Of a stretch of DNA of 64,000 bases, positions 1-64,000 are shown one piece after another. The notes beneath the pieces are model-generated. The model searched no databases, was not told the origin of the DNA, and worked only from the letters and a program-made list of their open reading frames with translations. Origin of the DNA: Pseudomonadota bacterium. GTDB lineage: Bacteria; Pseudomonadota; Alphaproteobacteria; JACQOE01. The stretch lies in assembly GCA_016202695.1 (NCBI GenBank), contig JACQOE010000025.1:1-64000 (forward strand). Reading direction: 5' to 3'. Numbering within the stretch: position 1 is the first letter of the stretch; the number at the start of each line of letters is the position of its first letter. The translations under genes and the position numbers were made by a program.

Positions 1-40
1 CGGGTCGCGCGGCTTCGCCGCTTGCCCGGGGTGACGATAG
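1..40. repeat. Partial copy of a dispersed palindromic repeat
   Basis: The first 40 bases match the right half of the repeat at 18371-18412 with a single c/t difference in the ggcttcgccgc core. Both end in ttgcccggggtgacgat. The window begins inside the element, so only one arm is visible. This is a non-coding repeat, not a gene end. Confidence 0.8.
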
Positions 41-100
41 CCGGAGAGCCTCTTGGGCATTTTCTCGGCGGCATGGCCCTTGTAGTAGGTTTAAGTAACG

Positions 101-1114
101 TCACCGGGCATTGCCCGTCTCGCCGCCGCCATTCACGATCTTGGCATATAGCGCTCGCTCGGACGGTAGTGCGTAGTCAAGCCGAAATTCGGCGCGCTCA
201 GGCCACGGAAGGGCCTTGCCCGCAAAGGTCACGGGGGTCCCATCGCCTCCCGCACATCGCAGCCGCTGATAGTAACTCACGGCATCGTCACCGTACGGCA
301 GAAGCACCAGATGCTCGCCCATCTGCACGGCCAAGCCACAGGCCCAATGGGGTTGATTGAGCAGGACAATGGCTGGCTCACTGGCAGTAGCGTCAGGAGC
401 TTCCTGATAGAAGGACTTGATCAAGCATATGTCTGGCTGCTGGATTTGCTTGCGAACCAGATCGACTTCCTTTCGAAACGCGTAGCGATACCCAAGTGAG
501 GCGAACGCCGCCAAGTATGCTGCCCGCAGCCACGATACACTTGCCCGCCGGGGTGATACCTGATGCCGAAAGCGGACCGAAAGCGACGAGGTTGGCCAAC
601 CTCTTCCCTCGCGCCATCGACGCGTCAATTCCGCGTTCAGGTGATCCAATGCGCCGGGCGCATTAGTCTCGGGCACCCCGGCGATCGAAAGCTTGCCGTC
701 GGCAGACCATTCGGCTTCTACGTTCGCCCCGATCCCGCCTTCTGCTTGACAATGGGCAGTGTACGAGTTCCCCGGCTTATGTCGACGGAAGTCTCGGACC
801 CTCTCGATCTCTGCTGCATGACTATCAATCTGATGACCGGCGGTGCTGTTGCAGTCCCGGCAGGTCAACACGAGCCGCCGTCCACCAAGGGCACGCGGCG
901 GAACATGCTCTCGGGTGAGCAGCGGCGCTTGATCCTCCGTGAATCCGCGAAGACACAACGGGCAAACGTAATAACGCGGAAGCCCAAGGCCAAGTTGCGC
1001 AAACGCCTCGGCCCCGGCACTCCAATCGCGGAGGTTAAGGCACGCTCGTCCACTGGTAATCATGTCGCCCATGTAGGCACCCCCGTCTCCAACGCCAAGC
1101 TCAAGCGGGGACAT
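101..1114 (-). CDS. HNH-type endonuclease domain protein
   Basis: This 337-residue protein carries a zinc-finger-like HNH core near its N-terminus: Cys51-x2-Cys54, then Glu69-His70 in an EHVPP segment, then Cys85-x2-Cys88-Asn89. The pattern is typical of HNH nuclease folds, where His and Asn line the active site and the cysteines hold a structural metal. The remaining 240 residues match nothing I recognise and may bind DNA or a partner. The DNA is less GC-rich than its neighbours, and the gene stands alone beside a repeat, so acquisition by transfer is possible. The start is uncertain: Met15 or Met18 would also serve. Biological role (defence, mobile element, repair) is unknown. Confidence 0.7.
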   Translation of the reverse strand: MSPLELGVGDGGAYMGDMITSGRACLNLRDWSAGAEAFAQLGLGLPRYYVCPLCLRGFTEDQAPLLTREHVPPRALGGRRLVLTCRDCNSTAGHQIDSHAAEIERVRDFRRHKPGNSYTAHCQAEGGIGANVEAEWSADGKLSIAGVPETNAPGALDHLNAELTRRWREGRGWPTSSLSVRFRHQVSPRRASVSWLRAAYLAAFASLGYRYAFRKEVDLVRKQIQQPDICLIKSFYQEAPDATASEPAIVLLNQPHWACGLAVQMGEHLVLLPYGDDAVSYYQRLRCAGGDGTPVTFAGKALPWPERAEFRLDYALPSERALYAKIVNGGGETGNAR

Positions 1115-1201
1115 GCCCTCAGGATCCCGTGATCGGCGAGCCTAGGAGCGCCCCTCGGCGGGCGGTTGCGGCGCGAAGCCCTTGACAGCCGGACGTTTTT
1201 A

Positions 1202-1212
1202 TGGTACCAAAT
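1202..1212. promoter_or_regulatory. TGGTACCA palindrome upstream of the HNH gene
   Basis: The core tggtacca is a perfect palindrome about 90 bases upstream of the HNH gene start on the minus strand. It is followed on the plus strand by ttggcac, which resembles a second half-site. Several GntR-family regulators recognise TGGTnnACCA-like sequences, so this is a possible operator. No regulator gene lies beside it. Confidence 0.2.
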
Positions 1213-1234
1213 TGGCACACTCGCGCCGAGGAGG

Positions 1235-1295
1235 AAAGGGCGCCTGGGCGAAGGTCCGGGCGCCTTTGCGTTTCCGGGGGGGCCAGAACGCCCCC
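1235..1295 (-). terminator. Two hairpins after the last hyuB gene
   Basis: Directly downstream of the hyuB1 stop on the minus strand lie two inverted repeats. The first pairs 1290-1295 with 1278-1283 (GGGGGC/GCCCCC, 6-base loop). The second pairs 1259-1267 with 1235-1244 (AAAGGCGCC arms, one bulged base) and ends in TTT followed by CCTCC. This could end transcription of the hyu operon, but the T-run is short. Confidence 0.35.
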
Positions 1296-1299
1296 GCCC

Positions 1300-2919
1300 C
1301 TATCTCGTCACGTAGCCCATCAGGCGGTCGCGGGCGACGAGCCCGGGGTCGCGCTCGGCCTCGGGGCCGAAGCCGCCGCCGCCGGGAAGGGTGAGCTGGA
1401 GGGTGTCGCCCTTCTTGAGGAAATACTTGCCCTTGGCGTCCTTCCACTCGCCGTTGATGTGGACCGCGCCGAGGCCGCCGGGTCCGCCGCCCTTGATGCC
1501 GGGGGCCGGGTTGCGGGTCCGCTCGGCGAGGAAGACCACGGTCACCGGGGTATCGGACTCGCTCTCGACCAGCACGTCCTGGCCGAGCCCGCCGCGGTGC
1601 CGGCCCCGCCCGCCGGAATCGGGGGTGAGACGCTTGAAGTGGAAGAAGAAGGGCGAGACCTGCTCGCACACCTCGACCGGCGAGGAGGAGGCGTTGGAGG
1701 GCCAGCACAGGCACTGCTCGCCGTCGCGGGATGCGAGCGCGCCCATGCCGCCGTTGAAGAACATGGTGTTGGCGTAGGTCTTGCCGTTCGGGCGCACCCC
1801 CGATTGGGTGATGTTCCAGATCGGCGAGCCGGGCCCGGCCATCACCCGGTGCGGCGCCACATCGGCCAGGGCCGAGAGCACCATCGGCGGCAGGTAGTGG
1901 CCGACCATGGCGCGGAGCCCCACCGCGGTCGGGAACCTCGGGTTCAGGATCGAGCCCTCGGGCGCCATCACCCTCACCGCCCGGAACACCCCCTCGTTGT
2001 TGGGGAGGCTGGGCGAGAACACGCATTTGAGCGCGTAGGAGGTGTAGGCGAAGGTGTAGCAGAGCGGCGCGTTGACCGCGTTGCCCTGCGCCGGAGAGGA
2101 GCCGGCGTAGTCGCAAATCACCTCGTCGCCGGAGATGGTCAGCGCCAGCTTGAGCGTGATCGGCGAGCCGGAGCCGTCCATCGCCGCCTCGGCGTGGTAG
2201 GTGCCGTCGGGCACCGCGCGGATCGCGGCCCGCATCGCCCGCTCGCAGCGGCCCTGGATCTCGGCCGCCAGCTCCTTGAGCGAGGCGAGACCGTACTCGG
2301 CCATCACCTCGATCAGGCGCTTCGCCATCAGCTCGTGCGCGGTCACCTGCGCCCAGAGGTCGCCGACCGTCTCGTCGGGGGTGCGCACCGCCGCGCGCAG
2401 GAGCTTGAAGAAGGTGTCGTCCGGCTTGCCCTCGTGGATGAACTTCATCGGCGGCATGAAGAAGCCCTCCTCGAACACCTCGCGCGGCAACGCCGAGCGG
2501 AGGTGCCCGCCGATGTCGGGGGCGTGGGCGGTCGAGCCCGAGAAGGCTACGATACGCCCCTCCCTGAAGATCGGCCGGCAGACGGTGATGTCGGGGAGGT
2601 GCCCGGTGCCCTTCCAGGGGTCGTTGAGGATCAGCACGTCGCCCGGGCGCATGTTCTCCTTGCCGATGTCGGCGATGAAGTGCTTCACGCTCCGCGGCAC
2701 GGTGCCGATGAAGGAGGGGATCGAGCCCGTGCCCTGGACCAGCGAGTTGCCGTCCTCGTCGCAGATGACGCAGGAGAAGTCGAGCGACTCGTAGACCAGG
2801 GTCGAGAACGAGGTGCGCAAGAGCGCCGCGCTCGCCTCGTCGACCACCGAGATGAGGCGCGTCCACAGCACCTCCAGCATCACCGGATCGAAGGCGCCCT
2901 CGGCGTGCCGCTCGCTCAT
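1300..2919 (-). CDS. Hydantoinase B / oxoprolinase family subunit, paralogue 1
   Basis: This 539-residue protein has the usual size and marks of the HyuB/AcxB family: NDPWKGTGHLPD at residues 99-110, a PDIGGHLRS segment, PPMKF, a GGRGRHRGGLGQ glycine-rich loop, and a C-terminal PGGGGFGP. Family members act with a HyuA partner in ATP-dependent opening of hydantoin or oxoproline rings, or in carboxylation of ketones. It is the last of four tandem hyuB genes behind one hyuA. It is separated from paralogue 2 by about 200 bases that hold a palindromic repeat, so its expression may differ from the others. It groups with paralogue 2 by the shared GGHLRSALPRE segment. Substrate is unknown. Confidence 0.9.
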   Translation of the reverse strand: MSERHAEGAFDPVMLEVLWTRLISVVDEASAALLRTSFSTLVYESLDFSCVICDEDGNSLVQGTGSIPSFIGTVPRSVKHFIADIGKENMRPGDVLILNDPWKGTGHLPDITVCRPIFREGRIVAFSGSTAHAPDIGGHLRSALPREVFEEGFFMPPMKFIHEGKPDDTFFKLLRAAVRTPDETVGDLWAQVTAHELMAKRLIEVMAEYGLASLKELAAEIQGRCERAMRAAIRAVPDGTYHAEAAMDGSGSPITLKLALTISGDEVICDYAGSSPAQGNAVNAPLCYTFAYTSYALKCVFSPSLPNNEGVFRAVRVMAPEGSILNPRFPTAVGLRAMVGHYLPPMVLSALADVAPHRVMAGPGSPIWNITQSGVRPNGKTYANTMFFNGGMGALASRDGEQCLCWPSNASSSPVEVCEQVSPFFFHFKRLTPDSGGRGRHRGGLGQDVLVESESDTPVTVVFLAERTRNPAPGIKGGGPGGLGAVHINGEWKDAKGKYFLKKGDTLQLTLPGGGGFGPEAERDPGLVARDRLMGYVTR

Positions 2920-3004
2920 GCTCCCGCTCCTCTTCCCTGTCCCCGGCGCGCGTTGCGCCCAACTTCAGGGCTGGTCTACGAATCGGGCCGCTTCCCTTCT
3001 TCTC

Positions 3005-3077
3005 GTCACCCCCGCGAAAGCGGGGGTCCATCTCGCGCCCGGAAAGTCTGGATTCCCGCTTGCGCGGGAATGACGAT
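3005..3077. repeat. Composite palindromic repeat between hyuB1 and hyuB2
   Basis: A gtcacccccgcgaaagcggg hairpin is followed by a second hairpin, attcccgcttgcgcgggaat, with tgacgat at the edge. The same two-hairpin architecture appears in the opposite orientation at 20524-20606. It sits in the only sizeable gap of the hyu operon, where it could act as an RNA hairpin that lowers read-through or protects the upstream mRNA. Confidence 0.8.
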
Positions 3078-3121
3078 CAGGGACCGCCGGGCGACGAGCC
3101 TCCGATTCCTTCACCGGGCCC

Positions 3122-4735
3122 TCACTCGGCGACGTAGCCCATCCGCCGGTCGCGCTCGACCAGCCCGGGATCGCGCGCCCCCGGCGGCCCGTAGCCCCCG
3201 CCGCCGGGCGTGCGCATCATCAGGGTGTCGCCCTTGCCCAGCACGTGCTTGGCCTTGGGATCGGCCGGCCGGCCGTTGATCTCGATCGCGCCCACCCGCC
3301 CGGGCCCGCCGCCGGCGATGCCGGGGGCGGCGGCGCGGGTGCGCTCGGCCAGGAAGACCACGGTGACGGGGGTCTCCGACTCGCACTCGATCAGCATCTC
3401 CTGGCCCAGCCCGCCGCGGAACCGGCCCCTGCCGCCCGAACCCGCGGCGAGGCGCTTGTGGCGGAACAGGAAGGGCGCGTTCCGCTCCATCATCTCCACC
3501 GGCACGTTGGAGATGTTGGACGGCCAGGAGAGCGCGCTCTGCCCGTCGCGGAAGGGAAGCGCGCCCATGCCACCGTTGAAGAAGAAGTTGTTGGCGTAAG
3601 GTTTCCCGCCCTCGCGCACCCCCGACTGGGTGATGTTCCAGAGCGGCGAGCCGGCGCCGGCCATCACCTTCCCGGGGATGACGCGGGCGAGCGCACCCAG
3701 GACGAGGGCCGGCAGGTAGTGGCCGACCATGGCGCGAAGGCCGACCGCGGTCGGGTAGAGCGGGTTGACGATCGAGCGCTCGGGGGCCGTCACCCTGACC
3801 GAGCGGAAGACGCCCTCGTTGTTGGGGAGGCGGGGCGAGAGCGCGGCCTTGAGCGCGAAGGCCGTCATTGCGAAGGTGTAGCACATCGGGCAATTGAGGG
3901 CGTTGCCCTGCGCCGGGGAGGAGCCGGCGTAGTCGGCCAGCGCCTCGTCGCCGGCGATGGTGAGGGCGAGGCGGAGCGTGACCGGCGCGGTCGTGCCGTC
4001 GGTCTCGAGCTCGTTCCGATAGGTGCCGTCGGGAAGCGCCCGGATGGCGGCGCGCATCGCCGCCTCGGCGCGGCCCTGGAACTCGTCGGCGAGCGGATCG
4101 AGCGAGGGCAGGCCGTAATCCGTCATCAGCTCGATGAGGCGCCGCTCGGCGAGGTCGAGCCCGGTGACCTGCGCCCACAGGTCGCCCAGGGTCTGGTCGG
4201 GGGTGCGCACGGCCGCCTCGATGAGGCGGATCAGCGCCTCGTCCGGCTCGCCCCCGTGGATGAACTTCATCGGCGGGATGAAGAAGCCCTCCTCGAACAC
4301 CTCGCGCGGCAGGGCCGAGCGCAGGTGCCCGCCGATGTCGGGGACGTGGGCGGTGGAGCCGACGAAGCCGACCAGCCGCCCGCCCAGGAACGCCGGCTTG
4401 ACCATGGTCACGTCGGGCAGGTGCCCGGTGGCGAGCCAGGGGTCGTTGGTGATCAGCACGTCGCCCGGGCGCATGTTGGCCGCCCCGATCTCGCGGATGA
4501 AGTGCTTCACCGAGGCCGGGAGGGTGCCGATGAAGGAAGGGATCGAATCCGTGTTCTGGGCCAGCGAGCGGCCCTTGGCGTCGCAGATCAGGCAGGCGAA
4601 GTCGTTGGACTCGTTGACCAGGGTGGAGAAGGCGACGCGCCGGAGCGTCTTCGCCTGCTCGTCGACGACCGAGATCAGCCGGGTCCACAGGACCTCGAGC
4701 GTGGCGGCGTCGAAGGGTCCGCCCGCGGGGGTCAT
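3122..4735 (-). CDS. Hydantoinase B / oxoprolinase family subunit, paralogue 2
   Basis: This 537-residue HyuB-family protein keeps the whole family core: NDPWLATGHLPD, PDIGGHLRSALPRE, IPPMKF, a GGRGRFRGGLGQ loop and a terminal PGGGGYGP. By eye it is closest to paralogue 1, sharing a run from GGHLRS to PPMKFIH that differs from the equivalent run in paralogues 3 and 4. The gene starts 33 bases after paralogue 3 ends, consistent with cotranscription from hyuA. Expected role is the second subunit of an ATP-dependent amidohydrolase or carboxylase. Which HyuB pairs with the single HyuA cannot be told from sequence. Confidence 0.9.
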   Translation of the reverse strand: MTPAGGPFDAATLEVLWTRLISVVDEQAKTLRRVAFSTLVNESNDFACLICDAKGRSLAQNTDSIPSFIGTLPASVKHFIREIGAANMRPGDVLITNDPWLATGHLPDVTMVKPAFLGGRLVGFVGSTAHVPDIGGHLRSALPREVFEEGFFIPPMKFIHGGEPDEALIRLIEAAVRTPDQTLGDLWAQVTGLDLAERRLIELMTDYGLPSLDPLADEFQGRAEAAMRAAIRALPDGTYRNELETDGTTAPVTLRLALTIAGDEALADYAGSSPAQGNALNCPMCYTFAMTAFALKAALSPRLPNNEGVFRSVRVTAPERSIVNPLYPTAVGLRAMVGHYLPALVLGALARVIPGKVMAGAGSPLWNITQSGVREGGKPYANNFFFNGGMGALPFRDGQSALSWPSNISNVPVEMMERNAPFLFRHKRLAAGSGGRGRFRGGLGQEMLIECESETPVTVVFLAERTRAAAPGIAGGGPGRVGAIEINGRPADPKAKHVLGKGDTLMMRTPGGGGYGPPGARDPGLVERDRRMGYVAE

Positions 4736-4768
4736 TTTTCCCGCCTTACCCCGTGCGGAGTGTGCGGA

Positions 4769-6415
4769 TCAGAGGCTGGCATAGCCCATCAGCCGGTCGC
4801 CGGCGGCGAGCTCCCGGTTCCGCTCCCCGGGCGGGCCGAAACCGCCGCCCCCCGGGGTGCAGAGCCGCACCGTCTGCCCCTCCTTGAGCACGTAGAGGAG
4901 CCGGTTGTCGATCACCTTGTCGTCGATCTCGACCCGGCCCAGCGCCCCCGCCTCGCCGCCGAACATGCCCGGGGCCGGATTCTTGGTCCGTTCGGCCAGG
5001 AAGATGATGGCGATCGGGGTCTTCGACTCGTTCTCGAACAGGATCTCCTGGCCCAGCCCGCCGCGGTGCCGGCCGCGCCCGCCGGAATCCGGGCGGAGCC
5101 GCTTGTGGCGGACGAACAGCGGGCTGTTCCGCTCCATCATCTCCACCGGCACGCCCGAGATGTTGGACGGCCAGCAGTAGGTGCTCTGCCCGTCGCGATT
5201 ATGCAGCGCGCCCATGCCGCCGTTGAAGAAGAAGACGTTGGCGTAGGTGCCGCCGCCCTCGCGCACCCCGGTCTGGATGATGCTCCAGAGGGGCGAGCCG
5301 GCGGCCGCCATCACCCGCTCGGGCATCACCCGGCTCAGCGCCCCGAAGATCAGCACCGGGAGATAGTGGCCGGTCCCCACCCGCCCGCCGACCGCGGCCG
5401 GAAAGCGGGGGTTGACGATCGACCCCTCGGGGGCGATCAGCCGGATCGAGCGGAACACCCCCTCGTTGTTGGGCAGCGTCGGCAGGAGCGCCGCCTTGAG
5501 CGCGTAGGCGGTCATGGCGAAGGTGTAGGTGGTGGTGCAGTTGAGCGCCCGGTCGACCTGGGGCGAGGTGCCGGTGTAGTCGACCGTCACCTCGTCGCCG
5601 GCGATGGTCACCTTGACCCGGTAGGTGATCGGCTCCTCCAGGCCGTCGGTCTCGAAGCCGAAGGAGTAGACGCCGTCGGGCACCGCCCGGACGGCCGCGC
5701 GCATCGCCCGCTCGCAGCGGCCGTGGATCTCGTCGGAAAGCTCGGTCAGCGTCTCCAGCCCGTACTCGTCCATCAGCTCCAGCACCCGGCGCTCCATCAG
5801 GTCGAGGCCGGTGAGCTGGGCGTAGATGTCGCCGACCGTCTGGTCGGGGGTGCGCACGGCGGCGCGCAGCAGGGTGAAGAGGGTCTGGTTCGGCCGGCCC
5901 TCGCTCAGCATCTTGAGGGGCGGGATGTGGAACCCCTCCTCGAACACCTCGCGCGGCTCGACCGAGCGGATCTTGCCGCCGATGTCGGGGACGTGCGCGG
6001 TGGAGGCGGCGAAGGCAACGATCCGCCCGCTCCGGAAGATCGGCTTGGCCACGGTCACGTCGTTGAGGTGGCCGGTGGCCACCCAGGGGTTGTTGGTTGT
6101 GAGCACGTCGCCGGGGCGCAGGCCGTCGAGCCCGAACTCCTTGATGAAGTGCTTCACGGTGACGGGAAGCGCGCCGATGAAGGAAGGGATCGAGTCGGTG
6201 TTCTGGACCAGCGACTGGCCGCGGACATCGGTGACGATGCAGGCGAAGTCGTTGGACTCGTTGACCAGCGTCGAAAAGGCGGCGCGGGTCAGCGCCTTCG
6301 CCGCCTCGTTGACGGTGGAGATGAGGCGCGTCCACAGCACCTCCAGCGTCGCCGCATCGAACCTCGGCCGCGTCTCCGTCTGCGCGCTCATGGCCTCGCC
6401 CTCACCTTCCCCCAT
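4769..6415 (-). CDS. Hydantoinase B / oxoprolinase family subunit, paralogue 3
   Basis: This 548-residue HyuB-family protein follows paralogue 4 with only a 9-base gap. It shares GGKIRSVEPRE and FHIPP with paralogue 4, marking a second subfamily. One position is odd: the motif read as NDPW in the other three copies is NNPW here (residues 108-111), so an otherwise conserved Asp is Asn. The TGHLND segment that follows is present. The asparagine may alter metal or substrate handling, or make this copy structural. The start could also be Met9 (base 6391); both starts have a purine-rich stretch upstream. Confidence 0.9.
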   Translation of the reverse strand: MGEGEGEAMSAQTETRPRFDAATLEVLWTRLISTVNEAAKALTRAAFSTLVNESNDFACIVTDVRGQSLVQNTDSIPSFIGALPVTVKHFIKEFGLDGLRPGDVLTTNNPWVATGHLNDVTVAKPIFRSGRIVAFAASTAHVPDIGGKIRSVEPREVFEEGFHIPPLKMLSEGRPNQTLFTLLRAAVRTPDQTVGDIYAQLTGLDLMERRVLELMDEYGLETLTELSDEIHGRCERAMRAAVRAVPDGVYSFGFETDGLEEPITYRVKVTIAGDEVTVDYTGTSPQVDRALNCTTTYTFAMTAYALKAALLPTLPNNEGVFRSIRLIAPEGSIVNPRFPAAVGGRVGTGHYLPVLIFGALSRVMPERVMAAAGSPLWSIIQTGVREGGGTYANVFFFNGGMGALHNRDGQSTYCWPSNISGVPVEMMERNSPLFVRHKRLRPDSGGRGRHRGGLGQEILFENESKTPIAIIFLAERTKNPAPGMFGGEAGALGRVEIDDKVIDNRLLYVLKEGQTVRLCTPGGGGFGPPGERNRELAAGDRLMGYASL

Positions 6416-6424
6416 CCCCGGTCC

Positions 6425-8044
6425 TCAGTCCTCGACGTAGCCCAGCAGCCGGTCGCGCGCGCGCGCGGCCGCACCGCGCTCCTCGGGCGGGCCGTAGCCG
6501 CCGCCGCCCGGCGTCCGCAGCAAAAGCGTCGCGCCCTTCTGCAGCACGTACTGATGGCGGGTGTCCATCGAGGTGCCGTCGATCACCACGTCGCCCCGTC
6601 CGCCCTCGCGTCCGCCGAGGAGCCCCGGCGCGGGGATGCGGGTGCGCTCGGCGAGGAAGATCACGGCGATCGGGCTCTCGGACTCGTTCTCCATGTAGAT
6701 GTCCTGCCCGAGGCCGCCGCGGTGGCGCCCGTCGCCCCCCGAGTTGGGACGGAGCCGCTTGTAGCGGAAGAAGAACGGGCTGTTCTGCTCGGCGACCTCC
6801 ACCGGCGTCGAGGAGATGTTGCTCGGCCAGGAGATCGTCGACTCCCCGTCCTTGGCCCTCACCGCCCCCATGCCGCCGTTGAAGAAGAGGTTGTTGGCAT
6901 AGGGTTTGCCGTTCGGCCGCACGCCCGACTGGGTGCAGTTCCAGAGCGGCGAGCCGGGCGCCGCCATCACCCGCTCGGGCAGCACCTTGGCGAGCGCGCC
7001 GAATACCACCGCCGGCACGTAGTGGCCGGTGTTCGAGCGCCCGCCGACGGCGGCCGGGAACAGCGGATTGAGGATCGAGTTCTCCGGCACCGAGATGGTG
7101 ATCGGACGGAACACCCCCTCGCAGTTCGCGATCTCGGGCAGGAGCGCGCACTTCACCGCATAGGCCACCATCGCGAAGGTGTAGCAGAGGCAGGTGTTGA
7201 TCGCGCGGGGCTGCACCGGCGAGGTGCCGGTGAAATCGGCGTGGATGGTCTCGTCGGCGACCGTGAGCCTCACCCTGAAGACGAAGGGCGCGTTGGGGGC
7301 GAGGCCGTCGGTCTTCATCTCGAACTCGTAGGACCCGTTGGGCACGCCGCGAATCGCCTCGCGCATCGCCGCCTCGCAGCGCCGGTTGAGCTCGTCGGAG
7401 AGCTCGGTGACGCGAGCGAGCGCGTAGTCGTCCATCAGCGCGTTGAGACGAAGGTCCATGAGGTCGAGGGCGGTGATCTGGGCGTAGATGTCGCCCACCG
7501 TCTGCTCGGGGGTGCGCACCTGCGCCTTGAGCACCCTGAAGAAGGTCTCGCTCGGCACGCCCTCGTGGAAGATCTTCATCGGCGGGATGTGGAATCCCTC
7601 CTCGAAGATCTCGCGCGGCTCGACCGAACGGATCTTGCCGCCGATGTCGGGGACGTGCGAGGTCGAGGCGGCGAAGGCCACGATCCGGCCGCCGCGAAAG
7701 ATCGGCCTCACCACGCACACGTCGTTGAGGTGCCCGGTCCCCTTCCACGGGTCGTTGGTGCAGAGGATGTCGCCCGATTTCATCCGCTCCACCCCGATCT
7801 CGCGGACGAAGTGCTTCACCGTCGAGGGAAGCGTCGAGATGAAGGACGGGATCGAGCCCGTGTTCTGGGCGACGAGGTGGCCGCGCTCGTCGGTAAGGAC
7901 GCAGGCGAAGTCGTTGGCCTCGTTGGAGAGCGTCGAAAAGGCGGTGCGCGTGACCGCCTTCGCCGCCTCGTCGACGATCGAGATCAGGCGCGTCCACAGC
8001 ACCTCGAGGGTGACCGCGCCGAAGGCGGGCGCGTGCTCGCTCAT
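6425..8044 (-). CDS. Hydantoinase B / oxoprolinase family subunit, paralogue 4
   Basis: This 539-residue HyuB-family protein lies immediately downstream of hyuA. Its ATG at 8044 is two bases after the hyuA TGA, and an in-frame GTG at 8050 overlaps that stop, so translational coupling is likely. The core motifs are intact: NDPWKGTGHLND, SHVPDIGGKIRS, HIPPMK, a GGDGRHRGGLGQ loop and PGGGGYGPP at the end. Its position makes it the best candidate for the main partner of the HyuA encoded upstream. A longer reading frame runs upstream to 8605, but that part overlaps hyuA in another frame and is not protein-like, so I start at 8044. Confidence 0.92.
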   Translation of the reverse strand: MSEHAPAFGAVTLEVLWTRLISIVDEAAKAVTRTAFSTLSNEANDFACVLTDERGHLVAQNTGSIPSFISTLPSTVKHFVREIGVERMKSGDILCTNDPWKGTGHLNDVCVVRPIFRGGRIVAFAASTSHVPDIGGKIRSVEPREIFEEGFHIPPMKIFHEGVPSETFFRVLKAQVRTPEQTVGDIYAQITALDLMDLRLNALMDDYALARVTELSDELNRRCEAAMREAIRGVPNGSYEFEMKTDGLAPNAPFVFRVRLTVADETIHADFTGTSPVQPRAINTCLCYTFAMVAYAVKCALLPEIANCEGVFRPITISVPENSILNPLFPAAVGGRSNTGHYVPAVVFGALAKVLPERVMAAPGSPLWNCTQSGVRPNGKPYANNLFFNGGMGAVRAKDGESTISWPSNISSTPVEVAEQNSPFFFRYKRLRPNSGGDGRHRGGLGQDIYMENESESPIAVIFLAERTRIPAPGLLGGREGGRGDVVIDGTSMDTRHQYVLQKGATLLLRTPGGGGYGPPEERGAAARARDRLLGYVED

Positions 8045-8046
8045 CG

Positions 8047-10140
8047 TCACGCCGCCCCCTCCTGGGGAACGGTGACGACGAGATTGCCCGAAGGCGCCAC
8101 CACGAAGCTCGCCCCGGGGCCGACGATGAGCGTCGATTCGCGCTCCTCCACCACCGCCGGTCCCTGGAAGGAGTCGCCCGGCTTCATTGCGTAGCGATCG
8201 TAGACCGCGGCCTCGACGAAGCCCTTGGCCTCGGGGAAGTAGACCGGCCGCTTGCCCTTGAGCGCCTTGCCCTTGCCGCCCGCGGCCAGCGTCACCTCGG
8301 TGGCGCTGCCGGCGATCTCGGCCTTGACCGAGACGCGGATGTTGATGAACTCCGCCGGCACGTCCGGGGGGGTGCGGGTGAACTTCTCGATATAGGCCTT
8401 CTCGAAGGCCTCGTTCAGCGCCGCCTTCGAGGCGGCCGTGTAGGGCCCGTCGGGAAGCTCGACCACCACCTCGAAGGCTTGGCCCACATAGCGGATGTCG
8501 GCGAGGCGCGTCACCTTGGCCTTCTTGGGATCGAGGCCGGTCTCGGCGATCACCGCCTTGGCGTTGTCCTCGAGCTTCCGGTAGGCCGCCTCGAGGTCGG
8601 TCCACTTCACCTGGTCGATCCGGACCGCGACCGTCGCCACCCGGTCGATCCGCGCCGGCGCCATCAGCAGCCCGAGCGCCGAGGCCACGCCCGCGGCCTT
8701 GGGGCAGATCACCTTCCTGAGGCCAAGCTTCTTGGCCACGTAGTAGGCGTGCACGGGGCCGGCCCCGCCGGTGGCGAGGATGGCGTAGCGGCGCGGGTCC
8801 TTGCCGCGCTCGGCGATGTGCACGCGCGCCGCCGAGGCCATGTTCTCGTTGACCACGTCGTAGATGCCCCAGGCGACCTCGGTGAGCGAGAGGCCGGTCT
8901 GCTTCATCAGCGGCGCCATCGCCCGCTCGGCGGCCTTGAGGTCGATCTTCATGGTGCCGCCGGCGAAGAAGTCGGGATTGAGGTAGCCGAGGAAGAAGTC
9001 GGCGTCGGTGACGGTTGCGTTGGTGCCGCCGCGCCCGTAGGAGGCAGGCCCCGGCTCCGAGCCCGCGCTCTGCGGCCCGACCTTCAAGAGCCCGATCTCG
9101 TCGATGTGGGCGATGGAGCCGCCGCCGGCGCCGATCTCGATCAGCTCGATCGAGGAGATGCGGATCGGAAAACCGCTCCCCTCGATGAAGCGCTTCTGGC
9201 GCGCGGCCTCGAAGGCGTAGGTGATGAGCGGCTGGCCGTTATCCACCACCGAGAGCTTGGCCGTGGTCCCGCCCATGTCGAAGGCGAGCACGTTGCCGCC
9301 CCCGTCCTCGGTGCCGAAGAAGGCGGCGGCCAGGGCCCCGGCCGCCGGCCCCGACTCGAGCAGCTGCACCGGCGAGCGCTTCGCCTCCTCGACGTTGGTC
9401 AGGCCGCCGTTGGAGAGCATGAGCTGGAAGGGCGCCCGCACCTGCCGCCCCTTGAGCTGACCGGCGATGTTGGCGAGGTAGACGTGCGCGAGGGGCTTGA
9501 TGAAGGCGTTGGCGGCGGTGGTCGAGGCCCGCTCGAACTCGCGGATCTCGGGGGCGACGTCGCAGGAGGCGCTGATCGCAACCTTCGGGTGCCGCTTCGC
9601 CACCCGCGCCGCCGCCGACCTCTCGTGCGACGGGTTCTTGTAGGAGTGCAGGAAGACGATGGCGATCGAGGTTGCGCCGTTCTTGACCAGCTCGTCGGCG
9701 ACCTTGTCGAGGCGCTGCTCGTCGAGCGGGGTCTTCACCGAGCCGTCGTGCTTGATCCGCTCGCCGACCTCGAGGCGCAGGTTGCGCGGGATCAGCGGCG
9801 CCGGCTTCTCGATGGCAATGTCGTAAAGCTCGTACTTGCGCTCGCGCCCGATCTCGAGGGTGTCGCGGAAGCCCTCGGTGGTGATCAGCCCGGTCACCGC
9901 GCCCTTGCGCTCGATCAGCGAGTTGGTGAACAGCGTCGTCGCGTGCACCACCCGCCCCATCTCCTCGGGCTTGAGCCCGTCCTCCTTGAGCAAGGTGTCG
10001 ATGCCGGTCATCACGCCGATCGAGGGATCGCCGTGGGTGGTGAGCACCTTGCGGTTGAACTGCCGGCCCGTCTCGCGGTCGTAGACCACGATGTCGGTGA
10101 AGGTGCCCCCGATGTCGATCCCGAGAGAGTACCTACTCAC
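8047..10140 (-). CDS. Hydantoinase A / oxoprolinase family subunit
   Basis: This is a 697-residue HyuA-family protein, the normal length. It begins with an ASKHA-type nucleotide-binding segment, GIDIGGTFTD, about 7 residues in. It carries a second phosphate-binding loop, FDMGGTTAKLSV, then GAGGGSIA and GPASYGRGG. These fit the ATP-using subunit that activates substrate for its HyuB partner, as in N-methylhydantoinase, 5-oxoprolinase and acetone carboxylase. I chose the GTG at 10140 because an AGGAGG element lies 10 bases before it. The ATG at 10164 would bury that element in the coding region. It is the first and only hyuA of an operon with four hyuB genes. Confidence 0.92.
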   Translation of the reverse strand: MSRYSLGIDIGGTFTDIVVYDRETGRQFNRKVLTTHGDPSIGVMTGIDTLLKEDGLKPEEMGRVVHATTLFTNSLIERKGAVTGLITTEGFRDTLEIGRERKYELYDIAIEKPAPLIPRNLRLEVGERIKHDGSVKTPLDEQRLDKVADELVKNGATSIAIVFLHSYKNPSHERSAAARVAKRHPKVAISASCDVAPEIREFERASTTAANAFIKPLAHVYLANIAGQLKGRQVRAPFQLMLSNGGLTNVEEAKRSPVQLLESGPAAGALAAAFFGTEDGGGNVLAFDMGGTTAKLSVVDNGQPLITYAFEAARQKRFIEGSGFPIRISSIELIEIGAGGGSIAHIDEIGLLKVGPQSAGSEPGPASYGRGGTNATVTDADFFLGYLNPDFFAGGTMKIDLKAAERAMAPLMKQTGLSLTEVAWGIYDVVNENMASAARVHIAERGKDPRRYAILATGGAGPVHAYYVAKKLGLRKVICPKAAGVASALGLLMAPARIDRVATVAVRIDQVKWTDLEAAYRKLEDNAKAVIAETGLDPKKAKVTRLADIRYVGQAFEVVVELPDGPYTAASKAALNEAFEKAYIEKFTRTPPDVPAEFINIRVSVKAEIAGSATEVTLAAGGKGKALKGKRPVYFPEAKGFVEAAVYDRYAMKPGDSFQGPAVVEERESTLIVGPGASFVVAPSGNLVVTVPQEGAA

Positions 10141-10150
10141 GACGCCGATC

Positions 10151-10157
10151 TCCTCCT
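10151..10157 (-). promoter_or_regulatory. Ribosome binding site that fixes the hyuA start
   Basis: On the minus strand AGGAGGA ends 10 bases before the GTG at 10140. This strong Shine-Dalgarno element favours the GTG over the in-frame ATG at 10164, which lies upstream of it. Confidence 0.7.
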
Positions 10158-10164
10158 GCCTCAT

Positions 10165-10623
10165 GGCGTTCGCCCCCGACGACCCCAGGGGCCGCCGTGC
10201 GGGCGGGGCGCGGGTTTGTCGCGCGGATGGATGGGGGTGCGAGCGCCTGGCTCGCATCCCTGCCCGGGAATCAGGGCCGCTTCGAGGGTTTCTGGTGGAA
10301 CCGTTCCCTGGTCCGGGTCGGACATGCCCGCCGCCGCCGATGCCGGCGCATCCCCGCCCCCGGCGGCGGAGGCTCGGGCGCCGTATTAGCCCATCCCCGC
10401 GCCCGGCGCAACCGCCCCGAAGGGGGGGCTGGAGACCCCTCCGGGGCCGGCCCCGGGCGGCGCCTCCGGCCCCCTCAGAGCCTGTTTCGATACTCGTCTC
10501 GGCCGCGACGCCGCCGATTTTGCCCGCTCCGGCAGGAGCCGGTCGTGCCCGAGCATGCTATAAGGCGAACGGCCGCCCCTCCGGGGGAGGGCGCTCGACC
10601 TTCCGCCCTCGGCCTCCCCGCCG
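10165..10623. other. Intergenic region between hyuA and a divergent membrane gene
   Basis: About 460 bases without a convincing gene separate two divergent transcription units, so promoters for both should lie here. The stretch is extremely GC-rich and holds a perfect 16-base palindrome, ccggggccggccccgg, at 10441-10456. I could not recognise a promoter or riboswitch with confidence. Reading frames that cross it are low-complexity shadows. Confidence 0.5.
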
Positions 10624-12060
10624 ATGCCCGATGCCATGACCCATCGCCCCGCGCATCCCGTCTCGGGCCTTGCCCTCCTCGCGGTGATCGCGGGCACGCT
10701 CGCGCGCGCCCTCTTCGGCCTCGACGGCGTGGGCCGGGCGGGGGACGCGGCGCTCCTCCTCTTCCTCGCCCTCGAATGGCCGCGGATACCCGTCTTCGGC
10801 AAGGCGTGCGCGGCGATCGCCCTGGCGATCGCGATCCTCGTCGCCGCCGCGCTCGCCGCGCCCCTGCCGGTGCTCGCGCGGGCGCTCGACCGGGCCGGCT
10901 ACATCGCCACCTTCTTCGCCGTGCTCGGCTATCTGCGCGACGCCGCCAGCACCTCGCCGCTGGTCCGCCGCTGCGGACGCCACGTCGTCGCCCAGCCGTC
11001 CGGCCGGCGCTACCTCGCGCTGGCGGTAGGAACCCATCTCTTCGCGGTGATCCTCAATTTCGGGGCGATGAACCTCCTCGGGGCAATGATCCTCGCCGGC
11101 ACGCGGGGCAACGCCCCAGGGACCGACCCGGGCGCCCGGACGCTGGCCGAACGGCGGATGATGAGCGCCATGCACCGCGGCTTCACCGTGGTGACCTCGT
11201 GGTCGCCGACGTCGATCTCGGTCCCGACCGTGCTCTCGGTGCTCCCCACCCTGAGCTGGGCGGCGATCGCGCCCTTCTGCGCGGTCACCGCGGCGGGGCT
11301 GACGGCGATCGGCTGGGCGCTCGACCGGATCGCCTTCCCGCGCGCCGCCCGCTCGGGCCCCGCTCAGCCCCCCGCCCCGCCCGCCGAGCGCTGGACGGTG
11401 CACCTCGGCGTCGTCCTTCTGGTCGGCACGATCCTCGGCGCGGCGCTCCTCGTCGAGGCCGCGCTTCGCACCACCATGATCATCGGCGTGATCGTCGCCG
11501 TGCCGGCGATCGGCACGGGTTGGATTCTGGTGCAGAAGGCCCGCCGGGGGGCGCGGCTCGCCCTCGCCCTCACGGCGCGGCGCCTCGGGCGCCATGTGCT
11601 GGCGATCTTCCCCACCTACCGGCTCGAGGTGGCGATCCTCGGCAGCGCGATCTTCGCCGGCTTCGCGCTCCAGCCGCTGATCCCGGCCGAATCGCTCGCC
11701 CGCGCCTATCAGGGGCTCGGCCTCCCCGCCGCCCTGATCCCGGCCGCCGCGCCTTGGCTGGTGGTGCTGCTCGGCTTCCTGGGCGTCAACCAGGTGGCGG
11801 TGGTGATCCTGCTCGGGGCGGTGCTCGGCGACGTGCGCGCGCTCGGGGTCGAGCCGGCCGCGCTCGCCGTCGCGCTAACCGGCGGGTGGGCGCTCGGCTC
11901 GGCCTCGTCGCCCTTCGGGGCGTCGATCCTGACGGTGGTGAGGCTCACCGGCTATCCGGCGGCGCGGATCACGGCGCGCTGGAACGGCCCCTACACGCTC
12001 GCCGGCCTGATCGCCGTCTCCGCCTGGGTGGTGGCGATCCAGGCCCTCGCCGGCCCCTGA
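10624..12060 (+). CDS. Polytopic membrane protein, possible permease
   Basis: This 478-residue protein is dominated by hydrophobic helices, about ten to twelve, beginning near residue 14 and continuing to the last 20 residues. Short charged loops such as RRCGRHVV and RRMMSAMHRG separate them. Conserved-looking polar segments within helices, such as TSWSPTSISVPTVL and SASSPFGASILT, resemble the substrate-binding hairpins of ion-transporter-superfamily carriers for organic acids. I do not recognise an exact family. It lies divergent to the hyu operon and convergent with an MmgE/PrpD gene (4-base gap between stops), so uptake of a substrate for these enzymes is a plausible but unproven role. An alternative ATG lies 12 bases inside. 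Confidence 0.6.
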   Translation: MPDAMTHRPAHPVSGLALLAVIAGTLARALFGLDGVGRAGDAALLLFLALEWPRIPVFGKACAAIALAIAILVAAALAAPLPVLARALDRAGYIATFFAVLGYLRDAASTSPLVRRCGRHVVAQPSGRRYLALAVGTHLFAVILNFGAMNLLGAMILAGTRGNAPGTDPGARTLAERRMMSAMHRGFTVVTSWSPTSISVPTVLSVLPTLSWAAIAPFCAVTAAGLTAIGWALDRIAFPRAARSGPAQPPAPPAERWTVHLGVVLLVGTILGAALLVEAALRTTMIIGVIVAVPAIGTGWILVQKARRGARLALALTARRLGRHVLAIFPTYRLEVAILGSAIFAGFALQPLIPAESLARAYQGLGLPAALIPAAAPWLVVLLGFLGVNQVAVVILLGAVLGDVRALGVEPAALAVALTGGWALGSASSPFGASILTVVRLTGYPAARITARWNGPYTLAGLIAVSAWVVAIQALAGP

Positions 12061-12064
12061 TCGC

Positions 12065-13468
12065 TCAGGGCTGGATCAGCCGGGCAAGCTCGGCCGCGTC
12101 CGCGAGCTCGGCGACGCCCCGGACGGCGGCGAGGATCGCCCTCTCGCGCTCCCGGTCGATGAGGCCGTCGGTCGCGGCCCGAAACTTGGCCTCAAGGTCG
12201 GACTCCGACAACGGGTTCAGGGGCCCGCCGCGGTAGCGCTCGTCCGCCCACTGGACCAGGCGCCGCCCGTCGTTGGTCTCGACCTCGAGGCGCGAGCGGA
12301 TGACGTCGGTGCCCTTGGCCTCGATCGCGGGATCGAGATGGGTGGTGATCCGGCGCTGCACCGCCTGGGTGAGCGGGTCCTGGATGAAGGCGTTGGTGAA
12401 CTCCCGCCGGCCGGCGCGGCGACGGATCAGGATCATGGCGAGGAGCGCCGCCATCGAGAACTTGGCCTGCAGGTGGTCGGCGGCGAGGGCGTAGCGGATC
12501 GGGTTGAGGATGTTGCTGCCGGCGTGGAAGCGGACCGCCTTCACCGCCTCCGGCTCGAGGTCGTGCTCGGTGACGAGCTTCAGCATCGCGTCCATCGCCT
12601 GGTGGGTGAGGATGCCCGAGGGATAGGGCTTGATGCTCACCCCCGGATCGACGATCGAGAAGGTGCGCCCGAACCCCTGGCCGAGCTTCTCCTCGCTCAC
12701 CCCCCCGGCGAACACCTGGCAGAAGCCCCAGGGCCCGTCGAGCGCGTCCGCGTCGGCGGTGAAGCCGCGCCGGGCGAGGAGCGCGGCGGTGACCCCGTTC
12801 TCGGCCGCGCGGCCGACGTGCAGGGGCTTGGTCATGGTGCCGAAGTTGACCCGGATGCCGGCGGCGAGGCTGGCGGCGATGCCGAGCGCGTGGCAAAGCG
12901 TGCGGCCCTCGAGGCCGAGGAGCTTGGCCGCCGCCGCGCAGGCGCCGAAGGTCCCGACCACGCCCGAGGAATGGAACCCGGTCTTGTAAATGCGCGGCTT
13001 AATCCACTCCGAAATCTTGCACTCGACCTCGAAGCCGGCCTGGAAGGCGGTCATGAAGGCGCGCCCCGAGACGCGCCCCACCCCTTGCGCCACCGCGAGC
13101 GCGGCGGCGAGTGGGGGTACCGTCGGGTGGGTGAGAAGCCCGTACTGGTGGCCGGGATCGCGCGAGACCTGGGTGTCGTCCCAGTCGTGGGCGTGCCCCG
13201 CAGTGCCGAGCACCCGCGCCGCCATCGCCATCGGCACCTTCGCCTCGCCGGCGCCGAGGAGGAGGGCCTCGGCCCGCCCGCCCTGGTGCTTCGCCTCCGC
13301 GATCAGGAGGTGGAGCGTCTCCTCGTCGGTGCCGGCGATGAAGAGCCCGAGGCCGTCGACCAGGCAGCGCTTGCCCGTCCGCACCGCCTCCTCGGGCAGG
13401 TCCTCGAAGCGCAGGCCCTCGACGAAACGGGCGGCCCCGGCGGTGATCGCGGTCTGGGTCGGGCTCAT
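12065..13468 (-). CDS. MmgE/PrpD family protein, copy 1
   Basis: This 467-residue protein matches the MmgE/PrpD family (2-methylcitrate dehydratase, iminodisuccinate epimerase, cis-aconitate decarboxylase relatives) in length and landmarks. It has an all-helical N-terminal half with the AHDWDD segment, a LLGLEGRTLCHALGIA-type helix, KPLHVGRAAENG, and a SIKPYPSGILTHQAMDA segment in the lid domain. Family members act on small hydroxy- or dicarboxylic acids. Many copies in soil bacteria have no known substrate. The gene is divergent from the panE-like gene 116 bases away and may share its regulation. A second member lies at 59203-60615. Confidence 0.85.
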   Translation of the reverse strand: MSPTQTAITAGAARFVEGLRFEDLPEEAVRTGKRCLVDGLGLFIAGTDEETLHLLIAEAKHQGGRAEALLLGAGEAKVPMAMAARVLGTAGHAHDWDDTQVSRDPGHQYGLLTHPTVPPLAAALAVAQGVGRVSGRAFMTAFQAGFEVECKISEWIKPRIYKTGFHSSGVVGTFGACAAAAKLLGLEGRTLCHALGIAASLAAGIRVNFGTMTKPLHVGRAAENGVTAALLARRGFTADADALDGPWGFCQVFAGGVSEEKLGQGFGRTFSIVDPGVSIKPYPSGILTHQAMDAMLKLVTEHDLEPEAVKAVRFHAGSNILNPIRYALAADHLQAKFSMAALLAMILIRRRAGRREFTNAFIQDPLTQAVQRRITTHLDPAIEAKGTDVIRSRLEVETNDGRRLVQWADERYRGGPLNPLSESDLEAKFRAATDGLIDRERERAILAAVRGVAELADAAELARLIQP

Positions 13469-13584
13469 CGTCTCGCGCTCCCCGGCGTCGGTTGCGGGCG
13501 GGCGGACTTAAGCAGGCGGGATGCGCCCTGGCAAGGCCCCCGCGGGCGGTGACAGGCGTGCGCGCCCCTGCTAAGAGGGGCGCG

Positions 13585-14517
13585 ATGGAGGGCGCGCTTC
13601 AGATCGCGGTCGCCGGCGCCGGGGCTACCGGCGCGTACTTGGCGGCGCGGCTCGCGGCGGCCGGGTTCGAGGTCACGCTCCTCGCCCGGGGGCCGAGCCT
13701 GGCCGCGATCCGCGAGCGCGGCATCGCCGTCGAGGGGCCGGGAGCCGAGCGGCTCAGCGCCCGCCCGGCGCGGGTGGTGGCCGCGGGCGAGGACGCGCCC
13801 GAGCCCGATCTGGTGCTGATCTGCCTGAAATCCTACGACACCGAGGCGGCGCTTCCCGCCCTCGCCCGCCTGGCCGGGAGTGACGCCCGGCTCCTCTGCC
13901 TTCAGAACGGGATCGGGAACGAGGACGTCCTCGCCCGCCGCTTCGGACGCGAGCGGGTGATGCCGGGAGTCCTCTACGTGGGCGCGGCGCGGATCGCGCC
14001 CGGGGTGGTGCGGCTCTCGGCCCCCGCCCGCATCGTGCTCGGACCCGCGCCCGAGGCCAACCGCGCCCGCGCCGAGGCCGCCCGCGGCGCCTTCGCCGCC
14101 GCCGGCATCGCTTGCGAGTGGGACGAGGACGTGCTCGCCTCGAAATGGCAGAAGTTCCTCTTCAACTCGGCCCTCAACCCGCTCACCGCCCTCACCGGGC
14201 TCCGGCTCGGCGCGATCCTCGCCGACGAGGGCGGGCGCAGGCTCTTCGCCGCCCTCCTCGACGAGGCGATCGCCGCCGCGCGGGCTGCGGCGACTCCCCT
14301 CAAGCCGGATGCGCGCGAGCGGGTGATGGAGGTCGCGGGGCGGATGGACATCTCCTCGTCGATGGCCGAGGACCTGGCCGCCGGCCGACGGATCGAGATC
14401 GAGGCCTTCAGCGGCCACGTCCGGCGCCTCGCCCGCGAGGCCGGGCTTGAGACCCCGGTCACCGACACCGTGCACGCGCTCCTTGCGCTCCGCGCCGCCG
14501 CCGAGAGGAAACCATGA
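13585..14517 (+). CDS. Ketopantoate reductase family protein (PanE/ApbA-like)
   Basis: This 310-residue NAD(P)-dependent reductase has a Rossmann GAGATG motif at residues 11-16 and the C-terminal-domain catalytic lysine in SKWQK (about residue 187), followed by FNSALNPLTAL, typical of 2-dehydropantoate 2-reductases. It overlaps the next gene by 4 bases (ATGA) in an apparent three-gene operon with two amidohydrolases. A catabolic 2-keto-acid reductase is therefore at least as likely as pantothenate synthesis. I start at 13585, where the Rossmann fold begins; an upstream ATG at 13492 adds a low-complexity tail. Confidence 0.85.
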   Translation: MEGALQIAVAGAGATGAYLAARLAAAGFEVTLLARGPSLAAIRERGIAVEGPGAERLSARPARVVAAGEDAPEPDLVLICLKSYDTEAALPALARLAGSDARLLCLQNGIGNEDVLARRFGRERVMPGVLYVGAARIAPGVVRLSAPARIVLGPAPEANRARAEAARGAFAAAGIACEWDEDVLASKWQKFLFNSALNPLTALTGLRLGAILADEGGRRLFAALLDEAIAAARAAATPLKPDARERVMEVAGRMDISSSMAEDLAAGRRIEIEAFSGHVRRLAREAGLETPVTDTVHALLALRAAAERKP

Positions 14518-15374
14518 GCAACCCGGCGATCACCGGCGAGGGCCGGAGGCCCCGGCTTGCCGCCCCGCCCGGCGCCTGCGAGTGCCACTCGCATGTCTAC
14601 GGGCCCTTCTCGCGCTTCCCCCTCGCGCCGGGACGGAAACCCCACGCCGAGGCGCCGGTCGCGGCCTACGAGCGGCTCCTCGCCCGGCTCGGGTTCGCGC
14701 GCGGCGTCATCGTGCAGCCCTCGGCCTACGCCGCCGACAACGCCTGCACCCTCGCCGCCATCGCGGAGATGGGGACCGACCGCGCCCGCGGGGTGGCGGT
14801 GACCCGGCCCGAGGTTTCGCGGGCCGAGCTCGGTCGCCTGCACGCGGGCGGCATCCGGGGAATGCGCTTCTACCTCTTCGCCCCCGACCTCGGGCTCGAG
14901 GTGATCGACGAGATGGCCCGTCGCATCGCCCCCTTGGGGTGGCACGTGGACGTGCAGGGCGACGGGCGGAAACTCCCCGACTGGATTCCGACTCTGGCGC
15001 GCCTGCCGGTGGACGTGGTGATCGACCACATCGGCCGCATCCCGCCCGAGAGCGGGACGGAGAACCCGGCGTTTGCGGCCCTCCTCGGCTTCGTCGAGAC
15101 GGGACGGTGCTGGGTCAAGCTCTCGGCCCCCTACTACGGCTCGCGCCAGGGCCCGCCGGCCTACGCCGACATCGCCCCGCGGGTAAAGGCGCTCATCGCC
15201 GCCCGGCCCGACCGGCTGGTCTGGGCGGCAAACTGGCCGCACCCCTCCTTCGCCGTGGGGGAGAAGCCGGACGACGCCGACCTCCTCGACCTCCTCCTCG
15301 ACTGGGCGCCGAAGGAGGAAACCCGCCGGATGATCCTCGCCGACAATCCGGCGCGGCTCTACGGCTTCGCGTGA
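14514..15374 (+). CDS. Amidohydrolase family 2 protein (LigI-like), copy 1
   Basis: This 286-residue TIM-barrel hydrolase has the N-terminal CECHSHVYGP motif (His25 and His27), VIDHIGRIP in mid-barrel and WAANWPHP near the end. These match the family of 2-pyrone-4,6-dicarboxylate lactonase and related ring-cleavage hydrolases. The acidic residue found in TDWPH-type motifs of LigI is Asn here, so the exact reaction may differ. The start overlaps panE by 4 bases and the end overlaps a paralogue by 4 bases, suggesting translational coupling of all three. Confidence 0.85.
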   Translation: MSNPAITGEGRRPRLAAPPGACECHSHVYGPFSRFPLAPGRKPHAEAPVAAYERLLARLGFARGVIVQPSAYAADNACTLAAIAEMGTDRARGVAVTRPEVSRAELGRLHAGGIRGMRFYLFAPDLGLEVIDEMARRIAPLGWHVDVQGDGRKLPDWIPTLARLPVDVVIDHIGRIPPESGTENPAFAALLGFVETGRCWVKLSAPYYGSRQGPPAYADIAPRVKALIAARPDRLVWAANWPHPSFAVGEKPDDADLLDLLLDWAPKEETRRMILADNPARLYGFA

Positions 15375-16222
15375 GCGGCGCCGTACCGGGCCGCACGCCC
15401 CGGCTCGTCGCCCCGCTGGGGGCGTGCGACTGCCTGGCCCACGTCTTCGGGCCCAGGGCCCGCTTCCCCTACCCCGCCGGCATCGAGGCCCCGCCCGACC
15501 TTCCGCTCGAAGACTACGAGCGGGTGCGCGCGCGGCTCGGGCTCGCGCGGGCAGTGCTGGTGCAGCTCCCCCACTATGCAACCGACAACGCCTGCATTCT
15601 CGATGCTGTAGCCCGCCTCGGGCCCGCCCGCGCCCGGGCGGTGGCGGTCACCCGCCCGGAGGTCGACGCGGCCGAGCTTGCGCGGCTCGACGCGGACGGG
15701 GTGCGCGCGCTCCGGTTCCTTCTCTTCGCGCCCTACCTCCGGCTCGACGTGATCGGGGAGGTGGCGCGCCGCATCGCCCCCTTCGGCTGGCACGTCGAGG
15801 TCCAGGGCGACGGTCGCGACCTTCCCGACCAGATCCCGGTCCTCGCCCGCCTGCCGGTGGCGGTGGTGATCGACCACCTGGGCCGCATCCCGGCCGAGGG
15901 CGGGACGGACCACCCGGCCTTCCGCGCCCTCCTCGCCTTCGTCGAGGGCGGCCGCTGCTGGGTCAAGCTCTCGGCGCCCTATCACGCCTCGCGGACCGGC
16001 CCGCCCGATTATGCCGACCTCGCGCCGCGGGCGCGGGCGCTGATCGCGGCGCGGCCCGACCGGATGCTGTGGGCGAGCAACTGGCCCCACGCGCTCCGGC
16101 GCCCCGGGGAGAAACCGGACGACGCCGACCTCCTCGATCTCCTCCTCGATTGGGCGCCGGAGGCGGAGACGCGGCGGCTGATCCTGGTCGAGAACCCGGC
16201 GAGGCTGTACGGCTTCGACTAG
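15371..16222 (+). CDS. Amidohydrolase family 2 protein (LigI-like), copy 2 with altered HxH
   Basis: This 283-residue paralogue of the preceding gene starts with a GTG that overlaps the previous TGA (gtga). It keeps VIDHLGRIP, a WVKLSAPY segment and WASNWPHA. The first histidine of the family HxH signature is replaced: the N-terminus reads CDCLAHVFGP, so Leu22 stands where copy 1 has His25, while His24 is retained. The loss may change substrate or make the copy a non-catalytic partner. A longer frame extends upstream to 14447, but that part is a shadow of copy 1. Its 3' end overlaps the convergent aldolase gene by 4 bases. Confidence 0.85.
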   Translation: MSGAVPGRTPRLVAPLGACDCLAHVFGPRARFPYPAGIEAPPDLPLEDYERVRARLGLARAVLVQLPHYATDNACILDAVARLGPARARAVAVTRPEVDAAELARLDADGVRALRFLLFAPYLRLDVIGEVARRIAPFGWHVEVQGDGRDLPDQIPVLARLPVAVVIDHLGRIPAEGGTDHPAFRALLAFVEGGRCWVKLSAPYHASRTGPPDYADLAPRARALIAARPDRMLWASNWPHALRRPGEKPDDADLLDLLLDWAPEAETRRLILVENPARLYGFD

Positions 16223-17004
16223 CGCTTGATCCCCCTGAGGAGGCCGGTCCGCTGCTTCATGCCGCCCATCAGCAAGGCGAGGTCGTTGCCGGCGAGGATG
16301 AACTGCGCCCCCATCTTGATGTAGCGCTCCATCAACGGCGGGTCGTAGACGCCGCCCATGCCGGGAAACTTGCCGTGCTTGCGGCAGGCGGCGATCACCC
16401 GCTCGTAGGCGGCGACCACACGCTTGTGGCCGTATTGGCCGGAGATGCCCATCTCGGCGGTCAGGTCGCTGGTGCCGATGAGGAGCACGTCCACCCCCTC
16501 GACGGCGGCGATCTTGTCGGCGTTCCTGATCGCCTCCGGGCTCTCCAGCATCACCACCACCAGGGTGTTGTCGTTCATCAGCCTAGTGGCCTCGGCCGCG
16601 GGCACCGCCGCATATTCCATCTGCGCCTGGCCGCCGGCGACCGAGCGATGGCCCACCGGCGGGTACTTGGTGTTGTTGACCACCCGGCGCGCCTCCGCGA
16701 CCGTGTTCACGTGCGGTACCACCACGCCGAGCGCGCCGCCGTCCAGAACCCGGGTGGCGTGATAGTGCTCGTGGCCGGGAACCCGCACGATGGGAGTGAT
16801 GCCGGCATCGAGCGCGGCGATCCCGACCTGCACGCAGGTGTCGATCGACATGGTGTTGTGCTCCATGTCGAGGAACAACCAGTCGAAGCCCGAGACCTTG
16901 GCGATCTTGGCGATGTCCACCGTGCGCGCGAGGCGGATGCCGCAGCCGAGGGCGAGCTCGCCCTTCTGCAGCTTCTCCTTGGTGTGGTTGGGTACGAGCG
17001 CCAT
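16219..17004 (-). CDS. HpcH/HpaI aldolase family protein, copy 1
   Basis: This 261-residue class II aldolase-type protein has family marks: a FLDMEHNTMS segment, an IVRVPG strand, a VVMLESPEAI metal-ligand Glu strand and IGTSDLTAEMG. HpcH/HpaI enzymes use a divalent metal to cleave 4-hydroxy-2-keto acids to pyruvate or oxaloacetate and an aldehyde. A clear paralogue lies directly upstream at 17133-17921. Together with the LigI-like hydrolases converging on it, this fits breakdown of a ring-cleavage product, although no complete pathway is visible. Confidence 0.88.
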   Translation of the reverse strand: MALVPNHTKEKLQKGELALGCGIRLARTVDIAKIAKVSGFDWLFLDMEHNTMSIDTCVQVGIAALDAGITPIVRVPGHEHYHATRVLDGGALGVVVPHVNTVAEARRVVNNTKYPPVGHRSVAGGQAQMEYAAVPAAEATRLMNDNTLVVVMLESPEAIRNADKIAAVEGVDVLLIGTSDLTAEMGISGQYGHKRVVAAYERVIAACRKHGKFPGMGGVYDPPLMERYIKMGAQFILAGNDLALLMGGMKQRTGLLRGIKR

Positions 17005-17132
17005 GGCCGTGACCTTTCGTTCCGGTTGTCCATAGGGTGTGCGTCCCTCCCGGCCCGCTCGCGGTAGGGGCGGGCGGAGAGCCCCGCGCGCGGCCCATTC
17101 TTGGGCGGCGCCGCGGCCGACGCAAGGCCGCC

Positions 17133-17921
17133 TCAGTCGCGCTTGATGCCGCGGATCTCCTTGGCCCGCGCCGAGGCCGCCTGGAGGAGGAAGGCGAGGT
17201 CGCTGTTGGTGGTGAGGAAGCGGAAACCCATCTTGAGGTACTTGGCGAAGAGGCCCGGATCGCGCACCCCGCCCATGCCGGCGAAGCGGCCGTGCCGGCG
17301 CGCCGCCGCGATCACTCGCTCGAACGCCTTGGCCACCTCGGGGTGATCGAACTGGCCGGTGAGGCCCATCTCGGCCAGGAGGTCGGAGGTGCCGACGTGG
17401 ATCACGTCGATGCCGTCGATGGCCGCGATCGAATCGACGTTGGCGATCGCCTCGGGCGTCTCCAGCATCACCGCGAGGAGCGTGTTCTGGTTGAGAGTGC
17501 GGGTGGCCTCGGCGAGCGGCATCGGCTCGAAGCCGAGCTGGACGTAGTTCCCCATCACCGAGCGATGGCCCACGGGCGGGAACTTGCAGGCGGCGACCGC
17601 GGCGCGCGCCTCCTCAGCCGTGTTCACGTGCGGGACGATGATCCCCATTGCGCCGCCGTCGAGCACGCGGCTGGCGTGGAAGTGCTGGTGGCCGGGGACC
17701 CGCACGATGGGCGTGACGCCCGAGTCGAGCGCGGCGATGCAGATCTCGACCGCGGTCGCGATCGACATGGTGTTGTGCTCCATGTCCACCGAGACCCAGT
17801 CGTGGCCCGAGGCCCTGGCGAGGCGGGCGGCGTCGCCGGTGCGCGAGAGCCGGAGGATCAACCCCAGGGCCAGATCGCCCGCGCGAAGCTTCTTGAGCGT
17901 GGTGTTCTCGACGGCCGGCAT
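17133..17921 (-). CDS. HpcH/HpaI aldolase family protein, copy 2
   Basis: This 262-residue protein is similar to copy 1 along its whole length, sharing EHNTMSI, IVRVPGH, the PPVGHRSV segment, the MLETPEAI Glu strand and GTSDLLAEMG. The metal- and oxyacid-binding positions appear intact in both copies. The two genes run in tandem on the minus strand with a 128-base spacer and probably arose by duplication. Different aldehyde or keto-acid specificities are the likely reason for keeping both. Upstream lies the repeat-rich gap beginning at 17922. Confidence 0.88.
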   Translation of the reverse strand: MPAVENTTLKKLRAGDLALGLILRLSRTGDAARLARASGHDWVSVDMEHNTMSIATAVEICIAALDSGVTPIVRVPGHQHFHASRVLDGGAMGIIVPHVNTAEEARAAVAACKFPPVGHRSVMGNYVQLGFEPMPLAEATRTLNQNTLLAVMLETPEAIANVDSIAAIDGIDVIHVGTSDLLAEMGLTGQFDHPEVAKAFERVIAAARRHGRFAGMGGVRDPGLFAKYLKMGFRFLTTNSDLAFLLQAASARAKEIRGIKRD

Positions 17922-18019
17922 GGCTTCCCCCCATCAGGTCTCAGAGACGGGCGCGATTATAGAGGGGTGGGCCGCGGCCGTCACCGCGCGCCGGACCGGG
18001 CAGTGACTCATTTTGAATC

Positions 18020-18147
18020 CCCTCACCCTTCGACAGGCCCCCGGGTCAAGCCCGGGGACAGGCTTGAGGCGTGAGGCGGACCCCGGCTCGGAGGCCGGGG
18101 CAGGTTTTCAAGCCCTCATGCTGAGCGCGTCGAAGCATGAGGGCAAA
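18020..18147. repeat. Dispersed inverted repeat cluster
   Basis: Several nested inverted repeats occur here: cccgggtcaagcccgggg, ccccggctcggaggccgggg, and a pair built from ccctcatgctgagcgcgtcg and its near-complement cgaagcatgagggc. They resemble the short genome-scattered palindromes of alphaproteobacteria. No protein-like reading frame covers them. Confidence 0.75.
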
Positions 18148-18314
18148 GTGAGACACCACTCGGCGGCGGATGCGGAAAGAGCAGGGGCGCGGGAAGCCCC
18201 GCTCCCCGCGCCCCTTTTGCCTTGGCTCGCCCGGCGCTGCGCCGCCGGGCGGCGGGCGCGCCCGGCTAGAGGTGAGATTCTGACGGATGAAACCTGACGT
18301 CTCTGCTTTCACTC
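18148..18314. other. Spacer between repeats, no gene seen
   Basis: Together with the flanking repeats this lies in a gap from 17922 to 18450. I see no coding pattern. A hairpin-rich GC stretch (ccttggctcgcccggcgctg onward) is present but has no T-run. Confidence 0.4.
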
Positions 18315-18412
18315 GTCACCCCGGCCGAGCGCAGCGAGAGCCGGGGTCCATCGCGTGCCTGGAGAGATGGACCCCGGGTCGCGCGGCTTTGCCGCTTGCC
18401 CGGGGTGACGAT
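18315..18412. repeat. Full copy of the palindromic repeat seen at the window start
   Basis: The outer arms gtcaccccgg (18315-18324) and ccggggtgac (18400-18409) are perfect complements and enclose two inner hairpins. The right half matches bases 1-40 of the window. The flank that follows (tgaaacgg, then gactcat) recurs beside the repeat at 20524-20606. Confidence 0.85.
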
Positions 18413-18450
18413 GACTGAAACGGTGGGACTCATCTGTTTGGTTCGATCCG

Positions 18451-18780
18451 CTAGAACCGGACGGCGAAGGTCGCGCCGACGAAGTGCACCACGTAGTCCG
18501 GGCTGTCGTTGCCCCAGGTGATGACGTTCGCCAGCCTGTTCACATCGACGTTGTCGAGCGCAAAGTCGTTGGTGCTGTACTGCTCGTAGCGATAGCCGAC
18601 TTTCGCCGTCATCGCCTTGTTGAGGTTGTACTTCGCGAACAGGCCCAGGCTGTTGAGCGTCGACTTGACGGCCGGCAGCGGGGCCGAGGTCAGGGCCGTC
18701 CCCGAGGCGAAGTCGTAGTTCGTGGTCGATACCGAGAAAGCGTACTCGGCCCCGACGTTGCGGTGCATCGGCAAGCGCAT
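18451..18780 (-). pseudogene. C-terminal fragment of an MtrB/PioB-type outer-membrane porin
   Basis: The 109-residue frame ends like MtrB/PioB beta-barrels. It has alternating strands (LGLFAKYNLNKAMTAKVGYR), then YEQYSTNDFALDN, then GNDSPDYVVHFVGATFAVRF with a terminal Phe, as needed for outer-membrane assembly. MtrB/PioB proteins sheath multiheme cytochromes for electron transfer across the outer membrane and are normally around 700 residues or more. Here only the last few strands remain, with no signal peptide. The DNA immediately upstream (18781-18830) is AT-rich with a run of T and shows no continuation in any frame. No decaheme cytochrome gene is in the window. I read this as a gene remnant left by deletion. 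Confidence 0.7.
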
Positions 18781-18962
18781 TGAGTTGGATCAAATATTTT
18801 TTTACAGATTCGAAACGATTTCCTGCTGTTGCCGTAGTGCCGCAGTGCGGGCCACCGCCCGGGACCCGGTGGAGCGCGTGGACCAAGACGCCTATGCTGG
18901 CCTGGACAGGCCCCGGCCGCCCCCCGCGGCCCGGTATCCGCAACCATCGGCGGAGGTGAGGC

Positions 18963-19478
18963 ATGCGCACCCTGTTCCTGATGCGCCACGCGAAGTCGGC
19001 ATGGGACGACGCCCCGGCGGAGGACCACGACCGGCCGCTGGATGCGCGCGGCGAACGGGCGGCGCTCGTCATCGGCCGGTACCTGCGCCAGCAGGGCGCG
19101 GCGCCCGAGGTCGCGCTCCTCTCCACCGCGCGCCGGGTGCGGGAGACCTTCGAGTTGGTCGTCTCGCAGCTCGCGCGCGCCCCCACGGCCGAGTGGCGGA
19201 GCGATCTCTACCTAGCCGACGAGGAGCAGATGCTTGCCGGCCTGAAGCGTCTCCCCGCCACGGCGGCGGACGTGCTGATGATCGGGCACAACCCGGGAAC
19301 GGCACTGTTCGCCGCCCGCTTCGCCGGCCGCGGCGAGCGGGACGCGCTGGCGAGTCTCGCCCGGCGGAAGTTCCCGACCGCCGCGCTCGCCATCTTCCGG
19401 ATCGCCAAGGCATGGGCGAAGCTCCGCTTCGGCGACGCCGAGGCGGTTTCGTTCGTCCTGCCGAAGGACCTTGTCTAG
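18963..19478 (+). CDS. SixA-like histidine phosphatase family protein
   Basis: This 171-residue protein of the histidine phosphatase superfamily has the catalytic RHAKS motif at residues 8-12, an STARRVRET segment, and the second His in IGHNPG. Size and motif match SixA, which removes phosphate from phosphohistidine on signalling or phosphotransfer proteins in the cytoplasm. It is followed after 24 bases by a CHAD-domain gene on the same strand. These two families are often neighbours and may act together in phosphate or polyphosphate biology. That link is inference. Confidence 0.88.
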   Translation: MRTLFLMRHAKSAWDDAPAEDHDRPLDARGERAALVIGRYLRQQGAAPEVALLSTARRVRETFELVVSQLARAPTAEWRSDLYLADEEQMLAGLKRLPATAADVLMIGHNPGTALFAARFAGRGERDALASLARRKFPTAALAIFRIAKAWAKLRFGDAEAVSFVLPKDLV

Positions 19479-19502
19479 GATCGCGGAGCACGGCCGGTCG
19501 AC

Positions 19503-20471
19503 ATGAGCAGCGGGCCAACCCTCGTCGCCTTCCCGCGCCGCCGCCCGCGCAAGGCGCCCGCCAGCCGGCTCGAACGCGGGATGAGCGCCGCCGCCGCCTT
19601 CCAGGCGCTCGCCGAGGACGGCCTCGACCACCTCCGCGAGAGCGCCACGGCCGTGGTCGAGACCCGCGGGCCGGAGGCCGTGCACCAGACGCGGGTCGCG
19701 GTGCGCCGGCTGCGCACGGCGCTCCGCCTGTTCCGCAATCCGCTCGCGCTGGGCGAGCGGGCGCGCGCGCTTTCGGCCGAGCTGCGCTGGCTCGCCGGCG
19801 AGCTGGGCGCGACGCGCGAGTGGGACGTCTTCATCGCCGGCGTGCTCCGGCCGGCCGCCGCCACGAACAGACAAAAACGAGCCCTCGCCCTCCTGATCGG
19901 CGACGCCGAGAGCCTGCGCGATCGGGCCTGCGCCGGGGCGGCGGCCACGCTCGGCTCGCCCCGCGCCGCCGCCCTCTTCCGCGACCTCGAGTCCTGGCTC
20001 GGCGAGGGCGGCTGGCGCGCCGAGGGCGGGGGCGGGAGAGGTGGCGAGACGGCGGAGCGCGACCGGCCGATTCTCGCTCTCGCCGGCCGGCTGCTGGAGA
20101 GGCGCCGGCGGCGCGTGCTCAAGGACGGGCGCGGCTTCAAGCGGCTTTCGCCCGCGGAGCGGCACCGGCTCCGCCTCAAGGTCAAGGCGCTCCGCTACGC
20201 CGCCGACTTCTTTGCGCCCCTGTTCGCGGCCGAGGCCGCCGGGCCCTGCCTCGGCGCCCTCGCCGCGCTTCAGGACGCGCTTGGCGCGGCGAACGACCGG
20301 GCGGCGGCGCTCGACCTCCTGGCCAGGCTCGGGGCCGAAACCGGTTCGCCCTCGCGCCGGTGGGCGCTGGGTGCGGTCGAGGACTGGCTCGCCGTCCGCG
20401 CCGAGGACACCGAGGCCACGGCCCGACCGGCCTGGAAGGCGTTCAGGGCGCGCGATCCCTTCTGGGCCTGA
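19503..20471 (+). CDS. CHAD domain-containing protein
   Basis: This 322-residue helical protein carries the CHAD signature: VHQTRVAVRRLRTALRLF near residues 59-76, further Arg/Lys and His-rich helices such as HRLRLKVKALRYAADFF, and an ALGAANDRAAALDLLARLG segment towards the end. CHAD domains have conserved basic residues that bind polyphosphate and can localise to polyphosphate granules. The CYTH domain with which CHAD is often fused is absent. The gene is probably cotranscribed with the upstream sixA-like gene. Confidence 0.88.
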   Translation: MSSGPTLVAFPRRRPRKAPASRLERGMSAAAAFQALAEDGLDHLRESATAVVETRGPEAVHQTRVAVRRLRTALRLFRNPLALGERARALSAELRWLAGELGATREWDVFIAGVLRPAAATNRQKRALALLIGDAESLRDRACAGAAATLGSPRAAALFRDLESWLGEGGWRAEGGGGRGGETAERDRPILALAGRLLERRRRRVLKDGRGFKRLSPAERHRLRLKVKALRYAADFFAPLFAAEAAGPCLGALAALQDALGAANDRAAALDLLARLGAETGSPSRRWALGAVEDWLAVRAEDTEATARPAWKAFRARDPFWA

Positions 20472-20523
20472 GCGTCCGGCTGGAAATGAAGGCGTATTTC
20501 TCAATCAGTTACGCGCCATCCTC

Positions 20524-20606
20524 GTCATTCCCGCGCAAGCGGGAATCCAGGCTTGCCGCGGTGTAGCCGCTTCGACATAGACCCCCGCCGTCGCGGGGGT
20601 GACGAT
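20524..20606. repeat. Composite palindromic repeat, inverse of the copy at 3005-3077
   Basis: The hairpin gtcattcccgcgcaagcggg and a second hairpin, acccccgccgtcgcgggggt, form the same pair as at 3005-3077 but in the opposite orientation and with a longer middle. It lies between convergent genes and may form a bidirectional stem-loop. Confidence 0.8.
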
Positions 20607-20639
20607 TTAAGCCGTTGAAACGGCTCGACTCATTTCGAG

Positions 20640-23012
20640 TCAGGCTCTCAAGCACCACTCCCGCCACAGCGACCGGTATGCCCCTTCGAGGGCGCGGGCG
20701 AGGCCGGACGCGTCCATCAGTGGCGATGCGGCGAGCCGCGGGCGAAGCTCGGCGCGAAGCCGGCCGCGCTGGGCGCGATCGGCGGCGAGGGCCGCGGCCA
20801 GGGCGACGTACCCTTCCTCGTCCCCGGCGACAAGATCGCCGAGACCCGCCGCCGAGAGGAGACTCGCTCCCACCCGCGCCGCGTGCGTCTTGCCGGCCAG
20901 CGTCACCACCGGGACACCCATCCACAGCGCCTCGCAGGTCGTGGTGGTGCCGTTATAGGGGAAGCTGTCGAGCGCCACGTCGACCTGATGATAGGCGGCG
21001 AAATGCGCGCCCAAGCCGGGGTCGCGCCCCCGCAGGGTGAGCCGGTCCGGCCCGACTCCTTCGGCGGCGAACGCCGCCCGAACCCGCGCCGCGAGGCCGG
21101 GATCGTCCAGCCCGCGATACTTGAGGAGGAGCCCCGCCTCGGGAACCGCGCTTAAGAGCCGCGCCCAGGCGGCGATCGCCGCCGGGCTCAGCTTGGCGAC
21201 GTTGTTGAAGGAGGCGAAAGTGAGCGGGGCGCCCTCCGCCCGCGCCATCGGCGCGGGCGCCTCCGCCGGCGGGGCATAGCAGAGGAAGGCGGGGGCGAGG
21301 CGGACCAGCCGCTCCACGTGCCGCGCCTCGGCCGCCCCGGGCGGATCGGCCGTCGCGTCGGTGATCCGGAAGTCCATTGCCGAGAGGCCGGTCGTATTGG
21401 GATAGCCGATCCAGCTTCCCTGCAGGGGCGCGGGCTTCCTCGCCATCACCAGCATGGCGCGCGGCCAGGTGTGGCCGGCGAGATCGACGAGGATATCGAT
21501 CCGATCGGCGCGGATCGCCTCGGCGATGGCCGAGGGCACGAGGCCGGCCACGGAGCGCCAGAGGTCGGCGTGCGCACGCAGCCGCTCGGTCACGGAATCG
21601 GGGCGGACGACGTCGGCATAGCAGGCCACCTCGACGGCGCCGCGGTCGTGGGCGGCGAGCACGGGGGCGATGAAGTACGCAACCGAGTGCTCGCGGAGAT
21701 CGGGCGAGAGGTAGCCGACGCGAAGCCGGCGCTCGGCGTCGGGAGCGTTGGCGTGCGCGCGCCAGGCGGCGCGGAGCGGCGCCGCGATCCGCTCGTCCCA
21801 CTGCCGGTGCTCGGCCAGGACGAGGTCGGGATCGGCGCCCTCGCCGACGCCGTAGGCGAGCGCCAGCAGCAGGTGGCTTCGCGCCGCCGCGTCGCCCGGG
21901 TCGATGGCGAGCGCGGCGCGGGCCTCGGCGATCGCCTCCCCGTGGCGGGCGTCGGCGAGGAGCACGATCGAGAGGTTGAGCCGCGCGCGCGTGCCGCCGG
22001 GCTCAAGGGCGACGGCCTCGCGGAGCTCCGCCTCCGCCTCGCCGAGCCGGTCGAGCTTCTGGAGGAGCGCGCCAAGCCCGTTGCGGGCGGCGACCAAACT
22101 GGGGTCGAGCGAGACCGCGCGCCGAAATGCGGCCTCTGCCCCGGCCGCCTCGCCGAGCGCGGTGAGCGCGGCCCCGAGATTGGCGTTGAGGCGGGCGCTC
22201 CCGGGATGGCGCGCGAGGCCCGCGCGTGAGGCCGCGGCCGCTTCCTCGATCCGGCCCGCGCGCTGGAGCGCCGCCGAGAGGTTGACCGCGCCCTCGTGCG
22301 ATCCGGGATCGAGGGCGAGTGCCCGCCGCGCCGCCTGCTCGGCCTCCTCGGCGCGGTCCAGCGCGATCAGGATCGCGGCCCGGTTGGCGTGCAGCTCGGG
22401 GTCGTTGGGGGCGGGCGCGGCCGCGGCATCGGCCTCGGCCAGCGCCTCGGCGTATCGTCCCTCCTCGGCGAGGAGCGCAGCGAGGTTCGCCCGCGCCGGC
22501 AGGAAGTCGCCCGCGCGCGCCAGGGCGCGGCGGAGCGCGGCCTCGGCCTCGGCCGTGGCGCCCCGCGCCTTGAGCGCGAGCGCGAGCAGGTTGAGGAGGC
22601 CGGGCGCCTCGGCATCGCGCGCGAGGCCGGCCCGTGCGCCCGCCTCGGCCTCTTCCGTCCGCCCCGCTTGCAGGAGGAGCGCGGCGCGTGCCGCGTGCGC
22701 CTCGCGGTGGCCGGGGTCGAGGGCGAGGGTGCGCGCGAACGCGGCCAGCGCTTCCTCGACCCGGCCGGCCCGGCGAAGGGCGGCGCCGAGGCCGGCCGTG
22801 TATCGGGCCCGATCGGGCGCGGCGCGGCAGGCGGCCTCGAGCCGGGCGACGGCCTCGCCGGCGCGCCCCGCCCTCGAGGCCAGCATCCCGGCGAGGTAGA
22901 GCGCCTCGGGATCGCCCGGCGTCTCGGCCAGCGCGCGGGCGCAGAGCCGCTCGGCCTCGGCCTGCCGGCCGGCGCGGTGATGCGCGAGTGCGCGTTCGAG
23001 AAGGCTCGCCAT
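20640..23012 (-). CDS. TPR protein with C-terminal GT41 (SPINDLY/OGT-like) glycosyltransferase
   Basis: This 790-residue protein starts at 23012 (MASLLERALAHHRAG). The N-terminal two thirds is a run of about twelve tetratricopeptide repeats of 34 residues. The C-terminal third has GT41 marks: RVGYLSPDLREHSV, DILVDLAGHT, IGYPNTTGL, FASFNNVAKLSP, and DSFPYNGTTTTCEALWMGVPVVTL. GT41 enzymes transfer a sugar from a nucleotide donor to protein Ser/Thr or Asn. In bacteria, targets include flagellin and surface proteins. The target here is unknown and no flagellar gene is nearby. A longer frame upstream overlaps the divergent NUDIX gene and is not used. Confidence 0.9.
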   Translation of the reverse strand: MASLLERALAHHRAGRQAEAERLCARALAETPGDPEALYLAGMLASRAGRAGEAVARLEAACRAAPDRARYTAGLGAALRRAGRVEEALAAFARTLALDPGHREAHAARAALLLQAGRTEEAEAGARAGLARDAEAPGLLNLLALALKARGATAEAEAALRRALARAGDFLPARANLAALLAEEGRYAEALAEADAAAAPAPNDPELHANRAAILIALDRAEEAEQAARRALALDPGSHEGAVNLSAALQRAGRIEEAAAASRAGLARHPGSARLNANLGAALTALGEAAGAEAAFRRAVSLDPSLVAARNGLGALLQKLDRLGEAEAELREAVALEPGGTRARLNLSIVLLADARHGEAIAEARAALAIDPGDAAARSHLLLALAYGVGEGADPDLVLAEHRQWDERIAAPLRAAWRAHANAPDAERRLRVGYLSPDLREHSVAYFIAPVLAAHDRGAVEVACYADVVRPDSVTERLRAHADLWRSVAGLVPSAIAEAIRADRIDILVDLAGHTWPRAMLVMARKPAPLQGSWIGYPNTTGLSAMDFRITDATADPPGAAEARHVERLVRLAPAFLCYAPPAEAPAPMARAEGAPLTFASFNNVAKLSPAAIAAWARLLSAVPEAGLLLKYRGLDDPGLAARVRAAFAAEGVGPDRLTLRGRDPGLGAHFAAYHQVDVALDSFPYNGTTTTCEALWMGVPVVTLAGKTHAARVGASLLSAAGLGDLVAGDEEGYVALAAALAADRAQRGRLRAELRPRLAASPLMDASGLARALEGAYRSLWREWCLRA

Positions 23013-23124
23013 GCGGTCCACCCGGCCTCCGGTCCCTCGCCGGAGATTACGGGCGTCCCATGCGGACCCGCAACCGGCCCGTCCTGTTGCATCGCCGGCG
23101 CGATTGTCCCACCCTCGGCGCCGC

Positions 23125-23817
23125 ATGAGCGCGACAAAGCCACGAAGCGAGGGGCGCCGGCGGGCGGTGAGGCCGCGCGACGCGGCCTCGCTGGTCCTGC
23201 TCCGGCGGACGGGCGGGCGGATCGAGGTGCTGATGGGCCAGCGCCATCCGGGCCACGCCTTCATGCCCAACCGGTTCGTCTTCCCCGGCGGCAGCGTCGA
23301 CCGGAGCGACCGTTACGTCCGCCCGGCGACGCCGCTCCGGCCCGAGGTGGCGGAGGCGCTAGAGCGCGGGGCGACGTCGGCGCGGGCGCGGGCACTCGCC
23401 ATCGCCGCCGTCCGCGAGACCTTCGAGGAGACGGGCCTCAGGGTCGGTGCGCCTGCCGAGGCCCCGGCCCGCGTTCCCGCCACCTGGCGCGGCTTCCTGG
23501 ATCGGGGCCTAGCGCCGGCCCTCGGTGCCCTCGGCTACTTCTGCCGGGCGATCACGCCGCCCGCGCATCCGATCCGCTTCGACGCCCGCTTCTTTCTTGC
23601 CGATGCCGAGGCCGCGAGCGGTGAGCTCAAGAGCAACGGCGAGCTTCAGTACCTGCAATGGCTGACCCTCGAGGAGGCGCTGGCGCTGCCGCTGGCCCGC
23701 ATCACCCACGACGTGCTCGAGGAGGCGGTGCGGGCGCTCGCCGTACCTCCGGGCGCGCGCCGGCGGATCGCGTTCTTCCGAACGCTCAGGGGCGTTCGCT
23801 CCCGCGGCGAACAGTAG
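23125..23817 (+). CDS. NUDIX hydrolase
   Basis: This 230-residue protein has a NUDIX-type catalytic helix, AVRETFEETGLRV, matching REUxEExGU. It follows a strand with FVFPGGSVDRSD, which supplies the glycine-rich start of the fold. NUDIX enzymes hydrolyse nucleoside diphosphates linked to another group, such as CoA, sugars or nucleotides. The inserted 40 or so residues between FPGG and the NUDIX helix resemble the longer CoA- or ADP-ribose-type members. It ends 3 bases before the convergent metallo-hydrolase gene. An earlier ATG at 23011 adds a basic low-complexity tail that overlaps the TPR gene start. Confidence 0.87.
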   Translation: MSATKPRSEGRRRAVRPRDAASLVLLRRTGGRIEVLMGQRHPGHAFMPNRFVFPGGSVDRSDRYVRPATPLRPEVAEALERGATSARARALAIAAVRETFEETGLRVGAPAEAPARVPATWRGFLDRGLAPALGALGYFCRAITPPAHPIRFDARFFLADAEAASGELKSNGELQYLQWLTLEEALALPLARITHDVLEEAVRALAVPPGARRRIAFFRTLRGVRSRGEQ

Positions 23818-23819
23818 GG

Positions 23820-24713
23820 TTAGGGCGCGTACTCCGACTCCGGCCCCGGGGCGTCCCCGGCGCGCGCCCGGCCGGTCTCGACCATATGGATCAGATGCGC
23901 ATGCACCGAGCGGGCGGCGGCACGCAACAGCGCCTCGGGCAGGTCGACGTAGACCGCGGCGACGATCTCGGGGATGGTGCGCGCGCCGGCGCTAAGCGCA
24001 GCCAGGATCTGGCGCTCGCGCTCCTCGCGGTGGGCGATGACGGCGGCGACGAAGGGCCGCGGATCCAGGATCGGCGGGCCATGCCCGGGGTAATAAACAG
24101 CATCGGCGCGCGCAAGCAGCTTCCGAAGCGAGCCCATGTAGGCGCGCATCTCGCCGTCGGGCGGCGAGATCACCGAGGTCGACCAGCCCATCACGTGGTC
24201 GCCGGAGAAGAGCGCGCGCTCCCCGGCAAGGACGAAGCAGATGTGGTTCGAGCAGTGGCCGGGCGTGTGCAGCGCCTGAAGCGCGAAGCCCTCGCCCTCG
24301 ACCCCGTCGCCATCGGCAAGGCGAACATCCGGGGCGAAGTCGGTATCGCCCCCCTCCTCCACCTTCTCCCCGGGCCGCCCGCTCCCGTGGCGCCCGAAGC
24401 CGAAGGTGGGGGCGCCGGTCTCGGCCTTCAGCCAACCGGCGAGCGGCGAGTGGTCGCGGTGGGTGTGCGTCACCAGGATGTGGGTCACCTCCTCGCCGGC
24501 GAGGGCGGCGCGGAGCGATTCGCGGTGCTCGCGCAGGTCGGGCCCGGGGTCGATCACCGCCACCCGACCGCGCCCGACGATGTAGGTGTTGGTGCCGCGG
24601 AAGGTGAACGGGCCCGGGTTCCGCGCCACCAGCCGGCGGACCGCGGCCGAGAGCGCATCGACGCGCCCGTAGTCGAACGCCATCTCCCTGCGGAACGGAA
24701 TCTCGTCCGCCAT
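23820..24713 (-). CDS. Metallo-beta-lactamase fold hydrolase (LACTB2-like)
   Basis: This 297-residue protein has the zinc-binding THTHRDHSPL motif (HxHxDH), a downstream His in HTPGHCSNHICF, an Asp in LFSGDHVMGW, and a final His in PGHGPPI. The C-terminal 80 residues form a winged-helix-like tail with YVDLPEALLRAAARSVHAHL. Both the fold and the tail resemble the LACTB2 / hydroxyacylglutathione-hydrolase-like group, which cleaves thioesters or RNA ends. It converges on the NUDIX gene and is divergent from the acyl-CoA dehydrogenase gene. Confidence 0.87.
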   Translation of the reverse strand: MADEIPFRREMAFDYGRVDALSAAVRRLVARNPGPFTFRGTNTYIVGRGRVAVIDPGPDLREHRESLRAALAGEEVTHILVTHTHRDHSPLAGWLKAETGAPTFGFGRHGSGRPGEKVEEGGDTDFAPDVRLADGDGVEGEGFALQALHTPGHCSNHICFVLAGERALFSGDHVMGWSTSVISPPDGEMRAYMGSLRKLLARADAVYYPGHGPPILDPRPFVAAVIAHREERERQILAALSAGARTIPEIVAAVYVDLPEALLRAAARSVHAHLIHMVETGRARAGDAPGPESEYAP

Positions 24714-24819
24714 CGCCGGCCTCCTCGGCGACCAACATAGGGCAAGGGAAGAGCGAGGGCCACGGAGCCGCCGCCTCCGGCTATAGTGGGAGCGCGCGTA
24801 TCCGTTGCGGAGGGCCAGC

Positions 24820-26019
24820 ATGGACTTCGATCTCCCGGAAGAGATCGCGCAGGTGAAGGAGTCGGTCCGCCGCTTCTGCGAGGCCGAGATCCTGCCCGCG
24901 ATCGGCGGCTACGAGGCGCGCCGCGAGTTCCCCCGGCCGCTGATCGAGAAGATGGGGGCGGCCGGGTTCTTCGGCGCGGCCTTCCCGGCCGAGTCGGGCG
25001 GAAGCGCGATGGGTTTCCTCGCGGTCGCGGCGATCGCCGAGGAGCTGTCGCGACTCGCGCCCGAGTTCGGCTACGCCATGAACATGCAGGCCATGACCTG
25101 CCCGTTCACGATCTACAACTGGGGAACCGGCGAGCAGGTGCGGCGCTTCGTCCCCGACCTCATCGCCGGGCGCAAGATCGGCATGTTCGCCCTGACCGAG
25201 CCGGGCGGCGGGTCGGACGCGGCCGGCGCGATGCAGACCATCGCCCGGCGCGAGGGCGCCCGCTACCGGCTCAAGGGATCGAAGATGTGGATCACCTTCG
25301 CCGACGTATGCGACGCCGGGCTCCTGTTCGCCAAGACCGACCCCGCCGCCGGGCACCGGGGGATCACCGCCTTCATCGTCGAGCCCGGGTCCGCCCCCGG
25401 CTTCACCGCCCGGCCGATCGAGATGGCGGGCCTTTCCAAGGCGCTTCGAAGCTCGGCGGTCTATCTCGACGACTTCCCGGTCCCGGCCGAGAACCGGCTG
25501 GGGGCCGAGGGCGAAGGCTTCAGGATCGCCATGAGCGCGCTCGAGTTCGGGCGCCTCACGGTCTCGGCGCGCCTCGTCGGTCTTGCCCAGGCCTGCCTGG
25601 AGGAGGCGGTTTCTTACGCCAATTCGCGGGTGATTCGCGGCCAGCCCATCGGCCGCTACCAAATGGTCCAGCACCTGATCGCCGACATGGCGGTGAACGT
25701 GGAGGCGGCGCGCCTGATGGCCTACCGCACCGCCTGGGCGATGCAGACGGGACGGCCGTCGACCCGGGCGGCGGCACAGGGCAAGTACCTCGCCTCGCGG
25801 GCGGCCCGGCACGCGGGCAACGGGGCAGCTGAGATTCTGGCGGCCTACGCGCTTGCGGCCGACTCGAAGGTGGCCAAGCTCAAGGCCTATATCGACATGC
25901 TGTGCGTCGGCGAGGGTACGCCCAACGTGCAGCGCATCCTCATCGCCGAGGACGCGCTGGGACTGAAGGACGCGAACCGGCACGCGGTGAGGAACCGCTT
26001 CGCGGGCATCGCGGGTTAG
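24820..26019 (+). CDS. Acyl-CoA dehydrogenase family protein
   Basis: This 399-residue FAD enzyme has an all-helical N-terminal domain, a FALTEPGGGSDAA beta-domain motif and a KMWITFADVCDAG strand. It also has the C-terminal GRYQMVQHLIADM helix and a GEGTPNVQ segment whose Glu (about residue 365) sits at the usual catalytic-base position. It oxidises an acyl-CoA at the alpha-beta bond and passes electrons to ETF. An agggcc element precedes the ATG at 24820. The stop overlaps by 4 bases that of the convergent CaiB-type gene. Substrate chain type cannot be read from sequence. Confidence 0.9.
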   Translation: MDFDLPEEIAQVKESVRRFCEAEILPAIGGYEARREFPRPLIEKMGAAGFFGAAFPAESGGSAMGFLAVAAIAEELSRLAPEFGYAMNMQAMTCPFTIYNWGTGEQVRRFVPDLIAGRKIGMFALTEPGGGSDAAGAMQTIARREGARYRLKGSKMWITFADVCDAGLLFAKTDPAAGHRGITAFIVEPGSAPGFTARPIEMAGLSKALRSSAVYLDDFPVPAENRLGAEGEGFRIAMSALEFGRLTVSARLVGLAQACLEEAVSYANSRVIRGQPIGRYQMVQHLIADMAVNVEAARLMAYRTAWAMQTGRPSTRAAAQGKYLASRAARHAGNGAAEILAAYALAADSKVAKLKAYIDMLCVGEGTPNVQRILIAEDALGLKDANRHAVRNRFAGIAG

Positions 26020-27236
26020 CCCTTCCGCCGCGACTCCCAGAGCACGCCGCCGGCCCTCAGCCCCTCGATCTCGGCCTGCGAGAAGCCGGCCTCTTCGAGC
26101 ACCGCGCGGCCGTCGGCGCCGAAGCCCGGCGGCGTTCGCCGAAGCCTCCCGGGGGTGCGCGAGAACTTGATCGGCGTGCCGGTCCCCTTGTAGGCGCCGC
26201 GCTCGGCGGCCATGCCGCGGTGGCGGGTGTGGGGATGGGTCATCACCTCGTCGACGTGGCGGACGGGCCCGGCGGGGAGCCCCTTGCGCATGAGGCGCTC
26301 GCAAAGCGCCTCGCCGTCCTCGCCCGCGAGCAGGGCCTCGAGCTCCGCCCTCAGCGCCTCGCGGTTGAGGTTGCGGTCCTTGTTGGTGCGGAAGCGGGCG
26401 TCCTCGGCGAGCCCGGGCCGGCCGAGAGCCTCGCACACGCGCAGGAAGGCGCGGTCGTTGCCGATGGCGAGGAAAATCTCGCAGGTCCTGGTCGGAAACT
26501 TGTCGTAGGGGGTGATGTTGGGATGGGCGTTGCCGGTGGCCACCGGGCGCTTGCCCGAGAGGAACCAGTTGGCGGCGTGCGGATGCAGGAGCGAGACGCC
26601 GCAGTCGTAGAGCGTCATGTCGATGAACTGGCCGAATCCGGAGCGCGCACGCTCGTGCAGCGCCATCAGGATGGCAAGCGCGGAGTAGAGCCCGGTGCCG
26701 AGATCGACGATCGGGTTGCCGAGCCTGAGCGCGCCCGTGCCGGGCGTGCCGTTGATGCTCATCAGGCCGCAGGCCGCCTGCACCGCGGCGTCGTAGCCGG
26801 GGAAGCCGCCGAACGGCCCGTCGGCGCCAAAGCCGGTGATGCGGCAGTGGACGAGACGGGGGAAGCGCCGGCCGAGCACCGCCTCGTAGCCGAGCCCCCA
26901 CTTCTCCATGCTCCCGGCCTTGAAGTTCTCGACCAGCACGTCGGCCCTCTCGAGGAGGCGGAGCAGCACCGCGCGCCCCTCCTCGCGGGCGAGGTCGAGA
27001 GCGAGCGAGCGCTTGTTGCGGTTGACGCCGATGAAGTAGGAGGCGTCGCCCTCGTGGAAGGGCGGGCCCCAGTCGCGCGTCTCGTCGCCCTGGGGGGGCT
27101 CGACCTTGATCACGTCGGCGCCGTGATCGCCCAGGATCTGCGTGCAGTAGGGGCCGCCGAGGACTCGGGTGAGGTCGATCACCTTGAGGCCCGCGAGCGC
27201 CCCGAAGGGGCCGTCGGTCGTCTGCATCCCTGTCAT
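26016..27236 (-). CDS. CaiB/BaiF family III CoA-transferase, copy 1
   Basis: This 406-residue family III CoA-transferase has an N-terminal LKVIDLTRVLGGPYCTQILGDHGADVIKVE, VNRNKRSLALDL, ADVLVENFK, and FGADGPFGGFPGYD, whose Asp149 is at the position of the catalytic aspartate. These enzymes move CoA from a donor ester such as succinyl-CoA to a carboxylic acid. The gene sits upstream of nothing on its own strand until 27247, where a second CoA-transferase type begins, 10 bases away, so these minus-strand genes (27989-28819, 27247-27981, 26016-27236) are probably one operon. Met4 is an alternative start. Confidence 0.9.
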   Translation of the reverse strand: MTGMQTTDGPFGALAGLKVIDLTRVLGGPYCTQILGDHGADVIKVEPPQGDETRDWGPPFHEGDASYFIGVNRNKRSLALDLAREEGRAVLLRLLERADVLVENFKAGSMEKWGLGYEAVLGRRFPRLVHCRITGFGADGPFGGFPGYDAAVQAACGLMSINGTPGTGALRLGNPIVDLGTGLYSALAILMALHERARSGFGQFIDMTLYDCGVSLLHPHAANWFLSGKRPVATGNAHPNITPYDKFPTRTCEIFLAIGNDRAFLRVCEALGRPGLAEDARFRTNKDRNLNREALRAELEALLAGEDGEALCERLMRKGLPAGPVRHVDEVMTHPHTRHRGMAAERGAYKGTGTPIKFSRTPGRLRRTPPGFGADGRAVLEEAGFSQAEIEGLRAGGVLWESRRKG

Positions 27237-27246
27237 GTGCTCCGCT

Positions 27247-27981
27247 CTAGCCGACGCCGGCGCCGAAGGCGCGGCGCGCGAACTCGGGATAGGTCTCGGC
27301 CAGTTCCGCCGCCACCGGGCCGCGAAGGAGATCGAGAGCCTCGCCCGAAAGGGTCTCGGTCTCGGGCACCCGCTCGGGCCGGTCGAAGGCGAAACCGGTG
27401 TTGGCGATCACTTCGTCGACGGTGTGGCCGGGATGAAGGGAGGCGAGCCGGAAGCGCCGGCGCACGCGCTCGAAGACGAAGACGCATCGCCCCGTCACCA
27501 GCGCCACCGGCCCGCCCGGGCGGTGGACGTTCTCCGCGCTCACCCCCGGCGCGCTGACGAAGTCCACCCGCTCCACCAGCACCCGCGTCGAGTGCTCCTC
27601 GCGGTAGAGGATGACCCGCGGCACCGAGAAATACATGAAGGCCGAGCCGAAGGAGCCTGGGAAACGCACCTTCGGAACCGGATAGCCGCCGATGCCGACG
27701 AGGTTGATGTTGGCCTCGCCGTCGATCTGGGCGCCGCCGAGGAAGAAGACGTCGATCCGTCCCTGGCCGGCGAGGTCGAAGAGCTCTCGCGAGCCTTCGG
27801 TGAACGGATTGCCGCGGCGCCGGTGCAGGATCGAGACTCGCGTGCGCCCGCCCGAGCGCACCCGCTCAAGGAGCGCCGCCGCGGCTGGGATGGGCGAGGC
27901 GGCACCCACCGCCACGTGCCCGGCGCCGGCGATGAGGCGCGCGATCGCCGCGATCTGGACTTCGGGGGGCGCGAGCTCCAT
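27247..27981 (-). CDS. CoA-transferase family I beta-type subunit (IpdB-like)
   Basis: This 244-residue protein resembles the beta subunit of glutaconate/3-oxoacid CoA-transferases and of IpdB. It has an N-terminal VAVGAASPIPAAAALL strand-loop, FFLGGAQIDGEANINLVGIGG and PKVRFPGSFGSAF. I do not see the SENG-type motif carrying the catalytic glutamate of true family I transferases, so a hydrolase-like role as in IpdAB is possible. It starts 7 bases after the alpha subunit gene ends. A longer frame upstream is a shadow of the alpha gene. Confidence 0.8.
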   Translation of the reverse strand: MELAPPEVQIAAIARLIAGAGHVAVGAASPIPAAAALLERVRSGGRTRVSILHRRRGNPFTEGSRELFDLAGQGRIDVFFLGGAQIDGEANINLVGIGGYPVPKVRFPGSFGSAFMYFSVPRVILYREEHSTRVLVERVDFVSAPGVSAENVHRPGGPVALVTGRCVFVFERVRRRFRLASLHPGHTVDEVIANTGFAFDRPERVPETETLSGEALDLLRGPVAAELAETYPEFARRAFGAGVG

Positions 27982-27988
27982 GGCTGGG

Positions 27989-28819
27989 TCAGGCGGGAAC
28001 GGGTTCGCCGAGGACATGGCGCGCGAGGTAGCTCGCGAAACCTTCGGCCGTACGCGCCATGCGGGCGTACTCGGCCAGGTGCGCCTCGTCGGGCGGATAG
28101 AGATCGAGGAGCCCGAGCGGCCAGGCCCCGCGGGGCGCATGGGCGAGCGCGCCGACGTAGACCGAGGAGATGGTCCCGGGGGCAAGGGTTTCGTCCTCGA
28201 TCAGGCTCTCTCCGCGCACCTCCTCGACGGTGACGAGCGCGGTGTGCGCGGCGTGGGCGATGGTCGCGAGCTCCCGCCGCCGCCCGACCCAGACGTTGCC
28301 CTCGCGGTCGCCGAAGCGAGCGTGAAAGAGCGCCACGTCCGGTCGGATCGCGGGGATAAGCACGATCGGATCGTTGGCCGCGAACGGATTCCCGATCACC
28401 CGCCAGTCGTCGCGGTGCCTCAGCACGTCGGAACCGAGGAGGCCGCGGAGGGGCAGGAACGGCACCCCCTTCTCGGCCGCCTGCAACGCGGTGTGGATCG
28501 CCGGGCAGGTAGCGTCGATCACCCGCACCGTGCCGGCGGTGGCAGCGCGGGTGAAAGCGGGAGCGAAGCCCGCCTCGCCGAGCGAGACCGCGCTCGTCTC
28601 GATCGCGGCGACGGAGCCGGCACCGATCAGGACGTCGGCCGGAAAGCCGGCCACGGGCACGCCGAGCACGTGCAGGTTCCGCACCCCCTTCCGCACCAGC
28701 GCCCGCACCGCGGCCATCGCCACGAGGCTGTAATCGGGCGGGAGTGCGATCAGGCTTCCGTCCTGGATCCGCTCCGCCAGCTCCGCCACCGAGACGTAAG
28801 GGGCGCCCATGCGGGCCAC
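27989..28819 (-). CDS. CoA-transferase family I alpha-type subunit (IpdA-like)
   Basis: This 276-residue partner of the preceding subunit has an N-terminal SVAELAERIQDGSLIALPP, GFAPAFTRAATAG, a GVPFLPLRGLLGSDVL segment typical of the alpha chains, and IRPDVALFHARFGDREGNV. In IpdA-like and glutaconate CoA-transferase alpha chains a Glu usually precedes the hydrophobic helix in the middle. Here that stretch reads IDATCPAIHTAL, so the residue is not obvious. First gene of a likely three-gene operon ending in the CaiB-type gene. Function is CoA-ester processing of unknown substrate. Confidence 0.8.
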   Translation of the reverse strand: MARMGAPYVSVAELAERIQDGSLIALPPDYSLVAMAAVRALVRKGVRNLHVLGVPVAGFPADVLIGAGSVAAIETSAVSLGEAGFAPAFTRAATAGTVRVIDATCPAIHTALQAAEKGVPFLPLRGLLGSDVLRHRDDWRVIGNPFAANDPIVLIPAIRPDVALFHARFGDREGNVWVGRRRELATIAHAAHTALVTVEEVRGESLIEDETLAPGTISSVYVGALAHAPRGAWPLGLLDLYPPDEAHLAEYARMARTAEGFASYLARHVLGEPVPA

Positions 28820-29005
28820 CTTAGCACCGGGGGCTGCGCCGGCAAGCCGGATGAAGCCGGAGCCGATCCGCGCACGGCGCCGGAGGCCAACCTTGGCAAG
28901 CCTCGCGCCTCTGCCTACTTTTTAGGGACAGCTCATGGATAGCGCGCGCGGCCCGCCGCAGGCCAAGCGGGCAAACCCGCGCATCCAAGCCAAAGAGGGG
29001 GAGCC

Positions 29006-30295
29006 GTGTCCAAGACCAATCGCCGTGCCGTCGCCGGTGTGCGCCCGGGCCGCGAAACCTTGCTCCAGCGCTTCCGTGCCGTTCGGGCGTCGAGCCGGGA
29101 CCTCGTCGCCGGCCTCGCCCCGGAGGACATGGTCGTCCAGCCGATGGCGGACGCGAGCCCTGCCAAGTGGCACCTCGCACACACCACCTGGTTCTTCGAG
29201 ACCTTCTTCCTGGTGCCGCATCTCGCCGGCTACCGGCCGTTCCATCCCGGTTTCGCCTACCTCTTCAACTCCTATTACGAGGCGGCCGGGCCGCGGCACC
29301 CACGCCCCAGGCGCGGCCTCATCACCCGGCCCACCGCGGCGGAGGTGATGGGCTATCGCGCCCACGTGGACGCCGGGATGGAGCGGCTGATTGGGACGCT
29401 GGCGGAGGAACACTGGGAGGCGATCGCGCCGGTGCTCGCACTCGGGCTCGCGCACGAGGAGCAGCACCAGGAGCTGACGCTCACCGACCTCCTCAACCTC
29501 TTCTCCTGCAACCCCCTCCATCCCGCCTATCGCCCCTACCGCCCCGCCCCCGCGCGAACGACGGCGCCGCTCTCCTGGGTGGCGTTCCCGGGCGGGGTTC
29601 GCGAGATCGGCCACGCCGGGGACGGCTTCGCCTTCGACAACGAGGGGCCGCGTCACGAGGTGCTGGTCCGCCCCTTCCGGCTCGCCTCGCGCCTGGTGAC
29701 CGGCGGCGAATGGCAGGCGTTCATGGCCGACGGCGGCTATGCCCGGCCCGAGCTCTGGCTCTCCGACGGCTGGGCCACGGTCCGGGCCGAAGGCTGGCGC
29801 GCGCCCCTCTACTGGGAGGAGATCGACGGCGGCTGGCAGGTGATGACCCTCGCCGGCCTCAAGCCGGTGGAGGCGCACGCACCCGTCTGCCACGTCAGCT
29901 TCTACGAGGCCGACGCCTACGCCCGCTGGGCGGGCAAGCGCCTGCCGAGCGAGGCCGAATGGGAGGTGGCGGCCGAAGGACTGGCGCAGGAGGGAAACAC
30001 GCTCGGCTCGGGATTCCTGCGGCCGGTGGCGGCGAAGGAGCGCGCCGGCGGGTTGACGCAGATGTTTGGCGACGTCTGGGAGTGGACCCGGAGCCCCTAC
30101 GCCCCCTACCCCGGGTTCCGGGCCGCGGCTGGCGCGCTCGGCGAATACAACGGCAAGTTCATGTGCAACCAGATGGTGCTCCGGGGCGGCTCCTGCGCCA
30201 CCCCGGACGGCCACGTGCGCGCCACCTACCGCAACTTCTTCTATCCGCAGCAGCGTTGGCAGTTCATGGGCCTGCGCCTGGCCGAGGACGCATGA
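29006..30295 (+). CDS. egtB: Ergothioneine biosynthesis sulfoxide synthase
   Basis: This 429-residue EgtB has an N-terminal DinB-type four-helix domain carrying the iron ligands: KWHLAHTTW (His56 or His59) and LAHEEQHQE (His150 and His154). A formylglycine-generating-enzyme-like C-terminal domain (GGEWQAFMADGGY, AEWEVAAEG, DVWEWTRSPY) follows. EgtB is a non-heme iron enzyme that forms the C-S bond between hercynine and cysteine or gamma-glutamylcysteine. It starts with GTG after a purine-rich gaggggg element and overlaps egtD by 4 bases. No egtA, egtC or egtE is next to it, so the thiol donor and the C-S lyase must be settled elsewhere. Confidence 0.93.
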   Translation: MSKTNRRAVAGVRPGRETLLQRFRAVRASSRDLVAGLAPEDMVVQPMADASPAKWHLAHTTWFFETFFLVPHLAGYRPFHPGFAYLFNSYYEAAGPRHPRPRRGLITRPTAAEVMGYRAHVDAGMERLIGTLAEEHWEAIAPVLALGLAHEEQHQELTLTDLLNLFSCNPLHPAYRPYRPAPARTTAPLSWVAFPGGVREIGHAGDGFAFDNEGPRHEVLVRPFRLASRLVTGGEWQAFMADGGYARPELWLSDGWATVRAEGWRAPLYWEEIDGGWQVMTLAGLKPVEAHAPVCHVSFYEADAYARWAGKRLPSEAEWEVAAEGLAQEGNTLGSGFLRPVAAKERAGGLTQMFGDVWEWTRSPYAPYPGFRAAAGALGEYNGKFMCNQMVLRGGSCATPDGHVRATYRNFFYPQQRWQFMGLRLAEDA

Positions 30296-31278
30296 ACCGG
30301 CCCCGTCTTGCCGGCCGCGCCGAGGCGGCGGACGAGCCCGACGAGGCCGCGCGCGCGCGGGCCGAATTCCGGGCCGACGTGCTGGCGGGCCTCGCCCGGC
30401 CCGCGAAGGCGATCCCGGCCAAATATTTCTACGACACCGAGGGCTCGCGCCTGTTCGAGGAGATATGCCGGATCGAGGAGTACTACCTCACCCGCACCGA
30501 GATCGCGATCCTCGGCGCGCACGCGGGCGAGATAGCCGGTCTGATCGGCCCGGGCGCACGCCTGATCGAGTTCGGAAGCGGGGCGAGCGTCAAGGTGCGA
30601 CTCCTGCTCGACGCGCTCGCCAAGCCCCGCGCCTACGTGCCGGTGGACATCTCGCGCGAGCACCTGTTCGAGTCCGCCCGGGCGCTCGCGGGGGACTATC
30701 CGGACCTCGACGTTGTCCCCGTCGTCGCCGATTTCACCCGCCCCCTCGCCCTTCCGGCGGGCGCCGCCGCGGGCCGGCCGGTTGCCTTCTTCCCCGGCTC
30801 GACCATCGGCAACTTCACGCCCGGCGAGGCGGCGACGTTCATGCGCAACGTCGCCCGGCTCGTGGGCCCGGGCGGGGGGTTTCTGGTCGGCGTCGACCTC
30901 AAGAAGGACAAGCGGACCCTCCTCGCCGCCTACGACGATGCGAAGGGTGTGACGGCGGCCTTCAACCGCAACCTGCTCGCGCGCATTAACCGCGAGCTCG
31001 GCGCCACCTTCGACCTCTCCGCCTTCTCGCACTCGGCGTCCTACAACGCCGAGCAGGGGCGGATCGAGATGTACCTCGTGAGCCGCAAGCCCCAGGCGGT
31101 GCGGATCGCGGGCCGCAGCTTTCGCTTCCTGCAGGGCGAAGCGATCCACACCGAGAACTCCTACAAGTACGAGGCGGCGGAGTTCCGTGCCCTCGCCGAG
31201 GGCGCCGGCTTCGCGCCCCGGGCCACCTGGACCGATCCGGGGCGGCTCTTCTCGGTCCACTACCTGGAAGCCCGGTAG
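30292..31278 (+). CDS. egtD: L-histidine N-alpha-methyltransferase
   Basis: This 328-residue SAM-dependent methyltransferase makes hercynine from histidine by three methylations. It shows the EgtD marks: AKYFYDTEGSRLFEEI, a RIEEYYLTRTE segment, SAM-binding IEFGSGASVKVRLLL, FFPGSTIGNF, and GVDLKKDKRTLLAAYDD. Its ATG overlaps the egtB stop (ATGA), the usual gene pair. The larger frame that extends upstream to 29167 is a shadow of egtB. Confidence 0.93.
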   Translation: MNRPRLAGRAEAADEPDEAARARAEFRADVLAGLARPAKAIPAKYFYDTEGSRLFEEICRIEEYYLTRTEIAILGAHAGEIAGLIGPGARLIEFGSGASVKVRLLLDALAKPRAYVPVDISREHLFESARALAGDYPDLDVVPVVADFTRPLALPAGAAAGRPVAFFPGSTIGNFTPGEAATFMRNVARLVGPGGGFLVGVDLKKDKRTLLAAYDDAKGVTAAFNRNLLARINRELGATFDLSAFSHSASYNAEQGRIEMYLVSRKPQAVRIAGRSFRFLQGEAIHTENSYKYEAAEFRALAEGAGFAPRATWTDPGRLFSVHYLEAR

Positions 31279-31355
31279 GCTGGCTGAGCCCCGGACCCGG
31301 GGCTATCATCAGGGTTTCCCCCGTGCGGGGGCCACGCCGTGGAAGGGAGACCGTC

Positions 31356-31766
31356 ATGGTCCAGGTCACGGTCAAGCAGACATTCGACGTTCCCGCAAGC
31401 CAGCTCTGGGACCTCATCGGCCAGTTCAACGGAATCGCCGACTGGCACCCGGCGGTCGAGCGGAGCGAGCTCGAGGCCGGGGGCATGCGCCGGCGTGTCA
31501 GGCTCGTGGGCGGCGGCGAGCTACTCGAGCAGCTCGAGGAGGTCGACGCGCACCAACGGTTCTACACCTACCGCATCCTTGAGGGTCCGCTCCCCGTTGC
31601 CGGCTACACCGCGACCATCCGGGTCACCGAGAACAACGAAGGCGGAGCGACGGTTGAATGGTCGAGCGAGTTCGAGCCCTTGGGCAGGCCGGCCGAGGTC
31701 GCTAAGCTGATCCAGGGCATCTACGAGCGCGGGTTCGAGAACCTGAGGAAGATGTTCGGCGGCTGA
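31356..31766 (+). CDS. SRPBCC family protein
   Basis: This 136-residue single-domain protein has a Bet v1/START-like fold pattern: VKQTFDVPASQLWDLIGQFNGIADWHPAVERSE at the N-terminus, central beta strands, and a long C-terminal helix ending GIYERGFENLRKMFGG. Such proteins bind hydrophobic ligands in a central cavity. It matches the polyketide cyclase-like SRPBCC subgroup, with no catalytic residues that I can assign. It follows egtD by 77 bases on the same strand. A connection to ergothioneine is not established. Confidence 0.85.
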   Translation: MVQVTVKQTFDVPASQLWDLIGQFNGIADWHPAVERSELEAGGMRRRVRLVGGGELLEQLEEVDAHQRFYTYRILEGPLPVAGYTATIRVTENNEGGATVEWSSEFEPLGRPAEVAKLIQGIYERGFENLRKMFGG

Positions 31767-32051
31767 CGCCGCCCTGCGCACGCCGGGACAAGCCGCCCTC
31801 CGGGATCCGCCCTCGGGTGCTCTGGACCAAGTGCGCGCGCACCACCTCGCCATCCCTGTTCCAGAGGCGGACGCCGTGGCGACCGCCGTTCGGGCACGCG
31901 AGACAAGCAACACATAGAGGGGAAGAAACAACGTTCTCGTCGAAGGATGAAGACTGCTCATTAAAATTAGATTAAAGTGAATAAATGAGAACCTATTACA
32001 GAGCATACGGCACGCTTGATTCTCGGATGTCAGGGCGTTAACATGATCGTG

Positions 32052-32067
32052 TCAAATAATTATTTGA
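32052..32067. promoter_or_regulatory. Perfect 16-base palindrome tcaaataattatttga
   Basis: This AT-rich perfect inverted repeat stands out in GC-rich DNA about 190 bases before the first operon gene. It has the form of a dimer-binding operator. No regulator gene lies in the operon, so the cognate protein is unknown. Confidence 0.55.
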
Positions 32068-32139
32068 TCCTCGCCGTGACGAGGACTCCCGTTTCGAGTC
32101 CGGCTCGGAGCGAAGGGTTGGTTACGTCCCGACCGGGGC

Positions 32140-32153
32140 ATGATCGAGATCAA
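32140..32153. promoter_or_regulatory. FNR/CRP-type box upstream of the nfn-kor operon
   Basis: The sequence atgat-cgag-atcaa matches the FNR consensus TTGAT-N4-ATCAA at 9 of 10 positions. It lies about 104 bases before the ATG at 32257. FNR-family proteins respond to low oxygen, which suits oxygen-sensitive ferredoxin-linked oxidoreductases. Confidence 0.65.
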
Positions 32154-32256
32154 TGCGCGGGCCGGTGGAAGGCTCTAGGGTCCGGCACAAGTCGTTCATC
32201 GCGAAGAGACCAGGAAGGCGAGTCGATCCGCCCTCTCGGGAGAGAGAACGAGAGCC

Positions 32257-33168
32257 ATGCACGAGCCTGAGCAGGCGCCACCGTTTGAGATCGTGGCGCG
32301 AGAGGATTTCTCGGACGTCACCTACCTTCTCGAAATCCGCCATCCGCTGATGGCGAAGGCGGCCAAGCCGGGCCAGTTCGTGATCGTCATGGCGCACGAG
32401 CACGGCGAGCGCATCCCGCTGACCATCGCCGATTTCGACCGCGACAAGGGCACGATCACGCTCGTCATTCAGGCGGTCGGCAAGACGACCAGGGAAATGC
32501 AGCAGATCTGCCGGGTGGGGACCAGGCTCTATGGCATGGTCGGGCCCATGGGGCTACCCAGCCACCTCGGCGGCGCCAAGAAGGTGGTCTGCGTCGGCGG
32601 CGGCCTCGGGGTGGCGCCGATCTTCCCCCAGGCCCGCGGCTTCAAGGAGAGCGGCGCCTACGTGATCGGGATCGTCGGCTTCCGCAGCAAAAGCCTGATC
32701 TTCTGGGAGAAAAAGTTCCGCTCGGTGTGCGACGAGCTGATCGTCTGCACCGACGACGGCTCGGCCGGCCTCAAGGGGCTCGTCACCCTCGGGATCAAGG
32801 CGGCGATCGACAAGCATTCCGACATCGACGAGGTCGTCGCCATCGGTCCGCCGATCATGATGAAAGCCTGCGCCGAGGCGACCCGCCCGCACAAGATCAA
32901 GACCACGGTCAGCCTCAACCCGGTCATGGTCGACGGGACCGGGATGTGCGGAGGCTGCCGGGTCAAGATCGGCGAGAAGACGATGTTCGCCTGCGTCGAC
33001 GGCCCCGACTTCGACGGCCACAAGGTGGACTTCGACGACCTGATGGCGCGCCTCAAGCGCTACGCCGAGGAGGAGAAGAAAGCGCTTGAGAAGTGGCAGG
33101 AAACCTGCCGTCTGAGTGGCCTGGTGCCGGCCCCGTCGAGGGCTTCGGCGGGCGCACCGCCGGCTTGA
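32257..33168 (+). CDS. NfnA-like FAD/[2Fe-2S] NAD(P)H-ferredoxin oxidoreductase subunit
   Basis: This 303-residue flavoprotein has a ferredoxin-NADP reductase fold: ERIPLTIADFD for FAD, VCVGGGLGVAPIFP for nucleotide, and a C-terminal iron-sulfur loop with Asp227, Cys231, Cys234 and Cys246. One Asp plus three Cys as [2Fe-2S] ligands is a known peculiarity of NfnA. The DGTGMCGGC arrangement here preserves it. Related proteins include the SudB / dihydroorotate dehydrogenase electron-transfer subunit group. It is the first gene of the operon that continues with an NfnB-like gene. The last 30 residues are a low-complexity tail beyond the family length. Confidence 0.85.
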   Translation: MHEPEQAPPFEIVAREDFSDVTYLLEIRHPLMAKAAKPGQFVIVMAHEHGERIPLTIADFDRDKGTITLVIQAVGKTTREMQQICRVGTRLYGMVGPMGLPSHLGGAKKVVCVGGGLGVAPIFPQARGFKESGAYVIGIVGFRSKSLIFWEKKFRSVCDELIVCTDDGSAGLKGLVTLGIKAAIDKHSDIDEVVAIGPPIMMKACAEATRPHKIKTTVSLNPVMVDGTGMCGGCRVKIGEKTMFACVDGPDFDGHKVDFDDLMARLKRYAEEEKKALEKWQETCRLSGLVPAPSRASAGAPPA

Positions 33169-33220
33169 GCGCGGGCGGCGCGGCAGACCAGGCATCCACG
33201 GCATCCCCGATCCGGAGTCG

Positions 33221-34729
33221 ATGATGGCCAAGAAGAAGACCATACGGACCATTCCCCAGGAGCGGACGCCGATCCGCGAGCAGCCGCCGGCGGAGCGGGT
33301 ACGGAACTTCTCCGAGGTGGCCTGCGGATACCGGCTGGAGGACGCCATGCGCGAGGCCGAGCGCTGCCTCCTCTGCCCGGACCCGGCCTGCGTCAAGGGC
33401 TGTCCGGTCAGCATCGACATCCCCGGCTTCATCAGGAAGATCCTCGACAAGGATGCGCGCGGCGCCTACGACGTCATCACCGACACCAACCTCTTGCCCG
33501 CGGTCTGCGGCCGGGTCTGCCCGCAGGAGAACCAGTGTGAGGGCGTCTGCCCGGTGGGCGAGAGCCTGGAGCCGGTTGCCATCGGCCGGCTCGAGCGCTG
33601 GGTCGGCGACACGGCGATCGCCGAGCGCTGGAGCAACCTGCCCTACATCGAGCCCTCCGGCTTCAAGGTCGGCATCGTCGGCTCGGGGCCGGCGGGCATG
33701 GCCTGCGCCGCCGATATGGCCAAGGCGGGATGCGAGGTGATCGTCTATGAGGCCTTCCATCAGCCGGGCGGGGTGCTGAGATACGGCATCCCCGACTTCC
33801 GCCTGCCGAACGAGGTGATCGACGCTGAGGTCGCCAACCTGGTGAAGCTGGGAGTCAAGTTCGAGTGCAACACCCTGGTCGGCCGCCTGTTCACGATCGA
33901 GCAGATGATCGACGAGATGGGCTTCGACGCCGTCTTCATCGGCACCGGCGCCGGGTACCCGAGCTTCATGGGCATTCCCGGCGAGTCCCTCAGCGGGGTG
34001 TTGTCGGCGAACGAGCTCCTGACCCGTTGCAACCTGATGCGCGCGCGTGACTTTCCCAGCTACGACACGCCCCTCGAGCTCGGCCGGCGCGTTGCCGTGA
34101 TCGGCTCCGGGAACACGGCGATGGACGCGATGCGGGTGAGCCTGCGACTCGGCGCCGAGAAGGTGTACTGCATCTACCGGCGCACCCGGGCCGAATGCCC
34201 CGCCCGCGCCGAGGAGATCCACCACGCCGAGGAGGAGGGCATCGAGTTCCATTGGCTGACCACGCCGATCGAGATCCTGGACGACGGCAAGGGCAGCGCC
34301 CGCGGCATGCGCTGCATCCGCATGGAGCTGGGCGAGCCCGACGAGTCGGGCCGGCGGCGCCCCGTCCCGGTGGTGGGGAGCGAGCACGAGTTCGAGTGCG
34401 ACCTGATCGTCTTCGCGATCGGCACCAATGCCAACCCGATCATCGGCCAGACCTCGAAAATCCGGCTCAATCGGTGGGGCTACATCGAGGCGGACGAGAC
34501 TCTCGCCACCTCCATGGCGGGAGTCTTCGCGGGCGGCGACATCGTCACCGGCGCGGCCACCGTGATCGAGGCGATGGGCGCGGGCCGCAAGGCCGCGCGC
34601 AGCATGAAGGCGTATCTCGGCCTGCGCGACACCGACGTCGTCTATCTACCCCCGCGCAAGGGGCAGGAGGGCAAGGCGTTCGGGATCGACCTCGCGGAGC
34701 GGAACTTCGTCCGCGTGCGCGTCGCCTAG
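33221..34729 (+). CDS. NfnB / glutamate synthase small-subunit-like flavoprotein
   Basis: This 502-residue protein has an N-terminal domain holding two [4Fe-4S] cysteine sets, Cys49-x2-52-x4-57-x3-61 and Cys96-x3-100-x5-106-x3-110. A GltD-type FAD domain (GSGPAG at 154-159) and an NAD(P) domain (VIGSGNTAMDAMR) follow. This matches NfnB, the bifurcating subunit, and also the GltD-like partner that couples 2-oxoglutarate oxidoreductase to NADP in some anaerobic aromatic degraders. Start at the paired ATGs 33221/33224 after a ggag element. It lies 52 bases after the nfnA-like gene and 55 before korA. Confidence 0.88.
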   Translation: MMAKKKTIRTIPQERTPIREQPPAERVRNFSEVACGYRLEDAMREAERCLLCPDPACVKGCPVSIDIPGFIRKILDKDARGAYDVITDTNLLPAVCGRVCPQENQCEGVCPVGESLEPVAIGRLERWVGDTAIAERWSNLPYIEPSGFKVGIVGSGPAGMACAADMAKAGCEVIVYEAFHQPGGVLRYGIPDFRLPNEVIDAEVANLVKLGVKFECNTLVGRLFTIEQMIDEMGFDAVFIGTGAGYPSFMGIPGESLSGVLSANELLTRCNLMRARDFPSYDTPLELGRRVAVIGSGNTAMDAMRVSLRLGAEKVYCIYRRTRAECPARAEEIHHAEEEGIEFHWLTTPIEILDDGKGSARGMRCIRMELGEPDESGRRRPVPVVGSEHEFECDLIVFAIGTNANPIIGQTSKIRLNRWGYIEADETLATSMAGVFAGGDIVTGAATVIEAMGAGRKAARSMKAYLGLRDTDVVYLPPRKGQEGKAFGIDLAERNFVRVRVA

Positions 34730-34784
34730 CCGCCGAGGTCGTTGGCCCCACACCAAGGGACTGCACAGCGGTACTGACGGAGCC

Positions 34785-36692
34785 ATGGACAACACACTGA
34801 CGATGCAAACCGACGCCGGCACGCGGCGCACGCGCCGCCCGCGGTCGGACGATAAGACGGTGGCGACGCTCAAGGAGCACATCCTCGAGGTCATCAGCGA
34901 CTCGGGCGAGGGCGCACAGCGCTGCGGCCAATCGGTCGCCTCGATCGCGGCGCGGATGGGCAACGGCGTATGGACGGTCGAGATCATACCGGCGGAGATC
35001 CAACCCCCGGCCCGCAGCATCGAAGGAGCGAGCGGAATCCGCATCCGGATCGGCTCGCGGCCGGTCAACAACGGCGGCGACGAGACCGACCTGGTGGTGG
35101 CCTTCAACGAGCAGGTGCTGCTCGGTCGGGTGCGCGCCGGCGAGCTCAAGCGCGGCTGCATCATCCTCCTCGAGAACAAATGGCGGAAGGACCGCGACCC
35201 GAAGATCAGGGACTCCTACGCGCAAGCCTACGACCAGTTCGTCGCCGACGGCTACCGGGTGCACGAGATCCCGATGGAGGAGGAGTGCCTGCGCCACGTG
35301 CCCGATCCGCGGCGGGGCAAGAACATGTTCGCGCTCGGCATGCTCTGCACCCTCTACAGCCTCGATATCGAGCGCGCCCGCGAGCAGGTGGCGTTCGCCT
35401 TCCGCAAGAAGGCGGACCGGGTGGTCGAGTCCAACCTGCGGCTCCTCGATGCGGGCAAGGAGTGGGCCGAGGCCAACCTCGACTTCAAGTTCAAGATCCC
35501 GGCGGTAAAGGCGACCGAGCCCAAGATCGTGGTCAACGGCAACACCGCGCTGGCGCTCGGCATCCTCGCCTCGGGCATGGAGATCTGCGCCATGTATCCG
35601 ATCACGCCCGCCACCTCGGCATCGCATTACCTGAGCGACGTATTCGAAAAGGTGGGCGGCGTGGTCCACCAGGCCGAGGACGAAATCGCCGCCTGCGCCT
35701 TCGCCGTCGGCGCCTCCTATGCCGGCAAATGCGCGGTCACCATCACCTCGGGCCCCGGCCTGTCGCTCAAGCAGGAAGCGATCGGCCTCGCGGTCATGAC
35801 CGAGATCCCGCTGGTCGTGGTCAACGTCCAGCGCGGCGGGCCGAGCACGGGCCAGCCGACGAAGGGCGAGCAGGGAGACCTTCTCGCCGCCTGCTTCGGC
35901 AGCCTCGGCGACGCGCCCAAGGTAGTGATGGCGGCGAGCACCATCGAGGACTGCTTCTACTCGGTGATCACCGCCCGCCGAATCGCCGAGACCTTCAACA
36001 TGGTCGTCGTCGTGCTCTCCGACGCCAACCTCGCCACCGCCCAGCAGCCCTTCCCCCGGCCGCGGTTCGTCGAGGACTGGCTCGCGCCCCCGGTGGACCA
36101 GAGCGCCGTGCCCGAGGGAGCGAAGCCCTACGACTGGGACCCGCTCACCGGCCTCGCCCGCCGCTTCATCCCCGGGCAGCCGAACGGGATGCACACCCTG
36201 ACCGGCCTCGCGCACGACCGCATGAGCCGGGTCGCCTACGATCCCGACATCAACCAGGAGAGCATCCACCGCCGGAGCCTCAAGCTCGCCGCCCTGCAGA
36301 AGACGCTGAAGGCCCCCGCGCTGTTCGGCGACGAGGAGGGCGACCTCCTGGTCATCGGCTGGGGCAGCAGCAAGGGCGCCATCGAGGAGGCCGTCGAGCG
36401 CGTGCGCGCGGAGGGCCACAAGGTGTCGTCGATGCATCTCACGTTTCTTCAGCCCCTGCCGCCCGGCATCGGCGAGGCGATGCGCCGGTTCAAGAAGGTG
36501 ATGACGGTCGAGAGCAACTGGTGCGACGACCCCGCCGACGAGATCGTCGATCAGGAGAACCGCCGTTATTCCGCCCTGGCGATGCTGCTCAGGGCGCGGC
36601 ACTTGGTCGACGTGGACTGCTGGTGCGACGTCCGGGGACAGCCCCTCAAGCCGGAAACCGTCGCCCGGGTGATGCGCGAGAAGCTGGGCTGA
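34785..36692 (+). CDS. korA: 2-oxoacid:acceptor oxidoreductase, fused gamma-alpha subunit (KorA-type)
   Basis: This 635-residue fused subunit has a gamma domain in residues 30-225 (ILEVISDSGEGAQR, later CIILLENKWR) and an alpha domain from about 245. The alpha domain carries YPITPAT (271-277) and GGPSTGQPTKGEQGDL (351-366). This layout and the GGPSTGxPT loop are typical of 2-oxoglutarate:ferredoxin oxidoreductase KorA. It catalyses CoA-dependent oxidative decarboxylation of a 2-oxoacid, or the reverse. It is directly followed after 14 bases by korB. Assignment to 2-oxoglutarate rather than another oxoacid rests on family resemblance. Confidence 0.9.
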   Translation: MDNTLTMQTDAGTRRTRRPRSDDKTVATLKEHILEVISDSGEGAQRCGQSVASIAARMGNGVWTVEIIPAEIQPPARSIEGASGIRIRIGSRPVNNGGDETDLVVAFNEQVLLGRVRAGELKRGCIILLENKWRKDRDPKIRDSYAQAYDQFVADGYRVHEIPMEEECLRHVPDPRRGKNMFALGMLCTLYSLDIERAREQVAFAFRKKADRVVESNLRLLDAGKEWAEANLDFKFKIPAVKATEPKIVVNGNTALALGILASGMEICAMYPITPATSASHYLSDVFEKVGGVVHQAEDEIAACAFAVGASYAGKCAVTITSGPGLSLKQEAIGLAVMTEIPLVVVNVQRGGPSTGQPTKGEQGDLLAACFGSLGDAPKVVMAASTIEDCFYSVITARRIAETFNMVVVVLSDANLATAQQPFPRPRFVEDWLAPPVDQSAVPEGAKPYDWDPLTGLARRFIPGQPNGMHTLTGLAHDRMSRVAYDPDINQESIHRRSLKLAALQKTLKAPALFGDEEGDLLVIGWGSSKGAIEEAVERVRAEGHKVSSMHLTFLQPLPPGIGEAMRRFKKVMTVESNWCDDPADEIVDQENRRYSALAMLLRARHLVDVDCWCDVRGQPLKPETVARVMREKLG

Positions 36693-36706
36693 GGGAGGAG
36701 GCAACG

Positions 36707-37714
36707 ATGACGATTCCCGCCACCGAGTGGATGTCCGAGATCGACGACGAGCCGCATCTCCTCGAAGCCTATCAGGGCAGCCTTCCCCGCTGGTGCACCG
36801 GCTGCGGCGACAACGCCATCCTCGCCGCGGTCCAGCGGCTTTGCCGCGACGAGGGCTTGACGCCCGAGAAGACCGTGTTCGTCTCCGGGATTGGCTGCTC
36901 GAGCCGATTCCCCCACTACATGAGAACCTACGGCTTTCACGGCATCCACGGCCGCGCCCTGCCCGTTGCCGAAGGCATCAAGATGGCGCGCCCCGACCTC
37001 CACGTCTTCGTCAACACCGGCGACGGCGACTGCTGCAGCATCGGTGCCGCGCACTGGATCCACGCCATCCGCTACAACATGAACATGACCGTGATGCTGC
37101 ACGACAACCATATCTACGGTCTGACCAAGAAGCAGGTGTCGCCGACCTCGCCCCGGGGCCTCAGGAGCAACACCACGCCGCGGGGCGCCTATCTCGAGCC
37201 GTTGAACCCCCTCACCGTCACCCTCGGGGTGACCAACGTCTCGTTCGTGGCCCAGGCGGTCGACTGGATCCCGGAGCTGCTCTACGACATCATCTCCGCC
37301 GCCTTCCACCACAAGGGCCTGTCCTTCGTCCGCATCATCCAGCGCTGCCCGGAGTACCTGCCGAACCTGCTCGATCCGTGGGTGCAGGACCCGATGCGCA
37401 CCCTCCTGCTCACCCACGAGAACGGCATCCAGGTCAGTCCGGGCCTGGCCAAGGTCTACAAGAACCAGGTCCGCCACGACCCCTCCGACCTAAACAAGGC
37501 GCGCGAGGTCGCCTCCGCCGAGGATCCGATCCCCGTCGGCCTCCTCTACTGGAACCCCGCCGTGCCCTGCTACGATGTTATTCGCCAGTCGCCGCAGCTG
37601 CGCACGCCCGACCTGATCCGGGCCGGGCTCGACTCCGAGCTCGACAAGTTCACCATCTGGCCGCAGGACGAGCCGAAGCGCGGACAGGCGCGGCCGCGCG
37701 CCCGCCCCTCTTGA
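36707..37714 (+). CDS. korB: 2-oxoacid:acceptor oxidoreductase beta subunit (KorB-type)
   Basis: This 335-residue thiamine-diphosphate and iron-sulfur subunit has its [4Fe-4S] ligands complete: Cys30-x2-Cys33, Cys64 and Cys214. The TPP-binding stretch starts at GDGD (106-109), followed by DNHIYGLTKKQVSPTS. The unusual pair Cys109-Cys110 follows the GDGD motif where most KorB proteins have small residues. A strong gggaggagg element precedes the ATG. Its position after korA and the intact motifs make it the catalytic partner. Confidence 0.92.
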   Translation: MTIPATEWMSEIDDEPHLLEAYQGSLPRWCTGCGDNAILAAVQRLCRDEGLTPEKTVFVSGIGCSSRFPHYMRTYGFHGIHGRALPVAEGIKMARPDLHVFVNTGDGDCCSIGAAHWIHAIRYNMNMTVMLHDNHIYGLTKKQVSPTSPRGLRSNTTPRGAYLEPLNPLTVTLGVTNVSFVAQAVDWIPELLYDIISAAFHHKGLSFVRIIQRCPEYLPNLLDPWVQDPMRTLLLTHENGIQVSPGLAKVYKNQVRHDPSDLNKAREVASAEDPIPVGLLYWNPAVPCYDVIRQSPQLRTPDLIRAGLDSELDKFTIWPQDEPKRGQARPRARPS

Positions 37715-37762
37715 CCCCAGGCCCCCACCGGGCCGACCGACAGAGAAAACGCCGACACCGCC

Positions 37763-40036
37763 ATGAACCTCGAGCATCTCGATCTTGTCACCTTCCACGT
37801 TACCGGGAGCAGGCCGGCGAGCGGCCTGGACGACGTGGGCAAGCTGACCCTCAAGCCGGCGCTGCTTGCCGGATACCGGGACCTCACCCGGCTCCGCTAC
37901 GACTACCCGCTGGTGCTGGCCGCCGGCGAAACCGGCGAGGAGTGCCTACGCTCCGTCTCCGCCACCATCGACGACGTGCTCAAGCAGGCCGCGCCCGGCG
38001 GCCTCGAAGGCGAGGCCCTGAGGAAACACACGCTGCGGCTCGAGCGCGAGATTCGTTCCCTGGTCGCACAAGGAGCCAAGGCGACGCTCCGCGCACTCTG
38101 GGACCGCGCGGCGCAGGACCTCGCCTCGCGCACCAACGAGCCGGTCGCCGACAACCTGAGCCGCGCCCGCGACGCGCTCACCGTCGACGGAGAGGTCATC
38201 GACTGCGACGCGACGGCGCCGGCCAAGCTGATCACCCACGCCTGGGCGGCCGATCACCGGCGCAAGGCGCGGGCGTTCCTCAAGGACGTGAACACGCTCA
38301 TCGTTCGGCTCACCGACATCCTGCGCGCCGACTACATGAAGTCGTCCGACGCGCGCACCGCCGACCACCTCAAGGCCTCGATCGGAACCTCGCACGCCGA
38401 CGTCTTCGACTTTAAGGCGCTGTCGCGGGTCCTCGCCCGCACCGCGGTCGAGGGCTCGTTGCCCGAGACGCGGCGCGCACGCATCAACTGGGCCCTCTCG
38501 GTCCTCAAATCGCAGCGATTCTATCCCGATCCCGACTGCCGGCCGCAAGGGGAGACGCGGACGGAGCCGCTCTCCTTCACCTTTGAGAGCGGCGCCGCGG
38601 CGCTCGCCGCCTTTCGCGAGCGGCTGCCGCAGATGGTCGAACTCGCCAAGGCGATCTCCATCGCCGAGCTCGAGGTCGAGAATCGTTACCGGGAGGCCAA
38701 GCACGACCCCGTCTTCAGCCATTTCGACGAGGGCGCGCTCGGCCCCAAGGACCTGGCCCTGTTCCCGTCCTATTTGGTCTGTCTGCGGCTGCGGCCCGGG
38801 GATGGCGCCCAAAGCGCGTCTCTGGTCGAGCTCTTGTCCACAGGCCTGCCCGTGAAAGTGCTGGTGCAGATCGATGACATCCTCGAGGGCGCCACGCTCG
38901 CCGAGGGACAATTCGCCTTCGGGGTCAAGAGCCTGCGGCTCGCCACCATGGCGGTCGGCCTGAACAGCGTGTACGTGCTGCAGTCGAGCAGCTCGAACCT
39001 GTTCCAGGTCAGGGATCGCCTGATAAAGGGCATGGCCTATCCCGGGCCGACGCTGTTCAGCGTCTACTCGGGGGCGCTCCTCGGCGCCGCCGACACGATA
39101 CCCTATCTGTCGGCGGCCGCGGCGATGCAGTCGCGTGCCTTCCCCGCTTTCGCCTACGACCCGGGCGCCGGGCCGGACTGGGCCTCGCGCTTTGCCATCG
39201 ACGACAACCCGCAGCCCGACCAGGACTGGCCGGTGCAAGGCTTCTCTTACCAGGACGAGAACCGGCAGCGGGTTGCCGAGGACGTTGCCTTCACCTTCGT
39301 CGACTTCGTCGCCTGCGACGGCCGCCACGCCAGCCACTTCGCGCGCGTCCCGCGCGCCCGCTGGAACGGAGCCATGATCCCCGTCGGCGAGTACCTCGCC
39401 CACCCGCCGGAGCGGGTGCCCGAGAGGGTCCCCTATCTGCTGATGGTCGACGAGAACGACGTTCTTCAGCGGGTGATCGTCGACGACAGGCTGATCCTCG
39501 CCGCGCGCCGCTGCGCCGACATGTGGCACAGCCTGCAGGAGCTGGGCGGCATCCACAACTCGCACGCCCGACGGCTGCTCGAGCGCGAGAAGAAGCGCTG
39601 GGACCAGGAGAAGGAGCGCGAGCTGGCGGCGCTGCGGGCCCGGCCGCAGCCCGCGCCCGCGGCGCGGACTCCCGAGGCCGTCCCGCCCGCGCCGGCGCCC
39701 GCGGCCGAGGCGCGCGCGCCCGAGGGGGCCGCCCCGGCGCCGAAGCCGGCCGCGCCGGCCGCCGCCGAGGCGGCCGAGGAAAAGCCCTCGGACGATCCCT
39801 ACGTCGAGACGCCCCGCTGCACGACCTGCAACGAGTGCACCCAGATCAACCCGAAGATGTTCGCCTATAACGAGAACAAGCAGGCCTACATCGCCGACCC
39901 CGGCGCCGGCACCTATCGGGAGCTGGTCGAGGCCGCCGAGAGCTGCCAAGTCTCCATCATCCACCCGGGCAAGCCGCGGAACCAGAACGAGCCCGGTCTC
40001 GAGGAGCTGATCAAGCGGGCCGAACCCTTCCTTTAG
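37763..40036 (+). CDS. Decayed PFOR-like domain fused to a one-cluster ferredoxin
   Basis: The protein is 757 residues, last gene of the nfn-kor operon. Residues 1-350 are largely helical and match nothing I know. Residues about 353-545 resemble the thiamine region of pyruvate:ferredoxin oxidoreductase: a STGLPVKVLVQIDD strand, AVGLNSVYVLQS, KGMAYPGPTLFSVYSG, and FPAFAYDPG. But the GDGWAYDIG and NTGGQ cofactor motifs are missing, so TPP binding is doubtful. A Pro/Ala-rich linker (625-680) leads to a ferredoxin domain with Cys686-x2-689-x2-692 and Cys728, fitting one [4Fe-4S] cluster. It could be a tethered electron carrier or docking subunit for KorAB or NfnAB. No exact family known to me. 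Confidence 0.75.
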   Translation: MNLEHLDLVTFHVTGSRPASGLDDVGKLTLKPALLAGYRDLTRLRYDYPLVLAAGETGEECLRSVSATIDDVLKQAAPGGLEGEALRKHTLRLEREIRSLVAQGAKATLRALWDRAAQDLASRTNEPVADNLSRARDALTVDGEVIDCDATAPAKLITHAWAADHRRKARAFLKDVNTLIVRLTDILRADYMKSSDARTADHLKASIGTSHADVFDFKALSRVLARTAVEGSLPETRRARINWALSVLKSQRFYPDPDCRPQGETRTEPLSFTFESGAAALAAFRERLPQMVELAKAISIAELEVENRYREAKHDPVFSHFDEGALGPKDLALFPSYLVCLRLRPGDGAQSASLVELLSTGLPVKVLVQIDDILEGATLAEGQFAFGVKSLRLATMAVGLNSVYVLQSSSSNLFQVRDRLIKGMAYPGPTLFSVYSGALLGAADTIPYLSAAAAMQSRAFPAFAYDPGAGPDWASRFAIDDNPQPDQDWPVQGFSYQDENRQRVAEDVAFTFVDFVACDGRHASHFARVPRARWNGAMIPVGEYLAHPPERVPERVPYLLMVDENDVLQRVIVDDRLILAARRCADMWHSLQELGGIHNSHARRLLEREKKRWDQEKERELAALRARPQPAPAARTPEAVPPAPAPAAEARAPEGAAPAPKPAAPAAAEAAEEKPSDDPYVETPRCTTCNECTQINPKMFAYNENKQAYIADPGAGTYRELVEAAESCQVSIIHPGKPRNQNEPGLEELIKRAEPFL

Positions 40037-40366
40037 CCGCCCGCGCCGACGCGGCGGCGCTCCCGCTCTCCTCGCCGACCGCTCTACCCGGCGACACCGC
40101 CCTTCCGCCCCCGCCCGACCGAGCTCCGGGCGGAGGCCTGACCGCCGCCCGGTGCAACCCGACCGCAAGGGCGGGCGAACGGCGGCGCGGCGCCGGCCTC
40201 GCGGCTTGAGCATTGATCGAAATCAATGAATTTTCCCTCGTCCATGGGCACTAAATCGGGGTTCAATGAGGTTCGCGCGAGGCGGGGAGGCGCGACCGGC
40301 TCGTTCAGGCACGTCCGCCCCGGAGGTGCCCGGCACGGGCGCCCACCAGAGGAGAGGCCAGAGAGG
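40037..40366 (+). other. Intergenic region between the two oxidoreductase operons
   Basis: 330 bases. A hairpin at 40036-40058 (GCCGC and CGCG arms, loop CCGA) right after the stop lacks a T-run and is a weak terminator candidate. The FNR box at 40213-40226 lies in the second half. A frame opening at 40226 runs into the next gene but has no family-like residues before 40367. Confidence 0.5.
40213..40226. promoter_or_regulatory. Perfect FNR-type box upstream of the second oxidoreductase operon
   Basis: ttgat-cgaa-atcaa matches TTGAT-N4-ATCAA exactly. It is followed by AT-rich aatgaatttt and lies about 140 bases before the start at 40367. With a near match at 32140-32153 it suggests joint control of both operons by an oxygen-sensing FNR-family activator. 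Confidence 0.8.
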
Positions 40367-40963
40367 ATGTTCCAGACCCGCATCCACGGCCGGGGCGGTC
40401 AGGGGGTGGTGACGGCTGCCGAGCTCCTTTCGGTGGCGGCCTTCATGGAGGGCAAGTACGCCCAGGCCTTCCCGAGCTTCGGATCGGAACGGATGAGCGC
40501 CCCGGTCACCGCCTTCTGCCGCATCGACGAGCGCGAGATTCGGCGCCGTGAGCCGGTCAGCCGGCCCGACGCGCTCATCATCCAGGACCCCACGCTCCTG
40601 CATCAGGTGGACCTGTTCGCCGGCCTCGCCCCCACCGGCTACATCCTGATCAACACCACCCGGACCTTGGCCGAGCTCGGGCTCGACGAGTTCGTCGCCA
40701 ACTTCCCGCCCCGCCACATCGCCACCGTGCCGGCCACCGAACTGGCGCTCAAGCACGTCGGCCGACCGGTGCCAAACGCCGCGCTCCTCGGCGGCTTCGC
40801 GGCCGTCACCGGGCGCATCCGACTCGCCTCGGTCGAAGCCGCGATCCAGGAGAAATTTCCCGGCAAGGTGGGCGAGGGCAACGCCCGCGCCGCGGCCGCC
40901 GCCTACCAAGCGATCCGCGCCGACTTTGAAAAGGAGGGAGTGGCGCATGCTCCAGCAGATTGA
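40367..40963 (+). CDS. 2-oxoacid:acceptor oxidoreductase gamma subunit
   Basis: This 198-residue gamma chain has GRGGQG at residues 8-13, followed by FPSFGSERMSAPVTAFCRID, typical of pyruvate, 2-oxoisovalerate and phenylglyoxylate oxidoreductase gamma subunits. It starts at 40367 after gagagg. The reading frame open from 40226 adds 47 residues unlike the family. The stop lies 17 bases inside the alpha gene, so translation is probably coupled. In contrast to the first operon, gamma is a separate protein here. Confidence 0.9.
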   Translation: MFQTRIHGRGGQGVVTAAELLSVAAFMEGKYAQAFPSFGSERMSAPVTAFCRIDEREIRRREPVSRPDALIIQDPTLLHQVDLFAGLAPTGYILINTTRTLAELGLDEFVANFPPRHIATVPATELALKHVGRPVPNAALLGGFAAVTGRIRLASVEAAIQEKFPGKVGEGNARAAAAAYQAIRADFEKEGVAHAPAD

Positions 40964-42200
40964 GGGCTCGCAGGCGATCGCCCAGGCTGTCGCGCTCTGC
41001 CGGCCGGAGGTGATCTGCGCCTACCCGATAACGCCCCAGACCCACATCGTCGAGGGCCTGAGCGAGATCGTGCGCGAGGGCCGGATCGGCAACTGCCAGT
41101 TCCTCAACGTCGAGTCCGAGTTCGCCGCGCTGTCGGTGGCGATCGGTGCCTCGGCCGCCGGGGCGCGCGCCTACACCGCCACCTCCAGCCAGGGCCTGCT
41201 GTTCATGGCCGAGGCGGTCTACAACGCCGCCGGGCTCGGCCTTCCCATCGTCATGACCATCGGCAACCGCGCGATCGGCGCGCCGATCAACATCTGGAAC
41301 GACCACTCGGACTCGATGTCGATGCGCGATTCCGGCTGGGTGCAGCTCTATGCCGAGACCAACCAGGAGGCCGCCGACCTCCACTTCCAGGCATTCCGGC
41401 TGGCCGAGGAACTGAGCATGCCGGTGATGGTGTGCGTCGACGGCTTCATCCTCACCCACGCCTACGAGCAGGTCGACGTCCCCTCCCAGGCCGAGGTTGA
41501 CGCCTACCTGCCTCCATTCGAGCCGGTGCAGGTGCTCGATCCCGCCGACCCGGTGAGCATCGGCGCGATGGTCGGGCCCGAGGCCTTCTTCGAAGTCCGC
41601 TACCTCGCCCACCACAAGCAGCTGCAGGCGCTCGAGATGATCCCCAGGCTTGCCGGCGCGTTCGCCCGCGCCTTCGGGCGCGAGTCGGGCGGCCTAGTCG
41701 TCCCCTATCGCACCGAGGGGGCGAAAACGGTGATCGTCGCGCTCGGCTCGGTCGTCGGCACGATCAAGGACACGATCGACGAGATGCGTGCCGAGGGCAC
41801 CGAGATCGGCGCCGTTAAGCTCGCCACCTTCCGCCCCTTCCCCCTGGCGGAGCTCCGCGCCGCGCTCATCGAGGCGGAGCGGGTGGTGGTGCTCGAGAAG
41901 GCGCTCGCGGCGGGTCTCGGCGGGATCGCCGCGAGCAACGTGCGCATGGCCCTGCGCGGCCTCTCGACCCCGGTCTACACCGTGATTGCCGGGCTCGGCG
42001 GGCGCGTGATCCCCACCACCTCGCTCAAGCGCGCCTTCGCCGAGGCCCACGCCGATCGCATCGACGACCCCCATTTCCTCGACCTTGACTGGAAGGTGAT
42101 CGACAAGGAGCTGGCCCGCGCCAAGGAGCGGCGGCGCTCGGGCCCGATCGCCGAAAACATCCTGCGCGGTCTCGGCCTGGTCGGGCAGAAGCTGTTCTAG
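40947..42200 (+). CDS. 2-oxoacid:acceptor oxidoreductase alpha subunit (PorA-type)
   Basis: This 417-residue alpha chain has ICAYPITPQT near residues 24-32, NVESEFAALSVAIGASAAG, TSSQGLLFMAE, and INIWNDHSDSMSMRDSGW, which match PorA of four-subunit pyruvate-type enzymes and PadG of phenylglyoxylate oxidoreductase. The ATG at 40947 has aaggaggg 8 bases upstream. It binds substrate and CoA jointly with the beta chain. Pyruvate and arylglyoxylate substrates cannot be told apart from these motifs. Confidence 0.9.
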   Translation: MLQQIEGSQAIAQAVALCRPEVICAYPITPQTHIVEGLSEIVREGRIGNCQFLNVESEFAALSVAIGASAAGARAYTATSSQGLLFMAEAVYNAAGLGLPIVMTIGNRAIGAPINIWNDHSDSMSMRDSGWVQLYAETNQEAADLHFQAFRLAEELSMPVMVCVDGFILTHAYEQVDVPSQAEVDAYLPPFEPVQVLDPADPVSIGAMVGPEAFFEVRYLAHHKQLQALEMIPRLAGAFARAFGRESGGLVVPYRTEGAKTVIVALGSVVGTIKDTIDEMRAEGTEIGAVKLATFRPFPLAELRAALIEAERVVVLEKALAAGLGGIAASNVRMALRGLSTPVYTVIAGLGGRVIPTTSLKRAFAEAHADRIDDPHFLDLDWKVIDKELARAKERRRSGPIAENILRGLGLVGQKLF

Positions 42201-42215
42201 GAGAAAGGGCCAGCG

Positions 42216-43217
42216 ATGACCCAGCGAATCAAGTTCTACCAGACCGGCACCTTCACCGTCGGCAACCGTCTCCTCGATGCCGAGAGGCGCACGGTCCAGG
42301 CGACCGTCGACCGTTCGAACTCCCTCACCTCGGGTCACCGTGCCTGCCAGGGCTGCGGCGAGGCGCTCGGCGCGCGCTATGCGGTCGATGCCGCCATGCG
42401 CGCCGCCAACGGCCAGGTGATCGCCGTCAACGCCACCGGCTGCCTCGAGGTCTTCTCCACCCCCTATCCCGAAACCTCGTGGCAGGTGCCGTGGTTCCAC
42501 TCCCTCTTCGGCAATGCCCCGGCGGTGGCGAGCGGGGTCGCCGCGGCGATGCGGGCGAAGGGGCGCACCGACGTCAGGGTGATCGGCCAGGGCGGCGACG
42601 GCGGCACGGTAGACATCGGCTTCGGCTGCCTCTCGGGCATGTTTGAGAGGAACGACGATGTCCTCTACCTCTGCTACGACAACGAGGCCTACATGAACAC
42701 CGGCGTGCAGCGCTCGGGGCGAACCCCGCCCGGGGCCCGCACGGCTACCACGCCGGCTGTGGGCAACAAGCCGGGCGCCGAGTTCGGTCAGGGCAAGAAC
42801 CCGGCCCTCATCGCCATGGCCCACAATATCCCCTACGTCGCCACCGCCAGCATCGCCGATCTGCATGACCTCGAGGCCAAGGTGACCAAGGCGATGGCAA
42901 TCGAGGGCTCGCGCTACGTCCACATCCACGTGCCCTGCCCGCTCGGCTGGGGCTCGCTGCCGCGCGACACGATGCGGATCGCGCGCCTTGCCGTCGAGAG
43001 CGGGCTCTTCCCGCTGTTCGAGGCCGAGCACGGCGAGGTGACCGACGTGACCCCCATCCGCCGCAAGGTGCCGGTGGACGAGTATCTGAAACCGCAGCGG
43101 CGCTTCGCGCACCTCTTCCGCCAGCCGCCCGACCGCGAGTCCATCTCCGCGATCCAGGCGATCGCCGACCGCAACATCGCCAAGTTCGGGCTTCTGCGCC
43201 AGGAGGGCGAAGTATGA
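42216..43217 (+). CDS. 2-oxoacid:acceptor oxidoreductase beta subunit (PorB-type)
   Basis: This 333-residue TPP/[4Fe-4S] subunit has Cys44-x2-Cys47, Cys76 and Cys241 present as cluster ligands. TPP-binding GDGG (127-130) is followed by FERNDDVLYLCYDNEAYMNTGVQ, the standard cofactor segment of PorB. Gene order gamma-alpha-beta and the intact motifs support an active enzyme. The stop overlaps the next ATG by 4 bases (ATGA). Confidence 0.92.
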   Translation: MTQRIKFYQTGTFTVGNRLLDAERRTVQATVDRSNSLTSGHRACQGCGEALGARYAVDAAMRAANGQVIAVNATGCLEVFSTPYPETSWQVPWFHSLFGNAPAVASGVAAAMRAKGRTDVRVIGQGGDGGTVDIGFGCLSGMFERNDDVLYLCYDNEAYMNTGVQRSGRTPPGARTATTPAVGNKPGAEFGQGKNPALIAMAHNIPYVATASIADLHDLEAKVTKAMAIEGSRYVHIHVPCPLGWGSLPRDTMRIARLAVESGLFPLFEAEHGEVTDVTPIRRKVPVDEYLKPQRRFAHLFRQPPDRESISAIQAIADRNIAKFGLLRQEGEV

Positions 43218-44848
43218 GCATGCCCAAGAGGCCCTTCGCCATCACCCTCGACGTCGGATCCTCGCTCGCTAACCTTACCGGGAGCTGGCGCACCGAGCGG
43301 CCGGTCTACGTCGACCGCCTGCCCCCCTGCAACGCCGCCTGCCCGGCGGGCGAGAACATCCAGGGCTGGCTCTACCACGCCGAGGAGGGCGACTATCACG
43401 CCGCCTGGCAGGTGCTGATGCGCGACAACCCCATGCCGGCCGTGCACGGGCGGGTCTGCTATCACCCCTGCGAGGACAGCTGCAACCGCCGGCAGCTCGA
43501 CGAGCCGGTCAGCATCCACGCGGTCGAGCGCTTCCTCGGCGATCAGGCGATCAGGCACGGCTGGAAGGTCGAGTGCGCGCCCGAGTCCGGCAAGCGCGTG
43601 CTGGTGGTGGGGGCGGGGCCGAGCGGACTCGCGGCCGCCTATCACCTGCGGCGGATGGGCCATGCGGCGGTGATCCACGATGCCGGCCCGCTTCCCGGCG
43701 GCATGATGCGCTTCGGTATCCCCAAGTACCGGCTGCCGCGCGACGTGCTCGACGGCGAGATTCGCCGGATCGAGGAGATGGGGGTGGAGATCCGGCTCAA
43801 TTCCAAGGTCGAGAACCTCGTCGGCCTGATGAATGAGGGAGGTTTCGACGCCGCCTTCGTCGCCGTCGGCGCGCACCTCGCCAGGAGGGTCGACATCCCG
43901 GCCCGCGACGCGGGAAAGATCCTGGACGCGGCCAACGTGCTGCGCGGCATGGAGACGGGCGCGCCGCCGCGGCTCGGACGCCGGGTGGTGATCTACGGCG
44001 GCGGCAACACCGCGCTCGACGTCGCTCGCACGGCCAAGCGGCTGGGGGCGGACGAAGCGCTCATCGTCTACCGGCGCACGCGCGAGCAGATGCCGGCTCA
44101 CGACTTCGAGGTCGAGGAGGCGCTGGAGGAGGGCGTGCTCGTGCGCTGGCTCTCGACCATCAAGCGCATCGATCAGACCACCTTCACCGTCGAGCGGATG
44201 ACCCTCGACGCGACCGGCTGGCCGCAGCCGACCGGCGAGTTCGAGACCCTGGAGGCGGACACCCTGATCCTCGCCCTCGGCCAGGACGTGGACACCAGCT
44301 TCATGCGCGCGATCCCGGGCGTGGTGTTCCGCAAGGACGGGGTGGTCGAGGTGGACCGGAACATGATGACCGGGCACCGCGGTCTGTTCGCCGGTGGCGA
44401 CATGGTCCCCTCGGAGCGGACGGTGACCGTGGCGGTCGGGCACGGCAAGAGGGCGGCCCGCAACATCGACGCATACTTGCGCGGCACCACCCACGAGGCC
44501 CCGCCCAAGCACGAGGTGGTCGCCTTCGAGATGCTGAACACCTGGTACTACACGGACGCCGACAAGATGGTGCAGCCGGCCCTCGACATGATCCGCCGGC
44601 GCACTACCTTTGAGGAAGTGACGGGCGGCCTCGACGAGACCAACGCGCTCTTCGAGGCGCGCCGCTGCCTCTCCTGCGGCAATTGCTTCGAGTGCGACAA
44701 TTGTTACGGGGTCTGCCCCGACAACGCCGTGATCAAGCTCGGGCCGGGCAACCGCTTCCGCTTCAACTACGACTTCTGCAAGGGTTGCGGGCTGTGCGCC
44801 GCCGAATGCCCCTGCGGCGCGATCGTAATGGTGCCCGAAACGATCTGA
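43214..44848 (+). CDS. GltD-like flavoprotein fused to a PorD-type ferredoxin domain
   Basis: This 544-residue fusion has an N-terminal iron-sulfur helper domain (Cys39, Cys43, Cys82, Cys86, Cys90), a GltD-like FAD domain (GAGPSG 133-138) and an NAD(P) domain (VIYGGGNTALDVA). A C-terminal two-cluster ferredoxin follows, with cysteines at 485-501 and 522-534, including CKGCGLCAAECPCGAI. The C-terminal part is what a separate PorD delta subunit normally provides. The fusion therefore joins the ferredoxin subunit of the oxidoreductase to an NAD(P)H dehydrogenase, predicting an NAD(P)-coupled enzyme. It stops one base before the convergent MFS gene stop. Confidence 0.88.
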   Translation: MSMPKRPFAITLDVGSSLANLTGSWRTERPVYVDRLPPCNAACPAGENIQGWLYHAEEGDYHAAWQVLMRDNPMPAVHGRVCYHPCEDSCNRRQLDEPVSIHAVERFLGDQAIRHGWKVECAPESGKRVLVVGAGPSGLAAAYHLRRMGHAAVIHDAGPLPGGMMRFGIPKYRLPRDVLDGEIRRIEEMGVEIRLNSKVENLVGLMNEGGFDAAFVAVGAHLARRVDIPARDAGKILDAANVLRGMETGAPPRLGRRVVIYGGGNTALDVARTAKRLGADEALIVYRRTREQMPAHDFEVEEALEEGVLVRWLSTIKRIDQTTFTVERMTLDATGWPQPTGEFETLEADTLILALGQDVDTSFMRAIPGVVFRKDGVVEVDRNMMTGHRGLFAGGDMVPSERTVTVAVGHGKRAARNIDAYLRGTTHEAPPKHEVVAFEMLNTWYYTDADKMVQPALDMIRRRTTFEEVTGGLDETNALFEARRCLSCGNCFECDNCYGVCPDNAVIKLGPGNRFRFNYDFCKGCGLCAAECPCGAIVMVPETI

Positions 44849-46066
44849 TCAGGTGGCGCGCGCGCCGGCGAGCCGCCGGCGGCGCGCCCCGAGCAGCGCC
44901 ACCAGCGCGAGGTTGATCAGGTTGAAGACGAGGCCGACCGCAAACGCCGCCCGATAGCTGCCGGTGAGGTCGAAGAGCCCGCCCCCGATCCATCCCCCGA
45001 GCGCCATTCCGGCGGTGCCGAAGAAGTAGACGACGCCGATCCGCCGCCCGATCTCGGAGACGGGGAAGAGATCGCGGATGATGAGCGAGTAGGTGGGCAG
45101 GATGCCGCCGAAGCCGACCCCGAAGAGGGCCGAGACCGCGTACAGGCCGGCGAGGCTCTCGACCGCGAGGTAGAGCGAGAGCGCCCCGGCTTGGGCGGCC
45201 GAGCCGAAGAGCAGCGTCGCGAGCCCGCCGATCCGATCGGCGAGCATCCCCCAGGCCAGCCGGCTCAGGAACGCCGTGCCAAGGAGGACCGACAACAGCT
45301 CCACCGCCCGCTCGGACGGGTGGCCGAGGTCGCTGGCGTGCGAGACCACGTGCACCATCGGCATCGCCATCGCCACGCAGCAGCCGACGATAGCGAGCGA
45401 GAGCGCTCCCTCGACCGCTCCGGCCCGAAGCCCGAGCACGCGCCCCCCGGCCCCTTCCGCCCCGCCGCCTCCGGCGAGGGCCGCGGGCCCGACCGGCGGG
45501 CGGGGGCGGAGAAGCACGCTCAGCGACACCATGACAGCCAGCGCGACGAGGGCGAAGACCGCATAGGCCTCGCGCCATCCGGCCCGCGCGATCAGCGCCC
45601 CGAAGAGGGGCGGCCAGGCCGCGCCGGCGAGGAAGTGGCCGTTGGCGACGATCGCCACCGCGAGCCCGCGCCGACGGTCGAACCAGCGGGTGACGTTGGC
45701 AAGGAGCGGCGAGAAGACGGCGGCGTTGCCAAGGAACCCGACGAGGGCGAACTGCGCGAGGAGGAACTGAACCGGCCCCGTCGCGGTGGCCACCAGCACC
45801 GCCCCGGCGGCGACCGCGATCCCGCCAGCGAGCGCCGGCCAAGCCACCCCGATGCGGTCGGAGAGCCGCCCAATCAGGATCCCTCCCGCGCCCATCCCGA
45901 TCATGGACAGCGAATAGCCGAGCGAGGGAATCCACCGCGGCCAGCCGAACTCGGCGGCGATCGGCTTGAGGGCGACGACGACGAAGTAGTTGCCGCCGGC
46001 CGCGATCGCCATCAGCACGAGCGAGGCCGCGACCACCACCCAGCCGTAGGGCCGCTCGACGCTCAT
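44849..46066 (-). CDS. Major facilitator superfamily transporter
   Basis: This 405-residue carrier has twelve predicted helices in two bundles and the MFS loop motif GRLSDRIG after helix 2, repeated as GMLADRIGG in the second half. The central cytoplasmic loop is rich in Gly and Arg. It resembles monocarboxylate/oxalate:formate-type symporters of the OFA group. The substrate is unknown; an organic acid would suit the neighbouring oxoacid genes. The gene converges on the oxidoreductase operon. Confidence 0.85.
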   Translation of the reverse strand: MSVERPYGWVVVAASLVLMAIAAGGNYFVVVALKPIAAEFGWPRWIPSLGYSLSMIGMGAGGILIGRLSDRIGVAWPALAGGIAVAAGAVLVATATGPVQFLLAQFALVGFLGNAAVFSPLLANVTRWFDRRRGLAVAIVANGHFLAGAAWPPLFGALIARAGWREAYAVFALVALAVMVSLSVLLRPRPPVGPAALAGGGGAEGAGGRVLGLRAGAVEGALSLAIVGCCVAMAMPMVHVVSHASDLGHPSERAVELLSVLLGTAFLSRLAWGMLADRIGGLATLLFGSAAQAGALSLYLAVESLAGLYAVSALFGVGFGGILPTYSLIIRDLFPVSEIGRRIGVVYFFGTAGMALGGWIGGGLFDLTGSYRAAFAVGLVFNLINLALVALLGARRRRLAGARAT

Positions 46067-46134
46067 TGGCCCCCGTGCCCCCGCGGCGAGCGGCCATTGC
46101 CGCAGCTATGACTTCGCGGCATGGCCGGCAACGG

Positions 46135-47148
46135 CTATTTCGTGCTCTCGCCGCGCGAGGGTGCGCGCATGCGCTCAAGCTGGTGCCTGAACTTCTCGCA
46201 CGGCTCCTCGGCATCCACCCGCGGCGTGAACCAGACGGCGTCGAAGGGGAGAGGCGCGCCCGCCACCCTGTCCAGGTAGGCGGCCGGTTCGGTCTCGCCC
46301 GCGACCACCTCGATCGGGGCGACGGTCGCGATCCGGAGATCTGGCGCGAGGCGCCGGAGGTGCCAGGGAACGCCCCGGTCGGCGCGGATGTGGCCGACCC
46401 CGGCGATCATCACCGCGCCGTCGACTCCGGGCCGGTGGGCGCCGGCGAGGAGCGCCTCGGCCATGTGCGCATCGCGCGCCACCTGCACCGCCACCATCGA
46501 CGGGATCGCGGCCTCGGGCAGCATCCCGCAGTGGGCCTCGACGATCTCGGCGCGATGCCCCTCGGCGATCGCCGCGGGCGGGTCGGACCCGAGCCCGAAC
46601 CGGGCAAGTTGCTCGACGCCGAGCGCGGCGAGGCCCTCGCGCCGGATCGCGCGCACCGCCGTGCGCGAGAGGTTGGCCGCGACCATCGGCAGCCCGGCGC
46701 GAAGCGCGGTTTCGGCGATCGGACGATACATCTCCCAGTCCGGCCAGCCCGCCTCCTTCCATCCCACGGCCTCGCCGATCCCGGCCGCGTCGGCCGGACG
46801 GGCGACGAGGTGCTCGGCGAGGCGCCCCGCCTGGTCGTCGCCGAACATCTCGAAGGCGACCGCCGGCCGGCGCCCGCGCGCCACCAGTGCGCCGACGAGC
46901 CAAGCCTGGATGCGATGGTGGTCGGGGTTATCGTGCTTCTCGCCGAGGAGGACGAGGGCTGCGGCGGCGAGGCGCCCGACCACCTCGGCGGGCTCAGCGA
47001 AGCGCCGCTCGGCGGGAAGCCAGACGCGTCCGGCGAGCGGATGCTCGCGTAGCAGAGGCGAGGCCCAGGAGCCGCCGTCGGGCGGACCGCTTCCGGCCGA
47101 GACGCTGAAGCCAACAACCAAGGCGAGCGCGAGGAGGAGCAGCGGCAC
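46135..47148 (-). CDS. ChaN-family lipoprotein-like protein
   Basis: The C-terminal 280 residues match the ChaN/DUF399 family of haem-binding, iron-regulated proteins: LVLLGEKHDNPDHHRIQAW near the N-terminus, FEMFGDDQ, GWPDWEMYRPI, MVAVQVARDAHMAEALL, and IAGVGHIRADRGVP. Starting at the GTG 47148 gives 337 residues and a hydrophobic leader (LLLLALALVVGF), suggesting export. A lipobox cysteine is not visible, so membrane anchoring is uncertain. The frame is open further upstream but overlaps the next gene. It follows the small membrane protein gene by 26 bases. Confidence 0.75.
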   Translation of the reverse strand: MPLLLLALALVVGFSVSAGSGPPDGGSWASPLLREHPLAGRVWLPAERRFAEPAEVVGRLAAAALVLLGEKHDNPDHHRIQAWLVGALVARGRRPAVAFEMFGDDQAGRLAEHLVARPADAAGIGEAVGWKEAGWPDWEMYRPIAETALRAGLPMVAANLSRTAVRAIRREGLAALGVEQLARFGLGSDPPAAIAEGHRAEIVEAHCGMLPEAAIPSMVAVQVARDAHMAEALLAGAHRPGVDGAVMIAGVGHIRADRGVPWHLRRLAPDLRIATVAPIEVVAGETEPAAYLDRVAGAPLPFDAVWFTPRVDAEEPCEKFRHQLERMRAPSRGESTK

Positions 47149-47174
47149 GGGCCGAGCGCGGGGTCGCCGTCCCG

Positions 47175-47648
47175 CTACTTCGCGAGCAGAGCGAGCATCT
47201 GGAAGGTCACCACGTTGCCGATGACGATCATCACGATCATCATCAGGAGCAGCGCATAGCGGTGAATGTCCGCCTCCAACCGGGACTTGATGGCGCGCAC
47301 GTCGCGGAACAGGCTCGAGAAGTGCTTCTCGATCACCGCGTGCTTCTTCATCTCCGTGTGCTGCCACATCTGGTAGATGATGAGGATGATGATGGCGGCC
47401 GGGCTGGCGATGAAGCTCACGAACGACAGCCCCTTGACGAAGGCGATGTTTGAAGGCGCAACCTTGGCGATCGCGATCAAAGCCACGTAAAGCAGCAGGG
47501 TCGAGCCCATGGTCCGCCACTGCTGGGCCTTCGCGAACAGGATGGACTCCGCCGATTCGTCGTAGAGGAGCCTCAGCTCCGAATGCGTGGTCTCGCCGAG
47601 GGCCGACGTTACGATCGGCTCGTCCTCGTCCTTCTGGCTGACCGCCAT
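47175..47648 (-). CDS. Small membrane protein of unknown function
   Basis: This 157-residue protein has a charged N-terminal 40 residues and three hydrophobic segments (about 48-65, 69-93, 132-155). A polar stretch between the second and third includes HTEMKKHAVIEKHFSSLFRDVRAIKSRLEADIHR, probably a cytoplasmic amphipathic helix. I recognise no family. It starts 26 bases before the ChaN-like gene and may be cotranscribed with it. Confidence 0.7.
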   Translation of the reverse strand: MAVSQKDEDEPIVTSALGETTHSELRLLYDESAESILFAKAQQWRTMGSTLLLYVALIAIAKVAPSNIAFVKGLSFVSFIASPAAIIILIIYQMWQHTEMKKHAVIEKHFSSLFRDVRAIKSRLEADIHRYALLLMMIVMIVIGNVVTFQMLALLAK

Positions 47649-47926
47649 GGCCGAAGTCCCCTCTTGCTGATCGAGCCGAGCGCCGTCGCCGGCCGGCTCC
47701 CGCGCGCTAGATGATGCCGCATCGGGGAGAGGCGAACAAGCGGCGCCAGGGGCGTGCTATAAGGGCCCGTTTGGAAATTCGGATGGAGGCTGCGTTGAGC
47801 GGCGAGGCGCCGGACGGCAGGAGAAACGCGACGCCGATACCGGGGCGTATCGGCGAGCGTTTCGACGCCGCGGGCGCGATCCTGGAGTAGGACGACGCGG
47901 GTGCGCCCGCGCCCCGGAGGCTCACA

Positions 47927-48709
47927 TCAGGCCTCCCGCACCACCGGGTTGCGTAAGACCCCGATGCCGCTGATCTCCACCTCGACCACGTCGCCATGCT
48001 TGAGGTTGGGCGAGGCGCCGTCGGTGCCCATCCAGATCATGTCCCCTGGATGGAGCGTGAGGTAGCGGCTCATCGCCGCGATGTAGTGGGCCACCCCGAA
48101 AAGCATCTTGTTGGTGGGGAAGCGGATTTTCTGCTCGCCGTTGACGCGGACCGTGGTCACGAGGTCGTCGAGCCGGACGTCGGTCTCGATCCACGGCCCC
48201 ATCGGCTTGAAGGTGTCAGTGTTCTTTGCCCGCCAGAGGGTTCGGTCCTCGGCCTGCCAGCTGCGCTCGCTCACGTCGTTGCCGATGGTGTAGCCGAGGA
48301 CGCAGGAGAGCGCCTCCTTCTCCGCAAGGTGCTTCGCCTTGCGGCCGATCACCACCACCAGTTCGCCCTCGTAGTGGACCTTCTCGGTAGCGTCCTTGGG
48401 GATGACGATCGGCTCGCCGTGGGCGATGAGCGCGTTGTTGGCGCGATAGCCGATGTCGGCCTTCTTCGGCACCTTGGGCTCGCGGCCGGTGAGCTTCGCC
48501 TGCTCGATAATGTGGTCCATGTAGTTGATGCCGGCGGCATAGAAGGTGGGCGGCACCACCGGGACCAGAAGCTTGACCGCGGCGAGCTTTCGGCGCTTGG
48601 CCGTCCGCTCGTACGCGTCAAACGGGGTGCCCGACACCTCGGCGATGTCCTCGCCCTCGAGGATACCGTAGCGGACGGCGCCGTCCGCCTCGTATCTCAC
48701 CCAGCGCAT
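47927..48709 (-). CDS. Fumarylacetoacetate hydrolase family protein
   Basis: This 260-residue FAH-fold enzyme has the metal-binding acidic cluster: HYEGELVVVIGR with two glutamates and VSERSWQAED with an Asp, followed by KNTDTFKPMGPW and a MLFGVAHYIAAMSRYLTLHPGDMIWMGT segment. Members hydrolyse or decarboxylate acylpyruvates and related keto acids (2-keto-4-pentenoate hydratase, oxaloacetate decarboxylase-like). It ends the run of minus-strand genes that starts with the HD-domain gene 11 bases upstream. Confidence 0.9.
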   Translation of the reverse strand: MRWVRYEADGAVRYGILEGEDIAEVSGTPFDAYERTAKRRKLAAVKLLVPVVPPTFYAAGINYMDHIIEQAKLTGREPKVPKKADIGYRANNALIAHGEPIVIPKDATEKVHYEGELVVVIGRKAKHLAEKEALSCVLGYTIGNDVSERSWQAEDRTLWRAKNTDTFKPMGPWIETDVRLDDLVTTVRVNGEQKIRFPTNKMLFGVAHYIAAMSRYLTLHPGDMIWMGTDGASPNLKHGDVVEVEISGIGVLRNPVVREA

Positions 48710-48720
48710 CTTTCCCTCGC

Positions 48721-49371
48721 TCAGTCGCAGTCCGACAGCAATCCGCCAGTCTGGAGGATGCCCCAGCAGGCCTTGTCGGCGAAGTGGACGATGGTTCCCT
48801 CGTGGCTCCTAAGGATGTGCTCGCCCTCGGCCGAGTGCGCCCCAGCAATGTGGGCGACCTCGAGCGGCAGCCCGACGCTGAGGCACATATGCACGCCGAA
48901 GGGCGGATGGCGCACGGTCGGCCAGCCCTGCGCGCGCTTGTTCTTCCCCCAGAACCTCTGGTGCCGGGGATCGAACTCGAAGGGCTTGCCGACATCGTGG
49001 CAGAGCGCCCCGGCGAGCACGACGTCGCGGTCGTAGCGAAAGTCGGGGAACATCTGCGCCAGCTCTTCGGCCAGCCGGAGCGCCATGCGCGCCACCACCC
49101 GGATGTGCTGGGCCTGGTGGCCCTTCTTCAGCACCTTCTGGCGGGGGTTGCCGGCACCGGGGATGGCGCTGATCGAGGAGAAGCTCGACTCGGCGATCGC
49201 CTTAGCCCACGCCTCGACGACCTTGTCGCGGAGCCCGCGATCGGCGATCTCTTCGACCTCGGGGAGCTCCTTGCGGATCTTCGCCCTGAGCGCGTCCGTG
49301 ACCGGCCGCTTGCGGATGGCATGACGCCTGGGCGCCGCCCGTCGCCTCACGCTCGTTCGTGCTCGTGCCAT
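48721..49371 (-). CDS. HD-domain phosphohydrolase family protein
   Basis: This 216-residue protein starts with an Arg-rich 20-residue tail and has an HD-type metal-binding core: His in GHQAQHIRVVARMA, then AGALCHDVGKPFEFD (His-Asp pair) and a later His-x-Asp-like pair near IAGAHSAEGEHIL. HD proteins remove phosphate from nucleotides or cyclic dinucleotides, but this subgroup has no known substrate. The reading frame extends far upstream, but only as Arg/Pro/Ser repeats, so I take the ATG at 49371. It ends 11 bases before the FAH-family gene. Confidence 0.75.
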   Translation of the reverse strand: MARARTSVRRRAAPRRHAIRKRPVTDALRAKIRKELPEVEEIADRGLRDKVVEAWAKAIAESSFSSISAIPGAGNPRQKVLKKGHQAQHIRVVARMALRLAEELAQMFPDFRYDRDVVLAGALCHDVGKPFEFDPRHQRFWGKNKRAQGWPTVRHPPFGVHMCLSVGLPLEVAHIAGAHSAEGEHILRSHEGTIVHFADKACWGILQTGGLLSDCD

Positions 49372-49490
49372 GACCTCAACTCCTGCTGGTTGATTGGGCG
49401 GCGCACATGTTACACCAACTCTCGAACGTTGCACGCGCGCGATGCGGCCCCGGCGACCCCCGGGCGGGCACGGCGCGCGAGCGGGGCTCG

Positions 49491-50102
49491 ATGGGCGACT
49501 CGCGCTCGGATCGCTGGCGACTCTACTACGAGACGACGGGCGAGCGCCCGCCGCGCGAGACGCTGATGCACGCGCTCGAGCGCTTCGCGCGCGAGCCGGC
49601 CCCGCCGCAGTCCCGCTTCGCGGTGGACCTGGGATGCGGCTCGGGCCGGGATACGGTCCTGCTTCTGAGGAGCGGCTTCTCGGTGCTCGCGGTCGATGCC
49701 GAGGCGGCGGCGATCGAGGCGCTCCGCAAGCGCCCCGATCTGCCCGCGGGCGCGGCGCTCGCGACCCGGGTCGCGCGCTTCGAGGATACGACCTGGCCGG
49801 CCGCCGATCTCGTGAACGCGAGCTTCTCGCTGCCGCTCTGCCCACGGGAGGCGTTCCTGCGCCTTTGGGCGCGGCTGGTGGGAAGCCTCAAGCCGGGCGG
49901 CCGCTTCGCCGGCCAGCTCTTCGGCGAGCGCGACGAGTGGGCGGGCGACCCCACGATCACGCATTTGCGCCGCGCCGAGGCCGAGGGCCTGCTCGCCGAC
50001 CTCGAGGTCGAGCTCTTCCGCGAGGAGGAGACGGACACGATCACCCCGCGCGGCAGACCCAAGCATTGGCACCTCTTCCACGTGGTCGCCCGCAAGGCTT
50101 GA
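49491..50102 (+). CDS. Class I SAM-dependent methyltransferase
   Basis: This 203-residue protein has SAM motif I, FAVDLGCGSGRDTVLLL, then an acidic strand end LAVDAEAAAIEAL and motif post-II ADLVNASFSLPLCP. The final strand is FHVVARKA. It resembles the tellurite-resistance TehB-like/methyltransferase type 11 proteins. The substrate is unknown. The frame is open to 49407, but that leader lacks methyltransferase character. The gene is divergent from the HD-domain gene. Confidence 0.85.
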   Translation: MGDSRSDRWRLYYETTGERPPRETLMHALERFAREPAPPQSRFAVDLGCGSGRDTVLLLRSGFSVLAVDAEAAAIEALRKRPDLPAGAALATRVARFEDTTWPAADLVNASFSLPLCPREAFLRLWARLVGSLKPGGRFAGQLFGERDEWAGDPTITHLRRAEAEGLLADLEVELFREEETDTITPRGRPKHWHLFHVVARKA

Positions 50103-50142
50103 GCGCCCGGCGAGGGCCCCCGGCAATCCCGTGCGACGTTTC

Positions 50143-51300
50143 TCAAATCGGTACGATCAGCTCGCGCGGACAGTCCGCGGTCCAGCACTCCACGCCCTTG
50201 TCGGTGATCAGGAACGTCTCCTCGGTGTGAAAGCGCACGCCCTCCGAGTAGTAGCTATACTCGATGCAGTAGACCGTCCCGGGCTCGACCACGACCCGGT
50301 TGACCTCGTTCATGCGCGGTTCCTCGTGCGAGGCGAGGCCGATGCCGTGGCCGACGAACTCGCGCGGAAACCTGTCGAGGTGCCGGCTGATGGCCTTGTA
50401 GCCGCGGCGGAACACATCCCCACCGGTCTCGCCGACCTTGATCGACATGCCGAGCTCCATCTGCACCTCGTTGAGCCACTTCCAGATGTCTTTCTGGCGC
50501 TGGGAACAGTGGCCGAGGTAGTAGGAGCGCACGAAGTCGCCGCCATAGCCGAGGCAGAAGGCGCCCATATCCACTTTGACGAAGTCCCCGGGCTTGAGCT
50601 TGTGCCCCACCGGAAAGGGGGAGTGGGCGGCGTAGGACGTGGGTCCGGTCCCGACATTGATGAACTTTGCCCCCTCCGCGCCGAGCGCGACCATCCTGGC
50701 GACCGCCGCCTTGTGCAGGTCCCGGTCGGTCGCACCGGGGCGGATCGCCTCGCGGAAGGCGCGGTGGGCCTCGACCGTCCAGCGGGTCGCCTGCTTGAGC
50801 CGGCGGATCTCCTCCTTCGACTTCACCATCCGCACGAGTTCCATCTCGCGCGCGATGTCGACGATCCGGTTGCCTTCGAGGAGCTCGTCGAGGCGCTTGC
50901 GGAAGCCCTCGGTGAGCTGCTCGCCCTCGGTGCCGATGGTCAGGTTCTCGACCCCCCGCTCGGCCAGCACCGCCTTGGCCGCATCGAAGAAGTCCTCGTA
51001 GAAATGGACGTCGAGGTCGGTGAAGAACTCGGCCATGGCGTAACCGCGGCAGTCCTTGATCCAGCTCGAGTCCATGGCCAGGTGGAGATCGACCGCCGGC
51101 ACGACCAGCGCCGGCTCCTTGGCCGGGTCGCGGAAGTAGAAGACGACGAACGGCCGATAGCCGAGCGTTCCCCCGTTGTGGAAGAAGCCGCTCATGTAGC
51201 GCGAGTTCTCCGGGCCGCGGACGATGAGGAGGTCCAAGCCCTTCCTCTCCATCATGGCGCGCACACGCGGCTCGTTGAGGATGCGGGGCTCGATGGCCAT
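50143..51300 (-). CDS. M24 family metallopeptidase (Xaa-Pro aminopeptidase-like)
   Basis: This 385-residue pita-bread-fold protein has an N-terminal creatinase-like domain in about 1-165 and a C-terminal M24 domain. The five metal ligands are all present: Asp244, Asp255, His318 in VGHGIG, Glu347 and Glu361. Members include Xaa-Pro peptidases, creatinase and DMSP lyase DddP, so peptidase activity is not certain. It stands alone, divergent from the second CaiB-type gene. Confidence 0.9.
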   Translation of the reverse strand: MAIEPRILNEPRVRAMMERKGLDLLIVRGPENSRYMSGFFHNGGTLGYRPFVVFYFRDPAKEPALVVPAVDLHLAMDSSWIKDCRGYAMAEFFTDLDVHFYEDFFDAAKAVLAERGVENLTIGTEGEQLTEGFRKRLDELLEGNRIVDIAREMELVRMVKSKEEIRRLKQATRWTVEAHRAFREAIRPGATDRDLHKAAVARMVALGAEGAKFINVGTGPTSYAAHSPFPVGHKLKPGDFVKVDMGAFCLGYGGDFVRSYYLGHCSQRQKDIWKWLNEVQMELGMSIKVGETGGDVFRRGYKAISRHLDRFPREFVGHGIGLASHEEPRMNEVNRVVVEPGTVYCIEYSYYSEGVRFHTEETFLITDKGVECWTADCPRELIVPI

Positions 51301-51532
51301 GGAAGTTCCTCCCCTTGTCGAAGCGTCTTGAGCCCCGGCGGGCCCCGGGGCGGGCGAAGGGCGGGCCGGGCGGGGCGGAAAGGCCGCGCGTCGGAGGCCG
51401 CGATCTGCCCGATCTATAGCCTGCCGCCCGGCTCCGGGGCAATCGGCGCAAACTTAGCGTGCATTCCCGTGCGCGCGGCGGCATACTGCGGGCCAAACTG
51501 AACAAGCCGAGCCAATCTAGGGAGAAAGCGTG

Positions 51533-52741
51533 ATGGTCGCAGAAACGGGCCCCTTGAAGGGCATCCGAGTCGTCGACATGACGATCAACATGGCGGGGCC
51601 CACCTGCAGCCTCTATCTTGCCGATCTTGGCGCCGACGTGATCAAGGTCGAGCGGCCCGACCGGGGTGACGACACCCGCCGCTTCATCCCGCCCGAGATC
51701 CGCGGCGAATCGTCGGCCTTCATGATGATGAACCGCAACAAGAGGGGCATCGCGCTCGACATCAAGAGCGGGGCCGGCAAGGAGGTGTTCCGTCGCCTCG
51801 CCCGCTCGGCCGACGTGCTGGTCGAGAACTTCAAGCGCGACACCCTCGAGCGCAACGGCCTCGGCTATCCGCATCTCTCCAAGGAGAACCCGCGGCTCAT
51901 CTATTGCAGCCTCACCGGCTTCGGTCGCACCGGGCCCTACGCCGACCGCGGCGGGCTCGACCTGGTCGCCCAGGGGATGAGCGGCCTGATGAGCATCACC
52001 GGCGAGGGGGGCGGGCGGCCCCCGGTCAAGGTGGGCTCGCCGGTCTGCGACATCATGGGCGGGATGTTCGCGGCCATGGCGGTTCTAGCCGCGCTTTGCT
52101 GGCGCCAGCAGACGGGCGAAGGGCAGCTCGTCGATACCTCACTCTTCGAGGCCGGGATCACCTCCACCTACCACCAGTCGGCGATCTACGTCGCCACCGG
52201 CAAGTCGCCGGGCGCGATGGGGACCGTGCACCCCTTGAACGCCCCCTACCAGGCGTTCGAGACCAAGGACGGATACATCACCATCGCCGCCGGCGCCGAC
52301 GAGCGCTGGAAGCGACTCACCGACGCGCTCGGGATCGAGCATCTGCGCGCCGACCCCCGCTTCAAGACCGCCCCCGACCGGGTGGTCAACGTCAAGGCGC
52401 TGCAGGAGGTGCTGGAGCCCATCTTCCGGCAGAAGAGCCGCGCCGAGTGGCTGGATCTCCTGCTCGCCGCGGACGTGCCGGCGGGCCCGATCTTGTCGAT
52501 CGGGGAGATGCACAGCGATCCCCAGACGGTCGCCCGCAACATGTTCGTCGAGGTCGAGCACAGCAAGGTCGGGCGGGTGAAGACCCTGGGCTCGCCGATC
52601 AAGATGTCGAAGACGCCGCCGAACGTGCGCCGCGCGGCGCCCTATCTCGGCGAGCACACTCGCGAGGTGCTCTCCGAGATCGGCTACTCCGCGGCCGAGA
52701 TCGAGCGGCTGGCCAAGGACAAGGTCGTCCGGCTCGGCTGA
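51533..52741 (+). CDS. CaiB/BaiF family III CoA-transferase, copy 2
   Basis: This 402-residue family III CoA-transferase has LKGIRVVDMTINMAGPTCSL near the N-terminus, FMMMNRNKRGIALDI, ADVLVENFK, and GRTGPYADRGGLDLVAQ with Asp143 at the catalytic position. The C-terminal RAAPYLGEHTREVLSEIGYSAAEIERL is typical. An alternative GTG start lies 3 bases upstream. Function would be CoA transfer between carboxylic acids. Only about 25 to 35 percent similarity to copy 1 is apparent by eye, so the substrates probably differ. Confidence 0.9.
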   Translation: MVAETGPLKGIRVVDMTINMAGPTCSLYLADLGADVIKVERPDRGDDTRRFIPPEIRGESSAFMMMNRNKRGIALDIKSGAGKEVFRRLARSADVLVENFKRDTLERNGLGYPHLSKENPRLIYCSLTGFGRTGPYADRGGLDLVAQGMSGLMSITGEGGGRPPVKVGSPVCDIMGGMFAAMAVLAALCWRQQTGEGQLVDTSLFEAGITSTYHQSAIYVATGKSPGAMGTVHPLNAPYQAFETKDGYITIAAGADERWKRLTDALGIEHLRADPRFKTAPDRVVNVKALQEVLEPIFRQKSRAEWLDLLLAADVPAGPILSIGEMHSDPQTVARNMFVEVEHSKVGRVKTLGSPIKMSKTPPNVRRAAPYLGEHTREVLSEIGYSAAEIERLAKDKVVRLG

Positions 52742-52751
52742 GCGGCCGGCC

Positions 52752-53900
52752 CTAGAGGCAGCGGTAGACGGACTCGACCAGGCGGGAGAGCCGCGGGCTC
52801 ATGCCCGGTCCCGAGTACATGAAGTTCATGCCGTAGGCGAAGCCGAGGCGGGCGTCGGGGTCGGCGAAGCCAAGAGCGCCGCCCGCGCCCGTGTGTCCGA
52901 AGGCATGCGGATTCGGACCCATCGGAATCTCGCCCGGAAGATTGACATAGAAGCCGAGCCCCATGCGCCGGCGGTGGCCGAGCATCTCCTCCCGTCCCTC
53001 CCACTGCACCGCGGTCGCGCGCGCCAAGCCCTCGGGCGAGATGATCCGCACGCCCTTGAGCGCACCCCCCATCGCCAGCGCACCGAAGAGCCGGGCGATC
53101 GCGCGCGGCGCCCCGTGACCGTTGATCGAGGGGATCTCGGCCGAGCGGAACTCGGGCGTGTTGAAAAGCGAGGGCGGGACCTGCCGCATCGCGCGGTGGC
53201 GGAGGGATTCGGGCTCCGACTCGTCGAAAAGAGTCCCCTTGGTTTCGCCGAAGAACTCGGCCGTGCGCGAGTGCTCGTTCGGCGGGAGCCCGATCCAGTA
53301 GTCCAGCCCGAGGGGCGCCGTCACCTCCCCGCGCAGATAGGTGCCGATCGTACGCCCTGAGGCGCGGCGCACCACCTCGCCGACCAGAAAGCCCATGGTG
53401 ACCGAGTGGTAGGCCTGCCGCGTGCCCGGCTCCCACTGGAGCGTTTCCGCCGCCAGGGCCTCCGTCATCGCCCGCCAGTCGAGGACCGCGCCGGTCGGCA
53501 TCTCGCGGCTGATCGCCGGCAGGCCCGCCCGATGATCGAGGAGATGGCGGACCCGAACCCCGTCCTTGCCGTTCGCCGCAAACTCGGGCCAGTAGCGGGC
53601 GACCGGCGCGTCGAGGTCGAGGAGGCCGCGGTCGACCAGCATGTGGGCGACGAGCGCGCTCACCCCCTTGGCGACCGACATCATGCAGACGAGGGTGTCC
53701 CGCTCCCAGGACCGCGTGCGGGCGCGATCGCGGAAGCCGCCCCAGAGGTCAACGACAAACCGGCCCTCCAGGGCGACCGAGACCGCCGCACCGACCTCGC
53801 CGAAGGCGCGAAAGTTCTCGGCGAAGACCTCGCGCACGCCGGCGAAGCGCGGCTCGCAGGTGCCGTGTATCGGAGCTTCGCTTGCGATCACCAATTTCAT
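52752..53900 (-). CDS. Serine hydrolase (beta-lactamase/EstB-like family)
   Basis: This 382-residue penicillin-binding-protein-fold hydrolase has SVAK at residues 75-78 (catalytic Ser and Lys), the Tyr motif in RQAYHSV (Tyr164), and a late FGHTGAGGA in place of KTG. This is the family of class C beta-lactamase-like esterases, and many act on esters or D-amino peptides. The GHTGAGG motif and no signal peptide suggest a cytoplasmic esterase. The frame opens upstream at 54041, but that part lacks domain character. The stop is 10 bases from the convergent CaiB gene. Confidence 0.85.
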   Translation of the reverse strand: MKLVIASEAPIHGTCEPRFAGVREVFAENFRAFGEVGAAVSVALEGRFVVDLWGGFRDRARTRSWERDTLVCMMSVAKGVSALVAHMLVDRGLLDLDAPVARYWPEFAANGKDGVRVRHLLDHRAGLPAISREMPTGAVLDWRAMTEALAAETLQWEPGTRQAYHSVTMGFLVGEVVRRASGRTIGTYLRGEVTAPLGLDYWIGLPPNEHSRTAEFFGETKGTLFDESEPESLRHRAMRQVPPSLFNTPEFRSAEIPSINGHGAPRAIARLFGALAMGGALKGVRIISPEGLARATAVQWEGREEMLGHRRRMGLGFYVNLPGEIPMGPNPHAFGHTGAGGALGFADPDARLGFAYGMNFMYSGPGMSPRLSRLVESVYRCL

Positions 53901-54136
53901 CTCCTCATCCGGGCTCGACGGCCTGATCGGCGTCGGCCGGTAGGCATCGCCGCGGCCGAGGTCCTTTTCCTGCTCAAGAGCGTCCGTCCTTAGCCGGGTT
54001 CCCCGGAGCGATCTTAGCCGAGTCGACCGGGGCGCGTTCAACCCCGACGCCGAGGAGGTTGCGGCACCCCCGCCGACCGCTTATGAGGAGGGGGCGGTCC
54101 CGCCCGGGACCGCGCGTCAACGACGGGAGGGGGGAG

Positions 54137-54637
54137 ATGTCCGAGTCCCGCGTACCGCAGGGCACGCACACCGTCCGCTGGGAGGACTGGAGCCGCCTGG
54201 TCGAGGCCAAGGACAAGCTCGGCGGCCTCGACTTCATCCACGCCATCATCGAGGGGCGGCTTCCGCATCCTCCCTTCTATGAGGTCCTCGGTTTCAGGGT
54301 CGAGGAGGCCGAGGCGGGCCGAGTGGTGATGTCGGGCCGGCCGGGAGAGTTCCTGGTCCATCCCGGGGGCGGCGTGCACGGCTCGTTCTCGGCGGCGCTG
54401 ATCGAGTCGGCGACCGGCCTCGCGGTCTGGTCGCGCCTTCCCGCCGGGCGCGGCATGACCACCCTCGACATCAAGGTAAACTACGTGCGGGCGATGACCA
54501 CCGCTACCCCGCCGGTCCGCTGCGAGGCGAAGGTGATCCATCCGGGTAACCGGGTGGCGACCGCCGAGGCGAGGGTGACCGACGCGGCGGGCAAGCTCTA
54601 CGCCCACGGGCTCTCGACCTGCATGGTTTTCGCCTGA
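54137..54637 (+). CDS. PaaI-like hot-dog thioesterase
   Basis: This 166-residue hot-dog fold protein has FYEVLGFRVEEAEAG, VHPGGGVHGSFSAALIESATGLAVWS (the central helix with a Gly-rich loop), MTTLDIKVNYVRA, and CEAKVIHPGNRVATAEARVTDA. It should hydrolyse acyl-CoA or aryl-CoA thioesters in the cytoplasm. A gggaggggggag element precedes the ATG. The final residues LYAHGLSTCMVF match the family end. Confidence 0.87.
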   Translation: MSESRVPQGTHTVRWEDWSRLVEAKDKLGGLDFIHAIIEGRLPHPPFYEVLGFRVEEAEAGRVVMSGRPGEFLVHPGGGVHGSFSAALIESATGLAVWSRLPAGRGMTTLDIKVNYVRAMTTATPPVRCEAKVIHPGNRVATAEARVTDAAGKLYAHGLSTCMVFA

Positions 54638-54660
54638 TCCCGAACCCTGCCAGCACCGGA

Positions 54661-55088
54661 CTACGGCCCGGGTTTCGGCCGGCGCCGGATCGCGTAGCAG
54701 TTCTCCATCTTCTCCATGCCCGCCTTGGGATAGAAGGCCGCGGCCCCGGGAGCGGAGAGGAGAAGCAGCGTCACCACCTCGGTCCCGCCGGCGGCCTCGT
54801 GGGTGCGGCGGATGAGCTCGGTCCCGACGCGCCCCGCCCTTGCCAAGCGCGATCGACGGCAAGGTCGGAAAGGTAGCAGCAGTAGGCGAAGTCGGTGACC
54901 GCACGCGAGACGCCGATGAGTGTGCCCCGGCCGTCGCGCGCGCAGACGACGAGGGGAGCGTTCCTGACCATCGCCCGGATGCGCTCGGGCTCGTCGACGG
55001 GCCGACGCTCGGCGAGACCGGAGCGCCGAAGCACGTCCACGAACTCCGCCGGGTCCAGGTCGTTCTCGATCGTGTAGACGGGGTCCAT
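54661..55088 (-). pseudogene. GNAT N-acetyltransferase gene split by a frameshift
   Basis: The N-terminal frame (ATG at 55088) reads through [14 protein letters not shown], the acetyl-CoA-binding loop of GNAT proteins, and then loses sense. The frame shifted by two bases continues with [15 protein letters not shown] and ends AAAFYPKAGMEKMENCYAIRR, the expected C-terminal half. The break lies at about 54829-54832 in gacgcgccccgc. Removing two bases (an apparent extra gc pair) would restore a single protein of about 141 residues. It may be a true pseudogene or a base-calling error in a GC-rich spot. Confidence 0.75.
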
Positions 55089-55352
55089 CGGCTCGTTCCT
55101 CAGCGCAGGACTGGCGCCCCCGGTCGGCTCGCTCGCGAATCCCGGCGGCCCCGGCCGTGTTCATAACACGGCGCATGGCCCCGCGGTACGGGCCACCGCC
55201 GCACGCGCCCCGCCGACCTGACTGCCGCTCAGGCCCTCGATCGCGCGCGGTTGACGGGTCCGCCGGGATACTCGAAGGTGTTTCTCGGGGGCCCGTGGCC
55301 CTCCGCGCGCGTCGCCCCATCGGCAGGGTATCCGCCTCGACCCGATCGCCTC

Positions 55353-56126
55353 ATGAACCGCATCGACCTCAGCGACCGAGTGCTCCTCCGGCTGGTGGCC
55401 GCGGCCGTGCTGGTGCTTACCGTCTATTTCGCGCTGCTCCCTGCCCTGCCGCAAGCGTTCCGGCTGCCGGGAAGCGCGCCCCTGCATATCGCCGGGGTGA
55501 TCGGCTCGAGCCTCCTCCTCGTCTCAGTCGCCTTCGTCGCGGCAAAGCGGAGCGGCCGCGGCGGCCCGCCGCCTGCCTGGTTCGTCGCCCACGCGGTCTG
55601 CGCGGTTGCGGGCTTCGCCCTAGTCGCCGCCCATTCCGCCGGGCGGCTCCGCCATGCCCCGGCTCTGCTCCTCCTCGCTCTCGTCGCGCTCGCCGCGCTC
55701 GGGGTGTGGGCGCGGGTGCGTCTTTCCCGCCGGCTTGCGGCGACCTTTGCCACCAGGCGCGCCCTCCTCGATCCGCCCGCCCCGCAGGCGCGCGGGAGCC
55801 TCGCCGCCCTCATCGCCGAGAAGGAGGCGCTTCTGCGTCGCCTCGATCCGGGCGCGCGCGAGGCGACGTTCTCGCCAACCCTCGGCCACTGGCTTCGCGC
55901 CCCCGCGCTCGCGTACCGGTACGCACGGCTCGCCCGCGCCGAGGCGGGCGTGATCGGAACGCGCCAGGCGGCCGGCCTTGCGCTCGGGTACTGGCGCGCG
56001 GTTCACATCGCGCTTGCCTGGCTGTTCGTCGCCGGCCTCGTCGTCCACATCGTCACCGTTACCTTCTTCGCCGGCTACGTGGCCGGCGGCGGGGAGGTCT
56101 ACTGGTGGCACCTCGCCGCCTGGTGA
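55353..56126 (+). CDS. Putative diheme membrane cytochrome b subunit
   Basis: This 257-residue integral membrane protein has about six hydrophobic segments. Two pairs of histidines sit 14 positions apart: His80/His94 and His218/His232, each pair inside helices. That H-x13-H spacing is the pattern of ferric-reductase/cytochrome b561-type diheme helices. It begins divergent from the GNAT remnant, and its stop is 38 bases before the iron-sulfur/molybdopterin gene, so it is the likely membrane quinone-oxidising or quinone-reducing anchor of that enzyme. No exact family is recognised. Confidence 0.6.
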   Translation: MNRIDLSDRVLLRLVAAAVLVLTVYFALLPALPQAFRLPGSAPLHIAGVIGSSLLLVSVAFVAAKRSGRGGPPPAWFVAHAVCAVAGFALVAAHSAGRLRHAPALLLLALVALAALGVWARVRLSRRLAATFATRRALLDPPAPQARGSLAALIAEKEALLRRLDPGAREATFSPTLGHWLRAPALAYRYARLARAEAGVIGTRQAAGLALGYWRAVHIALAWLFVAGLVVHIVTVTFFAGYVAGGGEVYWWHLAAW

Positions 56127-56163
56127 TGCGGCGGGCGCGCCGCGCCACCGGTGGGGAGGAGCG

Positions 56164-59097
56164 ATGAGCCGGCTCGCCCTGATGATCGACCTCGAGCGCT
56201 GCACCGGCTGCAAGAGCTGCGAGGCGGCCTGCAAGCAGGAGCATCGCCTCGGCCCCGGCGAGTTCCGCACCCGGGTGGTCTGGCTAGGGCGCGAGGACGA
56301 GGCCGGGCTGGACTTCCTCACCCTCACCTGCCAGCACTGCGAGCGTCCGGCCTGCCTCCGGGCCTGCCCGGTCAACCCCAAGGCGATCAGCAAAGATCCC
56401 GCGACCGGGGTGGTGCGCGTGCACGAGGATCGCTGCACCGGCTGCGGCGAGTGCGTGATCGCCTGCCCCTACGGCGCCATGGGCTTCGACTCGCACGGGC
56501 ACCACGCGGTGAAATGCGACCTCTGCGCCGACCGGCGCGCCGAGGGCGGCATTCCGGCCTGCGCCGCGGCCTGCCCCGGCTATGCCATCTCCTTCGGCGA
56601 GCGCGAGGCGCTGTTGGACCGGGCCCGCGTCGAGGGGCGCCGGCCCCGCGAGACCGATCCCTTCCTCCTCGGCCCGGCAACCGTTTACCTTGAGCGCCTC
56701 CGTCCCGCCCCGACGTCCGCCGACGGTCGCGCCCCGGCCCGCCCCCCCGCGGTGGTGAACCCGCCGGACGCGCAGGCGGCCCTGTCGCGCGCCGCGCCCG
56801 CCTTTCCCTTCCGCAGCCCGCGCGAGGAGGCGACGCCCGACCGCACGGTTCCGGGCGGCTGCACCCTCTGCTTCAACTGCTGCACGGTGAAGTTCCACTT
56901 CCGCGGCGACCGCCTCGTCCAGGTCACCGGCAACGAGGACGACCCGGTGCTCAAGGGCAAGGTCTGCCCTAAGTCACAGATGACACTGCAGATGTATCAC
57001 AGCCGCGAGCGCCTAACCCGGCCGCTCAAGCGCATCGGCGAGCGGGGCGAGGGCCGCTTCGCGCCCGTCTCGTGGGAGCAGGCGCTCGAAGAGATCGCCG
57101 AGCGGCTGGTCGCGGTCCGCGAGCGCTTCGGGCCGGAGGCGCTGGCTCTCTTCGTCGGCACGCGCACCGGGATCATCGCCAAGCAGGGCTACGCCCGCCT
57201 CTTCGCCCAGCTCTGGGGCACCCCCAACATCGAGGGGACCGACCCCTTCTGCTCCAGCGGCAAGGCCATCGCCTACCGGCTCGTCCAGGGCTCGGTCGGC
57301 TCGGGCAACAGCTACACCGAGGCCGACCTCGGGGGCGCCCGGCTCTACCTCTACATCGGCGACAATCAGGCCGAAACCCGACCGGTCTTCTTCGGCCTGA
57401 TCAACGACTGGCGGCTCAGGCACGGAGCGCGGATGATCGCCGTCGATCCGCGCCTCACCGTGACCGCGAGCAAGGCCGACCGATGGCTCCCCATCCGCCC
57501 GGGTACCGACATGGCGCTCGCGCTCGCGGCCGCCTATCACATCCTCGACAAGGGGCTCAACGACGCCCGCTTCTGCGTGGACTGGGTCCTCGGCTGGGAG
57601 CGCTGGCGCGATTTCATCTTCGCCAAGGGTTATACCCCCGAGTGGGCCGAGCCGATCACCGGCATCCCGGCCGGCGAGATCCGCACCCTCGCCGAGGAGA
57701 TCGCCCGCGCCGGGGGCTGCGTGCTCTTCGCCAGCCGCGGGGTCAACCAGCACACCAACTCGGTGCAGACGAACCGCGCCCTCATGTTCCTCGCTGCGAT
57801 CACCGGCAACTGGGGCCGGCGGGGCGGAGCCTTCGTCAACATGACCGCCTCGCCCCCGCTGGCGGCGAACGCGCCCCCGGGGCGGCGGGCGAAGATCGCG
57901 CGCCCGCGCGTCCGCAAGAGCCCGACCGGCTGGATCGAGGCCATGCGCACCGGCCGCCCCTACCCGATCCGGGCGATGATCTCGTGCAACAACCCGCTCG
58001 CCCAATGGCCGGGGTTGGCGGCGGCGCGCGAGGCTTTCCGTGCCCTCGACCTCGTCGTCCACATCGAGCTTTTCGCCAACGAGACCTCGGCCTTCGCCGA
58101 CTACGTGCTGCCGGCGGCGGCCGGGATCGAGGCGGGCGACATCGGCCGCTCGGCCGACGACCGCCGGATCGTGTGGATCGACCGGATGACCGACCCGCCC
58201 GGCGAGGCCCGGCCGGACGCCTGGATCTGGGTCGAGCTCGCGAAGCGCCTCGGGTTCTCGGACGTGCTCAAGGAGGACTACAAGGACCCCGCCCGCTTCT
58301 GGGACGAGGTCATGATCGACAACGAACAGTTTCGCGGCATCACCCAGCGGCGCCTGCACGCGGTTCCCTACCGCTGGGTGCGCTTTCCCGCGGCGAGCGA
58401 AGACGCGCCCGAGATCGAAACCCTCTATCTCGAGGGAAACACGGCGCCGGGCCAGCCCGCGGGCAAGCGGTTTCCCACCCCGAGCGGGAAGCTCGAGTTC
58501 TGGACCGACGCGCAGGAGGCCGACTTCGCCGCACTCGGGCTTTCCGCGCTTCCCGAATTCTACGGCGAGCGCGAGGGACTTCTCGATCTGCCCTTCGTCG
58601 TGCGCGAGGAGGGCGACGAGCGCCTTTCCCTCCTCTCGCCCTTCGAGAAGGTGCCGACCGGGGCCGCGCGGGCGCGGGTCGTTCCGCCCGCCGAGGACGC
58701 GCCGGCCGCGCGGCTTCGCGCCCAGGGCTTCGACAGCGAGCTCGTGACGGGGCGTCCACCCGCGCCGCATTTCCACTCCTGGACGCACTATTTCTGGCAG
58801 GCGCAGGAGATGTGGCCCGATCTCTACTGCCAGATCCACCCCGAGCGGGCGGCCGCGCTGGGCGTGAAGGACGGCGAACGGGTGCGGATCGAGACCGCCC
58901 ACGGCGCGATCGAGGCGCGGGCCTGGATTCACGCCGGCATCCGCCCAACGGCGGTGTTCGTCCCCATCGGCTGGGGCGAGCGCCAACCCTTCCATCCCTG
59001 GCGCTCGGTCAACTTCCTGACCGACCCCTCCCAGCGCGATCCGATCTCGGACCAGACCAACCTCAAGAGCCTGCTTTGCCGCGTGCGCAAAGCCTGA
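56164..59097 (+). CDS. Fused four-cluster ferredoxin and molybdopterin oxidoreductase
   Basis: This 977-residue fusion starts with a DmsB/NrfC-type domain with sixteen cysteines in four [4Fe-4S] sets (Cys13-16-19-23, 56-59-64-68, 91-94-97-101, 118-121-133-137). After a Pro/Ala linker (180-225) comes a DMSO-reductase-family catalytic chain: FS0 cluster Cys233-x2-236-x3-240-x27-268, a candidate Mo ligand Cys363 in DPFCSSGK, and the C-terminal MGD-binding domain. The two subunits are normally separate proteins. No Tat signal is present, so it is probably cytoplasmic. Substrate is unknown. The frame opens at 55978, but that part overlaps the cytochrome gene in another frame. Confidence 0.88.
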   Translation: MSRLALMIDLERCTGCKSCEAACKQEHRLGPGEFRTRVVWLGREDEAGLDFLTLTCQHCERPACLRACPVNPKAISKDPATGVVRVHEDRCTGCGECVIACPYGAMGFDSHGHHAVKCDLCADRRAEGGIPACAAACPGYAISFGEREALLDRARVEGRRPRETDPFLLGPATVYLERLRPAPTSADGRAPARPPAVVNPPDAQAALSRAAPAFPFRSPREEATPDRTVPGGCTLCFNCCTVKFHFRGDRLVQVTGNEDDPVLKGKVCPKSQMTLQMYHSRERLTRPLKRIGERGEGRFAPVSWEQALEEIAERLVAVRERFGPEALALFVGTRTGIIAKQGYARLFAQLWGTPNIEGTDPFCSSGKAIAYRLVQGSVGSGNSYTEADLGGARLYLYIGDNQAETRPVFFGLINDWRLRHGARMIAVDPRLTVTASKADRWLPIRPGTDMALALAAAYHILDKGLNDARFCVDWVLGWERWRDFIFAKGYTPEWAEPITGIPAGEIRTLAEEIARAGGCVLFASRGVNQHTNSVQTNRALMFLAAITGNWGRRGGAFVNMTASPPLAANAPPGRRAKIARPRVRKSPTGWIEAMRTGRPYPIRAMISCNNPLAQWPGLAAAREAFRALDLVVHIELFANETSAFADYVLPAAAGIEAGDIGRSADDRRIVWIDRMTDPPGEARPDAWIWVELAKRLGFSDVLKEDYKDPARFWDEVMIDNEQFRGITQRRLHAVPYRWVRFPAASEDAPEIETLYLEGNTAPGQPAGKRFPTPSGKLEFWTDAQEADFAALGLSALPEFYGEREGLLDLPFVVREEGDERLSLLSPFEKVPTGAARARVVPPAEDAPAARLRAQGFDSELVTGRPPAPHFHSWTHYFWQAQEMWPDLYCQIHPERAAALGVKDGERVRIETAHGAIEARAWIHAGIRPTAVFVPIGWGERQPFHPWRSVNFLTDPSQRDPISDQTNLKSLLCRVRKA

Positions 59098-59202
59098 GCG
59101 GGGGAGCCCCGCCGCGGTCCGCCCGCGGTTGACCCGGGACGGGCCGGTCCGCACACTCGCCACGGCCGCCCCGCGCGGCCGAGAGTCAAAGGAGGTCCCG
59201 CG

Positions 59203-60615
59203 ATGGGTGTTACCGAACGCCTCGCCCGACTCGTCGTCGAAACCCCGGCCGAGCGACTGATCGCGCCGGCGCTCCTTGAATCGGCGAAGCTCCGCCTCCT
59301 CGACGGGCTTGCCATCATGCTCGCCGGCTCACGCGAGCCCTCGACGCTGATCGCCCTCGCCATGGCCCGCGAGTGGGGCGGGGCAGCGGCGGCGGGCGTG
59401 GTCGGGCATCCCGACCGCCTGCCGGCGCCGCTCGCCGGCTTCGTCAACGGCGTCTCCGCCCATTCGCAGGAGTTCGACGACTACACCCGGGGCGCCGGCC
59501 ACATGACCGTGAGCATGGTCCCCGGCTCGCTTGCCGCGGCCGAGGAAGCCGGGCTCTCGGGACGAGCTCTGGTCGAGGGCTTCGTCGTCGGCTTCGAGGT
59601 CGTCTGCCGGATCGCACGGGGGATGAATCCGTATCTCTTCGACCGCGGGTTCCATCAGAACTGCCTCTGGGCCGAGCTTGGGGTCGCGGCCGCGGCGGCG
59701 CGGATGCGGGGCCTGAGCGTGGACGAGACGCGGATGGCGCTCGGCATCGCCTGTTCGGGCGGCTCGGGCATCCGCCGCAACGTCGGCTCGATGGGCAAGG
59801 CTTATCACGTGGGCCACGGGGTGATGAACGGGCTCGTCTCCGCCTCGCTCGCGGGTCGGGGCTACGTCGTCGATCCCGAGGCGGTGGCCGGCGAGGACGA
59901 GCCGGGGCACGGGCGCTGGGGCCTAGTCGAGACCTACAACGGCATCGGCAACTACGCCCTCGGCAAGACGACGGCGGGCCTTGGCGAGGCGTGGGAGCTG
60001 GAGGGAAACCGCACCGTGGTCTGCTTCCACCCGGGCTCGACCACGCTCGCCGCGGCCGTCGATTGCGTGATCGAGTTGATCCGCGCCCACGGCATCCGCT
60101 CCGAGGCGGTCGAGCGGGTCGCGCTCGACTGCACGCCCGAGGCGCTCAACCGCGCCTGCTACCGCGAGGTCGAGTCGAGCTACAAGGCGCGCTACTCTCT
60201 GCCTTACGCGGTGGCGGTGACTCTGATCGACGGCAAGGCCGGCCTCGCCCAATTCGCGGACGCGCGGGTGGCCAAGGGCGACGTGCAGGCGCTGATGCGC
60301 CGTATCGAGGTGGCCGTGCCGCCCGACCTCGCCCACCATGTCGGCCCCTGGGAGGGCAAGGTCAACTGGGCCGAGATGCGGATCGCGATCCACATGAAGG
60401 ACGGCCGCGTGATCCGCGGCGCGCGCTCGCATGCCAAGGGTTGGCCCGAGGACGTGCCGGTCGGCTTCGAGGAGGTGGCCGGGAAGTTCGCCGACTGCGC
60501 CGAGGGCGTGCTTTCCCCGGCGCGGCGCGACCGGGTTATCACCATGGTGCGCAGGATCGAACGACTCGCGGACATCCGCGAGCTGATGGCCGCGGTCGGG
60601 GCCGAGGGCGCCTAG
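59203..60615 (+). CDS. MmgE/PrpD family protein, copy 2
   Basis: This 470-residue member of the MmgE/PrpD family has EFDDYTRGAGHM near residue 90, GLSVDETRMALGIACSGGSG, GKAYHVGHGVMNG, VVCFHPGSTTLAAAVDCVIEL, and SYKARYSLPYAVAVTLIDG. It differs clearly from copy 1 at 12065-13468, so it is not a recent duplicate. An aaaggagg element is placed 6 bases before the ATG. It is followed convergently by the maleate-isomerase-like gene after 29 bases. Confidence 0.87.
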   Translation: MGVTERLARLVVETPAERLIAPALLESAKLRLLDGLAIMLAGSREPSTLIALAMAREWGGAAAAGVVGHPDRLPAPLAGFVNGVSAHSQEFDDYTRGAGHMTVSMVPGSLAAAEEAGLSGRALVEGFVVGFEVVCRIARGMNPYLFDRGFHQNCLWAELGVAAAAARMRGLSVDETRMALGIACSGGSGIRRNVGSMGKAYHVGHGVMNGLVSASLAGRGYVVDPEAVAGEDEPGHGRWGLVETYNGIGNYALGKTTAGLGEAWELEGNRTVVCFHPGSTTLAAAVDCVIELIRAHGIRSEAVERVALDCTPEALNRACYREVESSYKARYSLPYAVAVTLIDGKAGLAQFADARVAKGDVQALMRRIEVAVPPDLAHHVGPWEGKVNWAEMRIAIHMKDGRVIRGARSHAKGWPEDVPVGFEEVAGKFADCAEGVLSPARRDRVITMVRRIERLADIRELMAAVGAEGA

Positions 60616-60644
60616 GACCCACCATCGCCGCCGGCGCCTCCCGA

Positions 60645-61403
60645 TCAGCCCGCGCGGCGGAGCCGGGCGGCGGGCGCACGCCTCTCGCGCAGGCCCCGGA
60701 GCAGGCTCCCGTAACCGTCTATCTCGGGCGCGAGGCCGAGCACGTCGAACGCCTGCCACACACTCACTTGGTTGGCCGAGTAGACCGGCTTGCCGAGGTC
60801 GCGCTCCAGCGCCTCGATCACGGGCAGCGCCTTGAGCTGGGTGCAGGCGATGAACACCCCGTCGCTCTCCCCGCTCGCCGTCTCCTTGGCCCGCCGATAG
60901 ATCTGGTGCGGCTCGATCGCGGCGTGGTCGAAGAGATCGAGCATGTCGAAGGTCGCGAGCCGCACGACCTCGATGCCGTTCCCTTGCAGGAACGCCTTGA
61001 GCCGCTCGTTGGTGAGCTGGACGTAGGGCGTGACCACGTCCACCTTGCGGATGCCGTTCGCCTGCAGCGCCGCGACCATCGCCCCCGAGGTGGTCACGCA
61101 CGGCGCCTTGACGATCTCGGAGATCCGGCTGGACATGCGCTTGTCCCAGCCCGGCCCTTCGAAGAAGCTTCCGCTGGTGCAGCCGAAGACGGCGACGTCG
61201 GGGCGCCCGTCGGCGAGGATGCGGGCGGCGCGTTGCGCCGTCTCCTCCATGGCGAGGATGACATCCGCCGTCCCGTGCGCCCCGGTTTCGAAGCGGGTGG
61301 TCTGGAAGGCCACCCCCTCGGGCAGGAGCCGCCACATCTCGTATTCCATTGTCGTGTTGACCGACGGGATGAGCATCCCGATGCGCGCGCGCCATCCGTA
61401 CAT
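60645..61403 (-). CDS. Maleate isomerase / arylmalonate decarboxylase family protein
   Basis: This 252-residue Asp/Glu racemase-fold enzyme starts at MYGWRARIGMLIPSVNTTME. It has two catalytic-type cysteines in FGCTSGSF and IACTQLKAL and a VYSANQVSVWQAF segment, matching maleate cis-trans isomerases and arylmalonate decarboxylases. Both cysteines are needed in the isomerase. A gagggg element precedes the ATG. A frame to 61715 is open upstream but overlaps the epimerase gene in another frame. Maleate would be a sensible product of nicotinate- or gentisate-like ring cleavage, though no such pathway is complete here. Confidence 0.87.
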   Translation of the reverse strand: MYGWRARIGMLIPSVNTTMEYEMWRLLPEGVAFQTTRFETGAHGTADVILAMEETAQRAARILADGRPDVAVFGCTSGSFFEGPGWDKRMSSRISEIVKAPCVTTSGAMVAALQANGIRKVDVVTPYVQLTNERLKAFLQGNGIEVVRLATFDMLDLFDHAAIEPHQIYRRAKETASGESDGVFIACTQLKALPVIEALERDLGKPVYSANQVSVWQAFDVLGLAPEIDGYGSLLRGLRERRAPAARLRRAG

Positions 61404-61468
61404 TGATGTCCCCTCAGCGAGGCGATATGGACCGTTGCGATGAAGTCTCCCGCCTGCGGGCGCGGCTG

Positions 61469-62467
61469 TCAACGCCGGGCCGGAGCCGCCTGATCCGGGT
61501 TGCGGGCGAGCCAGTCCATGAAGTCGGCGAACGCCTCGTCGAGGCCGAAGCGGGCGCGAAAGCCGGTCTCCTCGGCCAGGCGCCGGCAGGAGAGGGGCGA
61601 GCGGTCGCGCGCCCCGTGCAGCTCCACGGTGGCCTCGGACGGGTCGGCGGCGATGCGGTAAGAGAAGCGCGGGAACCGGGCTTTCAAGCGCGCGCACCAG
61701 TCGGCGAGCGTCCACGACCGCCCCGGGGAGACGTGATAGACCTCATGGCGCGGGTGCTCGAGCGCGAGGAGCCGGATCAACCCCTCGGCAATGTCGCTGG
61801 CGTAGATCCAGTCGCGCCGGCCCTCGCGCGAGAGCACCGCCTCATGCCCGGCGAGCGCGACGCGGGTGGCGAGGAGCGTCGGGCTCAGGGTGTCGCGCAC
61901 GCCGGTATCGTACTCCCAGCGGCCGAACACCGCGCCGAGGCGGGCGACGACGAGGTCGAGCCCCGAGAGCGCCTTGTAGCGGAGCGCCGTGCGCTCGCCC
62001 GCGTACTTGCTGATGCCGTAGAGGCTCTCGGGGGACGGAGGCGTCGCCCCTTCGTCTATCTCGCCCGCGACGAAGGCGTTCCGCCCATAGACCGATCCGG
62101 TGCTGAGATGCAGGATCCGCCCCACCCCGTGCGCGCGCGCCGCCTCCAGCACCTCGATGGTGCCGAGCAGGTTCACGCGCGCGATCGAGCGGGCGTCCGC
62201 CTTCTCGCGCGCGACCCCGGCGGTGACCGCGGCGCCGTGGACGAGGGCGCGAACGCCGTGATCATTGAGCGCGCGCGCGAGCGCGGCGCCGTCGAGCACG
62301 TCGCCCGCGACCGCGTGCAGCTTGCCGGAAAGCGCCGAGAACGCGCGGAGCGCCCCCTCGGGCGGCGGGATCCGGTCGTAGAGCACGACCGTCTCGCCCC
62401 GGCCGAGAAGCTGCTCGGCCAGGTTGAGCCCCACGAATCCCGCCCCGCCCGTGATCAGGATCGCCAT
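61469..62467 (-). CDS. NAD-dependent epimerase/dehydratase
   Basis: This 332-residue short-chain extended dehydrogenase has an N-terminal ITGGAGFVGLNLAEQLL (GxxGxxG), YDRI for the NAD ribose, the catalytic YGISKYAGE (Tyr-x3-Lys) and a VARLGAVFG strand. Members act on nucleotide-sugars or hydroxy ketones. Gene neighbours are an Asp/Glu racemase-fold gene downstream and a LysR gene upstream, which favours a catabolic dehydrogenase over cell-wall sugar synthesis. That preference is inference. Confidence 0.88.
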   Translation of the reverse strand: MAILITGGAGFVGLNLAEQLLGRGETVVLYDRIPPPEGALRAFSALSGKLHAVAGDVLDGAALARALNDHGVRALVHGAAVTAGVAREKADARSIARVNLLGTIEVLEAARAHGVGRILHLSTGSVYGRNAFVAGEIDEGATPPSPESLYGISKYAGERTALRYKALSGLDLVVARLGAVFGRWEYDTGVRDTLSPTLLATRVALAGHEAVLSREGRRDWIYASDIAEGLIRLLALEHPRHEVYHVSPGRSWTLADWCARLKARFPRFSYRIAADPSEATVELHGARDRSPLSCRRLAEETGFRARFGLDEAFADFMDWLARNPDQAAPARR

Positions 62468-62554
62468 GACGTCCCCCCGCGCTCGCTTCCCCTGCCGGCG
62501 CCGGCGCCGCGAGCCCAGTATAGCTCCTTCCCGCGCCGGCGCCCGCCCCCCCCG

Positions 62555-63520
62555 TCAGCCGACCCTGAGGCCGTCGCCCAGCCAGGGGAGGAAGCCGCGG
62601 AGCGCCGGAACGAACTGCGCCTCGAGGATGTCGCGCGCGACCCGGGCGACGTGCTCGGGCAGGTGCCCGAACTCGCCCTTGTGCGCCACCACGGTCAGGC
62701 GGCGGCTGAAGCCCGGGCCGGGAAGGGGCAGGACGCGGACCTTGTCCCAGTGGCCGCGGGCCTGCATCAGGCAGAGCGGCGAGGCGATCGTCCAGCCGAG
62801 GTTCGCGCCCACCATGCCGATGACCACGTCGGAGGAATCGAACTCGAGGTTGCGCGGCGGGTCGATCCGCATCCGCCGAAGCTGACGCTCGATGCGGCTG
62901 CCGAAATAGGAACGCGCCGAATAGCGAACGAAGGAAAGCTGCTGCGCGAGCTCGGCGAGGTCGGCAACCCGCGCCACCTCCGCCTGATGGACGCTCGGAA
63001 GCACGAGGACGAACGGCTCGCGCAAAAGGGCGTGGCGCTCGAGGTTCTCGGCGTCCTCGACCGCGTCGCTGTTGACGATCACGTCGAGATTGCGATTGAG
63101 CAGCGCCTCGGCGTGAAAGCCGGAGAGCCCCGACCACACCCGGATGTGCGCCGCGACTGGGCGGAGCGCCTGGATGAGCTGGGCGCCGTAGCTGGCGGCG
63201 AAGGAGTCGACCAAGCCGATGCGGATCTGCGGCAGCCGGGCGTTGTGGCTCTGGCGGAGAAGCTGCGGCAGCTGGTTGGCCGAGACGACGATGTCGCGCG
63301 CATGCTCGCCGAGCACGAGTCCCGCCGCCGTGAGCCCGAGCGGGCGCAGGGCGCGGTCCACCAGCGCCACACCGGCCTTTTCCTCGAGGTGCTTGATCGC
63401 CTGCGAGACCGCCGACTGGGTGAGCCCGAGGCGACGGGCGGCCGCGGTCATGTTGCGGGTCTCGGCGACGGCGAGGAAGATCTCGAGGGATCGAAGATCG
63501 AAGGCGGGCTTCGCGCGCAT
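62555..63520 (-). CDS. LysR-type transcriptional regulator
   Basis: This 321-residue regulator has an N-terminal helix-turn-helix (MTAAARRLGLTQSAVSQAIKHLEE) and a LysR substrate-binding domain with RIGLVDSFAASYG and a GANLGWTIASPL hinge. It is encoded upstream of and cooriented with the epimerase gene (87-base gap) and the maleate-isomerase-like gene. It could act on them or on its own promoter. The start at 63520 follows from the N-terminal domain; a longer frame to 63673 is a low-complexity tail. Confidence 0.9.
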   Translation of the reverse strand: MRAKPAFDLRSLEIFLAVAETRNMTAAARRLGLTQSAVSQAIKHLEEKAGVALVDRALRPLGLTAAGLVLGEHARDIVVSANQLPQLLRQSHNARLPQIRIGLVDSFAASYGAQLIQALRPVAAHIRVWSGLSGFHAEALLNRNLDVIVNSDAVEDAENLERHALLREPFVLVLPSVHQAEVARVADLAELAQQLSFVRYSARSYFGSRIERQLRRMRIDPPRNLEFDSSDVVIGMVGANLGWTIASPLCLMQARGHWDKVRVLPLPGPGFSRRLTVVAHKGEFGHLPEHVARVARDILEAQFVPALRGFLPWLGDGLRVG

Positions 63521-63680
63521 GGCCAAGGGCGACCTACCGCCCGCCCCCGGGGGCGGGCGAAGCCATAAGTTTAGCTTATTGCCAGGGGGCTTGGGAACGC
63601 CCCGCGCGGGTCCGGCGGCACCGGTGGCCGATCCACTCTCGTCACGGCCGGGCCGTCGCCGGGCGAAACACATCCGATCC

Positions 63681-64000
63681 CTACGCCGCCGGCTCGCGCA
63701 CCTCGCAGCCGTACTCGAGGGCCCCGTCCAGGATCGCGTGCCAAAGGAACCGTCCGTACGAGCGGGGGATGTAAAGGTCGGCGGTCGGCGCCGCGTCGAC
63801 GAGATGGAGGAGCGCGGTCACATGGGCGAAGCCGCTCTGCGCGCACATGCCGGGGCGGAGGCTCCGGGAATGGACGTCGAGGCCGCAGAGCTTGGCGAGG
63901 AGGTCACGAAGCCGCGGCCCCTGCGCCCGCACCACGGTGCGGCCCTGGCTCACGTCGATCGCCGCCCCGCCGACGCCCTGAAGCGCCCCGGCGAGCGCGC
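63681..64000 (-). CDS. soxG: Sarcosine oxidase gamma subunit, 3' part (runs off the window)
   Basis: The C-terminal 106 residues are present: GGAAIDVSQGRTVVRAQGPR, LCGLDVHSRSLRPGMCAQSGFAHV, then ADLYIPRSYGRFLWHAILDG. This matches the gamma subunit of heterotetrameric sarcosine oxidase (TsoG/SoxG), which demethylates sarcosine to glycine with tetrahydrofolate. The 5' part lies beyond base 64000, and the other sox subunits are presumably there too, since the usual order is soxBDAG. The call rests on this partial sequence. Confidence 0.75.
   Translation of the reverse strand, partial: ALAGALQGVGGAAIDVSQGRTVVRAQGPRLRDLLAKLCGLDVHSRSLRPGMCAQSGFAHVTALLHLVDAAPTADLYIPRSYGRFLWHAILDGALEYGCEVREPAA

Follow-up and report, generated by a model that had tools for sequence, protein, structure and literature searches.

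A hydantoinase/oxoprolinase-type locus with one HyuA gene and four intact, anciently diverged HyuB paralogues in an alphaproteobacterial genome

Introduction

The hydantoinase/oxoprolinase superfamily is large, and most of its members have no known substrate. The published gene-cluster rule for the superfamily is one A and one B gene, and in the two-gene Hyd branch only one hydA and one hydB are found, in the order AB (PMC5214803). The caprolactamase CapAB of Pseudomonas jessenii (PDB 6YRA) has one B per A and assembles as (AB)2; its CapB metal ligands, D41, H99, D102 and H124, proved essential (PMC8453981). In a fused N-methylhydantoinase (PDB 7HK5/9H03), A and B form one chain and are therefore always present 1:1. 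In acetophenone carboxylase (Apc; PDB 5L9W), two A-type subunits (alpha and alpha') combine with one 684-aa B subunit, with gamma and, in most cases, with epsilon (PMC5214803). In the literature searched, we found no case of multiple hyuB genes per hyuA. Here, we describe such a locus in a 64,000-nucleotide stretch of an alphaproteobacterial draft genome (contig JACQOE010000025.1), referred to below as the window.

Results

One hyuA gene followed by four hyuB genes

The preliminary description of the window had reported one HyuA ahead of four HyuB proteins of nearly equal length, and we recovered all five genes as a single minus-strand run at the coordinates first given:

8047-10140, minus strand: HyuA-type ATP-binding (ASKHA kinase) subunit, 697 aa, with PF05378, PF01968 and PF19278
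6425-8044, minus strand: HyuB paralogue B4, 539 aa, full-length PF02538, 2 bp 3' of hyuA
4769-6391, minus strand: HyuB paralogue B3, 540 aa, full-length PF02538
3122-4735, minus strand: HyuB paralogue B2, 537 aa, full-length PF02538, sister of B1
2920-3121, minus strand: B2-B1 gap of 202 bp with a palindromic interspersed-repeat-like element, CGTCATTCCCGCGCAAGCGGGAATCCAGA ... TGGACCCCCGCTTTCGCGGGGGTGACG
1300-2919, minus strand: HyuB paralogue B1, 539 aa, full-length PF02538, sister of B2
101-1114: HNH gene, past B1

The HNH gene indicates that no part of the array is missing beyond B1. From hyuA onwards the intergenic gaps measure 2, 33, 33 and 202 bp, and an SD-like sequence lies ahead of each start. 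The start of hyuA is a GTG at 10140 with AGGAGG upstream; an ATG at 10164 is also open. The palindromic element in the last gap may reduce read-through into B1. The four HyuB proteins share 59-69% identity, and their genes have a GC3 of 0.95-0.97.

All five proteins scored above the Pfam cut-offs (494-509 bits for PF02538 in each of B1-B4), which places the locus among ATP-dependent hydantoinase/oxoprolinase systems. Aligned to 6YRA_A and 5L9W_B, the HyuA translation carries the ATP motifs DIGGTFTDI, DMGGT and GSEPGP, in agreement with the patterns DxGGTxTD, D-M/V-GGT and GxxPGP.

Comparison with characterized members

Both subunits are homologous to CapAB over their full length, with ATP motifs and all four metal ligands conserved. 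The locus differs from CapAB in having four B genes per A and in gene order (A-B here, B-A in CapAB). The vicinal cysteines Cys410-Cys411 of CapAB are absent from the HyuB proteins of the window, where the two positions hold C/S/C/S and W. Scores against the NCBIfam caprolactamase equivalog models were below the cut-off of 1000 bits (173-215 bits for B, 512 bits for A). The best match among solved structures was the fused N-methylhydantoinase (A, E 3e-123; B profile, E 1e-76); in the window, by contrast, the B subunits are separate and in excess. Like the two-gene Hyd branch, the locus keeps the order AB and has short subunits (A, 697 aa; B, 537-540 aa) with no extra gene, but it has four B genes instead of one.

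Apc also departs from a 1:1 ratio of A to B, but in the opposite direction, with two A-type subunits to one B. The preliminary description had raised the possibility of a mixed multi-subunit enzyme of this kind, and the comparison did not support it. The run contains a single A-type gene, the B proteins are about 540 aa long instead of about 684 aa, and they reach only 81-98 bits against the ApcD model (cut-off 1500). With gaps of 2-202 bp, the operon could not accommodate a gamma gene between its members.

All four HyuB proteins retain the metal site

The four CapB-type metal ligands are present in every paralogue: D45/H105/D108/H130 in B4, D48/H108/D111/H133 in B3, D45/H105/D108/H130 in B2 and D47/H107/D110/H132 in B1. 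At 112 columns otherwise invariant in the subfamily, B1-B4 show one to four breaks each, within the range of single-copy homologues (zero to six). With reading frames intact as well, the extra copies gave no sign of decay. Counted dN/dS values for the HyuB genes (0.56-0.76) are meaningless at such a high GC3 and were set aside.

We looked to the substrate pocket for divergence that would prove differing substrates. Nine of the 14 mapped CapB pocket positions are identical across B1-B4 and five differ; the pocket is thus conserved as much as the rest of the protein, and the substrates of the four may be the same or very close. The first helix of HyuB, which contacts A, is 55% invariant compared with about 44% overall, a slight excess to which we gave no evidential weight.

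The segments GGHLRSALPRE (B1 and B2) and GGKIRSVEPRE (B3 and B4) were found as previously described. In CapB, the corresponding position is where the CapB-CapB interface region (CapB 129-174; PMC8453981) begins.

The HyuB lineages are old and not two sister pairs

From these segments, the four paralogues had been taken to form two pairs. The likelihood tree upheld one of them, B1+B2 (support 100/99), whereas a B3+B4 sister pair was rejected (AU test, p-AU 1.3e-6). A single clade of all four, as expected from recent tandem duplication, was likewise rejected (p-AU 3.6e-6). The shared GGKIRS is misleading as a sign of pairing because KIRS-type sequences are common among the outgroups; the segment is apparently ancestral. 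B3 instead clusters with the B that f95/f80 genomes carry as a single copy, and B4 with the single-copy B of genomes of another family, f67 (100/97 and 100/99, respectively). In its own tree, HyuA has the same neighbours as B3. The end branches of B1-B4 are similar in length (0.26-0.37). Judged from these trees, the HyuB lineages predate the split of several alphaproteobacterial families.

HyuB genes outnumber HyuA genes across the genome

The expectation of one A per B held in 12 relatives, which together had 192 PF02538 and 190 PF01968 matches. In this genome, however, 58 HyuB matches stood against 25 HyuA matches. Part of the excess consists of contig-end fragments; counting only B genes of at least 1300 bp, the numbers were 45 against 23 long A genes. 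Ten B genes lying at least 3 kb from contig ends had no same-strand A within 2.5 kb.

The subfamily of the window, marked by a W-W pocket pair, comprises seven B genes in this genome (four in the window, the others on contigs C21, C69 and C18), and one A was found. In this genome we found no second HyuA of the window's subfamily, the other A genes being 45-60% identical or belonging to other subfamilies. An A fragment on contig C32 was considered as a second member and rejected, since it shares 76% identity with a different subfamily. Another HyuB subfamily numbers eight B genes in this genome, again with one A. Four of these B genes belong to an array on contig C40 (locus L023) which, like the window, has one HyuA followed by at least four tandem HyuB genes on one strand, but of this other HyuB subfamily; others lie on contigs C88, C15 and C96. 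In another genome, G094, contig 13 (locus L077) carries A-B-B on one strand; its two B genes form their own clade, pointing to a separate duplication.

The draft assembly has 100 contigs, a completeness of 87% and a contamination of 4.7%. A further A gene could therefore be missing, and stray contigs with B only could be foreign, which does not apply to the arrays, each on a single contig. Among 18 related loci, no gene family beyond A and B occurred in more than a few as a possible clue to substrate; an enoyl-CoA-hydratase-like gene was present in seven, and no neighbour family was common to these loci and the window.

Discussion

The five genes probably specify a single ring-opening amidohydrolase system, ATP-dependent and of the hydantoinase/oxoprolinase/caprolactamase family; one HyuA kinase would be common to four alternative HyuB hydrolases. 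Alternative B subunits for different substrates had been proposed at the outset. Sharing fits best because, beyond the gene content and ATP motifs observed, the four B genes show no damage, retain the metal site, diverged anciently and persist independently elsewhere, and because B genes outnumber A genes about twofold in the genome, some B lacking a nearby A. On this reading, the B proteins would be expressed, bind this HyuA and differ in substrate. If the system works like CapAB, HyuA would use ATP to activate a cyclic amide, or a similar carbonyl; the intermediate so formed would travel through an A-B tunnel to the bound HyuB, whose metal site would open the ring. Substrate preference would then be set by which B is bound, each B probably making its own (AB)2 enzyme.

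Less likely, the additional B genes are functionally redundant remnants of ancient duplications that persist by chance or for protein dosage, and there is one main active pair, most likely A and B3. The matching tree neighbours of A and B3 are consistent with this, as are the largely common pocket residues and the position of B1 behind the 202-bp gap with its palindromic repeat. However, ancient paralogues that are undecayed, with complete catalytic ligands and branches that are not accelerated, would not be expected among such remnants, and the pattern has a second origin within this genome, in a different subfamily, and another, as A-B-B, in G094.

It is rather improbable that two or more different HyuB proteins join in one assembly, for example as (AB)(AB') hetero-dimers across the B-B interface, one B perhaps being structural. 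The segment separating B1/B2 from B3/B4 does fall at the start of the CapB-CapB interface stretch, and a single gene run would allow co-expression. Nevertheless, B3 and B4 each occur with one A in other families, and so each is evidently able to work as the only B; with the metal site kept throughout, none looks purely structural. To our knowledge, every two-subunit member described so far assembles as (AB)2 with a single type of B.

The array and the B excess could in principle stem from a chimeric contig or a mixture of strains, given the fragmented and partly contaminated draft with many contig ends inside HyuB genes, but this is very improbable: the copies are too divergent for strain variants or assembly duplicates, have a GC3 in common, and have counterparts in the array on a second contig and in the A-B-B locus of an unrelated genome. 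Least credible is an acetone/acetophenone-type ketone carboxylase that has several B-like subunits, a reading which we rejected on subunit number, length, the missing gamma gene and model scores: W368 and W406 of B1 do match, in the alignment, W438 and W479 of XaAc, which are among the three tryptophans that narrow the acetone carboxylase pocket (PMC8453981), and there are weak matches to the ApcD and ApcC models, but the B proteins are far shorter than those of the carboxylases (684/776 aa), the best ApcD score is 98 of 1500 bits, and the nearest solved structures are N-methylhydantoinase and caprolactamase.

One HyuA shared by alternative HyuB proteins would resemble in outline the oxygenases of sphingomonads. 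In Sphingobium sp. PNB, several terminal oxygenases, partly scattered over the genome, share one ferredoxin/reductase set, and sharing was tested there (PMC4048848). There, as proposed here for HyuA, one energising component serves several catalytic ones that differ in specificity; the enzymes are unrelated, with electron transfer in one case and substrate phosphorylation in the other. A broader and more tentative proposal is a hub-and-spoke organization, in which single HyuA kinases might activate large sets of interchangeable HyuB proteins, arrayed or scattered, so that adding B alone would widen the substrate range.

Four natural B proteins alongside one common A offer a ready comparison for determining which subunit sets substrate choice, with possible use in the degradation of lactams, hydantoins or polyamide monomers. 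If one A serves many B, the A and B subunits are separable modules. Orphan HyuB genes then need not be pseudogenes, and screens of adjacent AB pairs alone would miss partners.

Organization of the HyuA and HyuB genes

Pfam assignment bore out the preliminary description, in which one hyuA was followed by four hyuB genes. All five are read on the minus strand:

8047-10140, minus strand: HyuA, the ATP-using subunit; GTG start with AGGAGG upstream; PF05378, PF01968 and PF19278 (Pfam)
6425-8044, minus strand: B4; full-length PF02538 (HyuB)
4769-6391, minus strand: B3; full-length PF02538
3122-4735, minus strand: B2; full-length PF02538
1300-2919, minus strand: B1; full-length PF02538

The genes run in the order HyuA-B4-B3-B2-B1 with intergenic gaps of 2, 33, 33 and 202 bp, and B1-B4 share 59-69% pairwise identity. 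An HNH gene lies past B1 and a divergent gene without known family past HyuA; as genes are present on both flanks, the array is not truncated by the contig end. The B2-B1 gap (2920-3121) holds a palindromic, interspersed-repeat-like element with strong hairpins (CCCGC..GCGGG) in each half, which possibly limits B1 expression.

According to a published gene-cluster rule, hydantoinases are encoded by two genes (hydAB), acetone carboxylase by three, and acetophenone carboxylase, which has one B but two A-type subunits, by four or five (PMC5214803). The window's single A with its four B matches none of these sets. The window's system belongs to the superfamily and is neither an acetophenone carboxylase nor a caprolactamase sensu stricto. 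The literature searched, which covered few subscription papers, described no case in which one A is accompanied by multiple B. The closest working analogy for a shared A comes from sphingomonads, where one ferredoxin/reductase set serves many terminal oxygenases (PMC4048848).

Phylogeny of the paralogues

In an IQ-TREE phylogeny of 30 B proteins, B1 and B2 were sisters (support 100/99), while B3 grouped with the single B of genomes from two other families, f95 and f80 (100/97), and B4 with that of a third, f67 (100/99). A single clade of B1-B4 was rejected (p-AU 3.6e-6). The paralogues had earlier been sorted into two pairs by short segments, GGHLRSALPRE in B1 and B2 and GGKIRSVEPRE in B3 and B4. 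The first pair corresponds to the B1+B2 clade, with GGHLRSAL confined to these two proteins, but the second was rejected as a clade (p-AU 1.3e-6); GGKIRS is widespread in outgroups and thus apparently a shared ancestral trait. The A tree places the window HyuA among the neighbours that B3 has in the B tree, and puts the f67 A proteins immediately outside; support was 96/96 for the nine-member group and weaker within it (81/60 and 80/74). The trees would be reconciled most simply if the ancestral A had been accompanied by three or more B, of which the other families kept one. Alternatively, foreign B genes might have been captured beside A.

HyuB excess in the source genome

The source genome, a 3.36 Mb draft (87% complete), is its order's sole representative in the collection. 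It contained 58 PF02538 matches versus 25 for PF01968 (HyuA), or 45 B versus 23 A among long matches, whereas 12 relatives, selected for close B homologues, had 192 versus 190, with a B/A ratio of at most 1.25 in each. The excess was significant for all matches (Fisher p = 0.0015) and for long genes (p = 0.013, computed on 46 versus 23, the later long-B count being 45). The 58 HyuB matches were the top count among genomes looked at, followed by 23 in G280. Enrichment of hyuA and hyuB has been described in sponge symbionts (PMC5649159).

A B gene adjoined another B at 12 places in the source genome; besides the window array, these form runs on three other contigs:

C40: second array, truncated where the contig ends, with one A and four or more B
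C51: A-B-B-(B)
C77: A-B-B

Among the matches listed from other genomes, only isolated A-B-B or B-B pairs occurred (G094:C13, G056, G044 and G225), and 99 further Pseudomonadota genomes had no B-B pairs or A-B-B, split genes aside. Ten B genes lay well within contigs of the source genome with no A nearby. The window's subfamily comprised seven B there (four in the window, and one each on C21, C69 and C18) versus one A, and the C40 subfamily eight B (four on C40, two on C88, one each on C15 and C96) versus one A. On C69 and C18 the contig begins within the B gene, and an A upstream of it may therefore be missing from the assembly. Other genomes inspected had one A and one B of the window's subfamily, except G094 (A-B-B).

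Contigs of the source genome ended inside HyuB genes on C18, C69, C36, C51, C53, C40, C16, C92, C94, C34, C48, C22, C26 and C56, and the copies on C69 and C18 are almost identical over their first ~90 residues. These breaks look like tandem B arrays splitting the assembly, and the real arrays may be longer. On C92 (L034, 9642-13376), a HyuA with an in-frame TAG adjoins a HyuB that has Gln in place of the first metal histidine; this pair looks decayed, in contrast to the window's genes. An orphan HyuB on C96 (108880-110412; L072, 4884-6428), sister of an intact C40-array B, also has Gln at this position.

Sequence features and proposed function

When mapped on the caprolactamase subunit CapB (PDB 6YRA), the metal ligands D41, H99, D102 and H124, mutation of which abolishes activity (PMC8453981), were kept in B1-B4, and HyuA has the three ATP motifs. 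Of 112 columns invariant in relatives, each paralogue broke 1-4, versus 0-6 in single-copy homologues. Nine of 14 mapped pocket positions were the same across B1-B4; the equivalents of T336, V386, L409, C410 and L415 differed. Two pocket tryptophans occurred in 25/25 members of the window's HyuB subfamily, and as a pair in no other B examined. Both align with tryptophans of acetone carboxylase, where three such residues narrow the pocket, and a small pocket is therefore possible.

The window also encodes an MmgE/PrpD protein, a ketopantoate-reductase family protein, and further duplicates, namely two adjacent amidohydrolases and two HpaI-type aldolases (14514-15374, 15407-16222, 16219-17004 and 17133-17921). 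The closest model for both amidohydrolases was 4-sulfomuconolactone hydrolase, with scores under the cut-off. These neighbours indicate a catabolic region, and nothing more specific. In f67 (L078, L079 and L080), the B4-related AB pair lies beside genes that, by names read from sequence, are amidase-like, polysaccharide-deacetylase/allantoinase-like and aminotransferase-like, and encode a two-part sulfopyruvate-decarboxylase-like enzyme, a possible substrate clue.

Because it is homologous to CapAB and an N-methylhydantoinase, the window's system is most likely an ATP-dependent ring-opening amidohydrolase. The mechanism proposed for CapAB involves ATP activation of the substrate in A and transfer of the intermediate to the B metal site (PMC8453981). 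HyuA would likewise drive substrate activation with ATP, and the activated intermediate would pass to the metal site of a HyuB. Beside the observed gene content, motifs, phylogeny and counts, we infer the expression, binding and specificity of the B proteins. The one-A-four-B array is a genuine oddity, a variant of a known enzyme kind with genome-wide support. As a proposal and an economical reading, alternative B subunits would share one HyuA, each in its own (AB)2.

Follow-up and report, generated by a model that had tools for sequence, protein, structure and literature searches.

The window, by which we mean the whole stretch of 64,000 nucleotides that was analysed, carries an operon of five genes, nfnA-nfnB-korA-korB-X, with gaps of 14-55 bp between them.

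32257..33168 (+): nfnA-like gene, 303 aa, PRK06222, DHODB-type electron-transfer subunit
33221..34729 (+): nfnB/GltA-like gene, 502 aa, Fer4_20 and FAD/NADPH domain
34785..36692 (+): korA, 635 aa, fused gamma-alpha subunit of a two-subunit 2-oxoacid:ferredoxin oxidoreductase (OFOR)
36707..37714 (+): korB, 335 aa, beta subunit, CxxC and GDG thiamine motif intact
37763..40036 (+): gene X, 757 aa from ATG to stop, degenerate C-terminal half of a pyruvate:ferredoxin oxidoreductase (PFOR), linker and ferredoxin

The first-pass annotation had described X as the last gene of a KorAB operon, and family assignments and gene order confirmed this, but nfnAB had been overlooked as members. The nfnA-like product matched NCBIfam NF004862 (E 5.6e-114) and Pfam DHODB_Fe-S_bind, and the nfnB product matched TIGR01316 (E 6e-175) and the large subunit of NfnI (PDB 5jca, E 7e-149). 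KorA matched TIGR03710 above cut-off and the Magnetococcus OGOR (6n2n_A, E 2e-82), while KorB matched TPP_enzyme_C, TIGR02177, 5b48_B (E 6e-51) and 6n2n_B (E 7e-49). Both subunits group with two-subunit OFORs, and the closest solved structures are Magnetococcus OGOR 6n2n and Sulfolobus StOFOR; the equivalog-level matches of KorAB were below cut-off, which counts against fixing the substrate. Since KorB keeps CxxC and GDG, the catalytic partner of X looks intact.

A separate OFOR unit lies at 40226-44848 of the window, about 330 bp after X if porG starts at its likely internal ATG. It consists of porG-porA-porB and then a gene in which an NAD(P)H:acceptor oxidoreductase (PRK12771 type, GltD) is fused to a PorD two-cluster ferredoxin. 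The window also holds a cluster of three consecutive hydantoinase B/oxoprolinase-type genes with one hydantoinase A gene (1300-10257, minus strand), and a large ORF in which a Fer4_11 dicluster domain is joined to a molybdopterin oxidoreductase (55978-59097, plus strand).

Domains of X and their relation to PFOR

The GC content of the X reading frame by codon position was 0.70/0.48/0.91, which is a strong coding signal. The protein was divided as follows.

37790..38143 (+): residues ~10-127, weak likeness to the helical insert in domain V of long PFORs, with neither cluster motif left
38186..39592 (+): residues 142-610, PFOR domain VI in degenerate form with the region after it, without TPP or cluster ligands
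38798..38806 (+): residues 346-348, a chance 'GDG', missing there in relatives by the motif table
39626..39793 (+): residues 622-677, Pro/Ala-rich linker, variable, predicted disordered
39794..40033 (+): residues 678-757, ferredoxin domain, single [4Fe-4S], Cys686, 689, 692 and 728

The only Pfam match in X was Fer4_13 (residues 682-734, E 8e-7, above cut-off); domains I-III (POR_N, PFOR_II, POR) gave no Pfam match, and the PorD/KorD delta-subunit model TIGR02179 of NCBIfam did not match either. Together with the ORF translation, the Fer4_13 match verified the earlier description of a Pro/Ala linker followed by a one-cluster ferredoxin with Cys686-689-692 and Cys728. In the AlphaFold2 (AF2) model of the whole protein, pLDDT fell below 50 at linker residues 628-674, and the ferredoxin domain matched the structure of Desulfovibrio africanus FdI (1fxr) with a TMt of 0.83. 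A single-sequence PDB search with X returned hits for the ferredoxin end only, D. africanus FdI again among them.

A profile built from close relatives of X alone gave nothing convincing, and long PFORs had to be added. Residues 142-622 then aligned with the long-PFOR group by hhalign with P=100% and E=1.6e-51 over 436 columns, and the stretch 142-597 shares its ancestry with the C-terminal half of a long PFOR in which the same ferredoxin forms the end. The first AF2 model, of whole X, had a pLDDT of 72.9 and Moorella PFOR as its best PDB match; a deeper model of residues 142-622 reached a pLDDT of 84.7 and a pTM of 0.81, and Moorella PFOR was again the top PDB match (Foldseek, E 2e-6). Whole-chain TM-scores between X and PFOR were low (0.33-0.35), so the fold match is convincing for the core and not for every added element. 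Profile-profile and fold comparison thus both returned a PFOR without TPP ligands, structure prediction gave no different fold, and the proposal that the middle third of X resembles the C-terminal region of PFOR was borne out. The statement that the first 350 residues match nothing did not hold, because residues 142-350 align with PFOR by profile. Residues ~10-127 weakly resemble, in a joint alignment, the helical insert between the two domain V cluster motifs, and N-terminal profile matches of 15-24 bits were obtained in four long PFORs (L018, L072, L075 and L089). By the same alignment, X lacks about 120 PFOR residues, among them the second domain V cluster motif.

The first reading had missed that this tethered ferredoxin also occurs on active PFORs. 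These proteins of 1650-1720 aa, found on genome contigs of Gemmatimonadota (L012), Planctomycetota (L132/L134) and others (L017, L018, L072, L074 and L075), have this linker and Fer4_13 ferredoxin at their C-terminus, with 52% mean identity in the ferredoxin, and their C-terminal half is homologous to X. They have domains I-VI, GDG, NTGGQ and all cluster ligands intact in full-length frames, whereas X keeps none of these. Classical PFORs (D. africanus 1kek, Moorella 6cin) have the domain VI fold in common with X, but X lacks their other catalytic domains, the ligands of all three clusters and of TPP, and adds a tethered ferredoxin.

Lost ligands, selection and linkage with korAB

TPP motifs did not prove to be conserved in close homologues: the TPP/Mg motifs GDG and NTGGQ were present in 0/16 X sequences covering the region and in 15/15 active long PFORs. 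The four proximal [4Fe-4S] cluster cysteines (CxGCGE, NxTGC and YxxC motifs) were lost in 16/16 X, and the cysteine motifs of the two [4Fe-4S] clusters of domain V were deleted in 16/16; all 15 active PFORs kept both sets. It had been claimed that X has no GDG or NTGGQ, and in the literal sense this was wrong for GDG, which occurs at residues 346-348. We rejected this triplet as a TPP motif because it is absent there in relatives and no NTGGQ-like motif follows downstream, so the functional statement that X has no thiamine site stands.

The four ferredoxin cysteines (C-x2-C-x2-C...C) were kept in every X with the region in frame, and the ferredoxin is the most conserved part of the protein, with a mean pairwise identity in the family of 75% compared with 46-54% for the body and 39% for the linker. 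Two pairs of relatives gave dN/dS values of 0.29 and 0.25, which means purifying selection, and the reading frame is intact in more than 15 divergent genomes. Selection, conservation and the retained ferredoxin ligands indicate, at the level of sequence, that X is a maintained non-catalytic protein and not a decaying gene.

In all 20 genomes in which the upstream side of X could be read (G000, G449-G455, G458, G461, G464, G490, G504, G521, G554, G642, G716, G839, G870 and G911), korB was the next gene upstream, and 13 of the 20 had the order nfnB-korA-korB-X. To test the linkage without bias, we looked for KorA across 64 genomes from a single (Rhodocyclaceae-type) family. It was found at 72-80% identity in six, all six with X, and the next best KorA was just 38% identical; in G449, a seventh X genome among the 64, the contig ends inside korB. 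Among 385 genomes of the window's own class, KorA with at least 68% identity occurred in four, each with nfnB-korA-korB-X. The gene is thus accompanied by korAB wherever the genomic context is readable. The deeper X genes of G461, G554 and G642 have no NfnAB beside them, so NfnAB is not a universal partner of X.

Most relatives come from metagenome-assembled genomes (MAGs), and the operon is found again in a MAG of Aromatoleum (L054/L133). The record label Bordetella parapertussis of L005 is evidently wrong, since the genome was drawn within the Rhodocyclaceae-type family. Viral contigs held no relative, the viral structure library gave no match, and plasmids gave two long-PFOR-type partial matches only. 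Single stop-free stretches in L068 and L078 looked like KorB-X fusions, but korB and X are read in different frames there, and we discarded them. In G554, a single-contig genome, korA appears split into three reading frames (L123:11653-13500, minus strand), probably by indel errors, which may also have cut X off from its ferredoxin. A separate ferredoxin ORF of this genome was left out as evidence because the apparently broken korA makes such errors likely. A 177-aa C-terminal X end in a Gemmatimonadetes MAG (L010:6980-7513), without korAB nearby, is probably an assembly fragment.

All X sequences formed one clade with 100/100 support in an unrooted tree, and an active PFOR-ferredoxin gene stands beside korAB in Gemmatimonadota (L012) and Planctomycetota (L132, L134). 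The sequences are best explained if a PFOR already bearing the tethered ferredoxin gave rise to X with its C-terminal half. The unrooted tree allows a history, without proving its direction, in which an operon of KorAB and PFOR-ferredoxin would have lost catalysis in the PFOR part and retained the tethered carrier. Between korB and the active PFOR-ferredoxin gene of the Gemmatimonadota contig, a gene for an RnfB-type FeS domain with Fer4 clusters was seen (L012:2736-3587, plus strand). Downstream of X, at least two genomes encode a second PFOR, of almost full length, that has lost the thiamine motifs. The one in G554 (L123:2809-7446, minus strand) is a 1546-aa protein that keeps the two domain V [4Fe-4S] motifs, and the one in Planctomycetota (L014:8084-12181, plus strand) is a 1366-aa protein that has lost the domain V motifs as well.

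Possible role of X beside KorAB

The intramolecular ferredoxin, domain V, is absent from two-subunit OFORs, which have a single cluster close to the surface (PMC5020499). KorAB, as an enzyme of this kind, comes without such a domain. X keeps a ferredoxin and always stands beside korAB, so it is probably the built-in electron shuttle of this enzyme. On the whole, we think it likely that X is a non-catalytic electron-transfer and docking subunit of the neighbouring two-subunit KorAB, in line with the first-pass idea of a scaffold that bears a tethered carrier, although linkage of the genes is by itself no proof that the products touch. Stable binding of a [4Fe-4S] ferredoxin has been described for both OGOR and PFOR of Aquifex, and with OGOR the exchange of electrons was measured as well (PMC10052474).

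In the mechanism that we propose, KorAB would oxidise a 2-oxoacid with thiamine and the one [4Fe-4S] cluster in KorB, and the most likely substrate is 2-oxoglutarate, converted to succinyl-CoA. The dead thiamine-domain fold of X may serve as the dock on KorAB, and its tethered [4Fe-4S] ferredoxin would take electrons from KorB and hand them to NfnAB within the reach of a linker of about 55 disordered residues. Its place in the operon makes NfnAB the likely acceptor, which would form NADPH, so that the sum would be 2-oxoglutarate + CoA + NADP+ -> succinyl-CoA + CO2 + NADPH. Much more tentatively, KorAB, X and NfnAB might be joined in a stable 2-oxoglutarate:NADP(H) supercomplex, with a PFOR-derived pseudoenzyme as both scaffold and swinging-arm carrier; such a complex would have evolved from an arrangement of KorAB with an active PFOR-ferredoxin.

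Domain VII, the C-terminal part of PFOR, protects the Desulfovibrio enzyme from oxygen, and by this analogy X could be a protective or regulatory cap, its dead PFOR fold shielding the KorAB cluster from oxygen and its ferredoxin acting as a redox sensor. Relatives do come from lineages in which facultative or aerobic members are common (Xanthobacteraceae, Rhodocyclaceae-type). However, the better conservation of the ferredoxin than of the rest fits electron transfer better than a cap, and the same tethered ferredoxin is found on active PFORs of other phyla, so we regard the cap as unlikely. An enzyme with different chemistry in the former thiamine pocket seems to us less probable still. About 80 columns are invariant across 13 Pseudomonadota-type X sequences and some are specific to X, such as a D-C-D motif at residues ~147-149, but this motif is lost in the deep members L014, L078 and L071, no known catalytic motif of TPP enzymes is kept, and no cofactor site in X was recognised by Pfam, NCBIfam or PDB profiles. 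A functionless, decaying PFOR remnant would account for the loss of domains I-IV and all active-site residues, yet we give it hardly any weight, as it is already refuted by the selection and conservation results (frames intact in divergent genomes, dN/dS of ~0.25-0.3, strong linkage, ferredoxin ligands kept).

As an electron-transfer subunit, X would differ from known systems. The described two-subunit OFORs of the same kind as KorAB (Sulfolobus StOFOR 5b46/5b48, Magnetococcus OGOR 6n2n) use free ferredoxin, and none has a dead-PFOR partner. The delta subunits PorD/KorD/OorD of four-subunit OFORs presumably have a common role with X as a dedicated ferredoxin-type subunit, but they are small two-cluster ferredoxins of another family, while X has one cluster and a PFOR-derived body of ~620 residues. 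The overall reaction proposed for KorAB-X-NfnAB is the same as that of the 2-oxoglutarate:NADP+ oxidoreductase of Azoarcus evansii, which Ebenau-Jehle and co-workers in 2003 reportedly described with only KorA, KorB and a flavin subunit, and no X. The body of X is covered by no Pfam or NCBIfam model, so at best the ferredoxin end will allow such genes to be recognised. We found no description of the X family in the open-access literature, in agreement with the first-pass annotation, which knew of no family with this architecture.

In anaerobic and microaerobic metabolism, low-potential electrons pass through 2-oxoacid:ferredoxin oxidoreductases, and the ferredoxin that belongs to a given enzyme is usually hard to tell. 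If the proposed role of X is true, a dedicated, tethered carrier made out of an inactive sister enzyme would identify the partner of a whole KorAB subfamily. It would also link this subfamily to NfnAB and NADPH, and would provide a clear-cut example of a pseudoenzyme within central carbon metabolism.
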